Assembly: GCA_026014565.1 (NCBI GenBank)
Contig: JAOZIB010000040.1
Location: 1 to 51,027, forward strand
Source of the DNA: Candidatus Bathyarchaeum sp.
GTDB lineage: Archaea > Thermoproteota > Bathyarchaeia > Bathyarchaeales > Bathyarchaeaceae
Length of the DNA stretch: 51,027 nt
Direction of reading: 5' to 3'
Shown here piece by piece: positions 1 through 51,027 of this stretch. Positions within the stretch are counted from its first letter, which is position 1, and each line of letters starts with the position of its first letter. The position numbers and the translations under genes were made by a program. The notes under the pieces were generated by a model that had not been told where the DNA came from, searched no databases, and saw only the letters and a program-made list of their open reading frames with translations.

Positions 1-237
1 AGACTTGTAAGTAAGGGTCGTGGAAGTCATTCCAACAACATCAGGTTTCCGTTTACCAAGTTCGGTTTTAAACTCGCCATAGGAAATCCCAAGAGCTTGA
101 CAATCAATCACGTTAACTGTAAAATTGTTTTTCTCCAAAACTGCTGCCAAATACCCAAGACCCAACGGAGTAAATGGGGGGTGTTGATGAGCATCATTCG
201 GGTAAGGAGGATTGACAAGAGTCACATGCGGTTTCAT
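1..237 (-). CDS. B12-binding radical SAM protein, N-terminal fragment (cut by window edge)
   Basis: This is the first 79 codons of a minus-strand gene that runs off the left edge. Its ATG is the CAT at 235-237. The translation starts MKPHVTLVNPPYPNDAHQH and continues with a GLGYLAAVLEKN stretch and VIDCQAL. That is the same N-terminal cobalamin-binding Rossmann domain seen in the complete proteins at 2809-4203 and 15207-16598. The radical SAM part lies outside the window, so the full domain layout is inferred from these close paralogs. It is probably a third member of the same subfamily, with its own promoter in 238-394. Confidence 0.85.
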   Translation of the reverse strand, partial: MKPHVTLVNPPYPNDAHQHPPFTPLGLGYLAAVLEKNNFTVNVIDCQALGISYGEFKTELGKRKPDVVGMTSTTLTYKS

Positions 238-394
238 AGCGGTTCCCTGAGGAAATTATACGTCCACAACTACATTAAGATGCTTAAATGTTTTGCACAA
301 AACGGAAAATCAAAGTTAAGATAGAAAAATCAAGATAAATAATCAAAAATAAAAAAGGAAAAAGGGGGAAAAGTTACAGTGTTTTCACACTGTA

Positions 395-1027
395 TTATGT
401 CATTTGCTTGGGGCTAATACCAAACCACCCGAATAGGGTGACGAATATTGGTATAATAACGGCGTAGACAACCTTGGGCAGTAGAATAAGACCACCAGAG
501 TATAGTGGGTCAGTTACCATGCCAAGAGGTGAAATTAATCCAGTCCACAGCTCAAATCCGGATGCAACAAGTGCCGCAATAAGTGCAGCAACCAGCATTC
601 TACGGAAGCTGTAAGAACCTTTGTTTAATGCACCAGCCATATATCCCACAAGCATTGCGCCAACAACGTATCCAAGTGTGCTAATGTCTCCAACCATGCC
701 CATGCCAGTCATACCGTATCCAGTAGTAGCTGCCATTACTGAGTATACGTCATTGACGTATAGTGCGTAAATAGAGCCTAATAGGAATCCTGCACCGCCA
801 CCAGCCCATTGGTTCCAGATTAATCCAGCAAACAATGGAATTGCGACAGTGAGAATTGCTTGTCCGAGTCCATCAACAAAGATTGCGTTTAATGAACCGG
901 ATGTGTCAACGTCCATAAGGATTACTGCAAGTTCAGTTGGGAAAATTACAATTAAGAATGCAACTAAAGTAGGTATGAATATCCCCCAAAGGATATCACT
1001 AAGTTTCCAATCAGTCCAGCTTGCCAT
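395..1027 (-). CDS. Polytopic membrane protein of unknown function
   Basis: I do not recognise this 210-aa protein. It is almost entirely hydrophobic, with about five or six predicted transmembrane segments (for example around residues 12-35, 55-75, 110-135, 140-165 and 175-200). Small-residue-rich segments such as GGGAGFLLGS and YGMTGMGMVGD suggest tight helix packing, as in small transporter subunits. No Fe-S, flavin or nucleotide motif is visible. It lies downstream of the RnfD-like gene on the same strand, but a terminator-like hairpin at 1198-1215 and an A/T-rich TATA-like stretch near 1070-1085 suggest separate transcription. An ECF-type substrate-binding subunit is possible but unproven. 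Confidence 0.6.
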   Translation of the reverse strand: MASWTDWKLSDILWGIFIPTLVAFLIVIFPTELAVILMDVDTSGSLNAIFVDGLGQAILTVAIPLFAGLIWNQWAGGGAGFLLGSIYALYVNDVYSVMAATTGYGMTGMGMVGDISTLGYVVGAMLVGYMAGALNKGSYSFRRMLVAALIAALVASGFELWTGLISPLGMVTDPLYSGGLILLPKVVYAVIIPIFVTLFGWFGISPKQMT

Positions 1028-1197
1028 TTTTGTTTACTCCTTTGTTCTTTTTTCCACTTTACTATAATTATACATTTATATTTTGCGTAACAGGAGCACC
1101 CAAACATAACCAAAAAACAGGTAAAAACCAGAATTTAGGTTAAAAATAAAACAAAATACAGAAAAATTGGAGAAATAAAAGAAAAGAAAAAATTAAC

Positions 1198-1215
1198 GTG
1201 CGCAAAAAAGCGCAC
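1198..1215 (-). terminator. Hairpin terminator downstream of the RnfD-like gene
   Basis: This is a perfect 6-bp stem GTGCGC/GCGCAC around an A6/T6 loop, about 35 nt past the stop codon of the minus-strand gene 1250-2572. A nearly identical hairpin follows the gene at 29855-30757. It probably ends or processes the mRNA. Confidence 0.5.
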
Positions 1216-1249
1216 ATTTTTTGGACATTATGGTTTATAAACCGCTTGT

Positions 1250-2572
1250 TTATGCCTTTTCTTTGGCAGCGACAACTGCACCTTTAAGGTCAATTCTTGC
1301 AGGACAAACCAAGGAACATTGACCACATCCAATACAGTAGCCAGCACCTAAAGTAGCTGCTTTTTCCCAGTTGCCTTTGTCAACAGCATTCTTGACGAAT
1401 ATTGAGGGTATACCCATTGGACATGCAGTTAGACATTGTCCACAGCGCATACAGGCAGTCGTAGGTGGTCGTCCGACTTTTTTGAGCTTTGGTAGTTTGA
1501 CTTCGCGTCGTTCACTGCTTCCTTTTGGTGCACCTATATGGTCAAGAACTGGACAAGTCAAGTTCATGATGACCAGTGCAACGATAGAACCGCCGAGGAA
1601 TCCGGTGTATGTTTGAATAACGACTGTGAGTACTGCTAAGCCAATACCGAATATGAGTTGACCCATGTGCGTCATTGGGGTTGTAGCAGGATCAGTTGCC
1701 ATGAAGAATGCCAAGAATATTGAACTCGCCATAAACAGATGGAACACTATCCTTAGAATCAGGTCTTCCATCAGTATAGCTGAGCCGCCAAAGATTACAC
1801 TCATAAGTGCAGCCATAATTACGGTTCCTACCATGTAAGACAGAGTGATTCTCCATTTGAAGTATCCACGGCAAACAAAGAATAATCCTAGTCCAACACC
1901 GATTACAAGTAGACTTGAAAAGCCACCAGCCCAACCGTGATATTTAGCCCATAGCATGGTCCAAATAGTATCTTCCAGTTCAACTGGAGCACCACTCATC
2001 AAGTCTATCATTGTGTTTGTTGGGTGTCCATAGCAGGTTTGTAGAGTTGTTCCAAATACCTCTTGAGTTAGTGGAGCTTGCAGGTTTATTGAGTCAACAT
2101 GATCTTGGGGGATGAAAAAGTTCACACTTGTATACATAGTCATAAAGAGTAATCCGATAACCAAAAGTTTAGCAATTGCAGCAGGATTAACGTATTTTCG
2201 ACCTGTTAATCCTTGTAATTTTTTGAAAACAATTAAACCAATAGCAGAAATCAAAGCGGGAATAAGAGCTATTTCTAATCCTTCAGACAATCCAGCATAA
2301 AATGTTCCTGTTGACATTAATTGTGGTTCACCTACAGTGTAAGACAAACCAACAATTAAACCGAAAACAACAGCCGACATCATGTCTGCAGGTCCTTTTG
2401 GACCCATGAGTTTAGCCATCAACTTATCACAAAGAACTGCGACTCCAGCAGCAACGCCACATACTATGAGTGAATCAAGTCCATAAACGAAGAAGGACAA
2501 GAATGCGATAACGAATAGTGCAACAGCAGTGTATTGCATTAATTTTTCTTTTGTCATTGGAGCTTTTACCAT
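1250..2572 (-). CDS. RnfD/NqrB-family membrane protein fused to a two-[4Fe-4S] ferredoxin domain
   Basis: This 440-aa protein has an RnfD/NqrB-type membrane domain (about residues 10-345, some ten helices) and a C-terminal dicluster ferredoxin domain. The clusters use C374, C377, C380, C384 and C413, C416, C419, C423. The family signature ATDPATTPM is at 292-300. In Rnf and Nqr complexes RnfD/NqrB carries covalent FMN on the Thr of an S(T)GAT motif. Here the matching position reads SGAP (193-196), so the flavinylated Thr appears replaced by Pro. The ferredoxin part resembles the Fe-S arm of RnfC. No other rnf/nqr subunit or ApbE is in the window. Inferred role: membrane-bound electron transfer from ferredoxin or a flavin, as a stand-alone module. 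Confidence 0.8.
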   Translation of the reverse strand: MVKAPMTKEKLMQYTAVALFVIAFLSFFVYGLDSLIVCGVAAGVAVLCDKLMAKLMGPKGPADMMSAVVFGLIVGLSYTVGEPQLMSTGTFYAGLSEGLEIALIPALISAIGLIVFKKLQGLTGRKYVNPAAIAKLLVIGLLFMTMYTSVNFFIPQDHVDSINLQAPLTQEVFGTTLQTCYGHPTNTMIDLMSGAPVELEDTIWTMLWAKYHGWAGGFSSLLVIGVGLGLFFVCRGYFKWRITLSYMVGTVIMAALMSVIFGGSAILMEDLILRIVFHLFMASSIFLAFFMATDPATTPMTHMGQLIFGIGLAVLTVVIQTYTGFLGGSIVALVIMNLTCPVLDHIGAPKGSSERREVKLPKLKKVGRPPTTACMRCGQCLTACPMGIPSIFVKNAVDKGNWEKAATLGAGYCIGCGQCSLVCPARIDLKGAVVAAKEKA

Positions 2573-2808
2573 TTTTTCGTAACCTCATGTTATTTGGGCT
2601 AGCTTTCTAAAAAAATTCATATTTAAGCTTTTGGACTAATACCATAATATATTCCAAACAAACATCTACTAGCCACATTAAACAAAAAATGGTCATTTAA
2701 GAATCCAAAAAGACCGAAAACACATCAGTAAACCAGTATACAAACGTTATTTTAGAACAATAAACAGAAAAAGCAAAAGAAATTGACAAAAAATTCAAAC
2801 AGCTAAAT

Positions 2809-4203
2809 CTACAGTTTACGAAGCTTGGATTTTATTGCATCAATGAGGTACCCAAAGGCGTATCTTGTTGTGGAAAGCCCATAGGTCCACCCCTTGCGCC
2901 ACATACGCAGAACATACAAGGGACGCAAATAGAAACTCTGAAAAGCTTTTTCGTACAGTTCAGCCAGATCCTTCATACTCATTGTTGGCGTTTCAAACAC
3001 AGGGGTCATGCAATCATACACATTAAAGTCAGTTATTCGTAGCCAACCGTTGTCTTTGATCGTATCATACAAAGGAGTACCCGGAAGAGGAGTTGTAATA
3101 TTGAAATACGCCATATTATTCGGACACAATTTTTGAATAAACTTTATTGTAGTCCAAGCAGTTTCCTTAGTTTCACCAGGGAACCCAAGAAGCACATTTG
3201 GTACAGGTTGCAATCCTAATTCTTGCACCCAACCAACCGCTCGGAGGGTTTGGGAGGTTGAGATGTCTTTGTGCATGTTATCAAGGACGTCTTGGGAACC
3301 GGATTCAACTCCAAACCACACTGAAACGCAACCTGCTTCCTTCATTTTGATGAGCAAATCTTTGGTTACTTTGTCCACACGGGTTCCACAGTTCCAGATT
3401 ATTTTCAGCTTGCGGTCCATGATTTCTTGGCACAATATTTCAATTCTTTTTTGGTCTATAGTGAAGGCGTCATCACAGAAAGTGAACTGAGTCGCGTTGT
3501 ATTTTTTGTTGAGGTATTCTAGCTCATCAACGATGCCTTTGGGGCTTCTCATTCGGTATTTTCGACCAAACATTCTAACTGCTTGACAAAAATCACACCA
3601 CGAGGTACAGCCTCGACTTGTTGTAAGATAGAACACATCTTCTACTTTTCGAAGTTTTGCCATAGGCCAAAGATGCCGTGCAGGATAAGGCAGGCTGTCA
3701 AGGTCTTCGATGAGGGGTCGGTCGGGATTTACGGTTATTTCTCCATTTTTTCTGTAGGTGATTCCTTGAACCCCATCAAAATTTTTCCCAGCTTCCAGAC
3801 GCTGAACCAGCTCCAAAAGGGTGTATTCCCCTTCGTTGCGAACCACCACATCAAGGTCGGGGCATTCTTGGAGGGCTTCTTCATCCCAGAAAGTTGCGTG
3901 GGGTCCTCCTAGAACTGTTACGCAGTTGGGGTGGATTTCTTTGGTTAGTTTTGAGAGATGCAACGCAGATTTGTAGGTTAAAGTAATTGAAGTGAAACCC
4001 ACAAGGTCGGGTTTGCGTTTGCTGATTTCTTTTTTGTATTCCTCATAATGGATAAACAGTGCTTGACAGTCGATAACGTCAACTTCATAACCGTTTTTGA
4101 GCAACACAGCGGCGAGGTAGCCTAAACCCAACTGGGGAAAAGGCATGTGCTTGTGTGGACTAATCGGGTAAGGGGGGTTAACTAAGGTCACACGAGGTCG
4201 CAT
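2809..4203 (-). CDS. B12-binding domain radical SAM protein (BchE-like)
   Basis: This 464-aa protein has an N-terminal cobalamin-binding domain (about 1-140: LVNPPYP at 7-13, VIDCQAL, VLGGPHATF), a radical SAM domain with the cluster motif C199-x3-C203-x2-C206, and a C-terminal helical tail. It lacks DxHxxG, as is usual for class B enzymes that bind cobalamin base-off without a His ligand. The family includes methylases, cyclases and C-C bond-forming enzymes acting on unactivated carbons. The substrate cannot be read from sequence. It is closest to the protein at 15207-16598; both share SRGCT.WCDFC and YIRP/YLRP...STTR. It sits alone on the minus strand. Lipid, cofactor or natural-product modification are all possible. 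Confidence 0.88.
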   Translation of the reverse strand: MRPRVTLVNPPYPISPHKHMPFPQLGLGYLAAVLLKNGYEVDVIDCQALFIHYEEYKKEISKRKPDLVGFTSITLTYKSALHLSKLTKEIHPNCVTVLGGPHATFWDEEALQECPDLDVVVRNEGEYTLLELVQRLEAGKNFDGVQGITYRKNGEITVNPDRPLIEDLDSLPYPARHLWPMAKLRKVEDVFYLTTSRGCTSWCDFCQAVRMFGRKYRMRSPKGIVDELEYLNKKYNATQFTFCDDAFTIDQKRIEILCQEIMDRKLKIIWNCGTRVDKVTKDLLIKMKEAGCVSVWFGVESGSQDVLDNMHKDISTSQTLRAVGWVQELGLQPVPNVLLGFPGETKETAWTTIKFIQKLCPNNMAYFNITTPLPGTPLYDTIKDNGWLRITDFNVYDCMTPVFETPTMSMKDLAELYEKAFQSFYLRPLYVLRMWRKGWTYGLSTTRYAFGYLIDAIKSKLRKL

Positions 4204-4478
4204 ATTTCTCGCCTAATGTTTTTACGTTACAGACATAAAAACAAAATACATACTTAAGAGCCTTTACAAACGTCCGTCAATCAAAACAGTCCAGACCTGT
4301 AAAGTGTAGATTAACTGTAGGAAATGGGAGAAAAGCCCAACAGTTAATTAGCAGCTAACAAACTGCACAGGGTTTCCAAACGTTTTTAGGCTTCAAACAG
4401 GTAGCCACTATTATTCAGTTTCAGTCGAAACAAAACAGGTATCACATAACTTGTGTGCCGTAAGTAGTGATTAACAAA

Positions 4479-5960
4479 ATGCGTGTTTGTTTGATTAATC
4501 CACCCCGTATCCACCCAAAAGTTTGGGGACAACCGACAGTTTATCAGCCCTTGTCAATTGCATATGTTGCTGCAGTTCTAGAAAAACAGCACAAAGTAAG
4601 CATCATCGACGCCCCCACAGAAGGCTGGAGACACACCGAAGACATCGACGAAACAAATTCTAAGGTTGGATTAACAAACAAGCAAATTGCACAAAAAATC
4701 AAACAAATCTCCCCTGACGTTGCAGGAGTCAGCATACCATTTTCGGGGTGGTCTAAAGCCGCCTTTGAAGTTGCATCAGTGATAAAAGATGTGGATAAAA
4801 ACATAACCACAATTCTAGATGGGTTGCATCCGTCTGCCCGACCTGCAGAATGCTTAGCAAATCCCAATGTAGATTTTGTTGTTCGAGGCGAACCCGAATA
4901 CAGCACCCTTGAGTTAGTTAACGACTTAGAAAAAGGCGCAACAAACGAGGAACTGAAGAAAATTCAAGGAATCGGGTTTACAGAAAAACAAAAACCAGTC
5001 ATAACAACCCCCCGACCAGAAATCCAAGACCTCGACGCCTTGCCGTTTCCTGCGAGGCACTTGCTACCTATGGAGAGATATTTTGAGGCGGTTAAAGAAA
5101 ACCCGATTCGGGGAGTTATCCGTGACCATTACGCCATAATGATAACCAGCAGGGGCTGTCCACATAAGTGCATCTTTTGTTCGAATAACATTGTTATGGG
5201 AAAGAAGTGGCGGGGCAGAAATCCCGAAAGCGTTGTTGACGAGATAGAGCATCTAGTAAAAACTTACAAAATTAAGCAGATTGACTTTTTTGATGACAAC
5301 ATGACCCGAATCAAAAAAAGGGCAGAAAAAATCTGTGACCTAATAGTAGAACGGAACCTGAACATCAACTGGTTTGTGCCAACTGGAGTCAGGGCAGACA
5401 CCATAGATGAGCAGCTTTTACGGAAAATGAAAGGGTCGGGATGCAAAGGAGTTCGGTTTGCTCCTGAGTCTGGGGTTCAACGGGTTGTTACCGACATTAT
5501 TGGAAAGAACTTGAAGCTTGAAGACGTGGAAAAGGCAGTTATTTTAGCGAAAAAGGTGGGAATCAAAACTGCGATTTTCTTTATTCTTGGACTTCCTGGA
5601 GAAACAAAAGCGGACATGGAACAAACCATAAAATTTGCTTACAAGCTCAGAAAGTTGGGGGCGGAAAAATTCCATTTCAGCATAGCCACCCCAATTTATG
5701 GAACAGAACTTTACCGACAAGCGGTGGAAGGGGGTTTCTTGACTGATGGGTTCAGTGACGATGCCCTTGCACGGGCGGAACCTTTGATGGAAACACCGGA
5801 ATTTACAACAGAGGAACTGCGGGAGATATGCATTCGGGCAAACGCCATAAACCAAAACATTACTGCAGCTAAGGTGTTTAAACTCATAAAAAATCCAAAG
5901 CAAGCAATGGTTATTGCTAAGGCGTTGTTGACAAAGCCCAAGCATAAGAAGAATCCATGA
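4479..5960 (+). CDS. B12-binding domain radical SAM protein
   Basis: This protein of about 493 aa starts with MRVCLINPPR, an N-terminal cobalamin-binding domain, followed by the radical SAM motif C-x3-C-x2-C in SRGCPHKCIFC. ATG 4479 is preferred over GTG 4467: it fits the family N-terminus, and a GTGAT Shine-Dalgarno-like stretch lies 7 nt upstream. It differs from its neighbours by an insertion near residues 50-75 and by a longer basic C-terminus. It is convergent with the radical SAM gene at 5980-7326, with 19 nt between them. The reaction is unknown; methylation or C-C bond chemistry on an unactivated carbon is typical of the family. Confidence 0.87.
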   Translation: MRVCLINPPRIHPKVWGQPTVYQPLSIAYVAAVLEKQHKVSIIDAPTEGWRHTEDIDETNSKVGLTNKQIAQKIKQISPDVAGVSIPFSGWSKAAFEVASVIKDVDKNITTILDGLHPSARPAECLANPNVDFVVRGEPEYSTLELVNDLEKGATNEELKKIQGIGFTEKQKPVITTPRPEIQDLDALPFPARHLLPMERYFEAVKENPIRGVIRDHYAIMITSRGCPHKCIFCSNNIVMGKKWRGRNPESVVDEIEHLVKTYKIKQIDFFDDNMTRIKKRAEKICDLIVERNLNINWFVPTGVRADTIDEQLLRKMKGSGCKGVRFAPESGVQRVVTDIIGKNLKLEDVEKAVILAKKVGIKTAIFFILGLPGETKADMEQTIKFAYKLRKLGAEKFHFSIATPIYGTELYRQAVEGGFLTDGFSDDALARAEPLMETPEFTTEELREICIRANAINQNITAAKVFKLIKNPKQAMVIAKALLTKPKHKKNP

Positions 5961-5979
5961 ATCAACGGTTTTTGCCTGC

Positions 5980-7326
5980 TCAGATGTTGCGTTTTAGGAC
6001 ACTAAGAAAGCCGTCGCGTCGGATTGTTTTTAGAATCCTGTGGGGTGAGCGGTTGAAGTTTTTGTGGAATTCTCGTTGCAGGTTTTTTACTAAATTGAAG
6101 TCAAATTGGTCGGTTTTGACGTAGGTTACAAAATCTTCTACTCGTTCGTACCATCCGTTTGCCATGATTTCGTCGTACATGCTGCTTCCGGGGTATCCGA
6201 TAAAGACATGAAAACGGGCGTAATCGGGGTCTAGTTTTCGGGCAAACTTGTAGGTAGTATGCATGTCTACAACTGTTTCTCCGGGCAAGCCAATCATAAA
6301 GGAGCTGGCGGTTCGTATGCCTACTTGGTTACACAGTTTGAAGGCGTCAATGGCTTGTTCTCGAGTGATTTGTTTGTTTATTCTTTTGAGAATATGAGGG
6401 GCTCCTGATTCTACGCCAAACCAGATTGTTTTGCATCCTGCGGATTTCATTTCTTGGAGCATTTCTTTGGAAACCAAATCCACGCGAGTGTCGCAAACCC
6501 ATTGCAGGTCCAGTTTTTCTTTTTTGATTTCTTTGCACAGTTTTATGGTTCGTTTTTTGTTGATGGTAAAGTTGTCCCCAACAAAATAGATGCCCTTAGT
6601 GCCGTATTTTTCTATCATGTGGTTTAGTTCAGCTACAACTCTGGTTGGGCTGAAGGCTCGGCATTTGGAGGTCCAGATTTTTTTGGTTTCACAAAAGGCG
6701 CAGTTGTATGGACAACCGCGGATTACGTTCATGTTATCCACGGGCTCAACTGTTAGGTACTCCATTTTTCGCATGTAAAGGTCCATAGGCAACAGGTGCC
6801 GAGCAGGAAACGGAACGGTGTCTAAATCTTGGATGAAACTTTGAGGGTTTTTTACAATCTGGATACCTTTTCGGTAAGCAACTCCTGAAATTTGTGGGAC
6901 TTGGGATTCTTCTTTTCCGGAAGTAATGGCGTTTGCCAGTTCTACTATTGCTTGTTCGCCTTCTCCGATGACTGCGTAGTCGATTTCGGGGTGTTCCAGC
7001 ATGCTTTCCGGTAAATATGAGGGGTGCCAGCCGCCTACTATGACTTTGCAATTGGGGAGGATTTGTTTTACTGCTTTGGCGGTTTCTACACATTTTCCGT
7101 AGGTTACGGAGCCGCAGGTCATTCCGACAATTTTGGGGTTGAGTCGTTTTATTTCTTGTTTGATTTCTTCTATCGATTTTTTGAGAAGGTAGTTGTCGAT
7201 TATTTGAACTTGGTATCCTGCGTGTTCAAGGGAACCCGCAACATAAGCTAAACCCAGCGGAGGATAACGTCTACCCAGACCCCATGGGGAGTCTTCAGGT
7301 GGAGCGGTGGTCATTAACAAAATCAT
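5980..7326 (-). CDS. B12-binding domain radical SAM protein
   Basis: This 448-aa protein has a B12-binding domain (about 1-135, with LGLAYVAGSLE and VIVGGWHPSYL) and a radical SAM domain with C205-x3-C209-x2-C212 in IRGCPYNCAFC. Its N-terminus is MILLMTTAPPED, not LVNPPYP, and the C-terminal tail is different. It therefore belongs to another subfamily than 2809-4203 and 15207-16598. It is convergent with the preceding plus-strand gene. Its promoter is in the 184-bp space before 7511. The substrate is unknown. Confidence 0.87.
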   Translation of the reverse strand: MILLMTTAPPEDSPWGLGRRYPPLGLAYVAGSLEHAGYQVQIIDNYLLKKSIEEIKQEIKRLNPKIVGMTCGSVTYGKCVETAKAVKQILPNCKVIVGGWHPSYLPESMLEHPEIDYAVIGEGEQAIVELANAITSGKEESQVPQISGVAYRKGIQIVKNPQSFIQDLDTVPFPARHLLPMDLYMRKMEYLTVEPVDNMNVIRGCPYNCAFCETKKIWTSKCRAFSPTRVVAELNHMIEKYGTKGIYFVGDNFTINKKRTIKLCKEIKKEKLDLQWVCDTRVDLVSKEMLQEMKSAGCKTIWFGVESGAPHILKRINKQITREQAIDAFKLCNQVGIRTASSFMIGLPGETVVDMHTTYKFARKLDPDYARFHVFIGYPGSSMYDEIMANGWYERVEDFVTYVKTDQFDFNLVKNLQREFHKNFNRSPHRILKTIRRDGFLSVLKRNI

Positions 7327-7528
7327 GCAAAAACGCTCTCCAGTGGATTAGTATAGCACAGATAAAATTTGCCAAATAATAACTTTTGTCTACAAAACCA
7401 AAAATGTAGAACAGTTACAACAGCAAACCATGCCAATTGGAGAAACCAGCAGTGTTTTCTGGGAAAACGGAATTGTTTTTAAATTGTAACTATACTAACA
7501 AGTTATCAATTTGGTTGGATTGGTCAAA

Positions 7529-8623
7529 ATGGCATGTCCTGGTCCCCCGAAAAAACTTCAGGGTCCTCTGATGATTACTTCTTGGAGAGCCACTGGCGCT
7601 TGTAACTACAACTGTGTTTACTGTAACGTGGACGCAAACTGTGAACCCTCCCCCGACGAGTTAGACACAGAATGGGGACTAAAACTTGTTGATCAGATCG
7701 CAGAGTTTGGTTCTCAATGGTTTGGAATCAAAGGCGGAGAACCCCTTGTACGAAAAGATCTTTTCGTTCTTATTTCTCACGCAAAAGAGTTAGGTCTAGA
7801 AGTAAATTTGCTGACCAACGGTTACTATGTTGATGGTGAAATTCTGGAAAACCTAGCCAAATACAACGTTTATACTTCTGTTAGCATCGACGGCGCAGAA
7901 GAAGCAAACGATTCACTGCGAGGGAAAGGCTCTTACAAGGCTGCTGTAGCGGCAATTGCAAAGTTGTCCGAAAAAGGAATTTTGAACGGTTTATCCATGG
8001 CGATTACAAACCGCAACCTCAACGAGGCAGATCACATAGTAGAGTTAGCAGAAAAGTATCATGCCCAATTTGTTTGGTTTAATCATTTGGTTCCAACGGG
8101 AAGAGCAAAAAATCAAATAAATTTGGAGCCCACGCCAGAGCAGTATGACGTGTTTTTGAATCATCTGTATGATTTGACCAAAAAAGAATACAAGGTCAAA
8201 TTTGATTTTAACATCCACTGTCCACATTACATCCGGGTAGTTCGGGATAGAGACCCCGAAGGCTTCTGCGAATGGGTCAGCCAAGAAACCCACACCGCAA
8301 AATGCATTTACTTCTTGTTTGGTGGATACCTTAGCGTCTTGGAAAACGGAGACGTTATACCGTGTTTTTATGATGAAGACCTAAAAATAGGAAACATCAA
8401 AGAAAACACCCTAACCGAGCTTTGGGACAAGATGCAAAACGACGAATTCTACCAAACCTTGCAAAACCCCGACAACTTGGAAGGCAAATGTGGAATCTGC
8501 GATTTGCGTAACGTGTGCGGTGGATGCAGAACAAGAGCTCACGCATTAACGGGCTCTTACTTTGGGTCTGATCCTGCGTGCCTTTACCAGCCTAAAAGTG
8601 ACGCTTCAAAGAAAACAAAGTAA
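7529..8623 (+). CDS. SPASM-domain radical SAM protein (AhbC/AhbD/NirJ-like)
   Basis: This protein of about 364 aa has the radical SAM cluster C25-x3-C29-x2-C32 (ATGACNYNCVYC) and a GGEPLV SAM-binding motif. A C-terminal SPASM domain carries auxiliary-cluster cysteines (GKCGICDLRNVCGGCRTRA...DPAC). This C-terminal pattern is shared with the archaeal heme-pathway enzymes AhbC and AhbD and with NirJ, but also with peptide-modifying enzymes, so the substrate stays open. ATG 7529 is chosen, with in-frame TTG 7511 as the alternative. A TATA-like TTTTAAATTG near 7475-7484 implies a short leader. A paralog is at 20446-21507. The next gene, an amidohydrolase, starts 55 nt downstream on the same strand. 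Confidence 0.82.
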   Translation: MACPGPPKKLQGPLMITSWRATGACNYNCVYCNVDANCEPSPDELDTEWGLKLVDQIAEFGSQWFGIKGGEPLVRKDLFVLISHAKELGLEVNLLTNGYYVDGEILENLAKYNVYTSVSIDGAEEANDSLRGKGSYKAAVAAIAKLSEKGILNGLSMAITNRNLNEADHIVELAEKYHAQFVWFNHLVPTGRAKNQINLEPTPEQYDVFLNHLYDLTKKEYKVKFDFNIHCPHYIRVVRDRDPEGFCEWVSQETHTAKCIYFLFGGYLSVLENGDVIPCFYDEDLKIGNIKENTLTELWDKMQNDEFYQTLQNPDNLEGKCGICDLRNVCGGCRTRAHALTGSYFGSDPACLYQPKSDASKKTK

Positions 8624-8678
8624 GAAACCTGAGCTGTTTGCGTTTCTGCAGTTATGCTTCAAGTTAACGGTGACGGTA

Positions 8679-10250
8679 ATGTCGGCAGATTTGGCACTGA
8701 TAAACGGAAACATCATCACCATGGATTCTGTGCGACCAAAAGCCCAAGCAGTTGCCATACAAAAAAACCAAATTGTCAAAGTTGGCTCAACAAAAGAAAT
8801 CAAAGCTCTAGTTACCAAAGAAACAAAAGTTGTTGATTTACAAGGAAAAAGTGTTGTCCCCGGGTTTATTGATTCTCATATTCATGTTGCAGATTTTGGA
8901 AAATTCTTGAACTGGGTCAACCTAAGCGCCGCAAAATCGATTGCACAAATGCAAACAATCCTTAAAGAAAAAGTGCAAAAAACTCCAAAAAACAGATGGA
9001 TAGTAGGTAACGGATGGAACGAAACCCGTTTTGATAAAAAGGGCTGTCCGAATCGTTATGATTTGGATGCTGTTTCACCAGATAATCCGGTGGTTTTGTA
9101 TCATGAGTGCGGACGGGTTTGCCTTGTTAACAGTAAAGCGTTAGAGTGTGCAAAAGTAACCAAAGAGATTGCAGCTCCATCTGGTGGAGAAATCGAAAAA
9201 CATCCAGAAACTGGTGATCTTACAGGGATTTTACGGGAAGCGGCAACTGATTTGGTTTGGAAAACAATTCCTGAACCATTAGAAGAGGAAATTCTTGAAT
9301 CAACCAGTTTAGCTTTTCAAAAAATTGTTGAAGCCGGAGTAACTACTGTTCATTGGATTGTCGGCACCTTAGAAGAGGCGTTGATTGTGCAAAAGCTTGA
9401 TGCGATAAACAAGTTGCCTGTGCGGGTTCATGTTATTGTTCCAGCAAAAGATTTAGACAGAATCGACGAGCTTAATTTTGATTCAAACAAAATCGACAAA
9501 CAGTTAGGGGTTAAAATTTTTGTGGACGGCTCCTTAGCAGCCAGGACCGCAGCCCTTTGTGAGCCTTACATGGATGATAACACAACAACGGGACAACTGC
9601 TGTATTCTCAAGAGGAACTGGACAAAGTAGTAACCAAGGCGCATAACGCAAACTTGCAGTTGATTATGCATGCAATGGGCGACCAAGCCATAGAAATGGC
9701 GTTAGATGCCGTCGAAAAAGTGTTAACAAAAACCCCCGCAAAACCCCATTGTTATCGTATTGAGCACGCATCAGTTCTGACTCCAGAGTTGATTGAGCGA
9801 GTAAAGAAACTTAACATGACTATTTCTGTTCAGCCCAAGTGTGTAATCTCGGAGTTTACTGATTGGTCCGCAATTGAAAGACTGGGAAACAAAAGGGCCC
9901 GGTGGCTGTATCCTCTCAGAACTTTGATAAACCAGGGAATACGGGTCATCGGGGGTTCAGACTGCCCCATGGAGCCAATAAGTCCCTTGGTTGCTATGCA
10001 GGCTGCAGTGGAGCGTGAGTATTTTCCTGAAGAGCAAATCAACACAAAGAAAGCTTTGCAGATGTATACTGTTAATGCGGCGGTTGCTTCTGGTGAACAA
10101 GAAAACAAAGGCTCAATTGAAAAAGGCAAACTTGCTGACTTTGCCGTTCTTTCATGTGACCCCACATCAACTCCAACAGATAAGATTGGAAATATTGAAG
10201 TTTTAATGACTGTCGTAGATGGAGAGATTGTTTTCCAGAAATCGGTTTAG
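8679..10250 (+). CDS. Amidohydrolase family 3 (YtcJ-like) metal-dependent hydrolase
   Basis: This protein of about 523 aa begins MSADLALINGNIITMD, the beta-sandwich N-terminus typical of amidohydrolase-3. It has the metal-binding HxH in DSHIHVADF and the late catalytic Asp in GGSDCPMEP. An in-frame extension to 8562 overlaps the upstream gene and is not homologous in character, so ATG 8679 is the likely start. The family hydrolyses C-N bonds in formamides, amides and cyclic ureides; the exact substrate is not predictable. It follows the SPASM gene and precedes cbiB in the same direction, so co-transcription is plausible. A cytoplasmic location is expected. Confidence 0.85.
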   Translation: MSADLALINGNIITMDSVRPKAQAVAIQKNQIVKVGSTKEIKALVTKETKVVDLQGKSVVPGFIDSHIHVADFGKFLNWVNLSAAKSIAQMQTILKEKVQKTPKNRWIVGNGWNETRFDKKGCPNRYDLDAVSPDNPVVLYHECGRVCLVNSKALECAKVTKEIAAPSGGEIEKHPETGDLTGILREAATDLVWKTIPEPLEEEILESTSLAFQKIVEAGVTTVHWIVGTLEEALIVQKLDAINKLPVRVHVIVPAKDLDRIDELNFDSNKIDKQLGVKIFVDGSLAARTAALCEPYMDDNTTTGQLLYSQEELDKVVTKAHNANLQLIMHAMGDQAIEMALDAVEKVLTKTPAKPHCYRIEHASVLTPELIERVKKLNMTISVQPKCVISEFTDWSAIERLGNKRARWLYPLRTLINQGIRVIGGSDCPMEPISPLVAMQAAVEREYFPEEQINTKKALQMYTVNAAVASGEQENKGSIEKGKLADFAVLSCDPTSTPTDKIGNIEVLMTVVDGEIVFQKSV

Positions 10251-10329
10251 TTTTTCATGTTTTGATGGCAATCATTTTAAGTAACTATCTTGGAGTAACG
10301 GTAATTATCTGGTTAACGCGTGCTTGCCA

Positions 10330-11307
10330 ATGATAACAATAACAAACTTGTTGGTGGCAGTTGGAGTTCTAATTGTAGCGCTGGTGCTCGACCTGATTTT
10401 TGGCGACCCGTCACCAATTTATCCCGAAAAAATCCAATACAAACTGCACCCCACGGTTTTGATGGGAGAATTCACCCAAAAAATCAAGCCCTTCTTCAAA
10501 AACCCCAACCCAAAAATCGAAAAATTCAACGGCGTTCTTTTGGGGTTAACAGTCATTTTGGTTTTTACAATTCCAACCTATTTCGGTTTGCAGATAATCT
10601 ACCGATACCTTGGACTGATAGTTTTTTTCATTGTTTCTGCCATAATTTTGAAATTAACAATTTGTATGAAACTTGAAACAGATTGGGGATACGCCGCAGC
10701 AAAAGCCATCGAATCAGGCGACCTCGCTGAAGCAAGAAAGTACGCCCACTTTTCACGACGTGACAACAAAGAACTAACCGGTGCACAGATTGTTTCTTCA
10801 GTCATTGAATCATTGGCAGAAAACTTGACAGATTTCAGGCTCTCCCCAATTTTCTATTATGGACTGTTTGGTGTTCCAGGGGCAGTTGCGTTTCGGGCGG
10901 TTAACACCCTTGATGGTATGGTTGGCTTCAAAGATGAAGAAAACATAAATCTTGGATGGTTCTCCGCCATTACAGACACCATAGTAAATTACATTCCAGC
11001 CCGGTTGACTACCCTTTTGCTGATTGCAGGTGCCGCAATAGTAGGAGAAGACTACAAAAACGCATGGAAAATTGCCCAACGAGACCAAAGCAAAATCCCC
11101 AGTACAAACCATGGATGGCAAATGGCAGCAATCGCAGGTGCGTTACGAGTGGAGCTGGAAAAACCTGGACAATACGCAGTAGGCGACCCAGAAGAAGAAC
11201 TGGATGCAAATAAAATAATTCAGTCGTTAAAAATCCGAAATGTTGCAATAATTCTGAGTATAATCATCACCATACCAGCGATTTTGCTAAATCTTTACTT
11301 ATTTTAA
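10330..11307 (+). CDS. cbiB: Adenosylcobinamide-phosphate synthase CbiB
   Basis: CbiB joins adenosylcobyric acid to aminopropanol or its phosphate to make adenosylcobinamide (phosphate), late in cobalamin synthesis at the membrane. The protein of about 325 aa shows the family pattern: FGDP followed by LHPTVLMG near the N-terminus, SVIESLAENLTD in the middle, VNTLDGMVGFK, and NHGWQMAAIAGAL with a late AVGD. Hydrophobic segments lie at both ends and in the centre. ATG 10330 is preferred, with TTG 10324 also possible. It lies 79 nt after the amidohydrolase. CobS and CbiZ, which act on neighbouring intermediates, are at 34.3 and 28.6 kb. Confidence 0.92.
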   Translation: MITITNLLVAVGVLIVALVLDLIFGDPSPIYPEKIQYKLHPTVLMGEFTQKIKPFFKNPNPKIEKFNGVLLGLTVILVFTIPTYFGLQIIYRYLGLIVFFIVSAIILKLTICMKLETDWGYAAAKAIESGDLAEARKYAHFSRRDNKELTGAQIVSSVIESLAENLTDFRLSPIFYYGLFGVPGAVAFRAVNTLDGMVGFKDEENINLGWFSAITDTIVNYIPARLTTLLLIAGAAIVGEDYKNAWKIAQRDQSKIPSTNHGWQMAAIAGALRVELEKPGQYAVGDPEEELDANKIIQSLKIRNVAIILSIIITIPAILLNLYLF

Positions 11308-11917
11308 CCAAAAGAAAGGATCGACACTGTAAATTTGAGTCTAAATGTGTGCGGTGTAGAAAAAATTCTGAAAAAATCTGTTTTTGAACATCTTACTTCC
11401 ATTAGACTATTAATATGTAGAACAAAAGTGTGAAACAAATCTACGTTGATTTTGTTTATTTTTGTTTTAGTCAATAGTTACTACTAAGTAATAAACTTGA
11501 AAGTCAAATCTTGGGTTTCTGCTGGTTTGTCAGGGCCTCCAAAAGAAAACAATGACAAATTCCAATTTCAGCAGAAAACTAGTGAAGTAAAGTAAAGCGA
11601 TAGTAGACAATTTTTTGGTTTTTGCAAATGTTCATTTTTTCATTCCTCTTTTTGATGCCTTGCAGTGTATGTTAGAGTGTTGAGTTTAAATATTTTGCGA
11701 CATCACAGGAATTTTACAATTAGATGTATTAGCAGCAAAAAATTTTGAAAATAAACAATTTTTGTGTGTTTGAAGCTTCAAAAAGTTTAGTTTCATCGAC
11801 TTGTAAGATTCCAAACTTGAGTAAATAAAAGTATGAATGAGCGGGCAATAACAAAAGATATAGCCCAGAAGCTTTAACTCTTTGACATTCTAGCGGTTAC
11901 TTCAACTGGTGTAAAAA
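11308..11917. other. 610-bp non-coding interval containing repeat copy 1
   Basis: No supported coding sequence is present. The stretch holds one copy of the dispersed intergenic repeat (11341-11423) and A/T-rich DNA with TATA-like stretches, such as GTTTAAATATTT near 11685-11696. These could serve the downstream radical SAM gene at 11918. Confidence 0.5.
11341..11423 (+). repeat. Dispersed intergenic repeat, copy 1
   Basis: This is the most diverged of four related copies. It shares GTGTGCGGTGTAGAAAA with copy 2 (GTGTGCTGTGTAGAAAA) and ends in an ATTAG...TTAATATG motif, where the others have TATTAG-N4-CTAATATG. It lies downstream of cbiB. Confidence 0.45.
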
Positions 11918-13315
11918 ATGACAACCCCAAACCAAAAACTGAAAACAACGCTGGTTAATCCGCCTCCGCTAAAGGGGGTTTATCGTCATCAGCTTTACTT
12001 GTCCCTTGGTTTGGCATATATGGCAGCAGTTTTGGAAGAAAATGGATATGAAGTAACCGTGGTTGACTGCCCCGCACAGAACATGGATCAAGAAATGCTT
12101 AAAGCAAAACTGACAGCCATTCAGCCGGAAATTATCGGAATTACTTCGATGACCCCCACAATACAATCAGCAGTTTTGTCGGCTCAGGTTGCTAAACAAG
12201 CATGCCCAACCTCAACAGTTGTTTTGGGCGGACCACATGCAACATTTATGGATAAACAGGTTCTTGCAGAAGAACCATCAGTTGACGTAATAGTAAGGGG
12301 TGAAGGTGAACAAACCCTTCTGGAACTTGCACAAAATTCTGGCAACGTAAAGGCTTTAGACGCCATTCAGGGCATAACTTTTAGAAAAGGTAGAAAATCA
12401 GTTAGAAACCCTGACAGACCCTACATTCAAAATCTTGACAATTTGCCCCGTCCAGCATTCAAGCATTTTGATTTAGAAAAATATCGCCTGTTTGGACGAA
12501 AAATGCTCCCAATAATTACTAGTAGAGGCTGTCCATCCCAATGCGCCTTTTGCACTACTTCCAGAATTTTTGGACGACCCTTCCGTGCCCGTAGTCCAAA
12601 AAACGTAGTAGATGAACTAGAATGGATACGAGACGAACACGGCGCAGACGCTTTTTCCTTTTATGACGACACCTTTACTCTGGACAGAAATCGAGCAATA
12701 CAAATCTGTAAAGACATAAAGAATAGAAAACTTGGGATTCCATGGGATTGTCAAACCCGTGTTAGTACAGTATCTGAAGAGATGCTCAAAATTATGCGAG
12801 ACGCGAACTGTCAACAGGTTTTTTTTGGTGTAGAATCAGGTTGCCAAACAATATTGGATGCGGTTCATAAGGGAACTTCTGTTGAGCAAAACAAAAAGGC
12901 AATAAAGTTAGCTAAGGATGCTGGCTTATTTGTTGCAGTTTCAGTAATGGTTGGATATCCCGGCGAAACCCGTGAGATGCTTGAGCAAACCATTGACCTT
13001 CTTCGGCAAGCAGAACCTGATGATGCTTACATTTGTGTGGCGACTCCGTATCCGGGAACGGAGCTTAGAAACATTATTGAAGAAAAAGGTTGGAAGATTT
13101 CTAATGACTGGAAAAAGTATGACACAACAATTCCGGTTTTTGAAAACCCGAACCTGTCAGAAGCAGACGTAAACAAAATCCGAAGTAAATTCTACGACAG
13201 CTTTTATTCCCCTAAGTATGTTCTACGCCACATTTTCAAGAAAAACTTTTACAGCAAAGTAATGGCCCGAACCGCGATGAATCACCTCATCTGGCGGGTC
13301 CGAAAAATTTTCTAA
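11918..13315 (+). CDS. B12-binding domain radical SAM protein
   Basis: This 465-aa protein has an N-terminal cobalamin-binding domain (LVNPPPLKG at 12-20, VVLGGPHATF at 101-110) and a radical SAM domain with C205-x3-C209-x2-C212 in SRGCPSQCAFC. The C-terminal tail (YSPKYVLRHIF) resembles those of 2809-4203 and 15207-16598, placing it in the same broad subfamily. A long upstream intergenic region suggests an independent promoter. It is convergent with the methyltransferase gene, which ends at 13312: the two stops overlap by a few bases. The reaction is unknown. Confidence 0.88.
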   Translation: MTTPNQKLKTTLVNPPPLKGVYRHQLYLSLGLAYMAAVLEENGYEVTVVDCPAQNMDQEMLKAKLTAIQPEIIGITSMTPTIQSAVLSAQVAKQACPTSTVVLGGPHATFMDKQVLAEEPSVDVIVRGEGEQTLLELAQNSGNVKALDAIQGITFRKGRKSVRNPDRPYIQNLDNLPRPAFKHFDLEKYRLFGRKMLPIITSRGCPSQCAFCTTSRIFGRPFRARSPKNVVDELEWIRDEHGADAFSFYDDTFTLDRNRAIQICKDIKNRKLGIPWDCQTRVSTVSEEMLKIMRDANCQQVFFGVESGCQTILDAVHKGTSVEQNKKAIKLAKDAGLFVAVSVMVGYPGETREMLEQTIDLLRQAEPDDAYICVATPYPGTELRNIIEEKGWKISNDWKKYDTTIPVFENPNLSEADVNKIRSKFYDSFYSPKYVLRHIFKKNFYSKVMARTAMNHLIWRVRKIF

Positions 13316-14013
13316 ATTTTTTGGAACATAACAATAATTGTGGGAGTTGGAGTCCCAACATCAGTTAACCGTTTCATTTGAGTTAAACTGAATTTCGAGG
13401 CAAGCAATTTTTCCAAAATTTCAACCGTATAGTAATGTTTGTGAGAATCATAACGCAATCCCTCAACACCATCAGGGGTAGAGATAACCAAATGTCCCCC
13501 AGTTTTCAAAATCTTGTAAGCTTCCTCTAAGAAACTGTTTGGGCTCCAGAGGTGTTCTACGACTTCGGAGGCTAAAATTACATCGAAACTGTTGGGTTTG
13601 AAGGGCAACTCTTCTGCATCACCAGTTACTGCAGACAAGAACTCGCGTTTATGAGACTGAGAAGAAACTGTTGGTAAATCGATTGTTGTAATGCTATTTT
13701 CCATTTTCCAGAGGTGTTCCCCGATCAATCCGTCGCCGCCTCCCACGTCTAGGATTTGCAGTCCGTTACCAAGGGGACAAACCAGTTCTGTAATTGTTTC
13801 TATTCGTGCCACATTAAAGGGTTGCACAAGGGCTTCTGCACCATGTGATTTGAGGGCGGCTTCGATGCGTGAGCTATTGTATTTTTGCCACTCTATCCAT
13901 TTGCGTTTGGTTTGGTTTCGGCTTTTGTAGCGAGTGTGTTTGAGCACCAGATGTTTTAGCTGTGAAGGATGCAAAACTAGATACACTAAACCAAGAACTT
14001 GACCTACAACCAT
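13312..14013 (-). CDS. Class I SAM-dependent methyltransferase
   Basis: This 233-aa protein has the Rossmann SAM-binding motif I, LQILDVGGGDG, near residues 82-92 and an acidic loop (TTIDLPT) after it. Motif IV-like VILASEVVEHLW and post-motif LKTGGHLVISTP follow. The N-terminus carries a hydrophobic start and a basic stretch, and no target-specific domain is visible. It is the third gene of a minus-strand set (B12 radical SAM 15207-16598, aldo/keto reductase 14081-15169, then this one, 67 nt on). It may therefore modify the same product. Confidence 0.82.
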   Translation of the reverse strand: MVVGQVLGLVYLVLHPSQLKHLVLKHTRYKSRNQTKRKWIEWQKYNSSRIEAALKSHGAEALVQPFNVARIETITELVCPLGNGLQILDVGGGDGLIGEHLWKMENSITTIDLPTVSSQSHKREFLSAVTGDAEELPFKPNSFDVILASEVVEHLWSPNSFLEEAYKILKTGGHLVISTPDGVEGLRYDSHKHYYTVEILEKLLASKFSLTQMKRLTDVGTPTPTIIVMFQKI

Positions 14014-14080
14014 GTTTTAATCCAGGTCTCCGTTGCTGCTACACGCAAACAAACACAAAAGGAGCCCACAGCTTATGAAA

Positions 14081-15169
14081 CTAACGCCCCAAATCGTTCT
14101 CACATTGCTTAAGCATTGAAACAACAGGCAAGTTGTATGGGCATTTAGGTTCACACTTTCCACAACTACTACATTGGGATGCGTTAACTGGAAGTCCCTT
14201 GTACAACTTTTTTGCCCAATTCTTCAAACCATAAGCGTGGTAAATGGTTTTAAACCGAAGAATTGCACCAATGTCCAAGTTTTCTGGGCAAGGCAAGCAC
14301 AAACCACAGTCCCGACAGTAAGGTTGCTCAAAGTTTACTTCAAAACGGGCTTTTTGTTCAGCGGACAACGGTTGATAGCTGTTTCCGACTTGGGCGGCGG
14401 TTTCTACTTCCTCTACTGATTTGAATCCTGTGATAACTACTGAAACCTGTTGGTCTAAAACGTAACTAAGGGCATTATGAACCCGTGAGGGGATGTCTGC
14501 TCCAAGGTAGTTTTTTAGTTCGGGCTCGTCAGACAACAACGAAAGGGAAGGCTGATACAAACACGTAATCAGCCTAGAAGTTTTTGCCATCAAAGGCTTC
14601 ATGGCGATTACACCAACATTCAAATCTTTTGCCAAAGGAATCAGTGCCTCAAGGGCTTGTCGAGTTATCAGGTTAATTGGAACCAAAACTGTGTCAAATT
14701 CGTTAGTTTTGATAGCTTGCATCAGCACCCGAGGCTTATGACCAGTAATCCCAATAAAATCCACCAGTCCCTCAGAACGGGCTTTTCGGCACATTTCCAA
14801 CGAGCCTACGGGACCCATTGCTTTTTGAAGGGTTTTGGCGTCATCTATGCCGTGAAGTTGAATCAAATCTAGGCGGTCAGTATGCAACCGCTTTAAACTA
14901 CTTTTGAAATCATCCAAGGACTCACTTTTTGTCCGAGAAACAGTCTTAGTAGCCAAAACACATTTTTCCCGAACGTCTTTGAGTGCTTGTCCAAGTTTTT
15001 CTTCGCTGTCGCCGTCTAGTTTTGCGGTGTCAAAATAGTTTATTCCAAGCTCAAAAGCCCGTTGCACAACTTTTACTGCTTCGCCCATGGGTAGTTCTGA
15101 AATCCATGTTCCCCCAAATCCAACTACAGAAACTTCAAGTCCAGTTCTTCCTAGTTTTCGTTTTTGCAA
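14081..15169 (-). CDS. Aldo/keto reductase fused to a C-terminal 4Fe-4S ferredoxin domain
   Basis: This 362-aa protein has an AKR TIM barrel (about 1-280) and a C-terminal dicluster ferredoxin domain (CRDCGLCLPCP and CSSCGKCEPKCP). AKRs use an Asp-Tyr-Lys-His tetrad. D47, K75 (LATKT) and H106 (LIQLHG) are present, but the Tyr of the DTAxxYG motif is Asp here (DTAKLDG, D52). The proton donor therefore seems lost or replaced. The Fe-S domain suggests electron exchange with ferredoxin rather than only NADPH. It starts 37 nt after the radical SAM gene 15207-16598 on the same strand, which suggests one operon. Confidence 0.85.
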   Translation of the reverse strand: MQKRKLGRTGLEVSVVGFGGTWISELPMGEAVKVVQRAFELGINYFDTAKLDGDSEEKLGQALKDVREKCVLATKTVSRTKSESLDDFKSSLKRLHTDRLDLIQLHGIDDAKTLQKAMGPVGSLEMCRKARSEGLVDFIGITGHKPRVLMQAIKTNEFDTVLVPINLITRQALEALIPLAKDLNVGVIAMKPLMAKTSRLITCLYQPSLSLLSDEPELKNYLGADIPSRVHNALSYVLDQQVSVVITGFKSVEEVETAAQVGNSYQPLSAEQKARFEVNFEQPYCRDCGLCLPCPENLDIGAILRFKTIYHAYGLKNWAKKLYKGLPVNASQCSSCGKCEPKCPYNLPVVSMLKQCENDLGR

Positions 15170-15206
15170 CGAGAGATTCCTCCAATGAACGAAACAAAAA
15201 ATGAAT

Positions 15207-16598
15207 CTATTTACCTAAACCAATTTTTGAGGAAACCAGTCTTCGAAGCCACGCCAAGGCAGTTCGGGTTGTTGAGTACCCATATACTCCGCCTTTTCGG
15301 AAAGCCCGCAATATGTAAGTTGGACGGATGTAGAAATCTTGATGGATTTTGTCGTGAATTTCCCTGATTTCTTGCATGGTCATGTTTGAGGATTCAAAAA
15401 TTGGTGTAGCAGTGTCATAGCGGTCAAAGTCATGGATTCGCAGCCAGCCCATCTTTTTTACGTAATCAAACATGGGCGTTCCCGGATACGGGGTTGCGAT
15501 GTAAACGCCAATCTCGTCAGGATTTAGTTTGCGCAAAAGGGCACTACTTTCCATTGCTGTTTCTTTGGTTTCTCCTGGAAAACCAAGAATAATACTTGCA
15601 ACCGCAATCATACCGGCTTCTTGGGTCCACTTGAAAGCGTTAAAAGTTTGACTTGTGGAAATACCTTTTCCCATAGCGTCTCGAACATCTTGAGAACCCG
15701 CTTCAACTCCATACCAAACTGCGATGCATCCAGCTTTGTGCATTTTTTCCAGTAATGGTTTGGAAACCATGTCGATTCGAGTTTCACAGTCCCAGCGGAT
15801 TTTTAGTCCTCGCCGAAGGATTTCATCACATAGTTCTTCAGTTCGTTTTTGGTTAACTGTAAAAGCATCGTCATAGAAGGTATACTGTTTCTCGCCATAT
15901 TTTTTGTACAAAAACTCAAGCTCGTCAACAACTTTTTTGGGACTACGCATACGGTATCTTTGCCCAAACATTCTAACTGCCGAACAAAAATCACACCAAA
16001 AAGTGCAACCTCGGCTGGTCATTAAGGGGAAAATGATGTTTCCATACTTGTTGAATTGCTCAATCGGAAACAGATGAAACGCAGGATATGGAAGCTCATC
16101 CAAGTTTTCGATGTATGGGCGGTCTTCGGTTTTGACGATTTCATTGCCTTTTCTGCACGTTAATCCGATAACGTCATCGTAGTTTTTGCCTGCTTCGAGG
16201 CATTGAACGATTTCTAGCAGGGTGTTTTCGCCTTCTTTTCGCACAACGATATCTAACTCGGGGCATTCGTTGAGGGCGTTTTCATCCCAGAAAGTAACGT
16301 GGGCGCCACCAATGGCAGTTATACAGTTTGGCAGGGCTTTTTTGGCTACTTTGATTACCTTGAGGGCAGACTTGTAAGTCAAAGTGGTAGAAGTTAATCC
16401 AACTAGGTCGGGTTTTCGTTTGCGCAGTTCAGTTTCTACTTCACTTAGGGGTCGGGGCAGGGCTTGAAGGTCTATAACGTTAACGTCAAATCCGTTTTTT
16501 TCTAAAACTGCCGCCAAATATCCAATACCCAAAGGAATGAAAGGCGGGTGACGGTGGGAACCTTCAGGATAAGGTGGGTTTACAAGAGTTACCTGCAT
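15207..16598 (-). CDS. B12-binding domain radical SAM protein (BchE-like)
   Basis: This 463-aa protein starts MQVTLVNPPYPEGSHRH. It has a cobalamin-binding domain to about residue 135 and a radical SAM cluster at C198, C202 and C205 (SRGCTFWCDFC). Its C-terminal helical tail ends STTRTALAWLRRL. It is a close paralog of 2809-4203 and of the truncated gene at 1-237. It heads a minus-strand set with an AKR-ferredoxin and a methyltransferase, so its product may be reduced and methylated by those enzymes. This is inference from gene order. Confidence 0.88.
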   Translation of the reverse strand: MQVTLVNPPYPEGSHRHPPFIPLGIGYLAAVLEKNGFDVNVIDLQALPRPLSEVETELRKRKPDLVGLTSTTLTYKSALKVIKVAKKALPNCITAIGGAHVTFWDENALNECPELDIVVRKEGENTLLEIVQCLEAGKNYDDVIGLTCRKGNEIVKTEDRPYIENLDELPYPAFHLFPIEQFNKYGNIIFPLMTSRGCTFWCDFCSAVRMFGQRYRMRSPKKVVDELEFLYKKYGEKQYTFYDDAFTVNQKRTEELCDEILRRGLKIRWDCETRIDMVSKPLLEKMHKAGCIAVWYGVEAGSQDVRDAMGKGISTSQTFNAFKWTQEAGMIAVASIILGFPGETKETAMESSALLRKLNPDEIGVYIATPYPGTPMFDYVKKMGWLRIHDFDRYDTATPIFESSNMTMQEIREIHDKIHQDFYIRPTYILRAFRKGGVYGYSTTRTALAWLRRLVSSKIGLGK

Positions 16599-16798
16599 CC
16601 TTACAATTCGTCCTCAAATTTTTTAGTGTAACATTAGACAAAGTGCGCTACTAATAAATATAATGTGGGGCACAAACAGAAAAAATGACCAGTTTTTGGA
16701 TTGAGCAAAATGTCTGACACTAAATCTTATATTCCCACGGAAAAGTGTTTAATTGATTCTGCAAACCCGAAAACAAGCAAGTTATGTAGGAAAAAACC

Positions 16799-18208
16799 AT
16801 GAACGTGCCCAGAGTTGTTATCGCAGGTCTTTACGGTGAAGGAGGCAAAACAACAGTTGCCACCGCGCTTATGGGAGCTCTGGTCAAAAAAGGCTTAAAC
16901 ATCCAAACCTTCAAATCTGGACCCGACCACATCGACGCAACTTACCATAATTATGCAACCAAAAAACAGTCACGGCACTTGGACGCTTGGCTTACGTCCC
17001 AAAGAACGGTTCTAGAAAGTTTTCAACGAACAGCAAAAAACGTTGATTTAGCAGTTATTGAAGGAGCAGGAGGCATCTTTCAAGGAATTCCCCGAGAAAT
17101 CGATGGAGTCAAAGACTTTGAAGGCACCGCTCACATTGCCCGATTGTTACGGGCGCCTATTGTTTTGGTTTTGGACATTGGCAGTTTGTGGATGCACCGA
17201 GCCGAAGTAATCCACGCCCTAATGAACACCTTCAAAGTGTTAACCAAACAAATCGACCTCAAAGGCATCGTGATAAACAACGTCACAGGCTGGCAACAAG
17301 AAACATGGGTCAAAAAAGCCGTGGGTTCTGCCACTAAAGTTCCAATTCTAGGTATGATTCCATACAACCCAAACATTGTAATGCCTCCCAGACGAGGAGG
17401 TCTGGTTCCGGTTCATGAACAAGAAGAATTAAAAAAAACAGTTGTACAACTAATTGATCATGTAACAAAACACATTCAAGTAAACAAAATTTTAGAAATC
17501 GCAAAACAAGCCAAAGAACTCCCAGACATCGAGCCAAAAGTTTACCCAATCACCAAAAAACAACAAACAATTAGAATTGCAGTAGCCTTTGACGAGGCAT
17601 TTAGTTGCCACAATCCCGACAACCTTGACCTTTTGGAAGCATACGGCGCGGAAGTTGTTTTTTTCAGCCCAGTTAACGACAAAAAGCTTCCAGAAAACAT
17701 TGATGGTCTATATTTTCCGGGGGGTTTTCCTGACAGGCTTGCTGAAAAGTTGTCTACCAACCAAACTATGTTGAAAAAAGTCAAACAAGCAGTCTATGAT
17801 GAAATGCCAGTATACAGTGAACAGGGGAGTTCAATGTATTTGACAAAATCAATAACTGATTTTGAGGGTTCCACCGTTCCCATGGTTGGGGCGATTGCAG
17901 GCAAATCTAAAGTCGGCTGGAAAATGCAAGCCTTAGATTCTTCTCGGATGGAGGCAATTACCGACAACTTGCTGACTCCGAGAGGTTCGGTTATTCAGGG
18001 GAACGATTTTCGCTTTTTCAAGATTTATGACCTTCCCAAGGATACAGAGTTTGCTTACAAGATGAGAATCGGAAAAGGAGTCAACGGCACCAACGAGGGA
18101 ATAAGGGTAAACAACCTGTTGGCGATGGTTGGGCTTGTTTATTTTGCCTTTGACACTAAAATTGCCCAAAATTTTGTTAGCTACGCGGAAAAGTATCACC
18201 GCAAATGA
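16799..18208 (+). CDS. CbiA-family protein with a degenerate glutaminase domain
   Basis: CbiA makes cobyrinic acid a,c-diamide using ATP and glutamine; relatives amidate Ni-sirohydrochlorin (CfbB). This 469-aa protein has the N-terminal ATPase domain (GLYGEGGKTTV at 10-20, FKSGPDHID at 38-46, IEGAGG at 87-92). Its C-terminal class I amidotransferase fold has DNLDLLEAYGAE and LYFPGGFPD. The glutaminase Cys, normally in YAECGGLMYL, is Gln here (YSEQGSSMYL, Q342). The His of GHEFHYS is also gone (GNDFRFF). It therefore cannot release ammonia from glutamine by the usual chemistry. It may use free ammonia, a partner glutaminase, or do another ATP-dependent reaction. The gene name is withheld for that reason. 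Confidence 0.8.
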   Translation: MNVPRVVIAGLYGEGGKTTVATALMGALVKKGLNIQTFKSGPDHIDATYHNYATKKQSRHLDAWLTSQRTVLESFQRTAKNVDLAVIEGAGGIFQGIPREIDGVKDFEGTAHIARLLRAPIVLVLDIGSLWMHRAEVIHALMNTFKVLTKQIDLKGIVINNVTGWQQETWVKKAVGSATKVPILGMIPYNPNIVMPPRRGGLVPVHEQEELKKTVVQLIDHVTKHIQVNKILEIAKQAKELPDIEPKVYPITKKQQTIRIAVAFDEAFSCHNPDNLDLLEAYGAEVVFFSPVNDKKLPENIDGLYFPGGFPDRLAEKLSTNQTMLKKVKQAVYDEMPVYSEQGSSMYLTKSITDFEGSTVPMVGAIAGKSKVGWKMQALDSSRMEAITDNLLTPRGSVIQGNDFRFFKIYDLPKDTEFAYKMRIGKGVNGTNEGIRVNNLLAMVGLVYFAFDTKIAQNFVSYAEKYHRK

Positions 18209-18278
18209 AGTGGGTTATGGCAATTTACTTAAAATAGTGTAATCAACTCTAAAAGTCAACACAGGAGATGGCTTCAGC

Positions 18279-18878
18279 ATGAAACCTGAATATGAGTGGC
18301 TTTCTGAATATGACAAACCAAAGTACTGGAGCAACTTTTCTCCGATTTATTTCCAGACTCTGCCTTTTCTGTTCGGGTTTTATTTCAACTTAAATGACAA
18401 TAAGTTGCGAAACTTTCTCAAAAAACAAAAAGGCAAAACTTTGGATCTAGGATGTGGCAACGGCAGATTCTTGGATTATGCAGATGTGGGTGTTGATTTT
18501 AGTAAAGAAATGCTCAAACGAGCAAAAACTACGGGAAAACATGTGGTTCTGGCATCGATTTTGGCGTTGCCTTTCCGAGAAAGTGTGTTTGATAATGCGT
18601 TCATGGCAGACACTTCAGTTATCATCAAGCCTGAAGACCGCAAAAAAGCCTACAAAGAAGCCAAACGAACCACCAAAAAGTTTTATGATTTTTTGGCAGA
18701 AGACCGTACTTACATGCCCTTTATTATGCCGATTTTGAAAGGAATCCGTTTGCCGTTGCAGGCGACGTCATATGTGGCGCTGTTTTTGTCTTTTATTGTG
18801 GATAGGTTCCGAAAAATTGTGGTTATTCGGGGAGAATCTGACCATCCAGAAACAATTACTGCGCCGAAAATGTGGTAA
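18279..18878 (+). CDS. Class I SAM-dependent methyltransferase
   Basis: This 199-aa protein has SAM motif I (TLDLGCGNGRFLDYADVGVD, about 51-70) and a short GVDFSKEMLKRAK segment. The later part, SVFDNAFMADTSVI, resembles UbiE/Methyltransf_11 proteins. The remainder is short and partly hydrophobic (FIMPILKG, YVALFLSFIV), which may mean membrane contact. The gene lies 70 nt after the CbiA-like gene and 76 nt before the HemN-like gene, all on the plus strand, so it may act in the same tetrapyrrole-related pathway. The substrate is unknown. Confidence 0.75.
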   Translation: MKPEYEWLSEYDKPKYWSNFSPIYFQTLPFLFGFYFNLNDNKLRNFLKKQKGKTLDLGCGNGRFLDYADVGVDFSKEMLKRAKTTGKHVVLASILALPFRESVFDNAFMADTSVIIKPEDRKKAYKEAKRTTKKFYDFLAEDRTYMPFIMPILKGIRLPLQATSYVALFLSFIVDRFRKIVVIRGESDHPETITAPKMW

Positions 18879-18954
18879 GTGTGAGAGGTTTTAAAAACGC
18901 AAGTTTATATTAGCGGTAAGTAGTTGATAGGATACCTATCTGGGGAAACCCGTT

Positions 18955-20247
18955 ATGAAAAAGTCTAGCCCAGAAACAAAAAACGAAAACAGTTACGACT
19001 CCCGAGAGAGTTGGCCCCCTTACACTTACCGAGATTGCGCAAACATCGCGCCAGAAACCTACGAAGCATTCATGGAGTTTTTGTCCACAGAAAACACCAC
19101 AAACAAGGTCATGGAACTTCAACCTTGGATTTCCTTTTGTGACTCCCGCTGCACGTTTTGTTATTATCCGAACAATCCTTACTCACCCAGCATGATGGAG
19201 CCCTACCTTAAGGCGCTAAAAAAAGAGTTGATGATGTACGCCAACACAAAATATGTGCAAACCAGCGAGTTTGACGAAATCGTTTTGGGTGGCGGAACTC
19301 CCAGCCTCATGACCAAGGATCAAATGTTTGATTTAATCAAATTCTGTGAAGACAACTTCACCACAGTTGACGGCTACTTTATCAAAATCACGGGGTCGTC
19401 CCGAAGTTTCTCCAAAGAAAAACTACGTGCCGCCGCAGACTATGGAGTCTACCAAGTTGACATGGGAGCACAAACCTTTGATAACAAACTTAGGAAAATG
19501 CTCAACCTGCCCGACAGCGCTGAACATGTGGCAGAAGAAATCAAACTAGCCCGAAAGTTGGGTATGTGTGTTTGTATTGATATAATGTATAACATTCCGG
19601 GTCAAACTTTGGAGAGTTGGGTTGATTCAGTAAAGAAAGCCATCGAACTAGACGCAGAAGTGGACGCCTATTGCCTTGAAGTAAGCCCGGGAACGGTTTT
19701 GCACAAACAACTTCAAGAAGGGAAAGTTCCGCCTCAATGTGGCAAAGAACTCGAAAAAGAAATGTACGTTAAAGCTTACGAACTATTCAAAGAAGCAGGC
19801 TACACCCCCATCGGGCACGACCGATACTCACGGGATGAATGGCACGCTAAAGAGAACTGTCTTAATGGGTGGCCATGGTCAGGAATTTTAACTACGGGTG
19901 CAGGTTGTTTTATGGGTTATCTGCAAAGATTTTCCTATTCAAACATCGAAAACGCGCAAGAATACATCAACGCAGTAAATGAAGGAAAATTCCCAATTGC
20001 AAGGCTTTCAGAGTCCACACAAAAAGAAATGATGCAAAAAGTAATGACCAAACTTTACCTGCGTTTACCAATAATCAAAGCAGAATTTCAAGAAAAGTTT
20101 GGAAAATTACCTGAAGACGTTTACCCCGAGCAACTAAATAGGCTACAAAAGAAGGGTCTAATCGAAATCAACGACCAAGAAATCAAACTAACCGAACTCG
20201 GAGATCTGTGGAAAGCCAACATAGCATGGGAATTCACAGAAAAATAA
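18955..20247 (+). CDS. HemN/HemW-like radical SAM protein
   Basis: This 430-aa protein has the cluster motif C62-x3-C66-x2-C69 (FCDSRCTFCYY), then VLGGGTPSLM, QVDMGAQTFD and DIMYNIPGQT. These are the HemN-family SAM-binding and substrate-loop landmarks. A C-terminal winged-helix-like domain (LPEDVYPEQLNRLQKKG) matches the HemN C-terminus. Relatives include coproporphyrinogen dehydrogenase, the heme chaperone HemW and the anaerobilin synthase ChuW. The fourth Cys of classical HemN (CxxxCxxCxC) is absent, so plain coproporphyrinogen oxidation is doubtful. A paralog sharing WPPYTYRD and LQPWI is at 37358-38641. It is followed by a hairpin terminator. Confidence 0.82.
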   Translation: MKKSSPETKNENSYDSRESWPPYTYRDCANIAPETYEAFMEFLSTENTTNKVMELQPWISFCDSRCTFCYYPNNPYSPSMMEPYLKALKKELMMYANTKYVQTSEFDEIVLGGGTPSLMTKDQMFDLIKFCEDNFTTVDGYFIKITGSSRSFSKEKLRAAADYGVYQVDMGAQTFDNKLRKMLNLPDSAEHVAEEIKLARKLGMCVCIDIMYNIPGQTLESWVDSVKKAIELDAEVDAYCLEVSPGTVLHKQLQEGKVPPQCGKELEKEMYVKAYELFKEAGYTPIGHDRYSRDEWHAKENCLNGWPWSGILTTGAGCFMGYLQRFSYSNIENAQEYINAVNEGKFPIARLSESTQKEMMQKVMTKLYLRLPIIKAEFQEKFGKLPEDVYPEQLNRLQKKGLIEINDQEIKLTELGDLWKANIAWEFTEK

Positions 20248-20258
20248 GTCAGAAGTAA

Positions 20259-20275
20259 CTGGTGTAAAACACCAG
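20259..20275 (+). terminator. Hairpin terminator after the HemN-like gene
   Basis: A perfect 7-bp stem CTGGTGT/ACACCAG with an AAA loop starts 12 nt after the stop codon and is followed by a T-rich stretch (ATTCTTAATTTTATT). It is a good candidate for the end of the 16.8-20.2 kb transcript. Confidence 0.6.
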
Positions 20276-20445
20276 ATTCTTAATTTTATTAGCGTATTTT
20301 AAAATCTTATTTTTTACAATATCGTGGAGAGTAAAACTAGCCTTTTAGCTCATTCAATAGCCAATGTAGACCTATCTTGAAGCCATCTATTGCCTTTTTT
20401 ATAAACTATACCTGAAAAACAAACATCAAAAAACAATTTTTGTTT

Positions 20446-21507
20446 TTATTGTTCTCTTAGCAGTTTAGGTATGTAAGCGCAAGCTGGATCAGATTCGAAT
20501 AGATCGCCGGTGTATATTTCTGCTCGGGTTCGGCAGCCGCCACAGATTTCTCGGTATTCGCAGACTCCACATTTGCCTTTGATGTTGTTGCGGTTTTGAA
20601 GTTTCTTGGTAAATTCTGAGTCTTGCATTTGGTGCCAGATTTCGGTCATGGTGTTATTTTTGATGTTGCCCATTCGGTAGCCTTCGTTGAATCCGCATGG
20701 TCGAATGTCGCCGTTTTCTAGTAGGCCCATGTATCTGCCTCCAATGAAACATTGGCCCAAGAAAACATTGTTGAACCAGTAATCAAAATCAGGCATTCCA
20801 CGCTGTTTAGCAATTCTGGCAAAGAATGGACAGTAAACGTTGATGCTCATTTTGTTTTGGTATTCCATCATTAAATCGTAGATGTGGTTAAAAGTTACTT
20901 CATATTGTTCAGGAGTAGGCGCTAATTCTAGATGTTCTTGTGCCCTACCAACTGGAATGTAGTTATGATAAACCACTCTAGTAGCATTGTATTTGTAGCC
21001 AATTTCAGCAATGTGGTCAACTTCTGAACAGTTGTTCTTGTTAAGAGTTGAAACGATACAATCAAAAATATTGCCATCAGACAGATTCTTCATTGCCTGA
21101 AGGGCAATTTTGTAGCTTCCTTTTCCGCGGGTCATGTCGTTTGTTTTTTCTGTACCTTCAAGGCTTACTGCAGTCATGACCTCGTTTCGGATTAGTTTGT
21201 CCAGAATGTCACCTTTAACGTAGTAGCCATTTGTAATCAGGCTCACGTTCATTCCAAGGCTTTTGGCGTGCTCAATAATTTCAAAAATATCTTTACGAAC
21301 AAGGGGTTCGCCACCGCTTAGTCCAAACCATTTTGCACCCATAGCATATAGGTCGTCAACGATTTTTTTTCCGCCTTCAGTGTCGATTTCGTTAATGGCG
21401 TAGGGATTTGATGCAAAACTGCAGTGTAAACAGTTATAGTTACAGGCCCTTGTGCATCTCCAAGTCATCATATACAGACGGGGTCTGTTCCATGCGGTTT
21501 GCGCCAT
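20446..21507 (-). CDS. SPASM-domain radical SAM protein (AhbC/AhbD/NirJ-like)
   Basis: This 353-aa paralog of 7529-8623 has cluster cysteines C22, C26 and C29 (RACNYNCLHC) and the GGEPLV motif. Its C-terminal SPASM cysteines read GKCGVCEYREICGGCRTRAE...DPAC. Such proteins modify porphyrin side chains (AhbC, AhbD, NirJ) or peptides. The GKCG.C...CGGCR pattern is like the heme enzymes, but no other ahb gene is here. A TATA-like TTTTTAAATAATT at about 21523-21535 implies a short leader. It is encoded convergently with the HemN-like gene. Confidence 0.82.
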   Translation of the reverse strand: MAQTAWNRPRLYMMTWRCTRACNYNCLHCSFASNPYAINEIDTEGGKKIVDDLYAMGAKWFGLSGGEPLVRKDIFEIIEHAKSLGMNVSLITNGYYVKGDILDKLIRNEVMTAVSLEGTEKTNDMTRGKGSYKIALQAMKNLSDGNIFDCIVSTLNKNNCSEVDHIAEIGYKYNATRVVYHNYIPVGRAQEHLELAPTPEQYEVTFNHIYDLMMEYQNKMSINVYCPFFARIAKQRGMPDFDYWFNNVFLGQCFIGGRYMGLLENGDIRPCGFNEGYRMGNIKNNTMTEIWHQMQDSEFTKKLQNRNNIKGKCGVCEYREICGGCRTRAEIYTGDLFESDPACAYIPKLLREQ

Positions 21508-21881
21508 AAAGTAACCATCCGGAATTATTTAAAAACTTGATAAACTGTATTTAACTTTTCCGTTTAATATCCATACTAACTTAAGTTTTTTACTAAACCA
21601 TCAGTAATAACTAAAAAAATATAGTATTTCACAAGACAGCACATAAAAAACAAAGAAATTCACCCAAAAACGAGGGAAACCCGTGTTAAATACATACAAG
21701 AAGCAAAAAACAACAATGAAATGATAATCTACAAATAAAAAAAGCAGATTTTTTTACCCAGATGAATTAACATTAATTGAATTTGTGTTTGCACAAACCT
21801 TTAATTCGCTTCTTGTAACAAAAAAACAAGTGCACGATCAAATTAGAGTAATAATAGTTTACTCAGAAAGGCGTCATTGGC
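21508..21881. other. 374-bp divergent promoter region
   Basis: No gene is seen. It contains a TATA-like box for the SPASM gene near 21523-21535. Near 21782-21797 is an inverted repeat TTTGTG-TTTG-CACAAA upstream of the PQQ-repeat gene, which could be an operator. Otherwise it is A/T-rich without obvious structure. Confidence 0.4.
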
Positions 21882-24755
21882 GTGAATAGTATGAAAAAAA
21901 CAAAATGTTGCTACTTGACAGGTCTGTTCCTTTTAATTTCCTTATTGATTGTAGAATCGATTATTGTATTCCCTGCAGACACAACCCTAACAAACACTAC
22001 AAATTATGATTTACTACAATATGAATGGCCACAAATCCATGGAGATTCTGCATATACCAGATTCTCAGAAGGCCCAGCGCCTGAAACATCACAAATATTG
22101 TGGAAAACAACCATAGAAGGCATACAAAGCTACATAACTGCCTTTAACGGCAAAGTCTTGGTTACTACAACAACCAGCGTAATTGCCCTAAACAAAGATA
22201 CAGGTGCAATAATCTGGGATACCCCCTTTCCACAAAGTCAACGGTGGCCTGCAGTTTTCAAGATTGATGAAGAACATCTTGTTGTGGGACCATACTGTAT
22301 TGAAACAGAAACTGGAGAAATCATATGGACCAGCAACAAGTTTACTGCAAAAGTGTCCTACTGGACAGAAAGCGTATACAGCCCAGAAGAGCAGATGTTT
22401 TATGTTCACGGAGACTCCGCAGTTGAAGCGTGGGACTTTTCGAACATAACTGAACCCCCAACATTAACATGGGAAACTTACATTTCGGGAAGTACATCTT
22501 CTGGAACAGGAATACAATATGGAGATGGAAAAGTTTTCCCAGGAACCTTTGAAACTCATCAGATGGCCCTTGACGCCAGAACAGGAGATGTTTTGTGGGA
22601 TACGGAAACAGACAGCGCAATGAGTTTTTCTGGCTCTTATTATGAAGGAAAATTGCTCAAGGCGGGAGAACAGGACAACACATTCTATTGTTTTGATGCT
22701 GAAACTGGACAAATTTTGTGGAAATACAATCCCGGAAGCCACCTTGGATACTGGATCAGCGGCAGTGCAGTAGCTTATGACATTGTGTATGAACTTAACA
22801 AGGATGGAAATCTTTACGCATTGGATGTTAACACAGGTCAGTTGTTGTGGAAGTATGAAGGCCCACTTAACCTGTTTTGGCCAGGATGGCCTGTAGTTGC
22901 AGACGGAAAAGTTTACGCGACAACTGGTCAACGAACATCCTATGACCCTTACACTTTCGAATATAGCGAATCCGAGTTTGTTTGCTTAGACGCATACACA
23001 GGACAGGTTATTTGGGAAATGAATATTGAAACTCATTGTCCACGGGATTCCATTGCTGTTGCTTACGGTAACTTGTACATTATTCCTGGTTTTATCAAAG
23101 AGATGACCATGGATCAATACGAAACATATGACGAAGTTTGGTGCATTTCAGATAACAGTGAATCGTGGTCCATGTGGCGTAACGATTCTGAGAATACAGG
23201 AGCAAGTGAAGTAGGCCCTTCAGAACTCAATTTACGATGGAGTTTTGAAACCAATGGAGGCGTAGGTTCTACTCCAGTAGTTGAAGATGGCCGGGTTTAT
23301 TTTGGTTCTCAAGACAAAAACGTTTACTGTATAGACGCTGACAATGGCAGATTTTACTGGAGTTTTGCTACAGACGGCCGAATTAAATCATCCCTTGCCG
23401 TTTCTAACGGGAAAGTGTATGTTGGACCTGACGATGGTAATGTTTACTGTTTGGATGCAATAACAGGCAGTGTTATTTGGGAAACTTTTGCAGGGGGATT
23501 TATTGAAGCTGCCTTCAAAGCGGTTACTGGCATTCGTTCTTCTCCCATTGTGGTTGGGGATAGAGTATATGTTGGCTCGCTAGACACGAATTTGTATTGT
23601 CTGGATAAAAATAATGGTGACGTCATTTGGACATATGAAACTGAAGGTTACATCACTGCTTCTCCTGCTGTTTCCGATGCAGCAGTTTACATCACATCAA
23701 TGGAGCCAAACAGCGGTGTACTATACAAGATAGACGCCAATGATGGTTCCTTGATTTGGACCTGTGAAATTCCTTATGTTATAGCTCAAGATCGAGGCAA
23801 AGACATGCATGCTTCGCCAACTGTTGGTGATGATATGGTGTTTGTTGCTGCAAACAAACAAAATTATTATGGAATAAGTATAGAAACAGGAGAAATAGAA
23901 TGGACATATGTTACCACCGAAGGCACAGAAGGCATTGGAGGCTACTTGATTGCATCTCCTGCTTATCACGATGGTCAGGTTTATGTTGTGGACATGTTTT
24001 TCATCACTGCTCTTGACGCCACCAATGGTGAGGTAATTTGGAAGAGCTGGATTGGCACAGAACTGTACACCACTCCAACTTTTGGTGGTGGAAACATCTA
24101 TGTTACCACGGACAGGCGATTTGTTTACGTTCTTAATGCATCAGATGGTGTTAGGCAAGGGTTTTTTGACACAACTTCTAACAGTTGGTCATCTCCGTCA
24201 GTTTGTGGCGGATTAGTATACTTTGGATGTAACGACGGAAAAGTTTACTGTGTAGACGGCAAAACGACCATAAGGGGTCAAATTTATGCTGAATTTGATA
24301 AAACCACGGTACAAAAAGGTGACACTGTCATTGCTTGTGGGCAACTAGACCCAGCAATTCCCTACGCGCCAATAACGGTTATAACATCCAACCCAAATGG
24401 CGATCCAGAAACTAAGGAAATTATTGCCCAAAACAATGGTATGTTCAGTTTTGAATGCACACCAGACATTAACGGTGTTTGGACAGCTACTATCAGGTGT
24501 ACAGGGTCTACATACATGATGGAAACGGTGGAAAGAACCTTCACTGTGTCTGACCTACCACCAACAGAAACACAACGACCTTCAACACCCGAAGAACAAG
24601 AACAACCAACCCAGCCAGAGGATTCAATTACGACTACAAATGATGATGTCCCCTTGTATGCTGCAGTAATAGTAGTCGCATTGGTTGCCATAGTAGGTGT
24701 TTACTTGTTCATTAAGAGAAGGCCTCAAGGCTCCCAAATTGTAATCACAGGATGA
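21882..24755 (+). CDS. Membrane-anchored PQQ-repeat beta-propeller surface protein
   Basis: This protein of about 957 aa (GTG 21882, or ATG 21891) has an N-terminal signal or anchor (about 8-30). A long region of PQQ-like repeats follows, with many copies of the pattern VYC.DA..G...W, forming one or two eight-bladed propellers. Next is an Ig-like/CARDB-like domain near 795-890 (YAEFDKTTVQKGDTV), a Pro/Thr/Gln-rich linker and one C-terminal transmembrane helix (about 920-942) before a basic tail. It should be anchored outside the cell. The repeats mark a BamB/PQQ-type fold but do not prove PQQ binding; binding or scaffolding is the safer reading. Its stop is 2 nt from that of the convergent glycosyltransferase. 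Confidence 0.82.
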   Translation: MNSMKKTKCCYLTGLFLLISLLIVESIIVFPADTTLTNTTNYDLLQYEWPQIHGDSAYTRFSEGPAPETSQILWKTTIEGIQSYITAFNGKVLVTTTTSVIALNKDTGAIIWDTPFPQSQRWPAVFKIDEEHLVVGPYCIETETGEIIWTSNKFTAKVSYWTESVYSPEEQMFYVHGDSAVEAWDFSNITEPPTLTWETYISGSTSSGTGIQYGDGKVFPGTFETHQMALDARTGDVLWDTETDSAMSFSGSYYEGKLLKAGEQDNTFYCFDAETGQILWKYNPGSHLGYWISGSAVAYDIVYELNKDGNLYALDVNTGQLLWKYEGPLNLFWPGWPVVADGKVYATTGQRTSYDPYTFEYSESEFVCLDAYTGQVIWEMNIETHCPRDSIAVAYGNLYIIPGFIKEMTMDQYETYDEVWCISDNSESWSMWRNDSENTGASEVGPSELNLRWSFETNGGVGSTPVVEDGRVYFGSQDKNVYCIDADNGRFYWSFATDGRIKSSLAVSNGKVYVGPDDGNVYCLDAITGSVIWETFAGGFIEAAFKAVTGIRSSPIVVGDRVYVGSLDTNLYCLDKNNGDVIWTYETEGYITASPAVSDAAVYITSMEPNSGVLYKIDANDGSLIWTCEIPYVIAQDRGKDMHASPTVGDDMVFVAANKQNYYGISIETGEIEWTYVTTEGTEGIGGYLIASPAYHDGQVYVVDMFFITALDATNGEVIWKSWIGTELYTTPTFGGGNIYVTTDRRFVYVLNASDGVRQGFFDTTSNSWSSPSVCGGLVYFGCNDGKVYCVDGKTTIRGQIYAEFDKTTVQKGDTVIACGQLDPAIPYAPITVITSNPNGDPETKEIIAQNNGMFSFECTPDINGVWTATIRCTGSTYMMETVERTFTVSDLPPTETQRPSTPEEQEQPTQPEDSITTTNDDVPLYAAVIVVALVAIVGVYLFIKRRPQGSQIVITG

Positions 24756-24757
24756 AA

Positions 24758-25948
24758 CTAGATACGTGTTGCTTCACAATATACTTCAAACAGTTTTTGA
24801 GCGCAAATACCCCAAGAAAAATTGTTACTAACAAATTCACGACCAGATTTTCCCATTTTTTCTCGTAAAGCGTCATTAGATAAAAGCTCAGAAATTGCAT
24901 CACCTAGTAACTGGTTGTTGGGTTCAACAAGCAATCCAGTTTGTTTGTGTTTTACGACTTCAGTAATTGCTGAAACATTGAAGGCAACAACAGGCGTTCC
25001 AGAAGCTTGTGCTTCCAAGAACGTGATTCCTTGACCTTCTTGCACAGAGGGAGAAACAAAAAGATCAGCATAGCGGTAAAGCTGAGGCAAAACAGAATCT
25101 GAAACCTTACCCAAGAAAGCAAAATTATCAAAAACGTCCTGCTGTTGAGCAAACGAAATTAAACTGTTTTTTAGGGGACCGTCTCCAACTACGACAAACT
25201 TTGTTTTATTGTTGTCTTTGATTACCTTTTTTGCGGCTTCAACCAAAAAATGTAGACCTTTTCGAGGAATTAAGTTGCCAACAAACAACACAACGTGTTC
25301 ATTGTTGTCTCCAACCAATTTTTTTGCATCTTCACAGTCATTGTCAGGTTTAAAGCGTTGCAAATCTACACCATTTGGAACGGTACGGATTTTTTTTTCA
25401 TCAACTCCATACAATTCAACGATTTTTTGAACAGAATAACGGCTTACAGTAACAACCAAAGTCGCTTTTTGGGCAGCCTTTTTCTCTATTTGTCCAAGTC
25501 GTTTCATAAAAAAGTTAGAAAGCTTAATTTTCATGGACGGTGAAACCGTTTTTGTTGATTGAAGGTATTCGTCTGCTAAAACTCCATGAACAGTTTGAAT
25601 GAAAGGCTTGGTAATTTTGTGTTTTCTTAAAGCATTCAAAAATCCATAACCACTTACTGCGTGGGCTTCGTATAGGTCGAAATCTATTTTGTTGACCATT
25701 TTCGATAAAGAACGATTAAAAGACCAGTTGTCTAAAGGGAAAACTTTGTCTGTTGAGTCGCATGGAATAATAGTGGTGGCATCAACGGTTGTTGGTTCTT
25801 TGAAGCCGTTTTTTGTTCCGCTGTATATAGTGGTGTCAACTTTGTCTGCGAGCTGTTTTGCTGTTTCTAGGATTCTGCGTTCCACTCCTCCGAAGTAAAG
25901 GTGAGGCGGCTGAGTGTTAAAGACAGCTAACTTCAGCTTAGTTTCCAT
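24758..25948 (-). CDS. GT4-family (GT-B) glycosyltransferase
   Basis: This 396-aa protein has an N-terminal acceptor domain with FGGVERRILETAKQL and a C-terminal nucleotide-sugar domain. Markers are VVLFVGNLIPRKGLH, the EGQGITFLEAQASG region carrying the GT4 EX7E-type glutamates, and GTPVVAFNVSAITEVV. It probably transfers a sugar from a nucleotide donor to a glycolipid, glycan or protein at the inner membrane face. The acceptor is unknown. It may supply N-glycan or surface polysaccharide, in line with the adjacent surface protein. Confidence 0.85.
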   Translation of the reverse strand: METKLKLAVFNTQPPHLYFGGVERRILETAKQLADKVDTTIYSGTKNGFKEPTTVDATTIIPCDSTDKVFPLDNWSFNRSLSKMVNKIDFDLYEAHAVSGYGFLNALRKHKITKPFIQTVHGVLADEYLQSTKTVSPSMKIKLSNFFMKRLGQIEKKAAQKATLVVTVSRYSVQKIVELYGVDEKKIRTVPNGVDLQRFKPDNDCEDAKKLVGDNNEHVVLFVGNLIPRKGLHFLVEAAKKVIKDNNKTKFVVVGDGPLKNSLISFAQQQDVFDNFAFLGKVSDSVLPQLYRYADLFVSPSVQEGQGITFLEAQASGTPVVAFNVSAITEVVKHKQTGLLVEPNNQLLGDAISELLSNDALREKMGKSGREFVSNNFSWGICAQKLFEVYCEATRI

Positions 25949-26099
25949 GGATTGTTCCCCTTGTTTAGAACTGTTTCTTATTCAGTTCTTAGCATGGATT
26001 AACTATTAAAAGCAAACCAATATTTCAGGACTAGCAAATTATAATTTAATCTTTATTAGCCACCTGAGAGCCCAATATGACAAAAGGATTCGTGAAATT

Positions 26100-26846
26100 A
26101 TGAAAGTTAGTTTGGTTCATATGCAAATCAGCGAATCTCCCGACGAGAACATAAAAACTGCAGAAAGAATGCTATACAAAGCCGCCGATGAGGGCTCTAA
26201 ACTTATTTGTTTGCCAGAATATTTTCCGTTCCCTGCAAGCGTAGAAGACCAAAACGAAATCGAAACAATATCAGAGCAGACCCACGAACCAGCAGTTAAC
26301 ATGTTAAAGAGCGTCTCGAAAGATGTTGACGCTTACATTGTTGGAGGCACAGTTTTTGAAAAATTCAGGGATAATTACTACAACACGAACTTGTTTTTGA
26401 AAAATGGAAAGATACTGGGAAAATTTCACAAAATGCATCTTACGGATTGGGAAAAACGGGTAGGATTGCATGTTGGTAGCAGCTTCAAAGTTTACGAAAC
26501 CGAATACTGCAAAGTTGGAATCCTGATATGTGCAGACGTTTTCTATCCCCGAACAGTTAAAAGCTTGGTTTCTAGGGGCGCAGAAGTTATTTTCCTACCT
26601 GTTTCTGCCTCAAGAACCCACCCCCACGTAAAAGGTCACCCCATTACCACCAAACGGGCAGAAGAAAACAAAATTTTCATTCTGAAAAACGGCAACACAA
26701 GATCCCGATCCAAAGGAGGAAACAGCGCCATAATTTCCCCATGGGGAATGCTCAGCCACGCAAAAGACGAAATAAACACAAAACTTGTTTCCGCAGAGTT
26801 GGACATTACCAAACTGCGAAAATTCCGACGAGCAACAGCAGAATAA
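26100..26846 (+). CDS. Carbon-nitrogen hydrolase (nitrilase superfamily)
   Basis: This 248-aa single-domain protein has a complete catalytic triad: E40 (CLPEYF), K111 (GKFHKMHL) and C144 (GILICADVFYP). Such enzymes hydrolyse nitriles, omega-amides or N-carbamoyl groups; the length and motifs resemble omega-amidase and N-carbamoylputrescine amidase relatives. The start ATG at 26100 gives the standard family N-terminus KVSLVHMQI. It is convergent with the paralog A gene (26866-27756). Supplying ammonia to the glutaminase-dead CbiA-like protein is conceivable but unsupported. Confidence 0.83.
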   Translation: MKVSLVHMQISESPDENIKTAERMLYKAADEGSKLICLPEYFPFPASVEDQNEIETISEQTHEPAVNMLKSVSKDVDAYIVGGTVFEKFRDNYYNTNLFLKNGKILGKFHKMHLTDWEKRVGLHVGSSFKVYETEYCKVGILICADVFYPRTVKSLVSRGAEVIFLPVSASRTHPHVKGHPITTKRAEENKIFILKNGNTRSRSKGGNSAIISPWGMLSHAKDEINTKLVSAELDITKLRKFRRATAE

Positions 26847-26865
26847 AAACAAACCTACGAGCAAA

Positions 26866-27756
26866 TTATTGCCCGTAGATGTGTTCCCAGTTTTCGATGA
26901 TTGTGTTCATATTATCAAAACCAAATTCGTCCAGCCATTTTCGGTAGTTGGTGTCGTTTATTGCAGTTTTGCAGATGTCTTTGGCTCGTTGTACGTCGTG
27001 GACCAAAAGCAAAATTGCTTCTAGATTATAGTTTGAAAGATAGGCAACAGTTCGAAGAAGTGCTTTAGTTTCTACGGGTCGAGGAATTTCTGCACTTAAT
27101 TCAATGAACATTGGTTTTTTCAAAAGTTTCAGAAAATCGCGGGTTAAGGTGTCTGCCCAGTACATGGTCACATAACTGCTACTAGACAAAGGAACATGGA
27201 AATAATCCACATGTTCTGCAATGGCATCAAAGTCTAGACCAAAGCGTTCTTTTGCACAAACAGGGTCGGGCCAGATTTCTACTCCAAAAGGTTGAGAGAC
27301 TAATTCTTTAGCTCTTGCTACAAAATCTGTTACTGTTTGTGCTCTCCATTCTAACCAATCAAGGTCGCTTTCTTTTTGTTTTTTGGAGCATCCATCACAT
27401 GTACAGAATTTTTCTTCCGGAAAATGATACAAACAAAGGGTTACGCCTTCGACGTCTTCTTGGGCGGTTTGTTTGATGAAGCCTAGAACGTGGTTTTGGT
27501 ATTCTTCGTTTGTTGGGCAAACAAAATCCCAAGGCAAAGTTAGAGCCTTGTTTGCTCGGGTTGCCGGACCAAAAGGCGAAAGGGCCACAAGTTCAGGTCG
27601 TTTTCGTAGAGTTTTTGCGTCAACAAAGCAGGTGATGTCGTTGTACATGCCTTTTGCGGGTTTTCCTAGCACACCATCGACACGTTTTGAATAATAAACT
27701 GAAATGTCATAGCCTTCAACAATGGTAGGCTCATAAATTACGGTTCCAATCTTCAT
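26866..27756 (-). CDS. CTCxxC-motif protein, paralog A (unknown function)
   Basis: This 296-aa protein is one of three paralogs here; I do not recognise the family. All three share a start of the form (K/E)xG...YEP..VEG(F/Y)D, a central motif H111...C118-T-C120-x2-C123, then (D/E)WR.QTVTDF, PDP...RFG.DF and a C-terminal WE/WD helix. Alternating beta and alpha segments suggest a TIM barrel resembling glycoside-hydrolase-like or methyltransferase barrels. The Cys/His group could bind zinc or an Fe-S cluster. This copy is the most diverged and is transcribed away from the other two. A TATA-like AATATACT near 27795-27802 and GAGG before the ATG fit a normal start. Confidence 0.7.
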   Translation of the reverse strand: MKIGTVIYEPTIVEGYDISVYYSKRVDGVLGKPAKGMYNDITCFVDAKTLRKRPELVALSPFGPATRANKALTLPWDFVCPTNEEYQNHVLGFIKQTAQEDVEGVTLCLYHFPEEKFCTCDGCSKKQKESDLDWLEWRAQTVTDFVARAKELVSQPFGVEIWPDPVCAKERFGLDFDAIAEHVDYFHVPLSSSSYVTMYWADTLTRDFLKLLKKPMFIELSAEIPRPVETKALLRTVAYLSNYNLEAILLLVHDVQRAKDICKTAINDTNYRKWLDEFGFDNMNTIIENWEHIYGQ

Positions 27757-28256
27757 TCGATTAGCCTCTTGAGTGCGTGATGGCTGTAATTTAGTATATT
27801 TGGACTATTTTAATTTGGTTCCAAAAAATGTGGAATTTTACAGCAGAAATCAGATGTCTTACGATTTATTTACTGACTGTATTTAAATAATTGCACTAAT
27901 TTTTTGTAGATTTTTTAAAATTTTTTGGTTAACAAGGCATTTATGTGAGAAACAGACTAAGAATTTAGTGTGGCAGGGGACAAATAGCTGTTTGTAACGG
28001 AATTACAGTTAGTAGCTACGTCAAATCAGACCAGTTGGTTTTGGCTAACTGAACCTGAACCATAATTGACTAGCACAACTAACCGAAACAGAGAGGTAGC
28101 GTGTAAATCCTCCAACACCGGACAAAGCTATCCTATGGCCAAAGGAGCACGCAGAGCCATATTACCTTGCCATCACAAGAATTTTAACCATTAAAGCAAT
28201 AGGCAATCATCTTTAACTTTAAATCCAATAACGGAATAATTACTTGACATTAAACC
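27757..28256. other. 500-bp intergenic region with tandem hairpins
   Basis: No ORF is supported. It holds the promoter of paralog A on the minus strand, a candidate structured RNA (27986-28167) and a TATA-like CTTTAAAT near 28217-28224 for the ferredoxin gene. Confidence 0.5.
27986..28167 (+). ncRNA. Candidate structured RNA with three hairpins
   Basis: There are three helices. The first pairs TAGCT with AGCTA, with GTAA/TTAC nested inside (about 27986-28020). The second is CAGTTGG/CTAACTG at 28032-28038 and 28045-28051. The third is a compound stem of AGGTA/TACCT (28094-28098, 28163-28167), GCGTG/CACGC (28099-28103, 28148-28152) and CTCC/GGAG (28110-28113, 28144-28147). It does not match RNase P, SRP RNA, tRNA or the cobalamin riboswitch consensus as I know them. 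A TATA-like GTATTTAAATAAT lies at about 27878-27890. It could be an independent RNA or a leader of the ferredoxin-cbiZ genes. The strand is an inference. Confidence 0.35.
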
Positions 28257-28268
28257 TTGGTGCAAAAT

Positions 28269-28457
28269 ATGAGCATAAAAATTGACTATGTCAAATGCAA
28301 AGAATGCGACGATTACACTTGTGTTGATTGTTGTGCGATGGCCGTTTTAAGCATTGAAGACAACGTCCCAGCAATAGTTGACATGGACGCATGCACCTTG
28401 TGTGGAATCTGTGAAGACCTTTGCCAAAAAAAGGCAATAACCATTAACAGAAGCTAA
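28269..28457 (+). CDS. Small dicluster ferredoxin-like protein
   Basis: This protein of about 62 aa carries the second cluster motif CTLCGICEDLC in canonical CxxCxxCxxxC form. The first motif is irregular, CKECDDYTCVDCC, with a 4-residue gap between its second and third Cys. ATG 28269 is preferred over TTG 28257 or GTG 28260. A TATA-like CTTTAAAT at about 28217-28224 gives a plausible transcript start near 28245. It precedes the CbiZ gene by 141 nt. It may give or take electrons in corrinoid reduction, since methyl-corrinoid proteins need Co(I) reactivation; this is inference. Confidence 0.8.
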   Translation: MSIKIDYVKCKECDDYTCVDCCAMAVLSIEDNVPAIVDMDACTLCGICEDLCQKKAITINRS

Positions 28458-28598
28458 ACAATTTTTTGTAAGGTCAATTTTGGTTTGTGGCATAAATAAC
28501 AAAAGCAAGTTCCACTGTAGAAATCCCCTGAAACTAGAAATGAAACATCCAAGCATCTTGGCATCATTTCTGACAAAACAAGAGAAGGAAAATAACTA

Positions 28599-29747
28599 AT
28601 GAAACTGGAAACCAACATCGATTCTGTTGAAGCAAAAATTCAAGACAACAAACTGATTTTGAAATCAAAGGTCCCTTTGAAAATACTTAGTTCAGCGGTT
28701 TTAAACGGCGGCACACAGGAAGCAAACTGCATAGTGAATGTTCAAGTGGATGAATCCACAGGAAGTGATGTTGACGATGAGGTTCACAGGGATGCCAAAG
28801 ACTATTTGTTGGATGAAACAGCAAAAACTGGAATCCCAAAAGACAATGTTGTTGCCATAATGACTGCTGCGCGGATGAAAAACGTAGAAGCAATTACAGA
28901 AAAGTTTCATGACCTCACCTTAACAACCTTTGTTACTGCAGGGGCATATTTTGCTGCGACTCCAGGAGATGAAGTGGCATCTAAACAGATTGCCTTTCCT
29001 CCAAAGAAATGGGGAACCATCAACACAATCATGGTAATTGATGCAAACCTTACCGAGAGTTGTATGGTTAACGCCATTGTTTCAGCAACAGAGGCAAAAG
29101 CATCAGCATTAAGGGAGCTTGACCTTCGAAGCCGTTTTTCAGGAGAAATCGCCACTGGAACAGTAACAGATGGCATAGTAATAGCATGCACAAAACGGGG
29201 AAACCCAATAAAATACGCAGGCAGCGGCACAGTAATGGGAGAACTAATTGGAAAATCAGTGAAAGCCGCCCTCAAATCAGCCATTTTCAAACAAGAAAAC
29301 ATGTACTCCAACCGCTTGCTCACAAGAAGATTAGAAGAAAGGGGAATAACAGTTGAAAACTTGACAACTTTGTTTTCCCAGATTCGTCCAGTTCTTAGAA
29401 ATTACCCTGAAAAAAGGGAGTTGTTCATTAAAGAATTCAAGGAAGCTTTGGCCGACCAAAATGTCGCAACTTTAATTGTTGCGGGATTGCGGCTGGATGA
29501 GGATGTGAAGTCTAATTTGATTCCGGAAAGCCCAAACAGCAAAGAAACGGACAGTTTTGTTCTTCACAAGATTTTGCAAAAGGCGGTAACTGATTACATG
29601 TCAAAAGAACATTCAGAATTCAAGTTTATTAGACCAGATTATTTGAGTTCCACCTTTTCTGATAATATGGGATGGTTTACCCGGAGTGTACTTTCTGCGG
29701 TTATGCATTCTGTTTATTTACGGATTGTAGAAAAACAAAAAGACTAA
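28599..29747 (+). CDS. cbiZ: CbiZ-type adenosylcobinamide amidohydrolase with C-terminal extension
   Basis: CbiZ removes aminopropanol from adenosylcobinamide to give adenosylcobyric acid, which CbiB re-uses; this is archaeal corrinoid salvage. The family signature is clear: SSAVLNGG (31-38), MTAARMKN, WGTINTIM, SATEAKASALRELD (162-175), ATGTVTDG (185-192) and YAGSGT.MGELIG. The CbiZ domain covers about residues 1-235. Residues 236-382 are an extra, mostly helical region I cannot place. It follows the ferredoxin gene and precedes paralogs B and C. CbiB (10.3 kb) and CobS (34.3 kb) complete the route. Confidence 0.85.
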   Translation: MKLETNIDSVEAKIQDNKLILKSKVPLKILSSAVLNGGTQEANCIVNVQVDESTGSDVDDEVHRDAKDYLLDETAKTGIPKDNVVAIMTAARMKNVEAITEKFHDLTLTTFVTAGAYFAATPGDEVASKQIAFPPKKWGTINTIMVIDANLTESCMVNAIVSATEAKASALRELDLRSRFSGEIATGTVTDGIVIACTKRGNPIKYAGSGTVMGELIGKSVKAALKSAIFKQENMYSNRLLTRRLEERGITVENLTTLFSQIRPVLRNYPEKRELFIKEFKEALADQNVATLIVAGLRLDEDVKSNLIPESPNSKETDSFVLHKILQKAVTDYMSKEHSEFKFIRPDYLSSTFSDNMGWFTRSVLSAVMHSVYLRIVEKQKD

Positions 29748-29813
29748 AAACCATTATGGGGCATTAATAATGCGTTGTTTGGCTTTCGTCTGATTATGTC
29801 GCAATCCTTATAG

Positions 29814-29828
29814 CTTACTTTAAGTAAG
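29814..29828. promoter_or_regulatory. Perfect palindrome upstream of paralog B
   Basis: CTTACTT-T-AAGTAAG is a perfect 7-bp inverted repeat directly after a TATA-like CCTTATAGC (29806-29814) and about 26 nt before the TTG start of paralog B. The position fits an operator overlapping the transcription start. Confidence 0.45.
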
Positions 29829-29854
29829 TTCTCGATTCTGAAGAGGAATTAGCT

Positions 29855-30757
29855 TTGAAGTTTGGAATGTTCATTTATGAACCTACTCCTGTTGAAGGAT
29901 TCGACCTAGAAGTATACCGTCTAAAATCAGAACGAGGAATTGTTGGAAATCCAAATCCTGATATGACAACTAACATTGCCTGCTTCGGCGACAACAACAT
30001 GGCAGAACAACACCCCGACTGGGTTGCACAATCTGCCCATGGACCTGCACTGCGAACAAACAAATACTATAACCTACGCTGGGATATCGTTTGTAATCAA
30101 GAAAAACAAATGATTGATTACATGCTTGACTTAATCGAAAAAACCGCAGATTACACCAAAGGAATCACTGTTAGCAGCATGCACGTAGCAGATCACGGAT
30201 TTTGCACCTGCCCAAGATGTAAAGCAGCCCACGCAAAAAGTGGAATGGACTTGCTAGATTGGAGGGCACAAACAGTAACAGATTTCATCGGTGCAGCAAA
30301 AGAACGCGTAAAAAACAAACCATTCTATGTTGGTTTGCTTCCTGACCCAGTTAACTGCCGTGAACGATTCGGCTTGGACTTTGACGCTCTAGCAGAATTC
30401 GCAACCGCCTTTGTTGTACCCCACTGGTCAAAGACATATGCAACTCCATGGTACTTTGAAACAATGGCCCGTTCATTTAAGAAACTACTCAAAAAGCCAG
30501 TGTATCCAGGTCTTTACATTCAAGGACCAGGAGATGACCCCAACGAACTAGAAAACCACACTCAACTGCTCAAAACAGCATGTCGTATCGCCCGAACTGG
30601 TGTAGATGGACTTATTTTCCTAGCCGCAAACGCTCAAATCATGAAAGACTTCCAAAGAACATGTGTCGAAGACAGAGAGCTTCGCGAATTTTTGGATGGA
30701 TATGGCGGCAAACCAGTCTTAGATCTGGTTGACAAGTGGGAAAGTATACTAGACTAA
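29855..30757 (+). CDS. CTCxxC-motif protein, paralog B (unknown function)
   Basis: This 300-aa protein uses a TTG start: GAGG lies about 9 nt upstream, and the resulting MKFGMFIYEP aligns with the paralog starts. Conserved features are H110, H114, C117-T-C119-x2-C122, W136-R (LDWRAQTVTDF), PDP at 163-165, RFGLDFDAL and the late GLYIQGPGDDP. The sequence suggests a TIM-barrel-like fold with a Cys/His metal or cluster site near the middle. No signal peptide is seen, so it is probably cytoplasmic. It is about 100 nt downstream of cbiZ and is followed by a strong hairpin, so it may be a single-gene unit. Function is unknown; a role in methyl transfer is suggested only by context. Confidence 0.72.
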   Translation: MKFGMFIYEPTPVEGFDLEVYRLKSERGIVGNPNPDMTTNIACFGDNNMAEQHPDWVAQSAHGPALRTNKYYNLRWDIVCNQEKQMIDYMLDLIEKTADYTKGITVSSMHVADHGFCTCPRCKAAHAKSGMDLLDWRAQTVTDFIGAAKERVKNKPFYVGLLPDPVNCRERFGLDFDALAEFATAFVVPHWSKTYATPWYFETMARSFKKLLKKPVYPGLYIQGPGDDPNELENHTQLLKTACRIARTGVDGLIFLAANAQIMKDFQRTCVEDRELREFLDGYGGKPVLDLVDKWESILD

Positions 30758-30766
30758 ATCTGTATT

Positions 30767-30785
30767 GTGCGCCTTTTTTGCGCAC
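30767..30785 (+). terminator. Hairpin terminator after paralog B
   Basis: A GTGCGC/GCGCAC stem with a CTTTTTT-type loop lies 9 nt after the stop and is followed by a T-rich stretch ending in seven Ts. It is almost the same hairpin as at 1198-1215. Confidence 0.6.
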
Positions 30786-30931
30786 TTTCACATTTTTTTG
30801 AATGAAACCAATTGTGTGGTTATTAAAACAACTGAAAGAGGTGTGAATTTACAGACATTCACATCCACATAACAAAATATGTCTTGTTTAGCTTAGAACG
30901 TTGATGTTGCAAAGTTTTTGGGTAATGAAGC

Positions 30932-30944
30932 AAAGCTTATATAA
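30932..30944 (+). promoter_or_regulatory. TATA box of paralog C
   Basis: GCTTATATAATC is close to the archaeal TATA consensus and lies about 45-55 nt before the start codon of paralog C. It predicts a leader of roughly 20 nt with the GAGG ribosome-binding site. Confidence 0.5.
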
Positions 30945-30986
30945 TCTGCATAGAAGTATTTTGCAGTTTTAAAACGAGGAATGAGG

Positions 30987-31889
30987 ATGGAATTCGGCAA
31001 TTACCTTTATGAACCAAAGAAAGTTGAAGGATTTGACTTTGATGTATACAGACTAAAACCAGAAACAGGCAGACGTGGAACTCCACAAAATGACATGTGG
31101 AACAACATTGCAGTTTTCGGCGACAACGTAACTGGCCGTGCTCACCCAGAATGGATTTCTGAGTCTGCACGTGGACGAGGTGTACGAGGAAACAATCAAT
31201 TTAACCTGCACTGGGACATTTTGTGCCCAACAGTTCCAGAATTCAGAGAAGAACAACTAGACTACATAGAGAAAACAGTAGAAGCAACAAACCAGCCTAT
31301 CTTCTTGAACAGCTGGCACTTTGCTGACCACGGACACTGCACCTGTGAACGCTGCCAAAAACTCTGGAAAGAAAGCGGACTTGAATGGTTCGAATGGCGC
31401 AACCAGACAATCACAGAATTCATCAAAGACGTAAAAGACCGTGTAAAAACCAAATTAGTACTAGCAGTTCTACCTGACCCTGCAAACGCAGACCAACGCT
31501 TTGGTATGGACTTCCCTGAACTATACAAGATCTGTGACGCATTCAACATCGTAATGTTCTCCCAAAACTATGCAACTTCCTGGTATTGGGAAATGCTTGC
31601 ACGTGCATTCAGGAGAATCTTCCCAGAAAAGCCAGTGTACTCTAACGTTTACGTATGTGGTCCAGGCGATGACCCAAACAACTGTCCAACAACCGAGCAC
31701 TTGATCAGACTTTCTGTTCGTGTGATGCGAACTGGAATTGATGGCATCGTCTACCTTGCAGACGTTGCAGAGAACATGGTCAAATTCCAAAAAGCCGTAA
31801 CAACAAAAGGCGAATACAGAGACTCCCTAAGTGACTACGGCGGACAAGCAGCTCTCGATCTGTTTAACAGATGGGACAGTTTGTTCTAA
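30987..31889 (+). CDS. CTCxxC-motif protein, paralog C (unknown function)
   Basis: This 300-aa protein starts at ATG 30987, not 30981: GAGG at 30976-30979 is well spaced for it, and MEFGNYLYEP then aligns exactly with paralogs A and B. It keeps H111, H115, C118-T-C120-x2-C123 (HGHCTCERC), WFEWRNQTITEF, LPDPANADQRFG and GPGDDP. It is closest to paralog B. It has its own good TATA box, and a UUCG-loop terminator follows. Together with the biased, C-ending codons this suggests strong expression. The family and function are not recognised. Confidence 0.72.
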   Translation: MEFGNYLYEPKKVEGFDFDVYRLKPETGRRGTPQNDMWNNIAVFGDNVTGRAHPEWISESARGRGVRGNNQFNLHWDILCPTVPEFREEQLDYIEKTVEATNQPIFLNSWHFADHGHCTCERCQKLWKESGLEWFEWRNQTITEFIKDVKDRVKTKLVLAVLPDPANADQRFGMDFPELYKICDAFNIVMFSQNYATSWYWEMLARAFRRIFPEKPVYSNVYVCGPGDDPNNCPTTEHLIRLSVRVMRTGIDGIVYLADVAENMVKFQKAVTTKGEYRDSLSDYGGQAALDLFNRWDSLF

Positions 31890-31916
31890 ACAAGCAAAAC
31901 ATCAAAGTGTTTTAAC

Positions 31917-31937
31917 AAGAGGCTTCGGCCTTTTCTT
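31917..31937 (+). terminator. UUCG-tetraloop terminator after paralog C
   Basis: An AGGC-TTCG-GCCT stem-loop, extended by A/T and G-T pairs, is followed directly by a long T-rich tract. It lies about 30 nt after the stop codon. Confidence 0.7.
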
Positions 31938-31985
31938 TTTATTTTTTTTAGCAACTTCAAAAAGATTTTTTAAAGCAAAGATTTG

Positions 31986-32555
31986 TTATTGTGCTTTGTA
32001 ACTTCTGATCAAAGCCAACACTACTAAAATAACAACAATTAAAGTCAAAGTAGGAAGGGTTGTTGACAGAGTTAATCCAAGTGAGCTAAAGCTCAAAAAC
32101 AGCCCCATCAAGGTCGTTAAAGCAAAGCTCAGTCCAATAGAGAAGGTAATTCTTTCTATGGGGTCAAGGGTTGTTTGTTTGGGGAACAAAGTTTTTGTTA
32201 AGCAGTATCCAGGCAAGAATGCAACTAGAACAAAAGCGAAAATGTATCGTATGTAAGATGCGGGCATTTGGTTTTCGGGAATGAAAACAATAGAAACAAA
32301 AGACAAAGCAGATACAGCCAAGATAATCCAAAACCAGTAATTGTTTTTTGCAGAAAGGAATTGCACGAAGTTCAGCTTGGGGCGAGTTGGCTCGTCAAGG
32401 GATACCAATCCTTTTTTGTGAAGTTTTTTGATTTCGGCTTTGATTTCATCCAAGCTTGCGTCAACTTGGTTTTGAACTAAGTGAACTAGCTGTTCCACGT
32501 TTTCGGGTTGTTCAGTTTCCAAAAGATCCAAGATTACAGATTCTAGCAGTGTCAT
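31986..32555 (-). CDS. DUF1616-like membrane protein with N-terminal helical domain
   Basis: Residues 1-60 of this 189-aa protein look like a helix-rich, winged-helix-type domain (LVHLVQNQVDASLDEIKAEI). They are followed by about four transmembrane segments (75-93, 105-125, 137-160, 165-185). The signature FLPGYCLTKTLFP...LDPIERITFSIGLS is characteristic of DUF1616 proteins, which are common in archaea and sometimes linked to surface or glycan genes. Function is unknown. It lies downstream of mtrH on the same strand but after a terminator, so it is probably separate. Confidence 0.7.
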   Translation of the reverse strand: MTLLESVILDLLETEQPENVEQLVHLVQNQVDASLDEIKAEIKKLHKKGLVSLDEPTRPKLNFVQFLSAKNNYWFWIILAVSALSFVSIVFIPENQMPASYIRYIFAFVLVAFLPGYCLTKTLFPKQTTLDPIERITFSIGLSFALTTLMGLFLSFSSLGLTLSTTLPTLTLIVVILVVLALIRSYKAQ

Positions 32556-32690
32556 TTGTGCACCAGCTTTCTTTATCGTCAGGTCTGCATAAAAAAGTAA
32601 TCTTGTTTTTAGGTTTAAGGTAACAGAAAATGCCCTGAAATCCAGATATTCTAAAACAAAACCATGATTTTAAGAAAAGAAAAAAGGAAA

Positions 32691-32708
32691 AATGGGCAAT
32701 AGCCCATT
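32691..32708 (-). terminator. Intrinsic-type terminator of the corrinoid protein-MtrH operon
   Basis: On the minus strand AATGGGC-TATT-GCCCATT is followed by TTTCCTTTTTTC. It starts about 20 nt after the MtrH stop codon. Confidence 0.7.
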
Positions 32709-32728
32709 GGAAGGTTTTTTTGTTGGGT

Positions 32729-33646
32729 TTAACCGACTAGTTTGAATAGTGGGTGTTTGCCTTCTTCGTAGGGGCGTGTTCCTAGGTCTGCTGTTGCAGT
32801 TAGGATGTAGGTGTCAATTACAGCTACCGCAGGGAAAACATATTCTGCGAATTCGATTGGCCCAAACATAATCCAGTCTGCGCCAAGCATTGGCAAAATT
32901 GCGTTTTGTGCTGCGTCAGTTGCTTTCTTGACCTGTTTAGAGAAGTTGCCTTTAACCCATCCGAGTGTGTCAGAAACGTTTCCGATTCCAGTTCCTACGG
33001 CTCCGATGTCACCATATTTTTCTTTGATAACTTTGATTGCTTGAAGACCTGCACCTACACCAATGCCCCATGCGGACATGGATGTGTCAATGAGCATGCC
33101 TTCGATTCCAGCTTTTTCTGCCAGAGGCAATGCAGCTTCCAGTGCAGATAGCTTTCCTGCAACAGTATCGTCTGTTGGGTTGTCACACAAGACAATTGAA
33201 GCTTTTACGCCACATTCTTTTAGGTTTTCTAGTTCTTTGTCTTTAACGCCTTTGTAGATAGAGTTGTTAACGATTCTGTTGGCCAATCCAACTTCTGCGG
33301 CCCATTTGACTGCTTCCATTCGGAGTTTTGGGCTGATTGCGTCAATTTGGATTGGTGCATCAGTTACTTTTGCGACAAATTCCATGTATCTTTGGAAAGA
33401 TTCAACTGAAGTTCCGACAACGTCCACAATGAAGGGGTTGGTTGTCATATCAGAAAGAACATCGAGTCTGTTGATTAGGGCTTCAGCTTTTTCTTTGTCG
33501 AAAAGGCCTTGTTTTTTGTCGGTTACAATTTTTTGTCCAATATAAAAGATTGAAGCAGTTAGAACAGTTGGACATTCTCCAGGCTGTCCACCGAGTTTTA
33601 TTCCTCCGGCTTCTACAATTTTTTGTGGTTTTTCGAATCTGTACAT
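32729..33646 (-). CDS. mtrH: MtrH-like methyltransferase (corrinoid to tetrahydropterin)
   Basis: MtrH transfers a methyl group between a cobamide and tetrahydromethanopterin. This 305-aa protein has the MtrH hallmarks: IKLGGQPGECPTVL near 17-30, TSVESFQRY, IDAISPKLR, ANRIVNNSIYKG and GVGAGLQAIK. The length is normal for the family. No other Mtr subunit (A-G) is present, so it is not the energy-conserving membrane complex of methanogens. Instead it follows a soluble corrinoid protein gene by 44 nt in the same direction, as in methyl-corrinoid systems of non-methanogens. It probably feeds a methyl group from an unknown donor into, or out of, the C1 pathway. Confidence 0.88.
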   Translation of the reverse strand: MYRFEKPQKIVEAGGIKLGGQPGECPTVLTASIFYIGQKIVTDKKQGLFDKEKAEALINRLDVLSDMTTNPFIVDVVGTSVESFQRYMEFVAKVTDAPIQIDAISPKLRMEAVKWAAEVGLANRIVNNSIYKGVKDKELENLKECGVKASIVLCDNPTDDTVAGKLSALEAALPLAEKAGIEGMLIDTSMSAWGIGVGAGLQAIKVIKEKYGDIGAVGTGIGNVSDTLGWVKGNFSKQVKKATDAAQNAILPMLGADWIMFGPIEFAEYVFPAVAVIDTYILTATADLGTRPYEEGKHPLFKLVG

Positions 33647-33690
33647 TTATTGCTCACTTCGAAAGTTAAGTCGACGTTTATCCGTCGAGC

Positions 33691-34119
33691 TTATTTGGAT
33701 GCCATTGCTTTTTTGGCGATGGCTACTGCTTCTTCTCGAGTTTCGCCGAATAGTGCACCGATTTCTTCTGCGTCGTCTTCGTCGACTGCTGCGCCGCCGA
33801 TCATGATTACGACTTTGCCTTTGAGGCCTGCGGCTTCAATTTCTTGCATTAGTGCAGGGATGTTGTTTTTTGCTGGAGCAGTGTTGATTGAAACTGCGAT
33901 GATGTCTGCATTAACTTCTTTTGCTTTGTTAGCAAAGTCTGCTGCTGGTGCTTTTTTGCCTACGTCGTAGCATTTGAATTCGGCTTTGGTGAGTGATTTT
34001 CTTACCATTTCTTTAGGGGTTAAGTGTACGTCGGGGTCAAGTGTTCCGATTACTACAATTCCAATTGGGTTGTCAGATTCTTCGGGTTCTTTTTCCATCA
34101 TAGATTTTAACCAAGACAT
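33691..34119 (-). CDS. Small corrinoid (B12-binding) protein
   Basis: This 142-aa protein is a stand-alone cobalamin-binding Rossmann domain. It lacks the N-terminal helical cap of MtaC/MtbC-type proteins. The lower-ligand motif DxHxxG reads D30-V-H32-L-T-P35: the cobalt-binding His is kept but Gly is replaced by Pro. Ser77 in VSINT and the GG of IMIGGAAVDED (108-109) are present. Its gene is first in an operon with mtrH and divergent from cobS. It probably carries the methyl group for MtrH. A GGATGGAA ribosome-binding site precedes the ATG. Confidence 0.82.
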   Translation of the reverse strand: MSWLKSMMEKEPEESDNPIGIVVIGTLDPDVHLTPKEMVRKSLTKAEFKCYDVGKKAPAADFANKAKEVNADIIAVSINTAPAKNNIPALMQEIEAAGLKGKVVIMIGGAAVDEDDAEEIGALFGETREEAVAIAKKAMASK

Positions 34120-34292
34120 AAGATTTCCATCCTTTTGGTTGAATAACGAGGGCTTTATGCATAGACACGCGTATAAGCTTTTTGTCGAAATAGCAAAAAA
34201 GGAACAAAATTTATGGTATTTTGTCGGGCAACTTTAAAAGAGTATTATTGGTTAGTTTTTGCACACCAAACTAGGTGCAATGAAGGGGAAAA

Positions 34293-35036
34293 ATGTTGAT
34301 AATCAAAGGATTGAAAGGATTATTTGGTTTTTTGACGATTCTGCCCATCGGAATGGAGTCCATGGAAGCTCTTTCCAAGTATTTTTTCCTGACCCCCATA
34401 GTAGGCATAGTTTTGGGTGCCCTTGCAGGAACCTTTGGTTATGTGGTGGACATGTTTTTGCCTCAACTGATTTGTGGTTTTCTTGTTTTGGTTGTTCTAG
34501 AACTGTTAACGGGTTTTCATCACATGGATGGGCTACTGGATTTTAGTGACGCCGCCATGGCACGTGGGGACACCAAGAAAAGATTAGAAATTATGCATGA
34601 CATGTACACGGGTGCGGCTGCTGTTACGTCGGGGGTTATTGTTGTGGTTTTGGGGGGTTTGTGTTTTGGTAGTTTTTCAGGCTTGAATATTATAAAAGTT
34701 GCAATAGTTGCAGAAACCCTAGCAAAAGAAAGCATGGTCCTAATGGCGTACTTGGGCAAAAAGCCAAGTTACAAGGGTTCAGGTCATTACGTGGTAGAGG
34801 CCATGGAAAACAAGCATGCTCAAGCCTTTGCGTCCGTAATTCTTTCTGCTGTGGTTGGGTTTGTTTTGATTGGTGTCTGGTTTGCTGTTGTTTTGGCAGC
34901 CATGGGAATTTGTGTGTGGATTTTGACTAGCTTTTCTAACAAAACATTGGAAAGCGTCACAGGAGACGTTATGGGGGCAACCCATGAAATTACAAGAATT
35001 GTTGTTTTGATTGTGTTGATTGCTGTTATGTTGTAG
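34293..35036 (+). CDS. cobS: Cobalamin 5'-phosphate synthase CobS
   Basis: CobS joins adenosyl-GDP-cobinamide and the lower-ligand nucleotide at the membrane, the last committed step of cobamide assembly. The 247-aa protein has about six membrane segments. Its family motifs are LLTGFHHMDGLLDFSDA (about 71-87, matching the LTGGLHLDGLADTxD consensus) and ESVTGDVMGATHE (matching GGxTGDxLGAxxE). It is divergent from the corrinoid protein-mtrH operon across 173 bp that carry TATA-like boxes both ways. The two may therefore be co-regulated. Confidence 0.92.
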   Translation: MLIIKGLKGLFGFLTILPIGMESMEALSKYFFLTPIVGIVLGALAGTFGYVVDMFLPQLICGFLVLVVLELLTGFHHMDGLLDFSDAAMARGDTKKRLEIMHDMYTGAAAVTSGVIVVVLGGLCFGSFSGLNIIKVAIVAETLAKESMVLMAYLGKKPSYKGSGHYVVEAMENKHAQAFASVILSAVVGFVLIGVWFAVVLAAMGICVWILTSFSNKTLESVTGDVMGATHEITRIVVLIVLIAVML

Positions 35037-35073
35037 ATTTCAACTAAATTACAGTTTCGTGTAAACTCCGGAA

Positions 35074-35155
35074 ATTAGATGTGTGCTGTGTAGAAAATTT
35101 TTAGATAAGGTTGTTTTGAATAGGGTACTGTTATTAGTTTTCTAATATGTCCAGC
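35074..35155 (+). repeat. Dispersed intergenic repeat, copy 2
   Basis: This copy contains GTGTGCTGTGTAGAAAA (as in copy 1) and ends in the perfect inverted repeat TATTAG-TTTT-CTAATA (35132-35147) followed by TG. It lies between cobS and the bactofilin-like gene, next to copy 3. Confidence 0.55.
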
Positions 35156-35180
35156 AATCTAGGAACAAAACTTGTTATCT

Positions 35181-35244
35181 TTAGGAACTTCAGAAAAAAG
35201 GCCCATTCCAACATGGAACTACTAGTAGTATCCTAATATGCTGA
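35181..35244 (+). repeat. Dispersed intergenic repeat, copy 3
   Basis: This copy shares TTCAGAAAAAAGGCC with copy 4 and ends in AGTATCCTAATATGC. It is in tandem with copy 2, about 80 bp upstream of the bactofilin-like start codon. Confidence 0.55.
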
Positions 35245-35322
35245 ATAATTTGTGTCTACTTTTTTAGTGATTGTGGTATATTGTTTGTTGGTGGTTTGTT
35301 GATAAAAACAAATGCAGGAGTC

Positions 35323-35646
35323 ATGAACGATAAAATTGATGGAGATGTTCTAGTTGACCACTCAGGGGTTTATACAATAAAGGGTATGATAACCGGCAGT
35401 CTTGAGGTTCAAAACACTGCCCAAGTTATTGTGGAAGGGCTAATCTGCAAAGACGTGATTGTTAACGATTTAAGCAAAGTCTTAGTAACCGGAATGGTCA
35501 ACGGTTCCATAATCGTCAACGGCGGAGCCTTCGAACTATCCGGCATGGTTCTAGGCGATGTAATCCGAAAAAAGGGTGTTGCTCAAATTCAAGAAAACGC
35601 AGTAATCCGAGGCGCAGTAATAGAAGAAAAACAAACCACATCTTAG
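35323..35646 (+). CDS. Bactofilin-like polymer-forming protein
   Basis: This protein of about 107 aa has repeated short beta strands (GDVLVDHSG, GSLEVQNTA, KDVIVNDLS, GSIIVNGGA, GDVIRKKG). They are spaced like the turns of the small right-handed beta-helix of bactofilins (polymer-forming cytoskeletal family). ATG 35323 is chosen because GGAG lies just upstream and the fold begins there; an in-frame TTG at 35281 would add 14 residues. It could form filaments or a scaffold at the membrane. It stands alone between repeat copies 3 and 4. Confidence 0.75.
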   Translation: MNDKIDGDVLVDHSGVYTIKGMITGSLEVQNTAQVIVEGLICKDVIVNDLSKVLVTGMVNGSIIVNGGAFELSGMVLGDVIRKKGVAQIQENAVIRGAVIEEKQTTS

Positions 35647-35683
35647 TGACCCAAAAAATTTAAGCTTAGTTTTTTAGAAAAAA

Positions 35684-35713
35684 GGTGACTACACTTTTGG
35701 TGTTGTAGTCACC
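35684..35713. terminator. Strong 10-bp hairpin after the bactofilin-like gene
   Basis: GGTGACTACA/TGTAGTCACC is a perfect inverted repeat with a 10-nt loop, 37 nt past the stop codon. The T-run lies on the minus-strand side (TTTTTTC), although no minus-strand gene ends here. It may be bidirectional or unrelated to termination. Confidence 0.45.
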
Positions 35714-35754
35714 CCACCGACACTAAACTCATGCTTGTAAAGTAAAGTTTTTTG

Positions 35755-35825
35755 TTCTCTTGAAATTTCAGAAAAAAGGCCGTTTTCAACAGAGCACAGT
35801 TATTAGTCTTCTAATATGCGGTACA
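35755..35825 (+). repeat. Dispersed intergenic repeat, copy 4
   Basis: This copy has TTCAGAAAAAAGGCCGTTTT and the perfect inverted repeat TATTAG-TCTT-CTAATA (35801-35816) followed by TGCGG. It lies between the bactofilin-like and PLD-like genes. Confidence 0.55.
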
Positions 35826-36009
35826 AATAATGCCAAGTTGGCGTTTGCGCCCTGTGCATTTTGTTTCCTTAGCATTTTTAGTTTTAAAAGTATATCGTCA
35901 AAACATAAAAAACAACAGAATAACTGTTCTCGTCTAAAAATCACTGAAAATGCAATTATGAATTATAGGTTAACATGTTTTATATTTTCTAACCATAAAA
36001 CACAATGTT

Positions 36010-36723
36010 ATGCCATACTACTGCAACAAATGCAAGAGGACAATCAGTAAAAATGTGTTTTCGTATTCCACAAATCATTATGGAAAAGCCCTGTGCATGG
36101 ATTGTCAGAAGAATTTTTCATCTCAAAAAGGGAAACGTCGAGAAAAAGAGCCTGAAATAGACGTTGTTTATGGCGTGAATAAGATAGTTCGTGGAGTTTC
36201 ACATATCATCAAAGAAAGGGCAGTCAAAAAAGAGACTGATTTTAACAAATGGACTGCAGAGTGGAGAAAAGTAAAGAACTTGAATTTTTCAATGGATAAC
36301 CGGCACTTTTTCTTAAGTGGCATGGACCTTGATGACTTTACCAAACAATTAATTCGAATGGCACAGCAAACCATTCTAATTGCTAATCCCTTTATCGAAA
36401 GCTGCTACCTCACAGATGCACTAATAAAAAGCGCTCAATCATCAACAAAAATAAAAATTGTCACTCGATGCCCAAAAATGAAAGAAACAAAAAAAACAGA
36501 ATGCCACTCAAAACTAAAACGAACAAACATACAGTTGCATTATGATAACCAAATCCACTCAAAAATCATGGTTGTAGACAGCAGCATGGCTGTGATATCC
36601 TCAATGAATTTTTACAGTGGCTCATCCGGAGGAGCATCAAAAGAAGCAGGAATTGTTACAATGGACAAACAAGTCGTTGAATCATCAGCCCAATACATAC
36701 AACAACTTATTACTTTTCTCTAG
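36010..36723 (+). CDS. Zinc-finger phospholipase D-family (HKD) protein
   Basis: This 237-aa protein has an N-terminal C2-C2 zinc ribbon (YYCNKCKR ... ALCMDCQ, residues 4-32) and a basic linker. A C-terminal single-copy PLD domain has the HKD motif HSKIMVVDSSMAVISSMN (HxKx4D). Single-HKD proteins usually act as dimers: Nuc-type nucleases, or phosphodiesterase-like enzymes. The zinc ribbon suggests nucleic-acid binding. The gene stands alone after repeat copy 4. A nuclease role is likely but not certain. Confidence 0.78.
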   Translation: MPYYCNKCKRTISKNVFSYSTNHYGKALCMDCQKNFSSQKGKRREKEPEIDVVYGVNKIVRGVSHIIKERAVKKETDFNKWTAEWRKVKNLNFSMDNRHFFLSGMDLDDFTKQLIRMAQQTILIANPFIESCYLTDALIKSAQSSTKIKIVTRCPKMKETKKTECHSKLKRTNIQLHYDNQIHSKIMVVDSSMAVISSMNFYSGSSGGASKEAGIVTMDKQVVESSAQYIQQLITFL

Positions 36724-36958
36724 GTTCAAAAATATTTAGTTCCTGACCTTGATAGTTATCCCCAAAGGGGTAGAACACAAACCCAGCTGCACCCAAGAAT
36801 GCAAAATAATGCTACTCAAACCTAAAACCACTCACAACACCAAAAACAAACTAACAGACACAAAACTACAATGGATATAGCAAACAACAAAAGGTAGATT
36901 CATTGAACTTAAAATTACAAAAATTTTATTTTTTTAACAAAAAATGAGTTGATTAGAA

Positions 36959-37291
36959 TCAGGGTCTTTTAGGATTGGCAACTATCCACTTTACCCGGTC
37001 AAATCCGTACTTGGCTAAAAGGGGGGCTAAAAAGTTCGGTAAAACTTCATCTGGGACTTCTCCTAAAACCACGGTGTCACCTTCCCGGTAAACCAATGCC
37101 ACACAAGAGACTTCTTTTTCTAATTCGTATTTAGAATTGATTTTCCAGTATTCTTCGGGTCCTGCGCCTTTTTCAATGCTCCATGTGCATTTGCCCTTTG
37201 GGCTTTCTTCATCAACATTGTTGAAGGTGGCTACTACTTTAGCTACTGTGTCGAGAGCGTGATCAGTTTTAATGCAAAACCAGATTTTCAT
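36959..37291 (-). CDS. Hypothetical protein, 110 aa
   Basis: I do not recognise this protein. It is a soluble alpha/beta sequence beginning MKIWFCIKTDHALDTVAKVV, with a CVALVYREGDTVVLGEVPDE segment, and no membrane helix or cofactor motif. Good codon structure and a start just before the 66-bp spacer downstream of the HemN-like gene suggest a real gene. It could be co-transcribed with that HemN-like gene. Confidence 0.6.
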   Translation of the reverse strand: MKIWFCIKTDHALDTVAKVVATFNNVDEESPKGKCTWSIEKGAGPEEYWKINSKYELEKEVSCVALVYREGDTVVLGEVPDEVLPNFLAPLLAKYGFDRVKWIVANPKRP

Positions 37292-37357
37292 GATGATTCC
37301 TTTTTACAATTTTGGTTGCTGGCTTATTTGTTTTCCGTTAAGGGTTCTTGGATTTCA

Positions 37358-38641
37358 CTAAAGTTTTTTGTTTGGTTGGAAAAACTCCCAGCAGATGTTT
37401 ATTCTCCAGATATCGCCTAATTCAGTTAGTCTAATTTCTTTGTCGTCAGTTTCAACTAATCCTTTGTTTACCAATTTGGTAATGGTTTTTCCAAAGGCTT
37501 CTTCGGGCAATTTTCCAAATTTGTTTTTGAATGCCCTTTTGTTGACTGGACGACGAATCAGCAAGTTCATCATCATTTTTCCCATTTCATCTTCAACGGA
37601 GGGAATCCAAAGTTTTGAGATTGGAAACTTCCCTTTCGAAACTGTATCGATGTATGAATCAGACGAATCTACATCTGTGTATGAGAATTTTCCAATATTC
37701 CCCATAAAGAATCCGGCCCCTGTACCTATCACTTCCATACATGGTTCTTGAAAATCTTCTTTTATTCTGGAAAATCGGTTATGACATGTTTTTTTGTATC
37801 CTGCCTTTTTGAAAATTTTTTGGGTTTCTTGGTACATTTTAGTCTCAATTTCTTCTCTTGCTTTTAGCGGCAATTTGCCTGACTGAATTTGATTATATAA
37901 TTCAGTTTCAGGAAGTAGTTCTAATGCATAACAGTCTGCACTTTCTACATTCAAATTTAAGGCTCTTTGAATGTCGTCACTTAAGATTTCTAATGTCTGA
38001 CCTGGAAGATTAAAAATTAAATCGACACTTACCCTAAGCCCCAATTTTCGGGCAGTTTTTATTGTTTTTTCTACTTCTGTTGCTTTTTGTCGAAGATTGA
38101 GTATTTGTCGTAAATTATCATCAAAGGTTTGAACCCCTAAATCAAGTTGATTGACTCCATATTCAGAAAGGGCTTTTAGTTTTTTGTAGTCAAAATCGTG
38201 TGTGCATCCTGTTATTTTAATTTCTTTTACATCACTCATGTTGAAGTTTTTTTCACAGAAATTTAGAAGATCAATTGTCTGGTCAACAGACATTAGGCTT
38301 GGAGTTCCACCTGCTAGGTAAATTTCCGAAAAATCAGTTGTTTGAACATATTTTGTGTTAGAATAATGCAAAAGACATTTTTTTAGAGATTCAAGGTAAT
38401 GCTCGATTTTGTTTTTTGAAATTATTTCCGTAGGAAAATAGCAGAATGAACACTTGGAATTACAGAAAGGTATCCACGGCTGTAGCTCTTTTCTTGTTTT
38501 ACTTACATTTTCTGTTTGTAAAAGTTCTTCAAATTCTTTAAGCGTTTTAGGATTAGCCTCAGGGTAGTCCCTGTATGTGTAGGGAGGCCAATGCATAGAC
38601 TTTGAATAAAGAACTGTGTTTTGGTTTTTTTTACTTGTCAT
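37358..38641 (-). CDS. HemN/HemW-like radical SAM protein
   Basis: This 427-aa paralog of 18955-20247 shares HWPPYTYRDYPEANP at the N-terminus, LQPWIPFC with C60-x3-C64-x2-C67, LAGGTPSLM, QLDLGVQTFDD and DLIFNLPGQT. It has the same C-terminal winged-helix region. The fourth Cys of canonical HemN is missing here too. The pair forms a distinct clade-like type, probably not true coproporphyrinogen dehydrogenases. A porphyrin or heme ligand is plausible from the family (HemW, ChuW), but peptide or lipid substrates cannot be excluded. It is A/T-richer than its paralog. Confidence 0.82.
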   Translation of the reverse strand: MTSKKNQNTVLYSKSMHWPPYTYRDYPEANPKTLKEFEELLQTENVSKTRKELQPWIPFCNSKCSFCYFPTEIISKNKIEHYLESLKKCLLHYSNTKYVQTTDFSEIYLAGGTPSLMSVDQTIDLLNFCEKNFNMSDVKEIKITGCTHDFDYKKLKALSEYGVNQLDLGVQTFDDNLRQILNLRQKATEVEKTIKTARKLGLRVSVDLIFNLPGQTLEILSDDIQRALNLNVESADCYALELLPETELYNQIQSGKLPLKAREEIETKMYQETQKIFKKAGYKKTCHNRFSRIKEDFQEPCMEVIGTGAGFFMGNIGKFSYTDVDSSDSYIDTVSKGKFPISKLWIPSVEDEMGKMMMNLLIRRPVNKRAFKNKFGKLPEEAFGKTITKLVNKGLVETDDKEIRLTELGDIWRINICWEFFQPNKKL

Positions 38642-38996
38642 TCTTTTCCTATTTCCTTAAGGGGTAGTACTATTAATGGATTTTTTTAATAGAAGTTAAT
38701 AAAATTTTTTAATTTCTTAATAAATGTTATCTTTGTCCGAACAAAAAACTCAACAAATAACTTCAATGGGTGAACATATAGCGTTTTCATCTTTGCTTTT
38801 GCTGAAATTGTATTTTTTGGCTATAAAATATTCCTTTGACGTGAGTCCCCCTGTACGCTCGTATGGGGGACGAACGAGTAACGCCACTTCTTGCACTGTT
38901 TGTCACGGTGGCGATATAGGGGAACATAGTTTGCTTAAACCAAAAGCTTCGGTAGCAATGTGTAAAGCATTGTAAAAATTAACATAATTTTGTTGG
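38642..38996. other. 355-bp intergenic region between HemN-like gene and tRNA-Ser
   Basis: It contains an A/T-rich promoter zone for the minus-strand HemN-like gene, a plus-strand TATA box and a double hairpin (38845-38975). An 83-codon open frame at 38724-38975 exists but is not supported as a gene. Confidence 0.4.
38845..38975 (+). ncRNA. Candidate small RNA with two hairpins
   Basis: A consensus-like TATA box (GGCTATAAAATA, about 38818-38829) lies 16-20 nt before a strong hairpin. The outer stem is GTCCCCC/GGGGGAC (38845-38851, 38865-38871) and the inner stem is TAC/GTA. A second hairpin, CGCCAC/GTGGCG, follows near 38882-38913. A G/C-rich, TATA-driven double hairpin in A/T-rich DNA next to a tRNA gene looks like a small RNA gene. 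The 3' end is a guess. Confidence 0.4.
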
Positions 38997-39080
38997 CGTC
39001 GGGAGTGGGATTCGAACCCACGCGACCCGTTGGGTCACAGGCTTTCAAGGCCTGCGCGTTATCCGCTCTGCCATCCCGAC
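38997..39080 (-). tRNA. tRNA-Ser (UGA)
   Basis: The minus strand folds into a class II tRNA. The acceptor stem is GTCGGGA/TCCCGAC with discriminator G, the anticodon loop CTTGAAA has anticodon TGA, the long variable arm is GACCC/GGGTC, and the T arm is GTGGGTTCGAATCCCAC. A CCA end is encoded (38994-38996). A TATA-like CTTATAG lies about 30 nt upstream, near 39110-39116. No intron is seen. Confidence 0.95.
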
Positions 39081-39171
39081 TTGTAGATTTGTTCATTGGG
39101 GTTTGGGGTCTATAAGCTTTTACTAAAGAGTAATCTAAACAAAAAAGGAGGGAAACAAAAAACTGAGGAAC

Positions 39172-39585
39172 TTACTCCTGCAGTTTTTTGAAGGTATCTA
39201 GGTGTTCTTCTTCATCGGCTAGAATCTGAGCAAACAACCTGCGGGTGGTGATGTCGTTTTCTTCTGTTGCTACGGTTATGGTTTCTTTGTAAAGGGCTAC
39301 TGCTTCTTTTTCTGCTGTCTCGTCAAGTTTAAGCATCTCATCAAGCATTGCACCCACAAAAATGGGGTCGTGCTTTATTGTAGGAACCCCACCTAGAGTA
39401 GCGAGGCGTTCGGCGATTGCTTCTGCGTGTTTCATTTCGGTTATTGCGATTTCTTTGAAGGTGTCTTCAACCATGGCACCTTTTAGGCCGGTAACCATAA
39501 CGTGTTGCCACATGTACTGGATGGACACTTGCAGTTCTCTTGCGATTCCTTTGTTCATTAACTCTAACAACTTTTTTGAAGCCAT
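39172..39585 (-). CDS. Bacterioferritin/ferritin-like diiron protein
   Basis: This protein of about 137 aa is a four-helix ferritin-like protein with diiron ligand motifs: a first-helix Glu in ARELQVSIQYMW, E..H in ITEMKHAEAIAERL, a Glu in the third helix and EEEHLDTF in the last. It probably oxidises and stores iron or protects against oxidants. The start MASKKLLELMNKG at 39585 matches family N-termini; the in-frame extension to 39651 overlaps an archease-proximal region and is unlikely. A link to the FeoAB genes 8 kb away is functional only. Confidence 0.85.
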   Translation of the reverse strand: MASKKLLELMNKGIARELQVSIQYMWQHVMVTGLKGAMVEDTFKEIAITEMKHAEAIAERLATLGGVPTIKHDPIFVGAMLDEMLKLDETAEKEAVALYKETITVATEENDITTRRLFAQILADEEEHLDTFKKLQE

Positions 39586-39657
39586 ACAAACACTTCCAAA
39601 AATGGTTCTCCCACAAAAAATACTCTCAAATGCTCTAATAAACCGTTTCATTATAGA

Positions 39658-40092
39658 CTAAATATCCAACAAAAACCGCAAAACCACATCACCGACATCC
39701 TTGATTATTTCCATCTGGTGATACGTCGCAGCCTTAACCCCAACCTTAGACACATGCCGAGCAGGGTCGTACGTTTCCCCCCAAGCCTTTGCAGTCAACT
39801 GGAACCCTTCACCAGTTTTTGTGATTTCTGAAACTTCAAAACGAGAATACAACATCTCCTTTAACTCAAACTCCAAGAGCAACTCTTCAAGCCAACTGTA
39901 CAACAAAGCCTCTTCGTCCGGAGCCTCCAAAACAAATTCTGTCTGCATTTTTTCATCCACCGTTTCAAGAGTCGTCATAACATCCGTAAACGCTAAGCCT
40001 GCACTCTCAAAGGCTTCCTCCAAACTAGCCCCGTAAGCTTCAACAAAAGCATCTGCGGTGTGCTCTAAAAACTTGAAACGAGCAGTCATCAA
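39658..40092 (-). CDS. Archease (RtcB cofactor protein)
   Basis: Archease stimulates the tRNA-splicing RNA ligase RtcB. This 144-aa protein has the family start FLEHTADAFVEAYGASLEEAF and the metal-site end VGVKAATYHQMEI...LLDI. Conserved acidic residues are in the H-T-A-D motif and the C-terminal Asp. The length is standard. It lies between the ferritin-like gene and the M42 peptidase on the same strand; rtcB is not in the window. Confidence 0.92.
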   Translation of the reverse strand: MMTARFKFLEHTADAFVEAYGASLEEAFESAGLAFTDVMTTLETVDEKMQTEFVLEAPDEEALLYSWLEELLLEFELKEMLYSRFEVSEITKTGEGFQLTAKAWGETYDPARHVSKVGVKAATYHQMEIIKDVGDVVLRFLLDI

Positions 40093-40124
40093 ATTAGCTC
40101 CATTACTTGTGAGCTAAAGTTTGG

Positions 40125-41168
40125 TCAAAAATGTTTTGGAACATTCTTAATCACACTAACTAACAAATCAGCAGTTTTCGTGACATCATCCAAATTCATT
40201 ATACCTGCAGAACTGTGAATATACCGCACCGGAACAGAAACTACCCCACTGGGCACCCCATCCCGGCTCAACGAAATTCTAGCCGCATCTGTTGTACCCT
40301 TCCCGCCAGTCTCTAACTGGTAAGGAAGGTTATTTTGTTTCGCAGAATCCACAAGCAACCGCAAAACCTTAGGATGAGTAATCAAACCCCCATCTGCAAC
40401 CGTCAAAGCCGGACCCCCACCAATCTTGGCAGGAGCATCCCCTTCGATAACCCCAGGTGTATCTCCCGCAACAGTAACATCAACTACCAAACCCAAATCA
40501 GGCTCAATACTAAAAGCCGCAATGGTTGCCCCACGCAAACCAACCTCCTCTTGAATGGTGCCAACAGCATAAATGTTACAGTCACAGTTTTGTAGTTGCT
40601 TCATAACCTCAACTAAAATGGCACAACCTGCACGGTCGTCAAAGGCTTTACCCAAAACAATATTGTCATTCAGTTTCACAAACTGCACATCAAAACTAAC
40701 CGCATCTCCCACCTGAACCCCCATATTTTCTGCATCTTTTTTGTCATTAGCCCCAACATCAATAAACAAATGATCGGCATCAATGACCTTTTTGCGTTCA
40801 TCCTCTTTTTGAATATGAACCGGTTTAGCGCCAATAACCCCAACTAACGGGCCTTTATCTGTGTGAACCACAACCTTTTGCGCAAACAAAACACGGTCGT
40901 CGATTCCTCCGACTTTGGTGAACTGTAAAAAGCCTTTCTTTTTGATGTTTTTAACCATCAACCCAACTTCATCCATGTGGGCAGCAAGCATAACCGTCGG
41001 GGCACCTGCTTTGCCTTTCTTAAAACCGATAAGGTTCCCTAGTTTGTCTTCTTTTAGTTCATCAACGTAAGGTTTCAAATACTCTTCAAGCAAATCTCGA
41101 ACTCGCTCTTCACGCCCAGTTACTCCATCAGCGTTACAAAACTTTTCCAGAACCTCAATTAACTTCAA
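40125..41168 (-). CDS. M42-family aminopeptidase (TET/PepA-like)
   Basis: This 347-aa protein has the M42 dinuclear-metal motifs in order: AAHMDEVGL (His-x-Asp), GKAFDDRAGCA, GTIQEEVGLRGA (catalytic Glu pair), VVDVTVAGD and the C-terminal RYIHSSAG His. These peptidases form dodecameric tetrahedral (TET) particles that trim peptides released by the proteasome. It lies 32 nt upstream of archease on the same strand and may be co-transcribed. Confidence 0.92.
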   Translation of the reverse strand: MKLIEVLEKFCNADGVTGREERVRDLLEEYLKPYVDELKEDKLGNLIGFKKGKAGAPTVMLAAHMDEVGLMVKNIKKKGFLQFTKVGGIDDRVLFAQKVVVHTDKGPLVGVIGAKPVHIQKEDERKKVIDADHLFIDVGANDKKDAENMGVQVGDAVSFDVQFVKLNDNIVLGKAFDDRAGCAILVEVMKQLQNCDCNIYAVGTIQEEVGLRGATIAAFSIEPDLGLVVDVTVAGDTPGVIEGDAPAKIGGGPALTVADGGLITHPKVLRLLVDSAKQNNLPYQLETGGKGTTDAARISLSRDGVPSGVVSVPVRYIHSSAGIMNLDDVTKTADLLVSVIKNVPKHF

Positions 41169-41269
41169 GGCAAATCACATCCTCTAAAAAACAAACCCGC
41201 TATATCAAACTATACCTGCAAGGTTATTCTGATAAACTCTATAAGCCAGTAACTGGTTCTTACAAGGAA

Positions 41270-42196
41270 ATGACCACTGACAAACAACACAAGGATTCGA
41301 TTGTTTTTCCCACGGTTCTGATGGGAGGCTTATTTGTGGTCATCCACCTGTTAGCCATACTAATTACCCAACCCTTTGAAGCAACTGGACTAATAGCTTT
41401 TGAAGACAGCAACGACCCCGGAAACTTGCTGGTGTTTTTTGTTATCATGATGGCAGTAACCCTCACCATACTACTAATCGCAAAATACTGGAAAAAAGAA
41501 TTCATACAAGTCATCATACTGGGCTCCATCTCATATACTGCTTTCTTTGTGTTCTACCCCTTACTAACCTACATCGTATCCCCTGACCTTGCCCTTATCC
41601 TTTCCATAACTACCGCAGCCATTCTAGTTATCGCCCTTGTAAAATATCCTGAATGGTACATAATCGACCTAACAGGCATAGTCGTGGGAGTAGGAGCCAT
41701 CGGAATCTTTGGAATCTCCCTTGGAATCTTTCTGGTAATCGTGCTCCTCATGGGATTGGCAATATACGACGCCATCTCAGTTTACAAAACAAAACACATG
41801 ATCGACCTCGCAGACGCCGTCATGGACCTTAAACTTCCCGTAATGATGGTGGTTCCCAAAATCCGGCAATATTCGTTAATCAAAGAAACCAAAGGACTCA
41901 AAGAAAAAATCGAAGAAAAACAAGAACGAGAAGCTTTCTTCCTTGGGCTAGGCGACATAGTCATGCCCGGAATACTAGTAGTTGCAAGCTTCTATAACAT
42001 ACCTGACAACGGATTACTAGTAGCCCTGTCTGTAATGATTGGTACCCTCGTTGGATTTGGAGCCTTAATGACACTCGTAATTAAAGGAAAACCCCAAGCC
42101 GGACTGCCCTTCTTGTGCAGTGGCGCAATTCTGGGATATGTGATATCCAGCCTCATACTATTTGGTGAGTTAGCTGGTTTAGTGCTTCCCTTTTAG
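41270..42196 (+). CDS. Presenilin/SPP-like intramembrane aspartyl protease
   Basis: This 308-aa protein has nine predicted transmembrane helices. The two catalytic Asp motifs are AIYD (D167) and GLGD (D229). A PAL-like motif, GLPFL, is near 278-282. That is the full signature of archaeal presenilin homologs (PSH), which cut membrane-embedded peptides. An acidic/basic loop (KEKIEEKQERE) between the two catalytic helices is typical. Divergent from the M42 peptidase. Confidence 0.88.
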   Translation: MTTDKQHKDSIVFPTVLMGGLFVVIHLLAILITQPFEATGLIAFEDSNDPGNLLVFFVIMMAVTLTILLIAKYWKKEFIQVIILGSISYTAFFVFYPLLTYIVSPDLALILSITTAAILVIALVKYPEWYIIDLTGIVVGVGAIGIFGISLGIFLVIVLLMGLAIYDAISVYKTKHMIDLADAVMDLKLPVMMVVPKIRQYSLIKETKGLKEKIEEKQEREAFFLGLGDIVMPGILVVASFYNIPDNGLLVALSVMIGTLVGFGALMTLVIKGKPQAGLPFLCSGAILGYVISSLILFGELAGLVLPF

Positions 42197-42338
42197 AAAA
42201 AACTGGAATTTTTGCAGTCATAATGCCTAAAAACCCAAAGGTATTTCTGGGGAGACGTCATAAAATCTGAGTACGCAGGGAAAAAGTATTTAAAATGCGG
42301 AAATAGGATAAGGCAACATCAAATGGAGTATCTTGGCG

Positions 42339-42647
42339 ATGGTAAGAAAAGCGAGAATCAAGCTCACAAGCACTGATTACAAAAAGCTTGAAAATGTATG
42401 TGGAGAACTAAAACTCATCGCTGAGAAGACCGGCGTAAAAATCACAGGACCACACCCCCTGCCAACAAAGAAACTCAAAGTGCCAGTACGCAAAACCCCC
42501 TGCGGACAAGGAACAGCAACATGGGACCGATGGGAACTACGAATCCACAAACGCTTAATCATAGTAGACGCAGAAGAACGAGTCATGCGCCGAATCATGA
42601 GGGTCCGAGTACCCGAAGAAGTTTTCGTCAGCATTGAACTGATGTAA
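42339..42647 (+). CDS. rps10: 30S ribosomal protein uS10
   Basis: This protein of about 102 aa starts MVRKARIKLTSTD, with the conserved PLPTKKLKVPVRKTPCGQGTATWDRWELRIHKR split across the centre and the RVRVPEEVFVSIELM-type end. ATG 42339 is 10 nt from GGAG; TTG 42333 is the alternative. In many archaea it follows the EF-1A gene; here it stands alone between a protease and a convergent peptidase gene. Confidence 0.95.
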   Translation: MVRKARIKLTSTDYKKLENVCGELKLIAEKTGVKITGPHPLPTKKLKVPVRKTPCGQGTATWDRWELRIHKRLIIVDAEERVMRRIMRVRVPEEVFVSIELM

Positions 42648-42687
42648 CCATCAGTTTCTCTACTAATTTTTTGTTGTCAACTAATAT

Positions 42688-43539
42688 CTAAATTCTACTA
42701 AGCACGCTCATCGTTGAGCCATACGTTAGAGCCATCAAAACAATAGCAGCAACAAACACGATGGACCACACAATTTTGTTCCACTTGTAAACTTTCAAGC
42801 CATCAATTACCCCGAATGGTATCATGTTAAAGGTTGCCAAAAACGCGTTAATGAAAGCAACAAACCAGAACAGACCTTGATTAGTAACCAAAGCAATCAA
42901 AGCACAAATTGCAGAAAGGCCGATGTTAGTTATTGGTCCAGAAACTGCAACTTTTCCGATGGTTGTGCGGGTTCCAGAGCCTGCAATCATCACTGTCCCT
43001 GGGGAAATAATCTTGAAAGGAGGGGGCAGAAAAGCTGAAAGCAAAGTAAGTAGGGCACCTTGCAGGGTTAACCGAAATTCTGCCCACATGTTAAAGTGCT
43101 GTGCTGAAAATTTGTGGGCGATTTCGTGCAACAGAAAGGATAGGGTGAACGCTATTGTTAATCCGGCTAGGGCAATTGTTGAAGCGTTTGTTATGCTCAA
43201 AAAATATGTTAATCCAACTGCCATGACCAGAAGGGTTCCTATTAGTAAATGTTTAAGTTCTTTTTTGCTAAACCAAAACACACGAGAATTCTGGGGAGCA
43301 TACGACACAGTGTACTTGTATTTGGGCTGAGCAGACCACTGTTTACCCACAATTGGGGGAGCATCTCGGGGGGCTTTTGCTCGCCATGCTTCAGGACAGT
43401 TGTGGCTTTCTGGAATACGATGGTCCGCACAAAAGGAGCCTCCACAGTACTTACACTTGAAGGGAAGGGTTACGTCATCGCCACAGAATTTGCATTTTGT
43501 CGTCCTATTCAACTCCCTGAAAGTTTCTAAGGATTTCAA
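42688..43539 (-). CDS. AN1-type zinc finger / M50 site-2 protease-like membrane protein
   Basis: This 283-aa protein has an N-terminal AN1-type zinc finger (C16, C19, C29, C32, C37, H40, H46, C48). It is followed by about six transmembrane helices carrying the zinc protease motif HEIAH (138-142) and the late third ligand region NMIPFGVIDG. It belongs to the rhomboid-independent site-2 protease (M50) group found in archaea. It probably does regulated intramembrane proteolysis. It is convergent with uS10. Confidence 0.88.
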   Translation of the reverse strand: MKSLETFRELNRTTKCKFCGDDVTLPFKCKYCGGSFCADHRIPESHNCPEAWRAKAPRDAPPIVGKQWSAQPKYKYTVSYAPQNSRVFWFSKKELKHLLIGTLLVMAVGLTYFLSITNASTIALAGLTIAFTLSFLLHEIAHKFSAQHFNMWAEFRLTLQGALLTLLSAFLPPPFKIISPGTVMIAGSGTRTTIGKVAVSGPITNIGLSAICALIALVTNQGLFWFVAFINAFLATFNMIPFGVIDGLKVYKWNKIVWSIVFVAAIVLMALTYGSTMSVLSRI

Positions 43540-43632
43540 CGCAGGGGCAGTTTAAATCTTTAGCCCAAAAAAGCTGCTTTTTTGTTTTTCATAAACACTT
43601 AATAACTATCATTTAATACGAAAAACTTGAAA

Positions 43633-43664
43633 GGTAACACTGTATTGTATTTTAACCTGTTACC
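43633..43664. promoter_or_regulatory. Inverted repeat upstream of the metal ABC transporter operon
   Basis: GGTAACA (43633-43639) and TGTTACC (43658-43664) form a 7-bp inverted repeat just before the GGAG ribosome-binding site and ATG of the ATPase gene. It is a candidate metalloregulator site or leader hairpin. Confidence 0.35.
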
Positions 43665-43686
43665 CTAGCAGGAGAACCCCGAAAAC

Positions 43687-44439
43687 ATGTCTGACGCCGC
43701 GATAATTACGCTTGAAAACGTCTCTACAGTTTATGAGGGCGAAACAAGGCCTTCCCTTAAAGGCATAGATTTAACCTTCCAAAAAAACGAGCTAGTTTAC
43801 ATAGTTGGACCAAACGCTTCTGGAAAAACTACCCTGATTGAAACCATAAATGGGTTGCTTCCTGCTTTCAAAGGAAAAATAACAGTTTTCGGATTGGACT
43901 TAAAATCCAACGGCAAACAGATTCGATGCCAGATTGGGTATGTTCCTCAAGACTTTATGGTTAAACCTGGAGAACCTTACAAAGCTCTCGACGTTGTTTT
44001 GATGGGAAAATATGGTCAAATCGGTTTTTTGCATCAACCTGAAGATAAAGACAAGCAAGAAGCACTAGAAGCTATGAAACTAATTGGAATAGAAGACCTA
44101 GCCGACAGGTCCATGGGAAAACTTTCTGGTGGACAACAACAAAAAGTAATGCTTGCACGGGCTTTGGCAAAAAAACCAAAAATTTTGCTTTTGGATGAGC
44201 CCTTCAGTAACTTGGACCCGGATTCGCGGGTGCAAATTCCGTTGTTGATTACTAAACTTCATGAAGAACAAGACTTAACCACCCTTGTTGTAACTCATGA
44301 CATTCATCACATGCTTGACCACTGCAACCGAGTTGTTGTAATAACTGATGGAAAAGCTACTTTTGACGGAACTCCCGAAGAGGCGTTGCCCATTTTTGCA
44401 CATCCTCATACAACTAAATTGGAGGGGCACCCCCACTGA
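43687..44439 (+). CDS. Metal ABC transporter ATPase (ZnuC/TroB-like)
   Basis: This 250-aa protein has Walker A (GPNASGKTT, 41-49), signature LSGGQQQKVMLARAL, Walker B (ILLLDEPFSNLD) and switch His (VVTHDIHH). The family (ABC-3 importers) takes up Zn, Mn or Fe ions. It is followed by permease, binding protein, methyltransferase and DtxR-type genes on the same strand, all closely spaced. The DtxR neighbour points more to Mn or Fe than Zn. Confidence 0.9.
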   Translation: MSDAAIITLENVSTVYEGETRPSLKGIDLTFQKNELVYIVGPNASGKTTLIETINGLLPAFKGKITVFGLDLKSNGKQIRCQIGYVPQDFMVKPGEPYKALDVVLMGKYGQIGFLHQPEDKDKQEALEAMKLIGIEDLADRSMGKLSGGQQQKVMLARALAKKPKILLLDEPFSNLDPDSRVQIPLLITKLHEEQDLTTLVVTHDIHHMLDHCNRVVVITDGKATFDGTPEEALPIFAHPHTTKLEGHPH

Positions 44440-44459
44440 TTTGGCTAGAATTTGCCATA

Positions 44460-45263
44460 ATGCAAAGAGCCTTAATCGCATGTATTTTTGCAGGATTTTT
44501 AATGGGCTTAATTGGCGTTTTTGTAGTAAGAATGCGCCTTTCGGCCATTGGTTACTCCATGTCCCATGGAGCTTTTGCAGGCGCCGCCCTTGGGGTGGCA
44601 ACCGCGACAAATCCTTTGGTAACTGGTTTGCTTTTTGCGTCAGGCACCGCCCTGATGATAGGCCCCATAGCAGACAAAGCCCGATTACACGCCGACACCA
44701 TAACAAGCATAGTTTTTCCGTTAAACATGGCGTTAGCTTTCGTGTTTTTGACTTTAGCTCCTGAGGTTGGTCTGAGTAGTCAAGTCGCAAATGTTTTGTG
44801 GGGTAGCATAATTTCCATGACCAACAGTGACTTGTTGTATCTTACTACCTTGTTTGCTGTCACTTTGGCGGTGGTGTATTTTGTTTGGAAGGAACTCTTC
44901 GCCATAATGTTTAACAGAAAACTAGCCGAGGCAGACGGCATCAACACCAAACCCTTCGTATACCTTATCATCTTTTTGGCAGGTGTGGTCATCACATTTT
45001 CCCTCAAACTAGTAGGCGGGTTACTCATCTACGCTTTACTGTTTAATCCTGCTTCTACAGTGTTACAGTTCTCAGAAAACATGAGAAAAGTAGTAGTTGC
45101 ATCTCCCCTTGTTGGGATGACTACAACTGTTTCCGGGTTGTTTGTTTCCCTGTTTTTTGATTTGCCTGTAGGCTCCTGTATCGTAATTGTTTCAACAGTA
45201 GTTTTTGTTGTTGCACTTCTTCTTTCACCTAAAAGAAAAAGAAGGGAGGAACCCAAAAAATGA
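44460..45263 (+). CDS. ABC-3 family metal transporter permease (ZnuB/TroC-like)
   Basis: This 267-aa protein has about eight membrane helices and the ABC-3 pattern (MRLSAIGYSMSHGAFAGAALG early; VGGLLIYALLFNPAST in the centre). The C-terminus is basic (SPKRKRREE). Its gene starts 20 nt after the ATPase gene, and its stop overlaps the binding-protein ATG by 4 nt (ATGA), showing translational coupling. Confidence 0.9.
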   Translation: MQRALIACIFAGFLMGLIGVFVVRMRLSAIGYSMSHGAFAGAALGVATATNPLVTGLLFASGTALMIGPIADKARLHADTITSIVFPLNMALAFVFLTLAPEVGLSSQVANVLWGSIISMTNSDLLYLTTLFAVTLAVVYFVWKELFAIMFNRKLAEADGINTKPFVYLIIFLAGVVITFSLKLVGGLLIYALLFNPASTVLQFSENMRKVVVASPLVGMTTTVSGLFVSLFFDLPVGSCIVIVSTVVFVVALLLSPKRKRREEPKK

Positions 45264-46234
45264 AAAACAAAAAATTATTGACGTTTTGTATGACTTTACT
45301 GATGCTTCCGTTACTTTTGGCATCAGTAACCCAAGCCCAAACCACAGAAAAACCAATAATCGTATGCACCACAAGCGCCGTAGGAAGCGTAGTTGAAGAC
45401 TTCCTCGGTGACACTGCCGAAGTTTTAGTGCTTGTACAACCCAGCTTGTGTCCTGCAGACTTTGACTTGAAGCCAGGATACGTGGATGCAGTAAGCAAAG
45501 CAACAATACTATTCAAACAAAACATTCAAGGAGAATTCTGGCTAGACAGCTTACTAGAATCCTCCGGAAACGACGACCTAACCGTAGTTGCGATTCCGGG
45601 TGTTTATAACACTCCGGAAGGCGCCAAAAATTACATCCGTGGAGTTGGCGGAAACCTTAGCCAAATCTTGGACATAAACTTAGAATCAGAAACCTCTGAA
45701 ATGATTGAAGAAATTGACGAAGTTTCAAACTGGATACAAAATCAAGCTGAAAACCTAGAAGCCCCAACTGTGAAAGTCATCTGCATGGGGTGGCTCAAAA
45801 CTTTCATAGAATCTGCTGGTTTTAACGTTGTTTCAACTTTTAATCCACCTGAAACTTTGTCTGCTGGGGACATAACTGCTTTGTTGGAAACTGCCCAAAC
45901 AGAAGGAGTAGCATTAGTAGTAGACAACCTGCAAATCGACACCGAGTTCGGTGAACAAATTGCGAATCCTACGGGCGCAGAACATGTGGTGCTAACTAAT
46001 TTCCCTGGAGCTATTCCGGGAACTGAAACGTTAGCAAAAATGTTACGTTACAACGCGGAACAACTCTTAGCTGGAACTTCTATGTGGCACATTACTTCTG
46101 CATTGAAAACAGAAAAAATCGACCTAGGAAACCAAGTAACCCTATTCCAGATAACTACTGTTATTGCTGTTGTTATTGCTGCCGTAGAAGCCGTTATGCT
46201 TTACTCACGAAAAAAGAAGCGACGAAAAAGATGA
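45260..46234 (+). CDS. ZnuA-like binding protein with C-terminal membrane anchor and altered ligands
   Basis: This 324-aa protein has a signal peptide (about 1-27, ending near TQAQ), a ZnuA/TroA-like two-lobe body, and a C-terminal transmembrane helix (about 293-313) before a K/R-rich tail. It is therefore held at the outer face. Usual ZnuA ligands are His (PHxYE), a second His near HFWLD, and a third His. Here the first region reads QPSLCPADFDLKP, so the His is replaced, and no His replaces it nearby. The metal, or even the ligand type, may differ. Coupling to the methyltransferase start by ATGA overlap confirms the operon. Confidence 0.8.
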   Translation: MKNKKLLTFCMTLLMLPLLLASVTQAQTTEKPIIVCTTSAVGSVVEDFLGDTAEVLVLVQPSLCPADFDLKPGYVDAVSKATILFKQNIQGEFWLDSLLESSGNDDLTVVAIPGVYNTPEGAKNYIRGVGGNLSQILDINLESETSEMIEEIDEVSNWIQNQAENLEAPTVKVICMGWLKTFIESAGFNVVSTFNPPETLSAGDITALLETAQTEGVALVVDNLQIDTEFGEQIANPTGAEHVVLTNFPGAIPGTETLAKMLRYNAEQLLAGTSMWHITSALKTEKIDLGNQVTLFQITTVIAVVIAAVEAVMLYSRKKKRRKR

Positions 46235-46839
46235 ACGCCAAAGACTACTTTAACAATACTGCAAGCACGTGGGATAAAAAATTTCTTACCCCACGTCTTT
46301 TCTCTTTTTTGGAAAAACTTGTACCCCAGTTTGGACTAAAAACTGGACAAAATGTTCTTGACGTTGGCACGGGCACTGGAGTTTTGATTCCGCATCTGGT
46401 TAAAGAGCTTGGACCTGAAGGCTCTGTTACTGCGATAGATTTTTCGGAAAACATGGTTCAGGAATGCCAAACAAAACACTCCCACCTACAAAATGTAACA
46501 GTTAAACTTGGAAACATCGAAGAAGAACAATTCCCCGAAGAAACCTTTGACGCAGTTATCTGCTTTGGGGTGTTTCCTCATTTGCAGAACAAACAAAAAG
46601 CGCTTCAAAACATCCATTTTACACTAAAACAGGAAGGCAAACTTGTTATTGCTCACGCCTTAAGCAGTGAAGAACTCAAACATCATCATCAGAAAGTGTC
46701 CACACAAGTAGCCCATGACATGATACCAAAAATGGCTGGCATGAAAAAACTACTAAAATTAACTGGTTTCACAGAAATCAGCATCAAAGACGAACCCGGA
46801 TGTTACTTGTGCGTTGCCAGTAAATTCATCCGTGTATGA
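46231..46839 (+). CDS. Class I SAM-dependent methyltransferase in metal-transport operon
   Basis: This protein of about 202 aa starts at ATG 46231, which overlaps the preceding stop (ATGA). SAM motif I is NVLDVGTGTGVL (about 41-52), with VTAIDFSENMV after it and FDAVICFGVFPHL further on. It resembles UbiE/ArsM-type enzymes but lacks the Cys set of ArsM. A longer frame open to 46084 overlaps the binding protein and is not the start. Its target may be linked to metal homeostasis, but this rests on position only. Confidence 0.8.
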   Translation: MNAKDYFNNTASTWDKKFLTPRLFSFLEKLVPQFGLKTGQNVLDVGTGTGVLIPHLVKELGPEGSVTAIDFSENMVQECQTKHSHLQNVTVKLGNIEEEQFPEETFDAVICFGVFPHLQNKQKALQNIHFTLKQEGKLVIAHALSSEELKHHHQKVSTQVAHDMIPKMAGMKKLLKLTGFTEISIKDEPGCYLCVASKFIRV

Positions 46840-46884
46840 TTTTTAGTTTCCTTTGTTTTGCACACACTTTAAATATTAAGCATC

Positions 46885-46899
46885 CCTAATCTTGTTAGG
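46885..46899. promoter_or_regulatory. Candidate DtxR-type operator before the regulator gene
   Basis: CCTAA-TCTTG-TTAGG is a perfect 5-bp inverted repeat just after a TATA box (TTTAAATATT, 46869-46878) and 8 nt before the ATG. It would cover the transcription start, as expected for autorepression by the encoded regulator. The same half-site occurs in the element before feoA (47448-47460). Confidence 0.5.
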
Positions 46900-46907
46900 T
46901 CAATCTT

Positions 46908-47378
46908 ATGGTTAGTGATGCAAGACTTTCCAGTAAAGCAGAAGATTATCTGCGGGCAATCTACGAAATAGTAAATCAAAAAGGCTTTGTGCGCATTAAA
47001 GACATTGCACGAGAAATAGGCGTGAAACCGCCTACAGTTGTAGAAATGATGAAAAAACTAGGCGCAAAAGGGTTTGTAGTCTACGAAAAATATGGTGGAA
47101 TCACATTAACTGAGCATGGAAACCAAATCGCTGAACTTATAGAAAACCGCCATGAAACCTTCAAAAACTTTCTCGAAATACTGTTAGTACCAAAAGACGC
47201 TGCACTAAAAGATGCTCACATTCTTGAGCATGAATTAACGTCTAAAACAATTCAACAGTTTTCACTGTTTGTTGATTTCATTACAGAACATTCCGAACGG
47301 CCAATGTTCATGAAACGATGGTTTGCTGAATTCAAAAATTACTGTGAGCAAAAAGAGCTCAAAGAAAAAAGTGTTTAA
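46908..47378 (+). CDS. DtxR/MntR-family metalloregulator
   Basis: This 156-aa protein has an N-terminal winged helix (LSSKAEDYLRAIYEIV...VRIKDIAREIGVKPPTVVEMMKKL) and a dimerisation domain with the metal site H131-type pair in NRHETFKNFL and DAHILEHELT. The Asp in KAEDYLR matches MntR. The Cys102 of DtxR (E-A-C-x-x-E-H) is replaced by His here. No C-terminal SH3 domain is present. It lies downstream of the metal transporter operon and likely represses metal uptake genes, including itself. Confidence 0.88.
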   Translation: MVSDARLSSKAEDYLRAIYEIVNQKGFVRIKDIAREIGVKPPTVVEMMKKLGAKGFVVYEKYGGITLTEHGNQIAELIENRHETFKNFLEILLVPKDAALKDAHILEHELTSKTIQQFSLFVDFITEHSERPMFMKRWFAEFKNYCEQKELKEKSV

Positions 47379-47710
47379 AAGAATTCGGGAGCATCATAGC
47401 GTAATTTTCTATTTTTTATTAGATTTTTATTGTTTTTACTACTTTTTTTAGGGCAACCTATACATGAGCCGAATAACCAATTATATAAAATAATAACATG
47501 TGCGCACCTAAAATTGGGGCTAATAGGAAACCATTCGTAGCCTCCACTTTAGCCAAGATCCGTAGCCCCAATTTGTGCGTACAACTAAGTAAAAGGAGTA
47601 CCTTGTAAAACTAGTACTATCAAATCAATCAAAAATCTAACTGTTTGTTTTTTGATGTTTTAAAAAATGTATTAAGCTATTTATGAAGACATAGTCAATG
47701 TGGTGATAAT
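47379..47710. other. 332-bp intergenic region with element A before feoA
   Basis: It contains the conserved block TAGGGCAACCTATACATGA, a TATA box (TTATATAAAA, 47481-47490) and a long hairpin (47500-47582). No coding sequence is supported. Confidence 0.5.
47448..47582 (+). promoter_or_regulatory. Element A: candidate metal box, TATA box and leader hairpin of the feo genes
   Basis: It begins with TAGG-GCAA-CCTA (47449-47460), a half-site inverted repeat like the DtxR box, then CTATACATGAGCCGAATAA. The TATA box is at 47481-47490. The hairpin pairs GTGCGCAC (47500-47507) with GTGCGTAC (47575-47582), then AAATTGGGGCT (47511-47521) with AGCCCCAATTT (47564-47574), with a 42-nt loop. It resembles element B beyond feoB. 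It could be a regulated feo promoter with a structured leader, or a separate RNA gene. Confidence 0.45.
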
Positions 47711-48313
47711 GTGACTAAGGAATCGGATATTTCCAAAATCGTGAAAGAAGACATCTTGCGAATATTATGTGAAATAAATGATAATGTTTCCTTAGAATTC
47801 ATTAACTCTGAAATCAAGGTATCGCACGATTTTATAGCTAAAACGCTCAAAGAATTAGAAAAGGACAAAAAAATCACAATAACAGGGACTTCTGTTTCGT
47901 TAACGTCCTTAGGACAAGAAACAGCAAAAGCAATTCTGGAAAATCACTTAATTCTTGAAGATTATTTTGGAAAAACCGAAAGCAAAATAGATGCCCACTC
48001 TGCGGCCCATCTCATTGAGCATTACGTTTCCAGAGAAGTTATTAACAACCTAAAAAAACTGTCAACACTTAAAACTGGAGGCGTTCCTTTACATGAATTT
48101 GGGTTTAATAAACAGGGGGTTATTGCCGAAATTACGTTTTCTGATTACAGCTTATTTGAGCGCGCAGTAAGCATGGGAATATTTCCAGGAGAAAAGATTA
48201 TGTTACTGACTGAGGTTCGTGATGGTATTGTTTTGCAAATAAACAACAAAAAATTTGCTCTGGATAAAAATATAGCAAAAAGAATCAAAGTGTTAGACTG
48301 TGACGCCTCTTAA
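47711..48313 (+). CDS. FeoA-domain protein with N-terminal winged helix
   Basis: This 200-aa protein has an N-terminal winged-helix DNA-binding-like part (about 10-65), a DtxR-like middle region (IDAHSAAHLIEHYVSREVI) and a C-terminal FeoA/SH3 domain (about 125-195, GGVPLHEFGFNKQGVIAEI). It may sense iron and regulate or assist FeoB. The GTG start is preceded by GGTGAT (47702-47707), an excellent archaeal Shine-Dalgarno. Its last 14 nt overlap the feoB start, so the two are translationally coupled. Confidence 0.85.
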   Translation: MTKESDISKIVKEDILRILCEINDNVSLEFINSEIKVSHDFIAKTLKELEKDKKITITGTSVSLTSLGQETAKAILENHLILEDYFGKTESKIDAHSAAHLIEHYVSREVINNLKKLSTLKTGGVPLHEFGFNKQGVIAEITFSDYSLFERAVSMGIFPGEKIMLLTEVRDGIVLQINNKKFALDKNIAKRIKVLDCDAS

Positions 48314-50189
48314 AGTACTTTTGATTGGTCAGCCAAACATGGGTAAGTCTTCGTTACTTAATTCGTTAGTTGGTCCAAGGGTTACTGCGTCTAACTATCC
48401 TGGAACTACTGTAGAACTAACAAAAGCAACAAAAAAAGTTGGTAACACAAAAATTGAGTTTGTTGATACTCCAGGAATATACTCGCTTTCGGATAGAACA
48501 GAAGAAGAAAAAGTCACTGAAAAAGCCATATTTAATGAAAAAGCGGACGCTGCAATAGTGCTTGCTGATGCTACTGCTCTTGAGAGGAGCCTCTATGTAG
48601 CGTTACAGATACTGGAAGCCAAAATTCCAACTGTTCTTGCTTTGAATTTCTTAGAGGATGGTAAAAAGAAAGGAATAATTATCGATTGCAAAAAACTGAA
48701 TGATATCCTTCATGTTCCGGTGGTTCCCATAAACCCCTTAACTAAAAAGGGATTGGATCAGCTTATAGATGCAGTTTTAAACCTGAAAGACGCACCAAAA
48801 AGCAGTTTCACAGTTAAATACGATGACCATGTCGAAGATGCAATAAAAAAAATATCCTTCTACGTGAAAGACAGCGGCTTACCTGAACGTTTTGTTTCCT
48901 TAAGGACATTGGAGGATGACGAAGACTTTCTCAAATATTTGAAGGATGAGCACGTTCTTCAGGAAGCCAAAGAAAGCTTGAAAAATCACCCAAAAGTTGC
49001 AGAAGACATCACAATAACCCGCTACGGAACAGCCGCCTTTATTGCAAAACAGGTTACCCACCTCGTTCCCTTAGGGCCTGAAAAAAAGTTTCAAGAAAAA
49101 CTTGACCGTATTCTTTTACACAAAATCACTGGCCCCATTCTTACAGGGTTGTGTCTTTTGGGCATATTTGGGGTGTTACTGTCTCTTGGCAGTTTCACAC
49201 AAGGAGTTCTTACGGTCTTAACTGATAACCTTTTGTCGGCTCTTACTAGTGCTGAGCCGTCTATTGTTAATACAATACTGGTTAATGGGATAACTGGAAT
49301 TACGATGGGCATATCCATTGCCTTGCCTTACATTTTCCTGTTTTATTTGCTGTTAGGCTTACTGGAAGATACAGGGCTTCTCACTCGATTTACTGTTAAC
49401 ATCGAATGGTTCTTGAAAAAATTAGGTCTACCTGGAAAAGCCTTCATTCCCCTAGTGCTTGGCATAGGTTGCACTGCACCTGCATGTAGTGCTACACGAG
49501 TTCTGTCATGTAAAAGAGAACAGTTTAGGGCTGCTTCATTATTCACTTTTGTACCTTGCTCAAGCAGAATCGCCATAATCTTAGGGATCGTTGGATTTTA
49601 TGGTGGTATACCCGTGGCACTTTCTGTTTTTGTAACCGCATTTGTTGCTGGTTTACTCTGGATTTTTGTGTTACGAAAATTAATCACAATAGAAAGTGAA
49701 CCTTTGCTCTTAGAACTGCCTCCTTACCGCAAACCCTTGCTCAAAAACGTTCTTGCTAAAAGCTGGATTCGAATGAAAGACTTCGTGTACATCGTTATAC
49801 CCTTATTGGCTCTTGGCGGAATAGGTTATGGCGTTCTGGAAACATTGGGTCTTACCACTGTTTTTGTGGAACCTCTTTCTCCAATTACTGCGTGGCTGGG
49901 CTTGCCTAATGTAACGATTATTCCTATTCTTTTTGGGTTTTTACAAAAAGACCTAACAGGAGCAATGCTGTTGTCCGTACTAAACAATCAAATATCTGTT
50001 GCCTTAAGCTCTCTTCAGATCTATACTTTTGGTGTGGCAACCACAATTGGGATTCCATGCTTAATCGCCTTTGGAATGCTCACCAAAGAATTCGGATTCA
50101 AACGAGCAACAGCTTTGACAATAACTTCAATCATTTACGGTCTTTTAGTTGCCGGTTTAGCCTGGAGAATAGTTACGATTTTTTGCTGA
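48300..50189 (+). CDS. feoB: Ferrous iron transporter FeoB
   Basis: This 629-aa protein imports Fe(II). The N-terminal G domain has G1 (GQPNMGKSS, 10-18), G2 (PGTTVE), G3 (VDTPG) and a G5-like INPLTKKG. G4, normally NxxD, reads N116-F-L-E119, so Asp is Glu, which may soften guanine specificity. The C-terminal Gate domains have the expected membrane helices and VLGIGCTAPACSATR and SSRIAIILGIVGFYG. It uses a GTG start overlapping feoA by 14 nt. Iron-responsive control by the nearby DtxR-type regulator is likely. Confidence 0.93.
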   Translation: MTPLKVLLIGQPNMGKSSLLNSLVGPRVTASNYPGTTVELTKATKKVGNTKIEFVDTPGIYSLSDRTEEEKVTEKAIFNEKADAAIVLADATALERSLYVALQILEAKIPTVLALNFLEDGKKKGIIIDCKKLNDILHVPVVPINPLTKKGLDQLIDAVLNLKDAPKSSFTVKYDDHVEDAIKKISFYVKDSGLPERFVSLRTLEDDEDFLKYLKDEHVLQEAKESLKNHPKVAEDITITRYGTAAFIAKQVTHLVPLGPEKKFQEKLDRILLHKITGPILTGLCLLGIFGVLLSLGSFTQGVLTVLTDNLLSALTSAEPSIVNTILVNGITGITMGISIALPYIFLFYLLLGLLEDTGLLTRFTVNIEWFLKKLGLPGKAFIPLVLGIGCTAPACSATRVLSCKREQFRAASLFTFVPCSSRIAIILGIVGFYGGIPVALSVFVTAFVAGLLWIFVLRKLITIESEPLLLELPPYRKPLLKNVLAKSWIRMKDFVYIVIPLLALGGIGYGVLETLGLTTVFVEPLSPITAWLGLPNVTIIPILFGFLQKDLTGAMLLSVLNNQISVALSSLQIYTFGVATTIGIPCLIAFGMLTKEFGFKRATALTITSIIYGLLVAGLAWRIVTIFC

Positions 50190-50308
50190 CTGTTGGGTAA
50201 CACACTTTTTTATTCGCGCTTCTTTTTTGGGCACTGCGTTCTGAATACACTAACCAAAAAAAGGTGCAAAAGCAGGCTATTAGTTTCTGATCTGTTTTCC
50301 TAATTTTC

Positions 50309-50436
50309 TTAGGGCAATCTATACATGAACCAAACGATAAAGTAATTGTATCAGCGGCAATAGCATGGGAGGGGTTACGGGATAACCTTTCAGTGCCTTT
50401 AGTTCTCCACCGAGAAAAAATCCCGTAACCCCGCTG
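50309..50436 (+). promoter_or_regulatory. Element B: relative of the feo upstream element, with long hairpin
   Basis: It begins TTAGGGCAATCTATACATGA, almost the same as element A. It ends with a 13-bp perfect stem GGGGTTACGGGAT (50371-50383) / ATCCCGTAACCCC (50420-50432), with possible extra CAGC/GCTG pairing (50352-50355, 50433-50436). The hairpin sequence differs from that of element A but the layout is the same. It could be the promoter-leader of a lost gene or a structured RNA. Confidence 0.45.
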
Positions 50437-50601
50437 ACGCACACACAATAATGAGTTATAATAACACAAACCCCGCAAAATAATGTTAAGATTAAGTAAA
50501 ACAGGTTATTGTTAATGATATTGGGGGATTTTTACTAACGTGACAACATCTGCAAAAATGATGAATTAGTATAGAAAACCCACTGGATTTTTTGGCATAC
50601 C

Positions 50602-50959
50602 ATGGTCAGGGTAATGAATCACAGTTACAAAGGTGTAAAATGGGGTTTAAATCAAGTTTCAATACACCTAGATGACATAATTCCTGATGTTGGTTGTATT
50701 GTAGAAACATACCATTTTTAGCATAACATGATTAAAAATCTAAAATAAATTCTTCGAGTGCTAAAACCCAAAGGACAGTCGCTGCTCATCAACAAAAGGC
50801 ATAAGCATGAAAAGTTTAAAAAAATAAAATGAAAAATGGCCAAAAATAGGCAATTTTAAAGTTTACTCCCCCGAAGAGTACCACGACTTTTTGAGAGATT
50901 CTAGATATACCTCAATAAGAATTAATCTCCCTGAAGAAAAAACTGGATTGCTGCTTTAG
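50602..50959 (+). pseudogene. Decayed SAM methyltransferase gene
   Basis: One frame from 50602 reads IIPDVGCIVETYHF, stop, HNMIKNLK, stop, ILRVLKPKGQSLLI, which matches motifs IV-VI of class I methyltransferases (PD...YH..HH..N...LRVLKPKG.LLI). The C-terminal part continues in a second frame as VYSPEEYHDFLRDSRYTSI and stops at 50957-50959. In-frame stops and a frameshift show it is broken, or badly sequenced. Motif I was not found upstream, so the 5' part may be lost. Confidence 0.6.
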
Positions 50960-51027
50960 GAAAAAAATAATAAAAAAATCTTTTTTTCATTTATCGTAAC
51001 TTTATTGCGCATATTAGAATTATTTTT

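Follow-up and report, generated by a model that had tools for sequence, protein, structure and literature searches.

We examined a 51,027-nucleotide contig (the window, JAOZIB010000040.1 of assembly GCA_026014565.1) of Candidatus Bathyarchaeum sp., whose genome is close to Bathyarchaeum tardum; in a scan of species genomes, records of strain M17C were the closest relatives by locus among the matches listed. The window contains three genes of similar length, A, B and C, together with a ferredoxin, a nitrilase-superfamily amidase and several genes of cobamide metabolism (Table 1). All three open reading frames were confirmed, and their products share the motifs YEP..VEG, CTCxxC, WR.QT(V/I)T(D/E)F and PDP...RFG.DF that a preliminary description of the locus had reported. 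Searching the genome with C recovered B (E 1e-90), A (E 3e-49) and a fourth copy, D, on contig 18. By sequence, A, B and C are true paralogs and chance likeness is excluded.

Table 1. Features of the window, with positions on the forward strand.
Feature	Position	Strand	Evidence and remarks
RnfD/NqrB-like membrane domain fused with a 4Fe-4S dicluster domain	1250-2572		
Four B12-binding radical SAM proteins in one stretch	4467-5960, 5980-7326, 11918-13315, 15207-16598		
CbiB	10324..11307	+	PF03186 2.2e-73
Tetrapyrrole genes: CbiB, CobB/CfbB-like a,c-diamide synthase, two HutW/HemW-like radical SAM, AhbD/NirJ-like radical SAM, CbiS, CobS	10324-11307, 16799-18208, 18955-20247, 20446-21507, 28599-29747, 34293-35036, 37358-38641		Tetrapyrrole-rich window
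Nitrilase-superfamily amidase, convergent with A	26100..26846	+	PF00795 1.2e-33
Paralog A, GH-like TIM barrel with Cys4 site	26866..27756	-	296 aa; ORF; AlphaFold2 mean pLDDT 95.5; fold matches PgaB GH153 and others; subfamily clade SH-aLRT 99
A-ferredoxin gap	27757-28268		~510 bp in window and G002, ~70-125 bp in most relatives
2[4Fe-4S]-type ferredoxin, divergent from A	28269..28457	+	62 aa; HgcB/PorD-like profile matches (weak)
CbiS, fusion of CbiZ (cobinamide amidohydrolase) and CobZ (alpha-ribazole phosphatase)	28599..29747	+	PF01955 9e-53; NF038002 9.6e-45 and TIGR03161 8e-14, both below cut-off
Paralog B, GH-like TIM barrel with Cys4 site	29855..30757	+	300 aa; TTG start; ORF; AlphaFold2 mean pLDDT 96.5; fold matches PgaB, Cwp19, GH164, GH42
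Hairpin GTGCGC-N7-GCGCAC after B	30767..30785	+	Read directly from sequence
Paralog C, GH-like TIM barrel with Cys4 site	30981..31889	+	302 aa; ORF; homology to A and B; DUF4838 1.8e-4 (below cut-off)
Terminator-like hairpin after C	31917..31934	+	Hairpin scan
DUF1616, MtrH-like and small corrinoid protein cluster	31986-34119		Near A in 19/38 loci examined; persists where A and B are lost
MtrH-like methyltransferase	32729..33646	-	PF02007 8e-84; TIGR01114 above cut-off
B12-binding corrinoid protein	33691..34119	-	PF02310 5.8e-14
CobS, cobamide synthase	34293..35036	+	PF02654 1.9e-38; TIGR00317 above cut-off

The preliminary description had recognized no named family, and a strong hit to a characterized one would have overturned it. 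No Pfam or NCBIfam model matched A, B or C at its cut-off, and no convincing match to PDB sequences came from searching with either C or the family profile. As judged by profile searches, the family is new to the libraries used (Pfam and NCBIfam). Weak matches of its members were to DUF4838, GHL6, GHL10 and DUF4015, mostly hypothetical glycosyl hydrolases, with some homologs reaching E 1e-8 for DUF4838/DUF4015 (32 members scanned).

The family is confined to one archaeal class in the genomes surveyed. At least 79 loci were found across 84,980 species genomes, all in records titled Bathyarchaeota, Bathyarchaeum, Bathycorpusculum, or Crenarchaeota/Nitrososphaerota MAGs. Among 398 genomes drawn across the phylum, the 28 positives all fell in the window's class, Bathyarchaeia, and the family profile matched in 64 of 257 class members (one or two weakly). 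No homolog outside Bathyarchaeia appeared among the matches listed in the species scan or in the phylum-wide sample. A, B, C and D form separate groups in the tree, the A clade well supported and B at just 82. Members of A, of B and of C all occur in both family f1 and family f7, so the duplications predate these families.

Main-lineage loci repeatedly show the arrangement nitrilase(+), A(-), ferredoxin(+), CbiS(+), B(+). A divergent ferredoxin with eight Cys adjoins A in 57 of the 58 loci with enough sequence, and CbiS lies within ~8 kb in 38/38 A loci and 37/40 B loci. C adjoins B in family f1; in most of f7 it lies elsewhere, mostly at loci without corrinoid genes. The nitrilase gene occurs in 27/28 family-positive genomes vs 0/73 family-negative relatives, even where it is unlinked to the family (G063, G039); the sole exception, G016, is 69% complete. 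CbiZ was found in 28/28 positives vs 8/73 negative relatives (Fisher p = 1e-23 for nitrilase and 4e-18 for CbiZ, shared descent ignored). In these comparisons genomes G030 and G088, which match C only via large GHL6-type proteins, were counted as family-negative. These partners, and the cobamide-salvage context that they suggest, were missed by the preliminary description, whose overall reading is supported in part. An additional ~430 bp separating A from the ferredoxin was considered as a repeat and rejected, being single copy in the genome.

Five f7 genomes and G005 keep CbiS without A, B, C, the linked ferredoxin or the nitrilase. Because the five f7 genomes form one clade in the CbiS tree and G005 stands apart, the whole set has been lost about twice. 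The MtrH-like gene, like CbiS, is kept in genomes that lost A, B and C. Retention of CbiS where the family is absent indicates that CbiS can act without it. We also considered a substitute gene in the family-negative genomes and rejected it: the neighbors there (an asparagine-synthase-like protein and an M48 peptidase) are homologous to the usual neighbors, which argues for loss rather than replacement.

Linkage to corrinoid genes recurs in four lineages. Outside the main lineage, G125 and G140 each encode a single homolog ~10 bp downstream of a gene for a BtuF-type binding protein; behind the homolog come genes for a radical SAM protein, BtuC and BtuD, and the divergent operon carries CobY-CobS-CbiS-CobT-CbiB. 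G536 has the order BtuF-homolog-BtuC-BtuD, with CobQ and CbiB in a divergent operon and CbiZ close by, and in G460 the homolog is divergent from a gene for a PduO-type cobalamin adenosyltransferase. These are separate arrangements, all pointing to corrinoid import and salvage. The radical SAM protein directly 3' of the family member in the BtuF-BtuC-BtuD operon lies at L166:10648-11412 and L167:10438-11202. Another possible corrinoid-linked enzyme is an asparagine-synthase-like protein bearing a zinc ribbon at its C terminus, which is found next to the A-cluster position in f7 as well as close to the BtuFCD/CbiS cluster in G125 (L166:15920-16843; L154:10567-11556).

Expression signals fit the earlier reading only in part. 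Each gene had been credited with its own promoter-like signals, but sigma-70-like sites showed no excess over chance (11 found vs 14.9 ± 4.0 expected); sigma-70 is not used by archaea, and C has a TATA-like box, CTTATATAAT, ~36 nt upstream. The terminators described after B and C were recovered as hairpins, and the region holds more terminator-like hairpins than expected (17 vs 8.5 ± 2.6), among them ones at the ends of A and C. High or separate expression is not borne out by these signals, and B is probably co-transcribed with the ferredoxin and CbiS, given that the three genes share a strand with gaps of 141 and 107 bp. An Rfam search found no cobalamin riboswitch near the genes; one tRNA was the only match.

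The AlphaFold2 models of A and B are confident, and Foldseek matched both to glycoside hydrolase TIM barrels (PgaB GH153, Cwp19, GH164, GH42 and GH36). In these models the fold is a TIM barrel nearest glycoside hydrolases, in agreement with the barrel proposed earlier. The homologs have no evident signal peptide and should therefore act in the cytosol. We assessed residue conservation in an alignment of 32 members and in a second, larger set comprising 149 non-redundant homologs. In the latter, Cys80 and Cys-X-Cys-X2-Cys (117/119/122) are practically invariant, with C119 (B numbering) at 99%. Invariant residues in both sets (B numbering) are G15, K24, G28, D46, S60, G63, N69, C80, C117, C122, S129, P163-D164-P165, R171, G173, Y195 and W295. 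The A subfamily adds E160, H111, H187, E219 and E223 (A numbering). No metal-ligand set of the phosphodiesterase type is common to all members. Of the H...C-T-C-x2-C motif described earlier, for which loss of the Cys/His residues in orthologs was to count as refutation, the Cys part holds in the 149 homologs, but the His, present in all A and B, occurs in only 71% of C and is Gly in D.

The Cys residues resemble a known metal site. When the family was aligned by profile with a GHL6/Glyco_hydro_42M protein (719 aa) from a related archaeon (L032), the HPdW-type segment, one Cys and the CxCxxC were in register: C80 aligned with a Cys before a helix and C117/C119/C122 with CYCESC. The same Cys plus CxCxxC pattern occurs in the sequences of GH42 beta-galactosidase and the alpha-L-fucosidase 6TVK. 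In Gal42 (GH42) the zinc site is Cys113/153/155/158, and the Cys-bound zinc of GH42 serves to stabilize the domain, without being involved in the catalytic cycle (PMC8573354). A/B/C carry this GH42-type pattern. Zinc held by their four Cys is a reasonable guess, and by analogy the site is probably structural. Of the two roles proposed earlier for the Cys/His set, zinc thus suits the Cys residues, whereas a catalytic cluster is less likely, since the match is to the structural Zn site of GH42/GHL6-type hydrolases.

The catalytic position of the barrel has changed. The beta4 Asp of the L032 GHL6 protein lies in FLD; at the corresponding place 93% of A and all C have Asn, all B have Ser, D has Glu and the window's own A has Cys. 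An Asp at the end of beta4 is kept only in the distant BtuFCD-linked and PduO-linked homologs.

We propose, with a probability of about 0.6, that A, B and C are Bathyarchaeia-specific cytosolic GH-like TIM barrels, with structural zinc on four Cys, that work in cobamide uptake and salvage (remodeling). That the family has a role in corrinoid salvage at all is likely, and we hold it with good confidence. Placing a new lower ligand on an imported complete cobamide requires opening or removal of the nucleotide loop. In our model, a cobamide would be imported via BtuFCD, and the barrel would bind the imported corrinoid and open its nucleotide loop, upstream of CbiS. The CbiZ domain of CbiS would then cut the amide, and CbiB, CobY, CobS, CobT and CobZ would reassemble a cobamide carrying a different lower ligand. 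Electrons for reducing cobalt ahead of adenosylation could come from the dedicated ferredoxin. Computation shows the family, its fold, the conserved Cys and the linkage to corrinoid genes; zinc, corrinoid binding, the bond cut and the ferredoxin role we infer. The loop-opening step is proposed by analogy with CbiR of Akkermansia, an AP endonuclease 2 superfamily TIM barrel that cleaves many cobamides at the nucleotide loop, giving AdoCbi-P; CbiZ of R. sphaeroides cuts pseudocobalamin but not cobalamin (PMC7733943). Opening of the loop is the likeliest chemistry, but nucleotide-loop hydrolysis by the family is a tentative suggestion. Equally speculative is the fuller scenario in which Bathyarchaeia turned a GH-derived barrel into a new cobamide nucleotide-loop hydrolase that arose independently of CbiZ and CbiR and forms a remodeling module with its own ferredoxin and nitrilase-type amidase. 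Several points count against the salvage reading: most f7 C copies lie away from corrinoid genes, CbiS persists in genomes that lack the family, the members have no common phosphodiesterase-type metal-ligand set, A-C have lost the GH beta4 Asp, and the three-fold paralogy is left without explanation.

The main rival assigns the barrel and ferredoxin to preparing imported corrinoid for adenosylation, by removing the upper ligand and/or presenting Co(II) for reduction to Co(I), preparation of the kind that CblC carries out in animals. The near-invariant pairing of A with the ferredoxin and the PduO adenosyltransferase divergent from the G460 homolog speak for it, but the GH-like barrel has no recognized redox cofactor, and a look at the surroundings of the distant homologs on L166, L167 and L171 turned up no adjoining ferredoxin; we consider it unlikely. 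A non-enzymatic corrinoid chaperone or sensor retaining the GH fold would account both for the corrinoid gene linkage and for the fact that A-C have lost the catalytic Asp of GH strand beta4. The invariant polar residues K24, D46, S60, N69, D164, R171 and Y195 look like a working site, however, and we find this role rather improbable.

The gene neighborhood also raises the idea that A, B and C are substrate:corrinoid methyltransferases (MT1) serving the corrinoid protein and MtrH-like enzyme encoded next to them. MT1 enzymes have a TIM-barrel fold, and an MtrH-like gene lies within ~8 kb of half the A loci (19/38) and in 27/28 family-positive genomes. Yet 11 family-negative genomes have MtrH-like genes as well, and the distant homologs sit in B12-import operons without MtrH; this persistence and these operons weaken an MT1 role, as does the lack of any match to MT1 families (MttB, MtaB or UroD type) among Pfam/NCBIfam models, and we disfavor it as very unlikely. 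Finally, the fold and the weak matches to GHL6, GHL10 and DUF4838 would suit ordinary glycosidases, unrelated to corrinoids and near their genes by accident. Such an accident is scarcely credible given the repeated, independent linkage, the lost catalytic Asp in A-C and the absence of any conserved carbohydrate-related gene nearby.

Anoxic sediments harbor abundant Bathyarchaeia, which use methyl transfer that depends on corrinoids; to our knowledge, little has been learned about the way archaea open imported cobamides and build them up again. The link of a barrel family to cobamide salvage is the new element here, and it provides concrete candidate enzymes for these steps that can be tested with the corrinoid assays used for CbiR. 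For the cultivated relative B. tardum, deficiencies in cobalamin synthesis have been reported, together with a possible reliance on growth factors from a methanogenic partner (PMC10477458).

No paper joining glycoside hydrolase, TIM barrel and cobamide salvage turned up in a text search of a collection of open papers. The best fold match, PgaB (GH153; TM 0.59-0.66, ~10% identity), is an exported, polysaccharide-processing enzyme. GH42 beta-galactosidases and 6TVK share one Cys plus CxCxxC with the family, in which the GH42 catalytic Glu pair is not conserved and accessory domains are absent. The Pfam families GHL6, GHL10, DUF4838 and DUF4015 share the barrel, the HPdW-type segment and the Cys plus CxCxxC in register; A, B and C differ from them in scoring below cut-off, in being a single ~300-aa domain and in the replacement of the beta4 Asp by Asn or Ser. 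CbiZ/CbiS belongs to the same pathway by context, but has no sequence relation to the family and, as CbiS, is a separate neighboring gene. CbiR, like the A/B/C family, is a TIM barrel encoded beside cobamide salvage and transport genes (PMC7733943). It differs in belonging to the AP endonuclease 2 superfamily (PF01261), to which none of the 32 family members matched at E 0.1, whereas the family described here is GH-like, archaeal and equipped with a Cys4 site.
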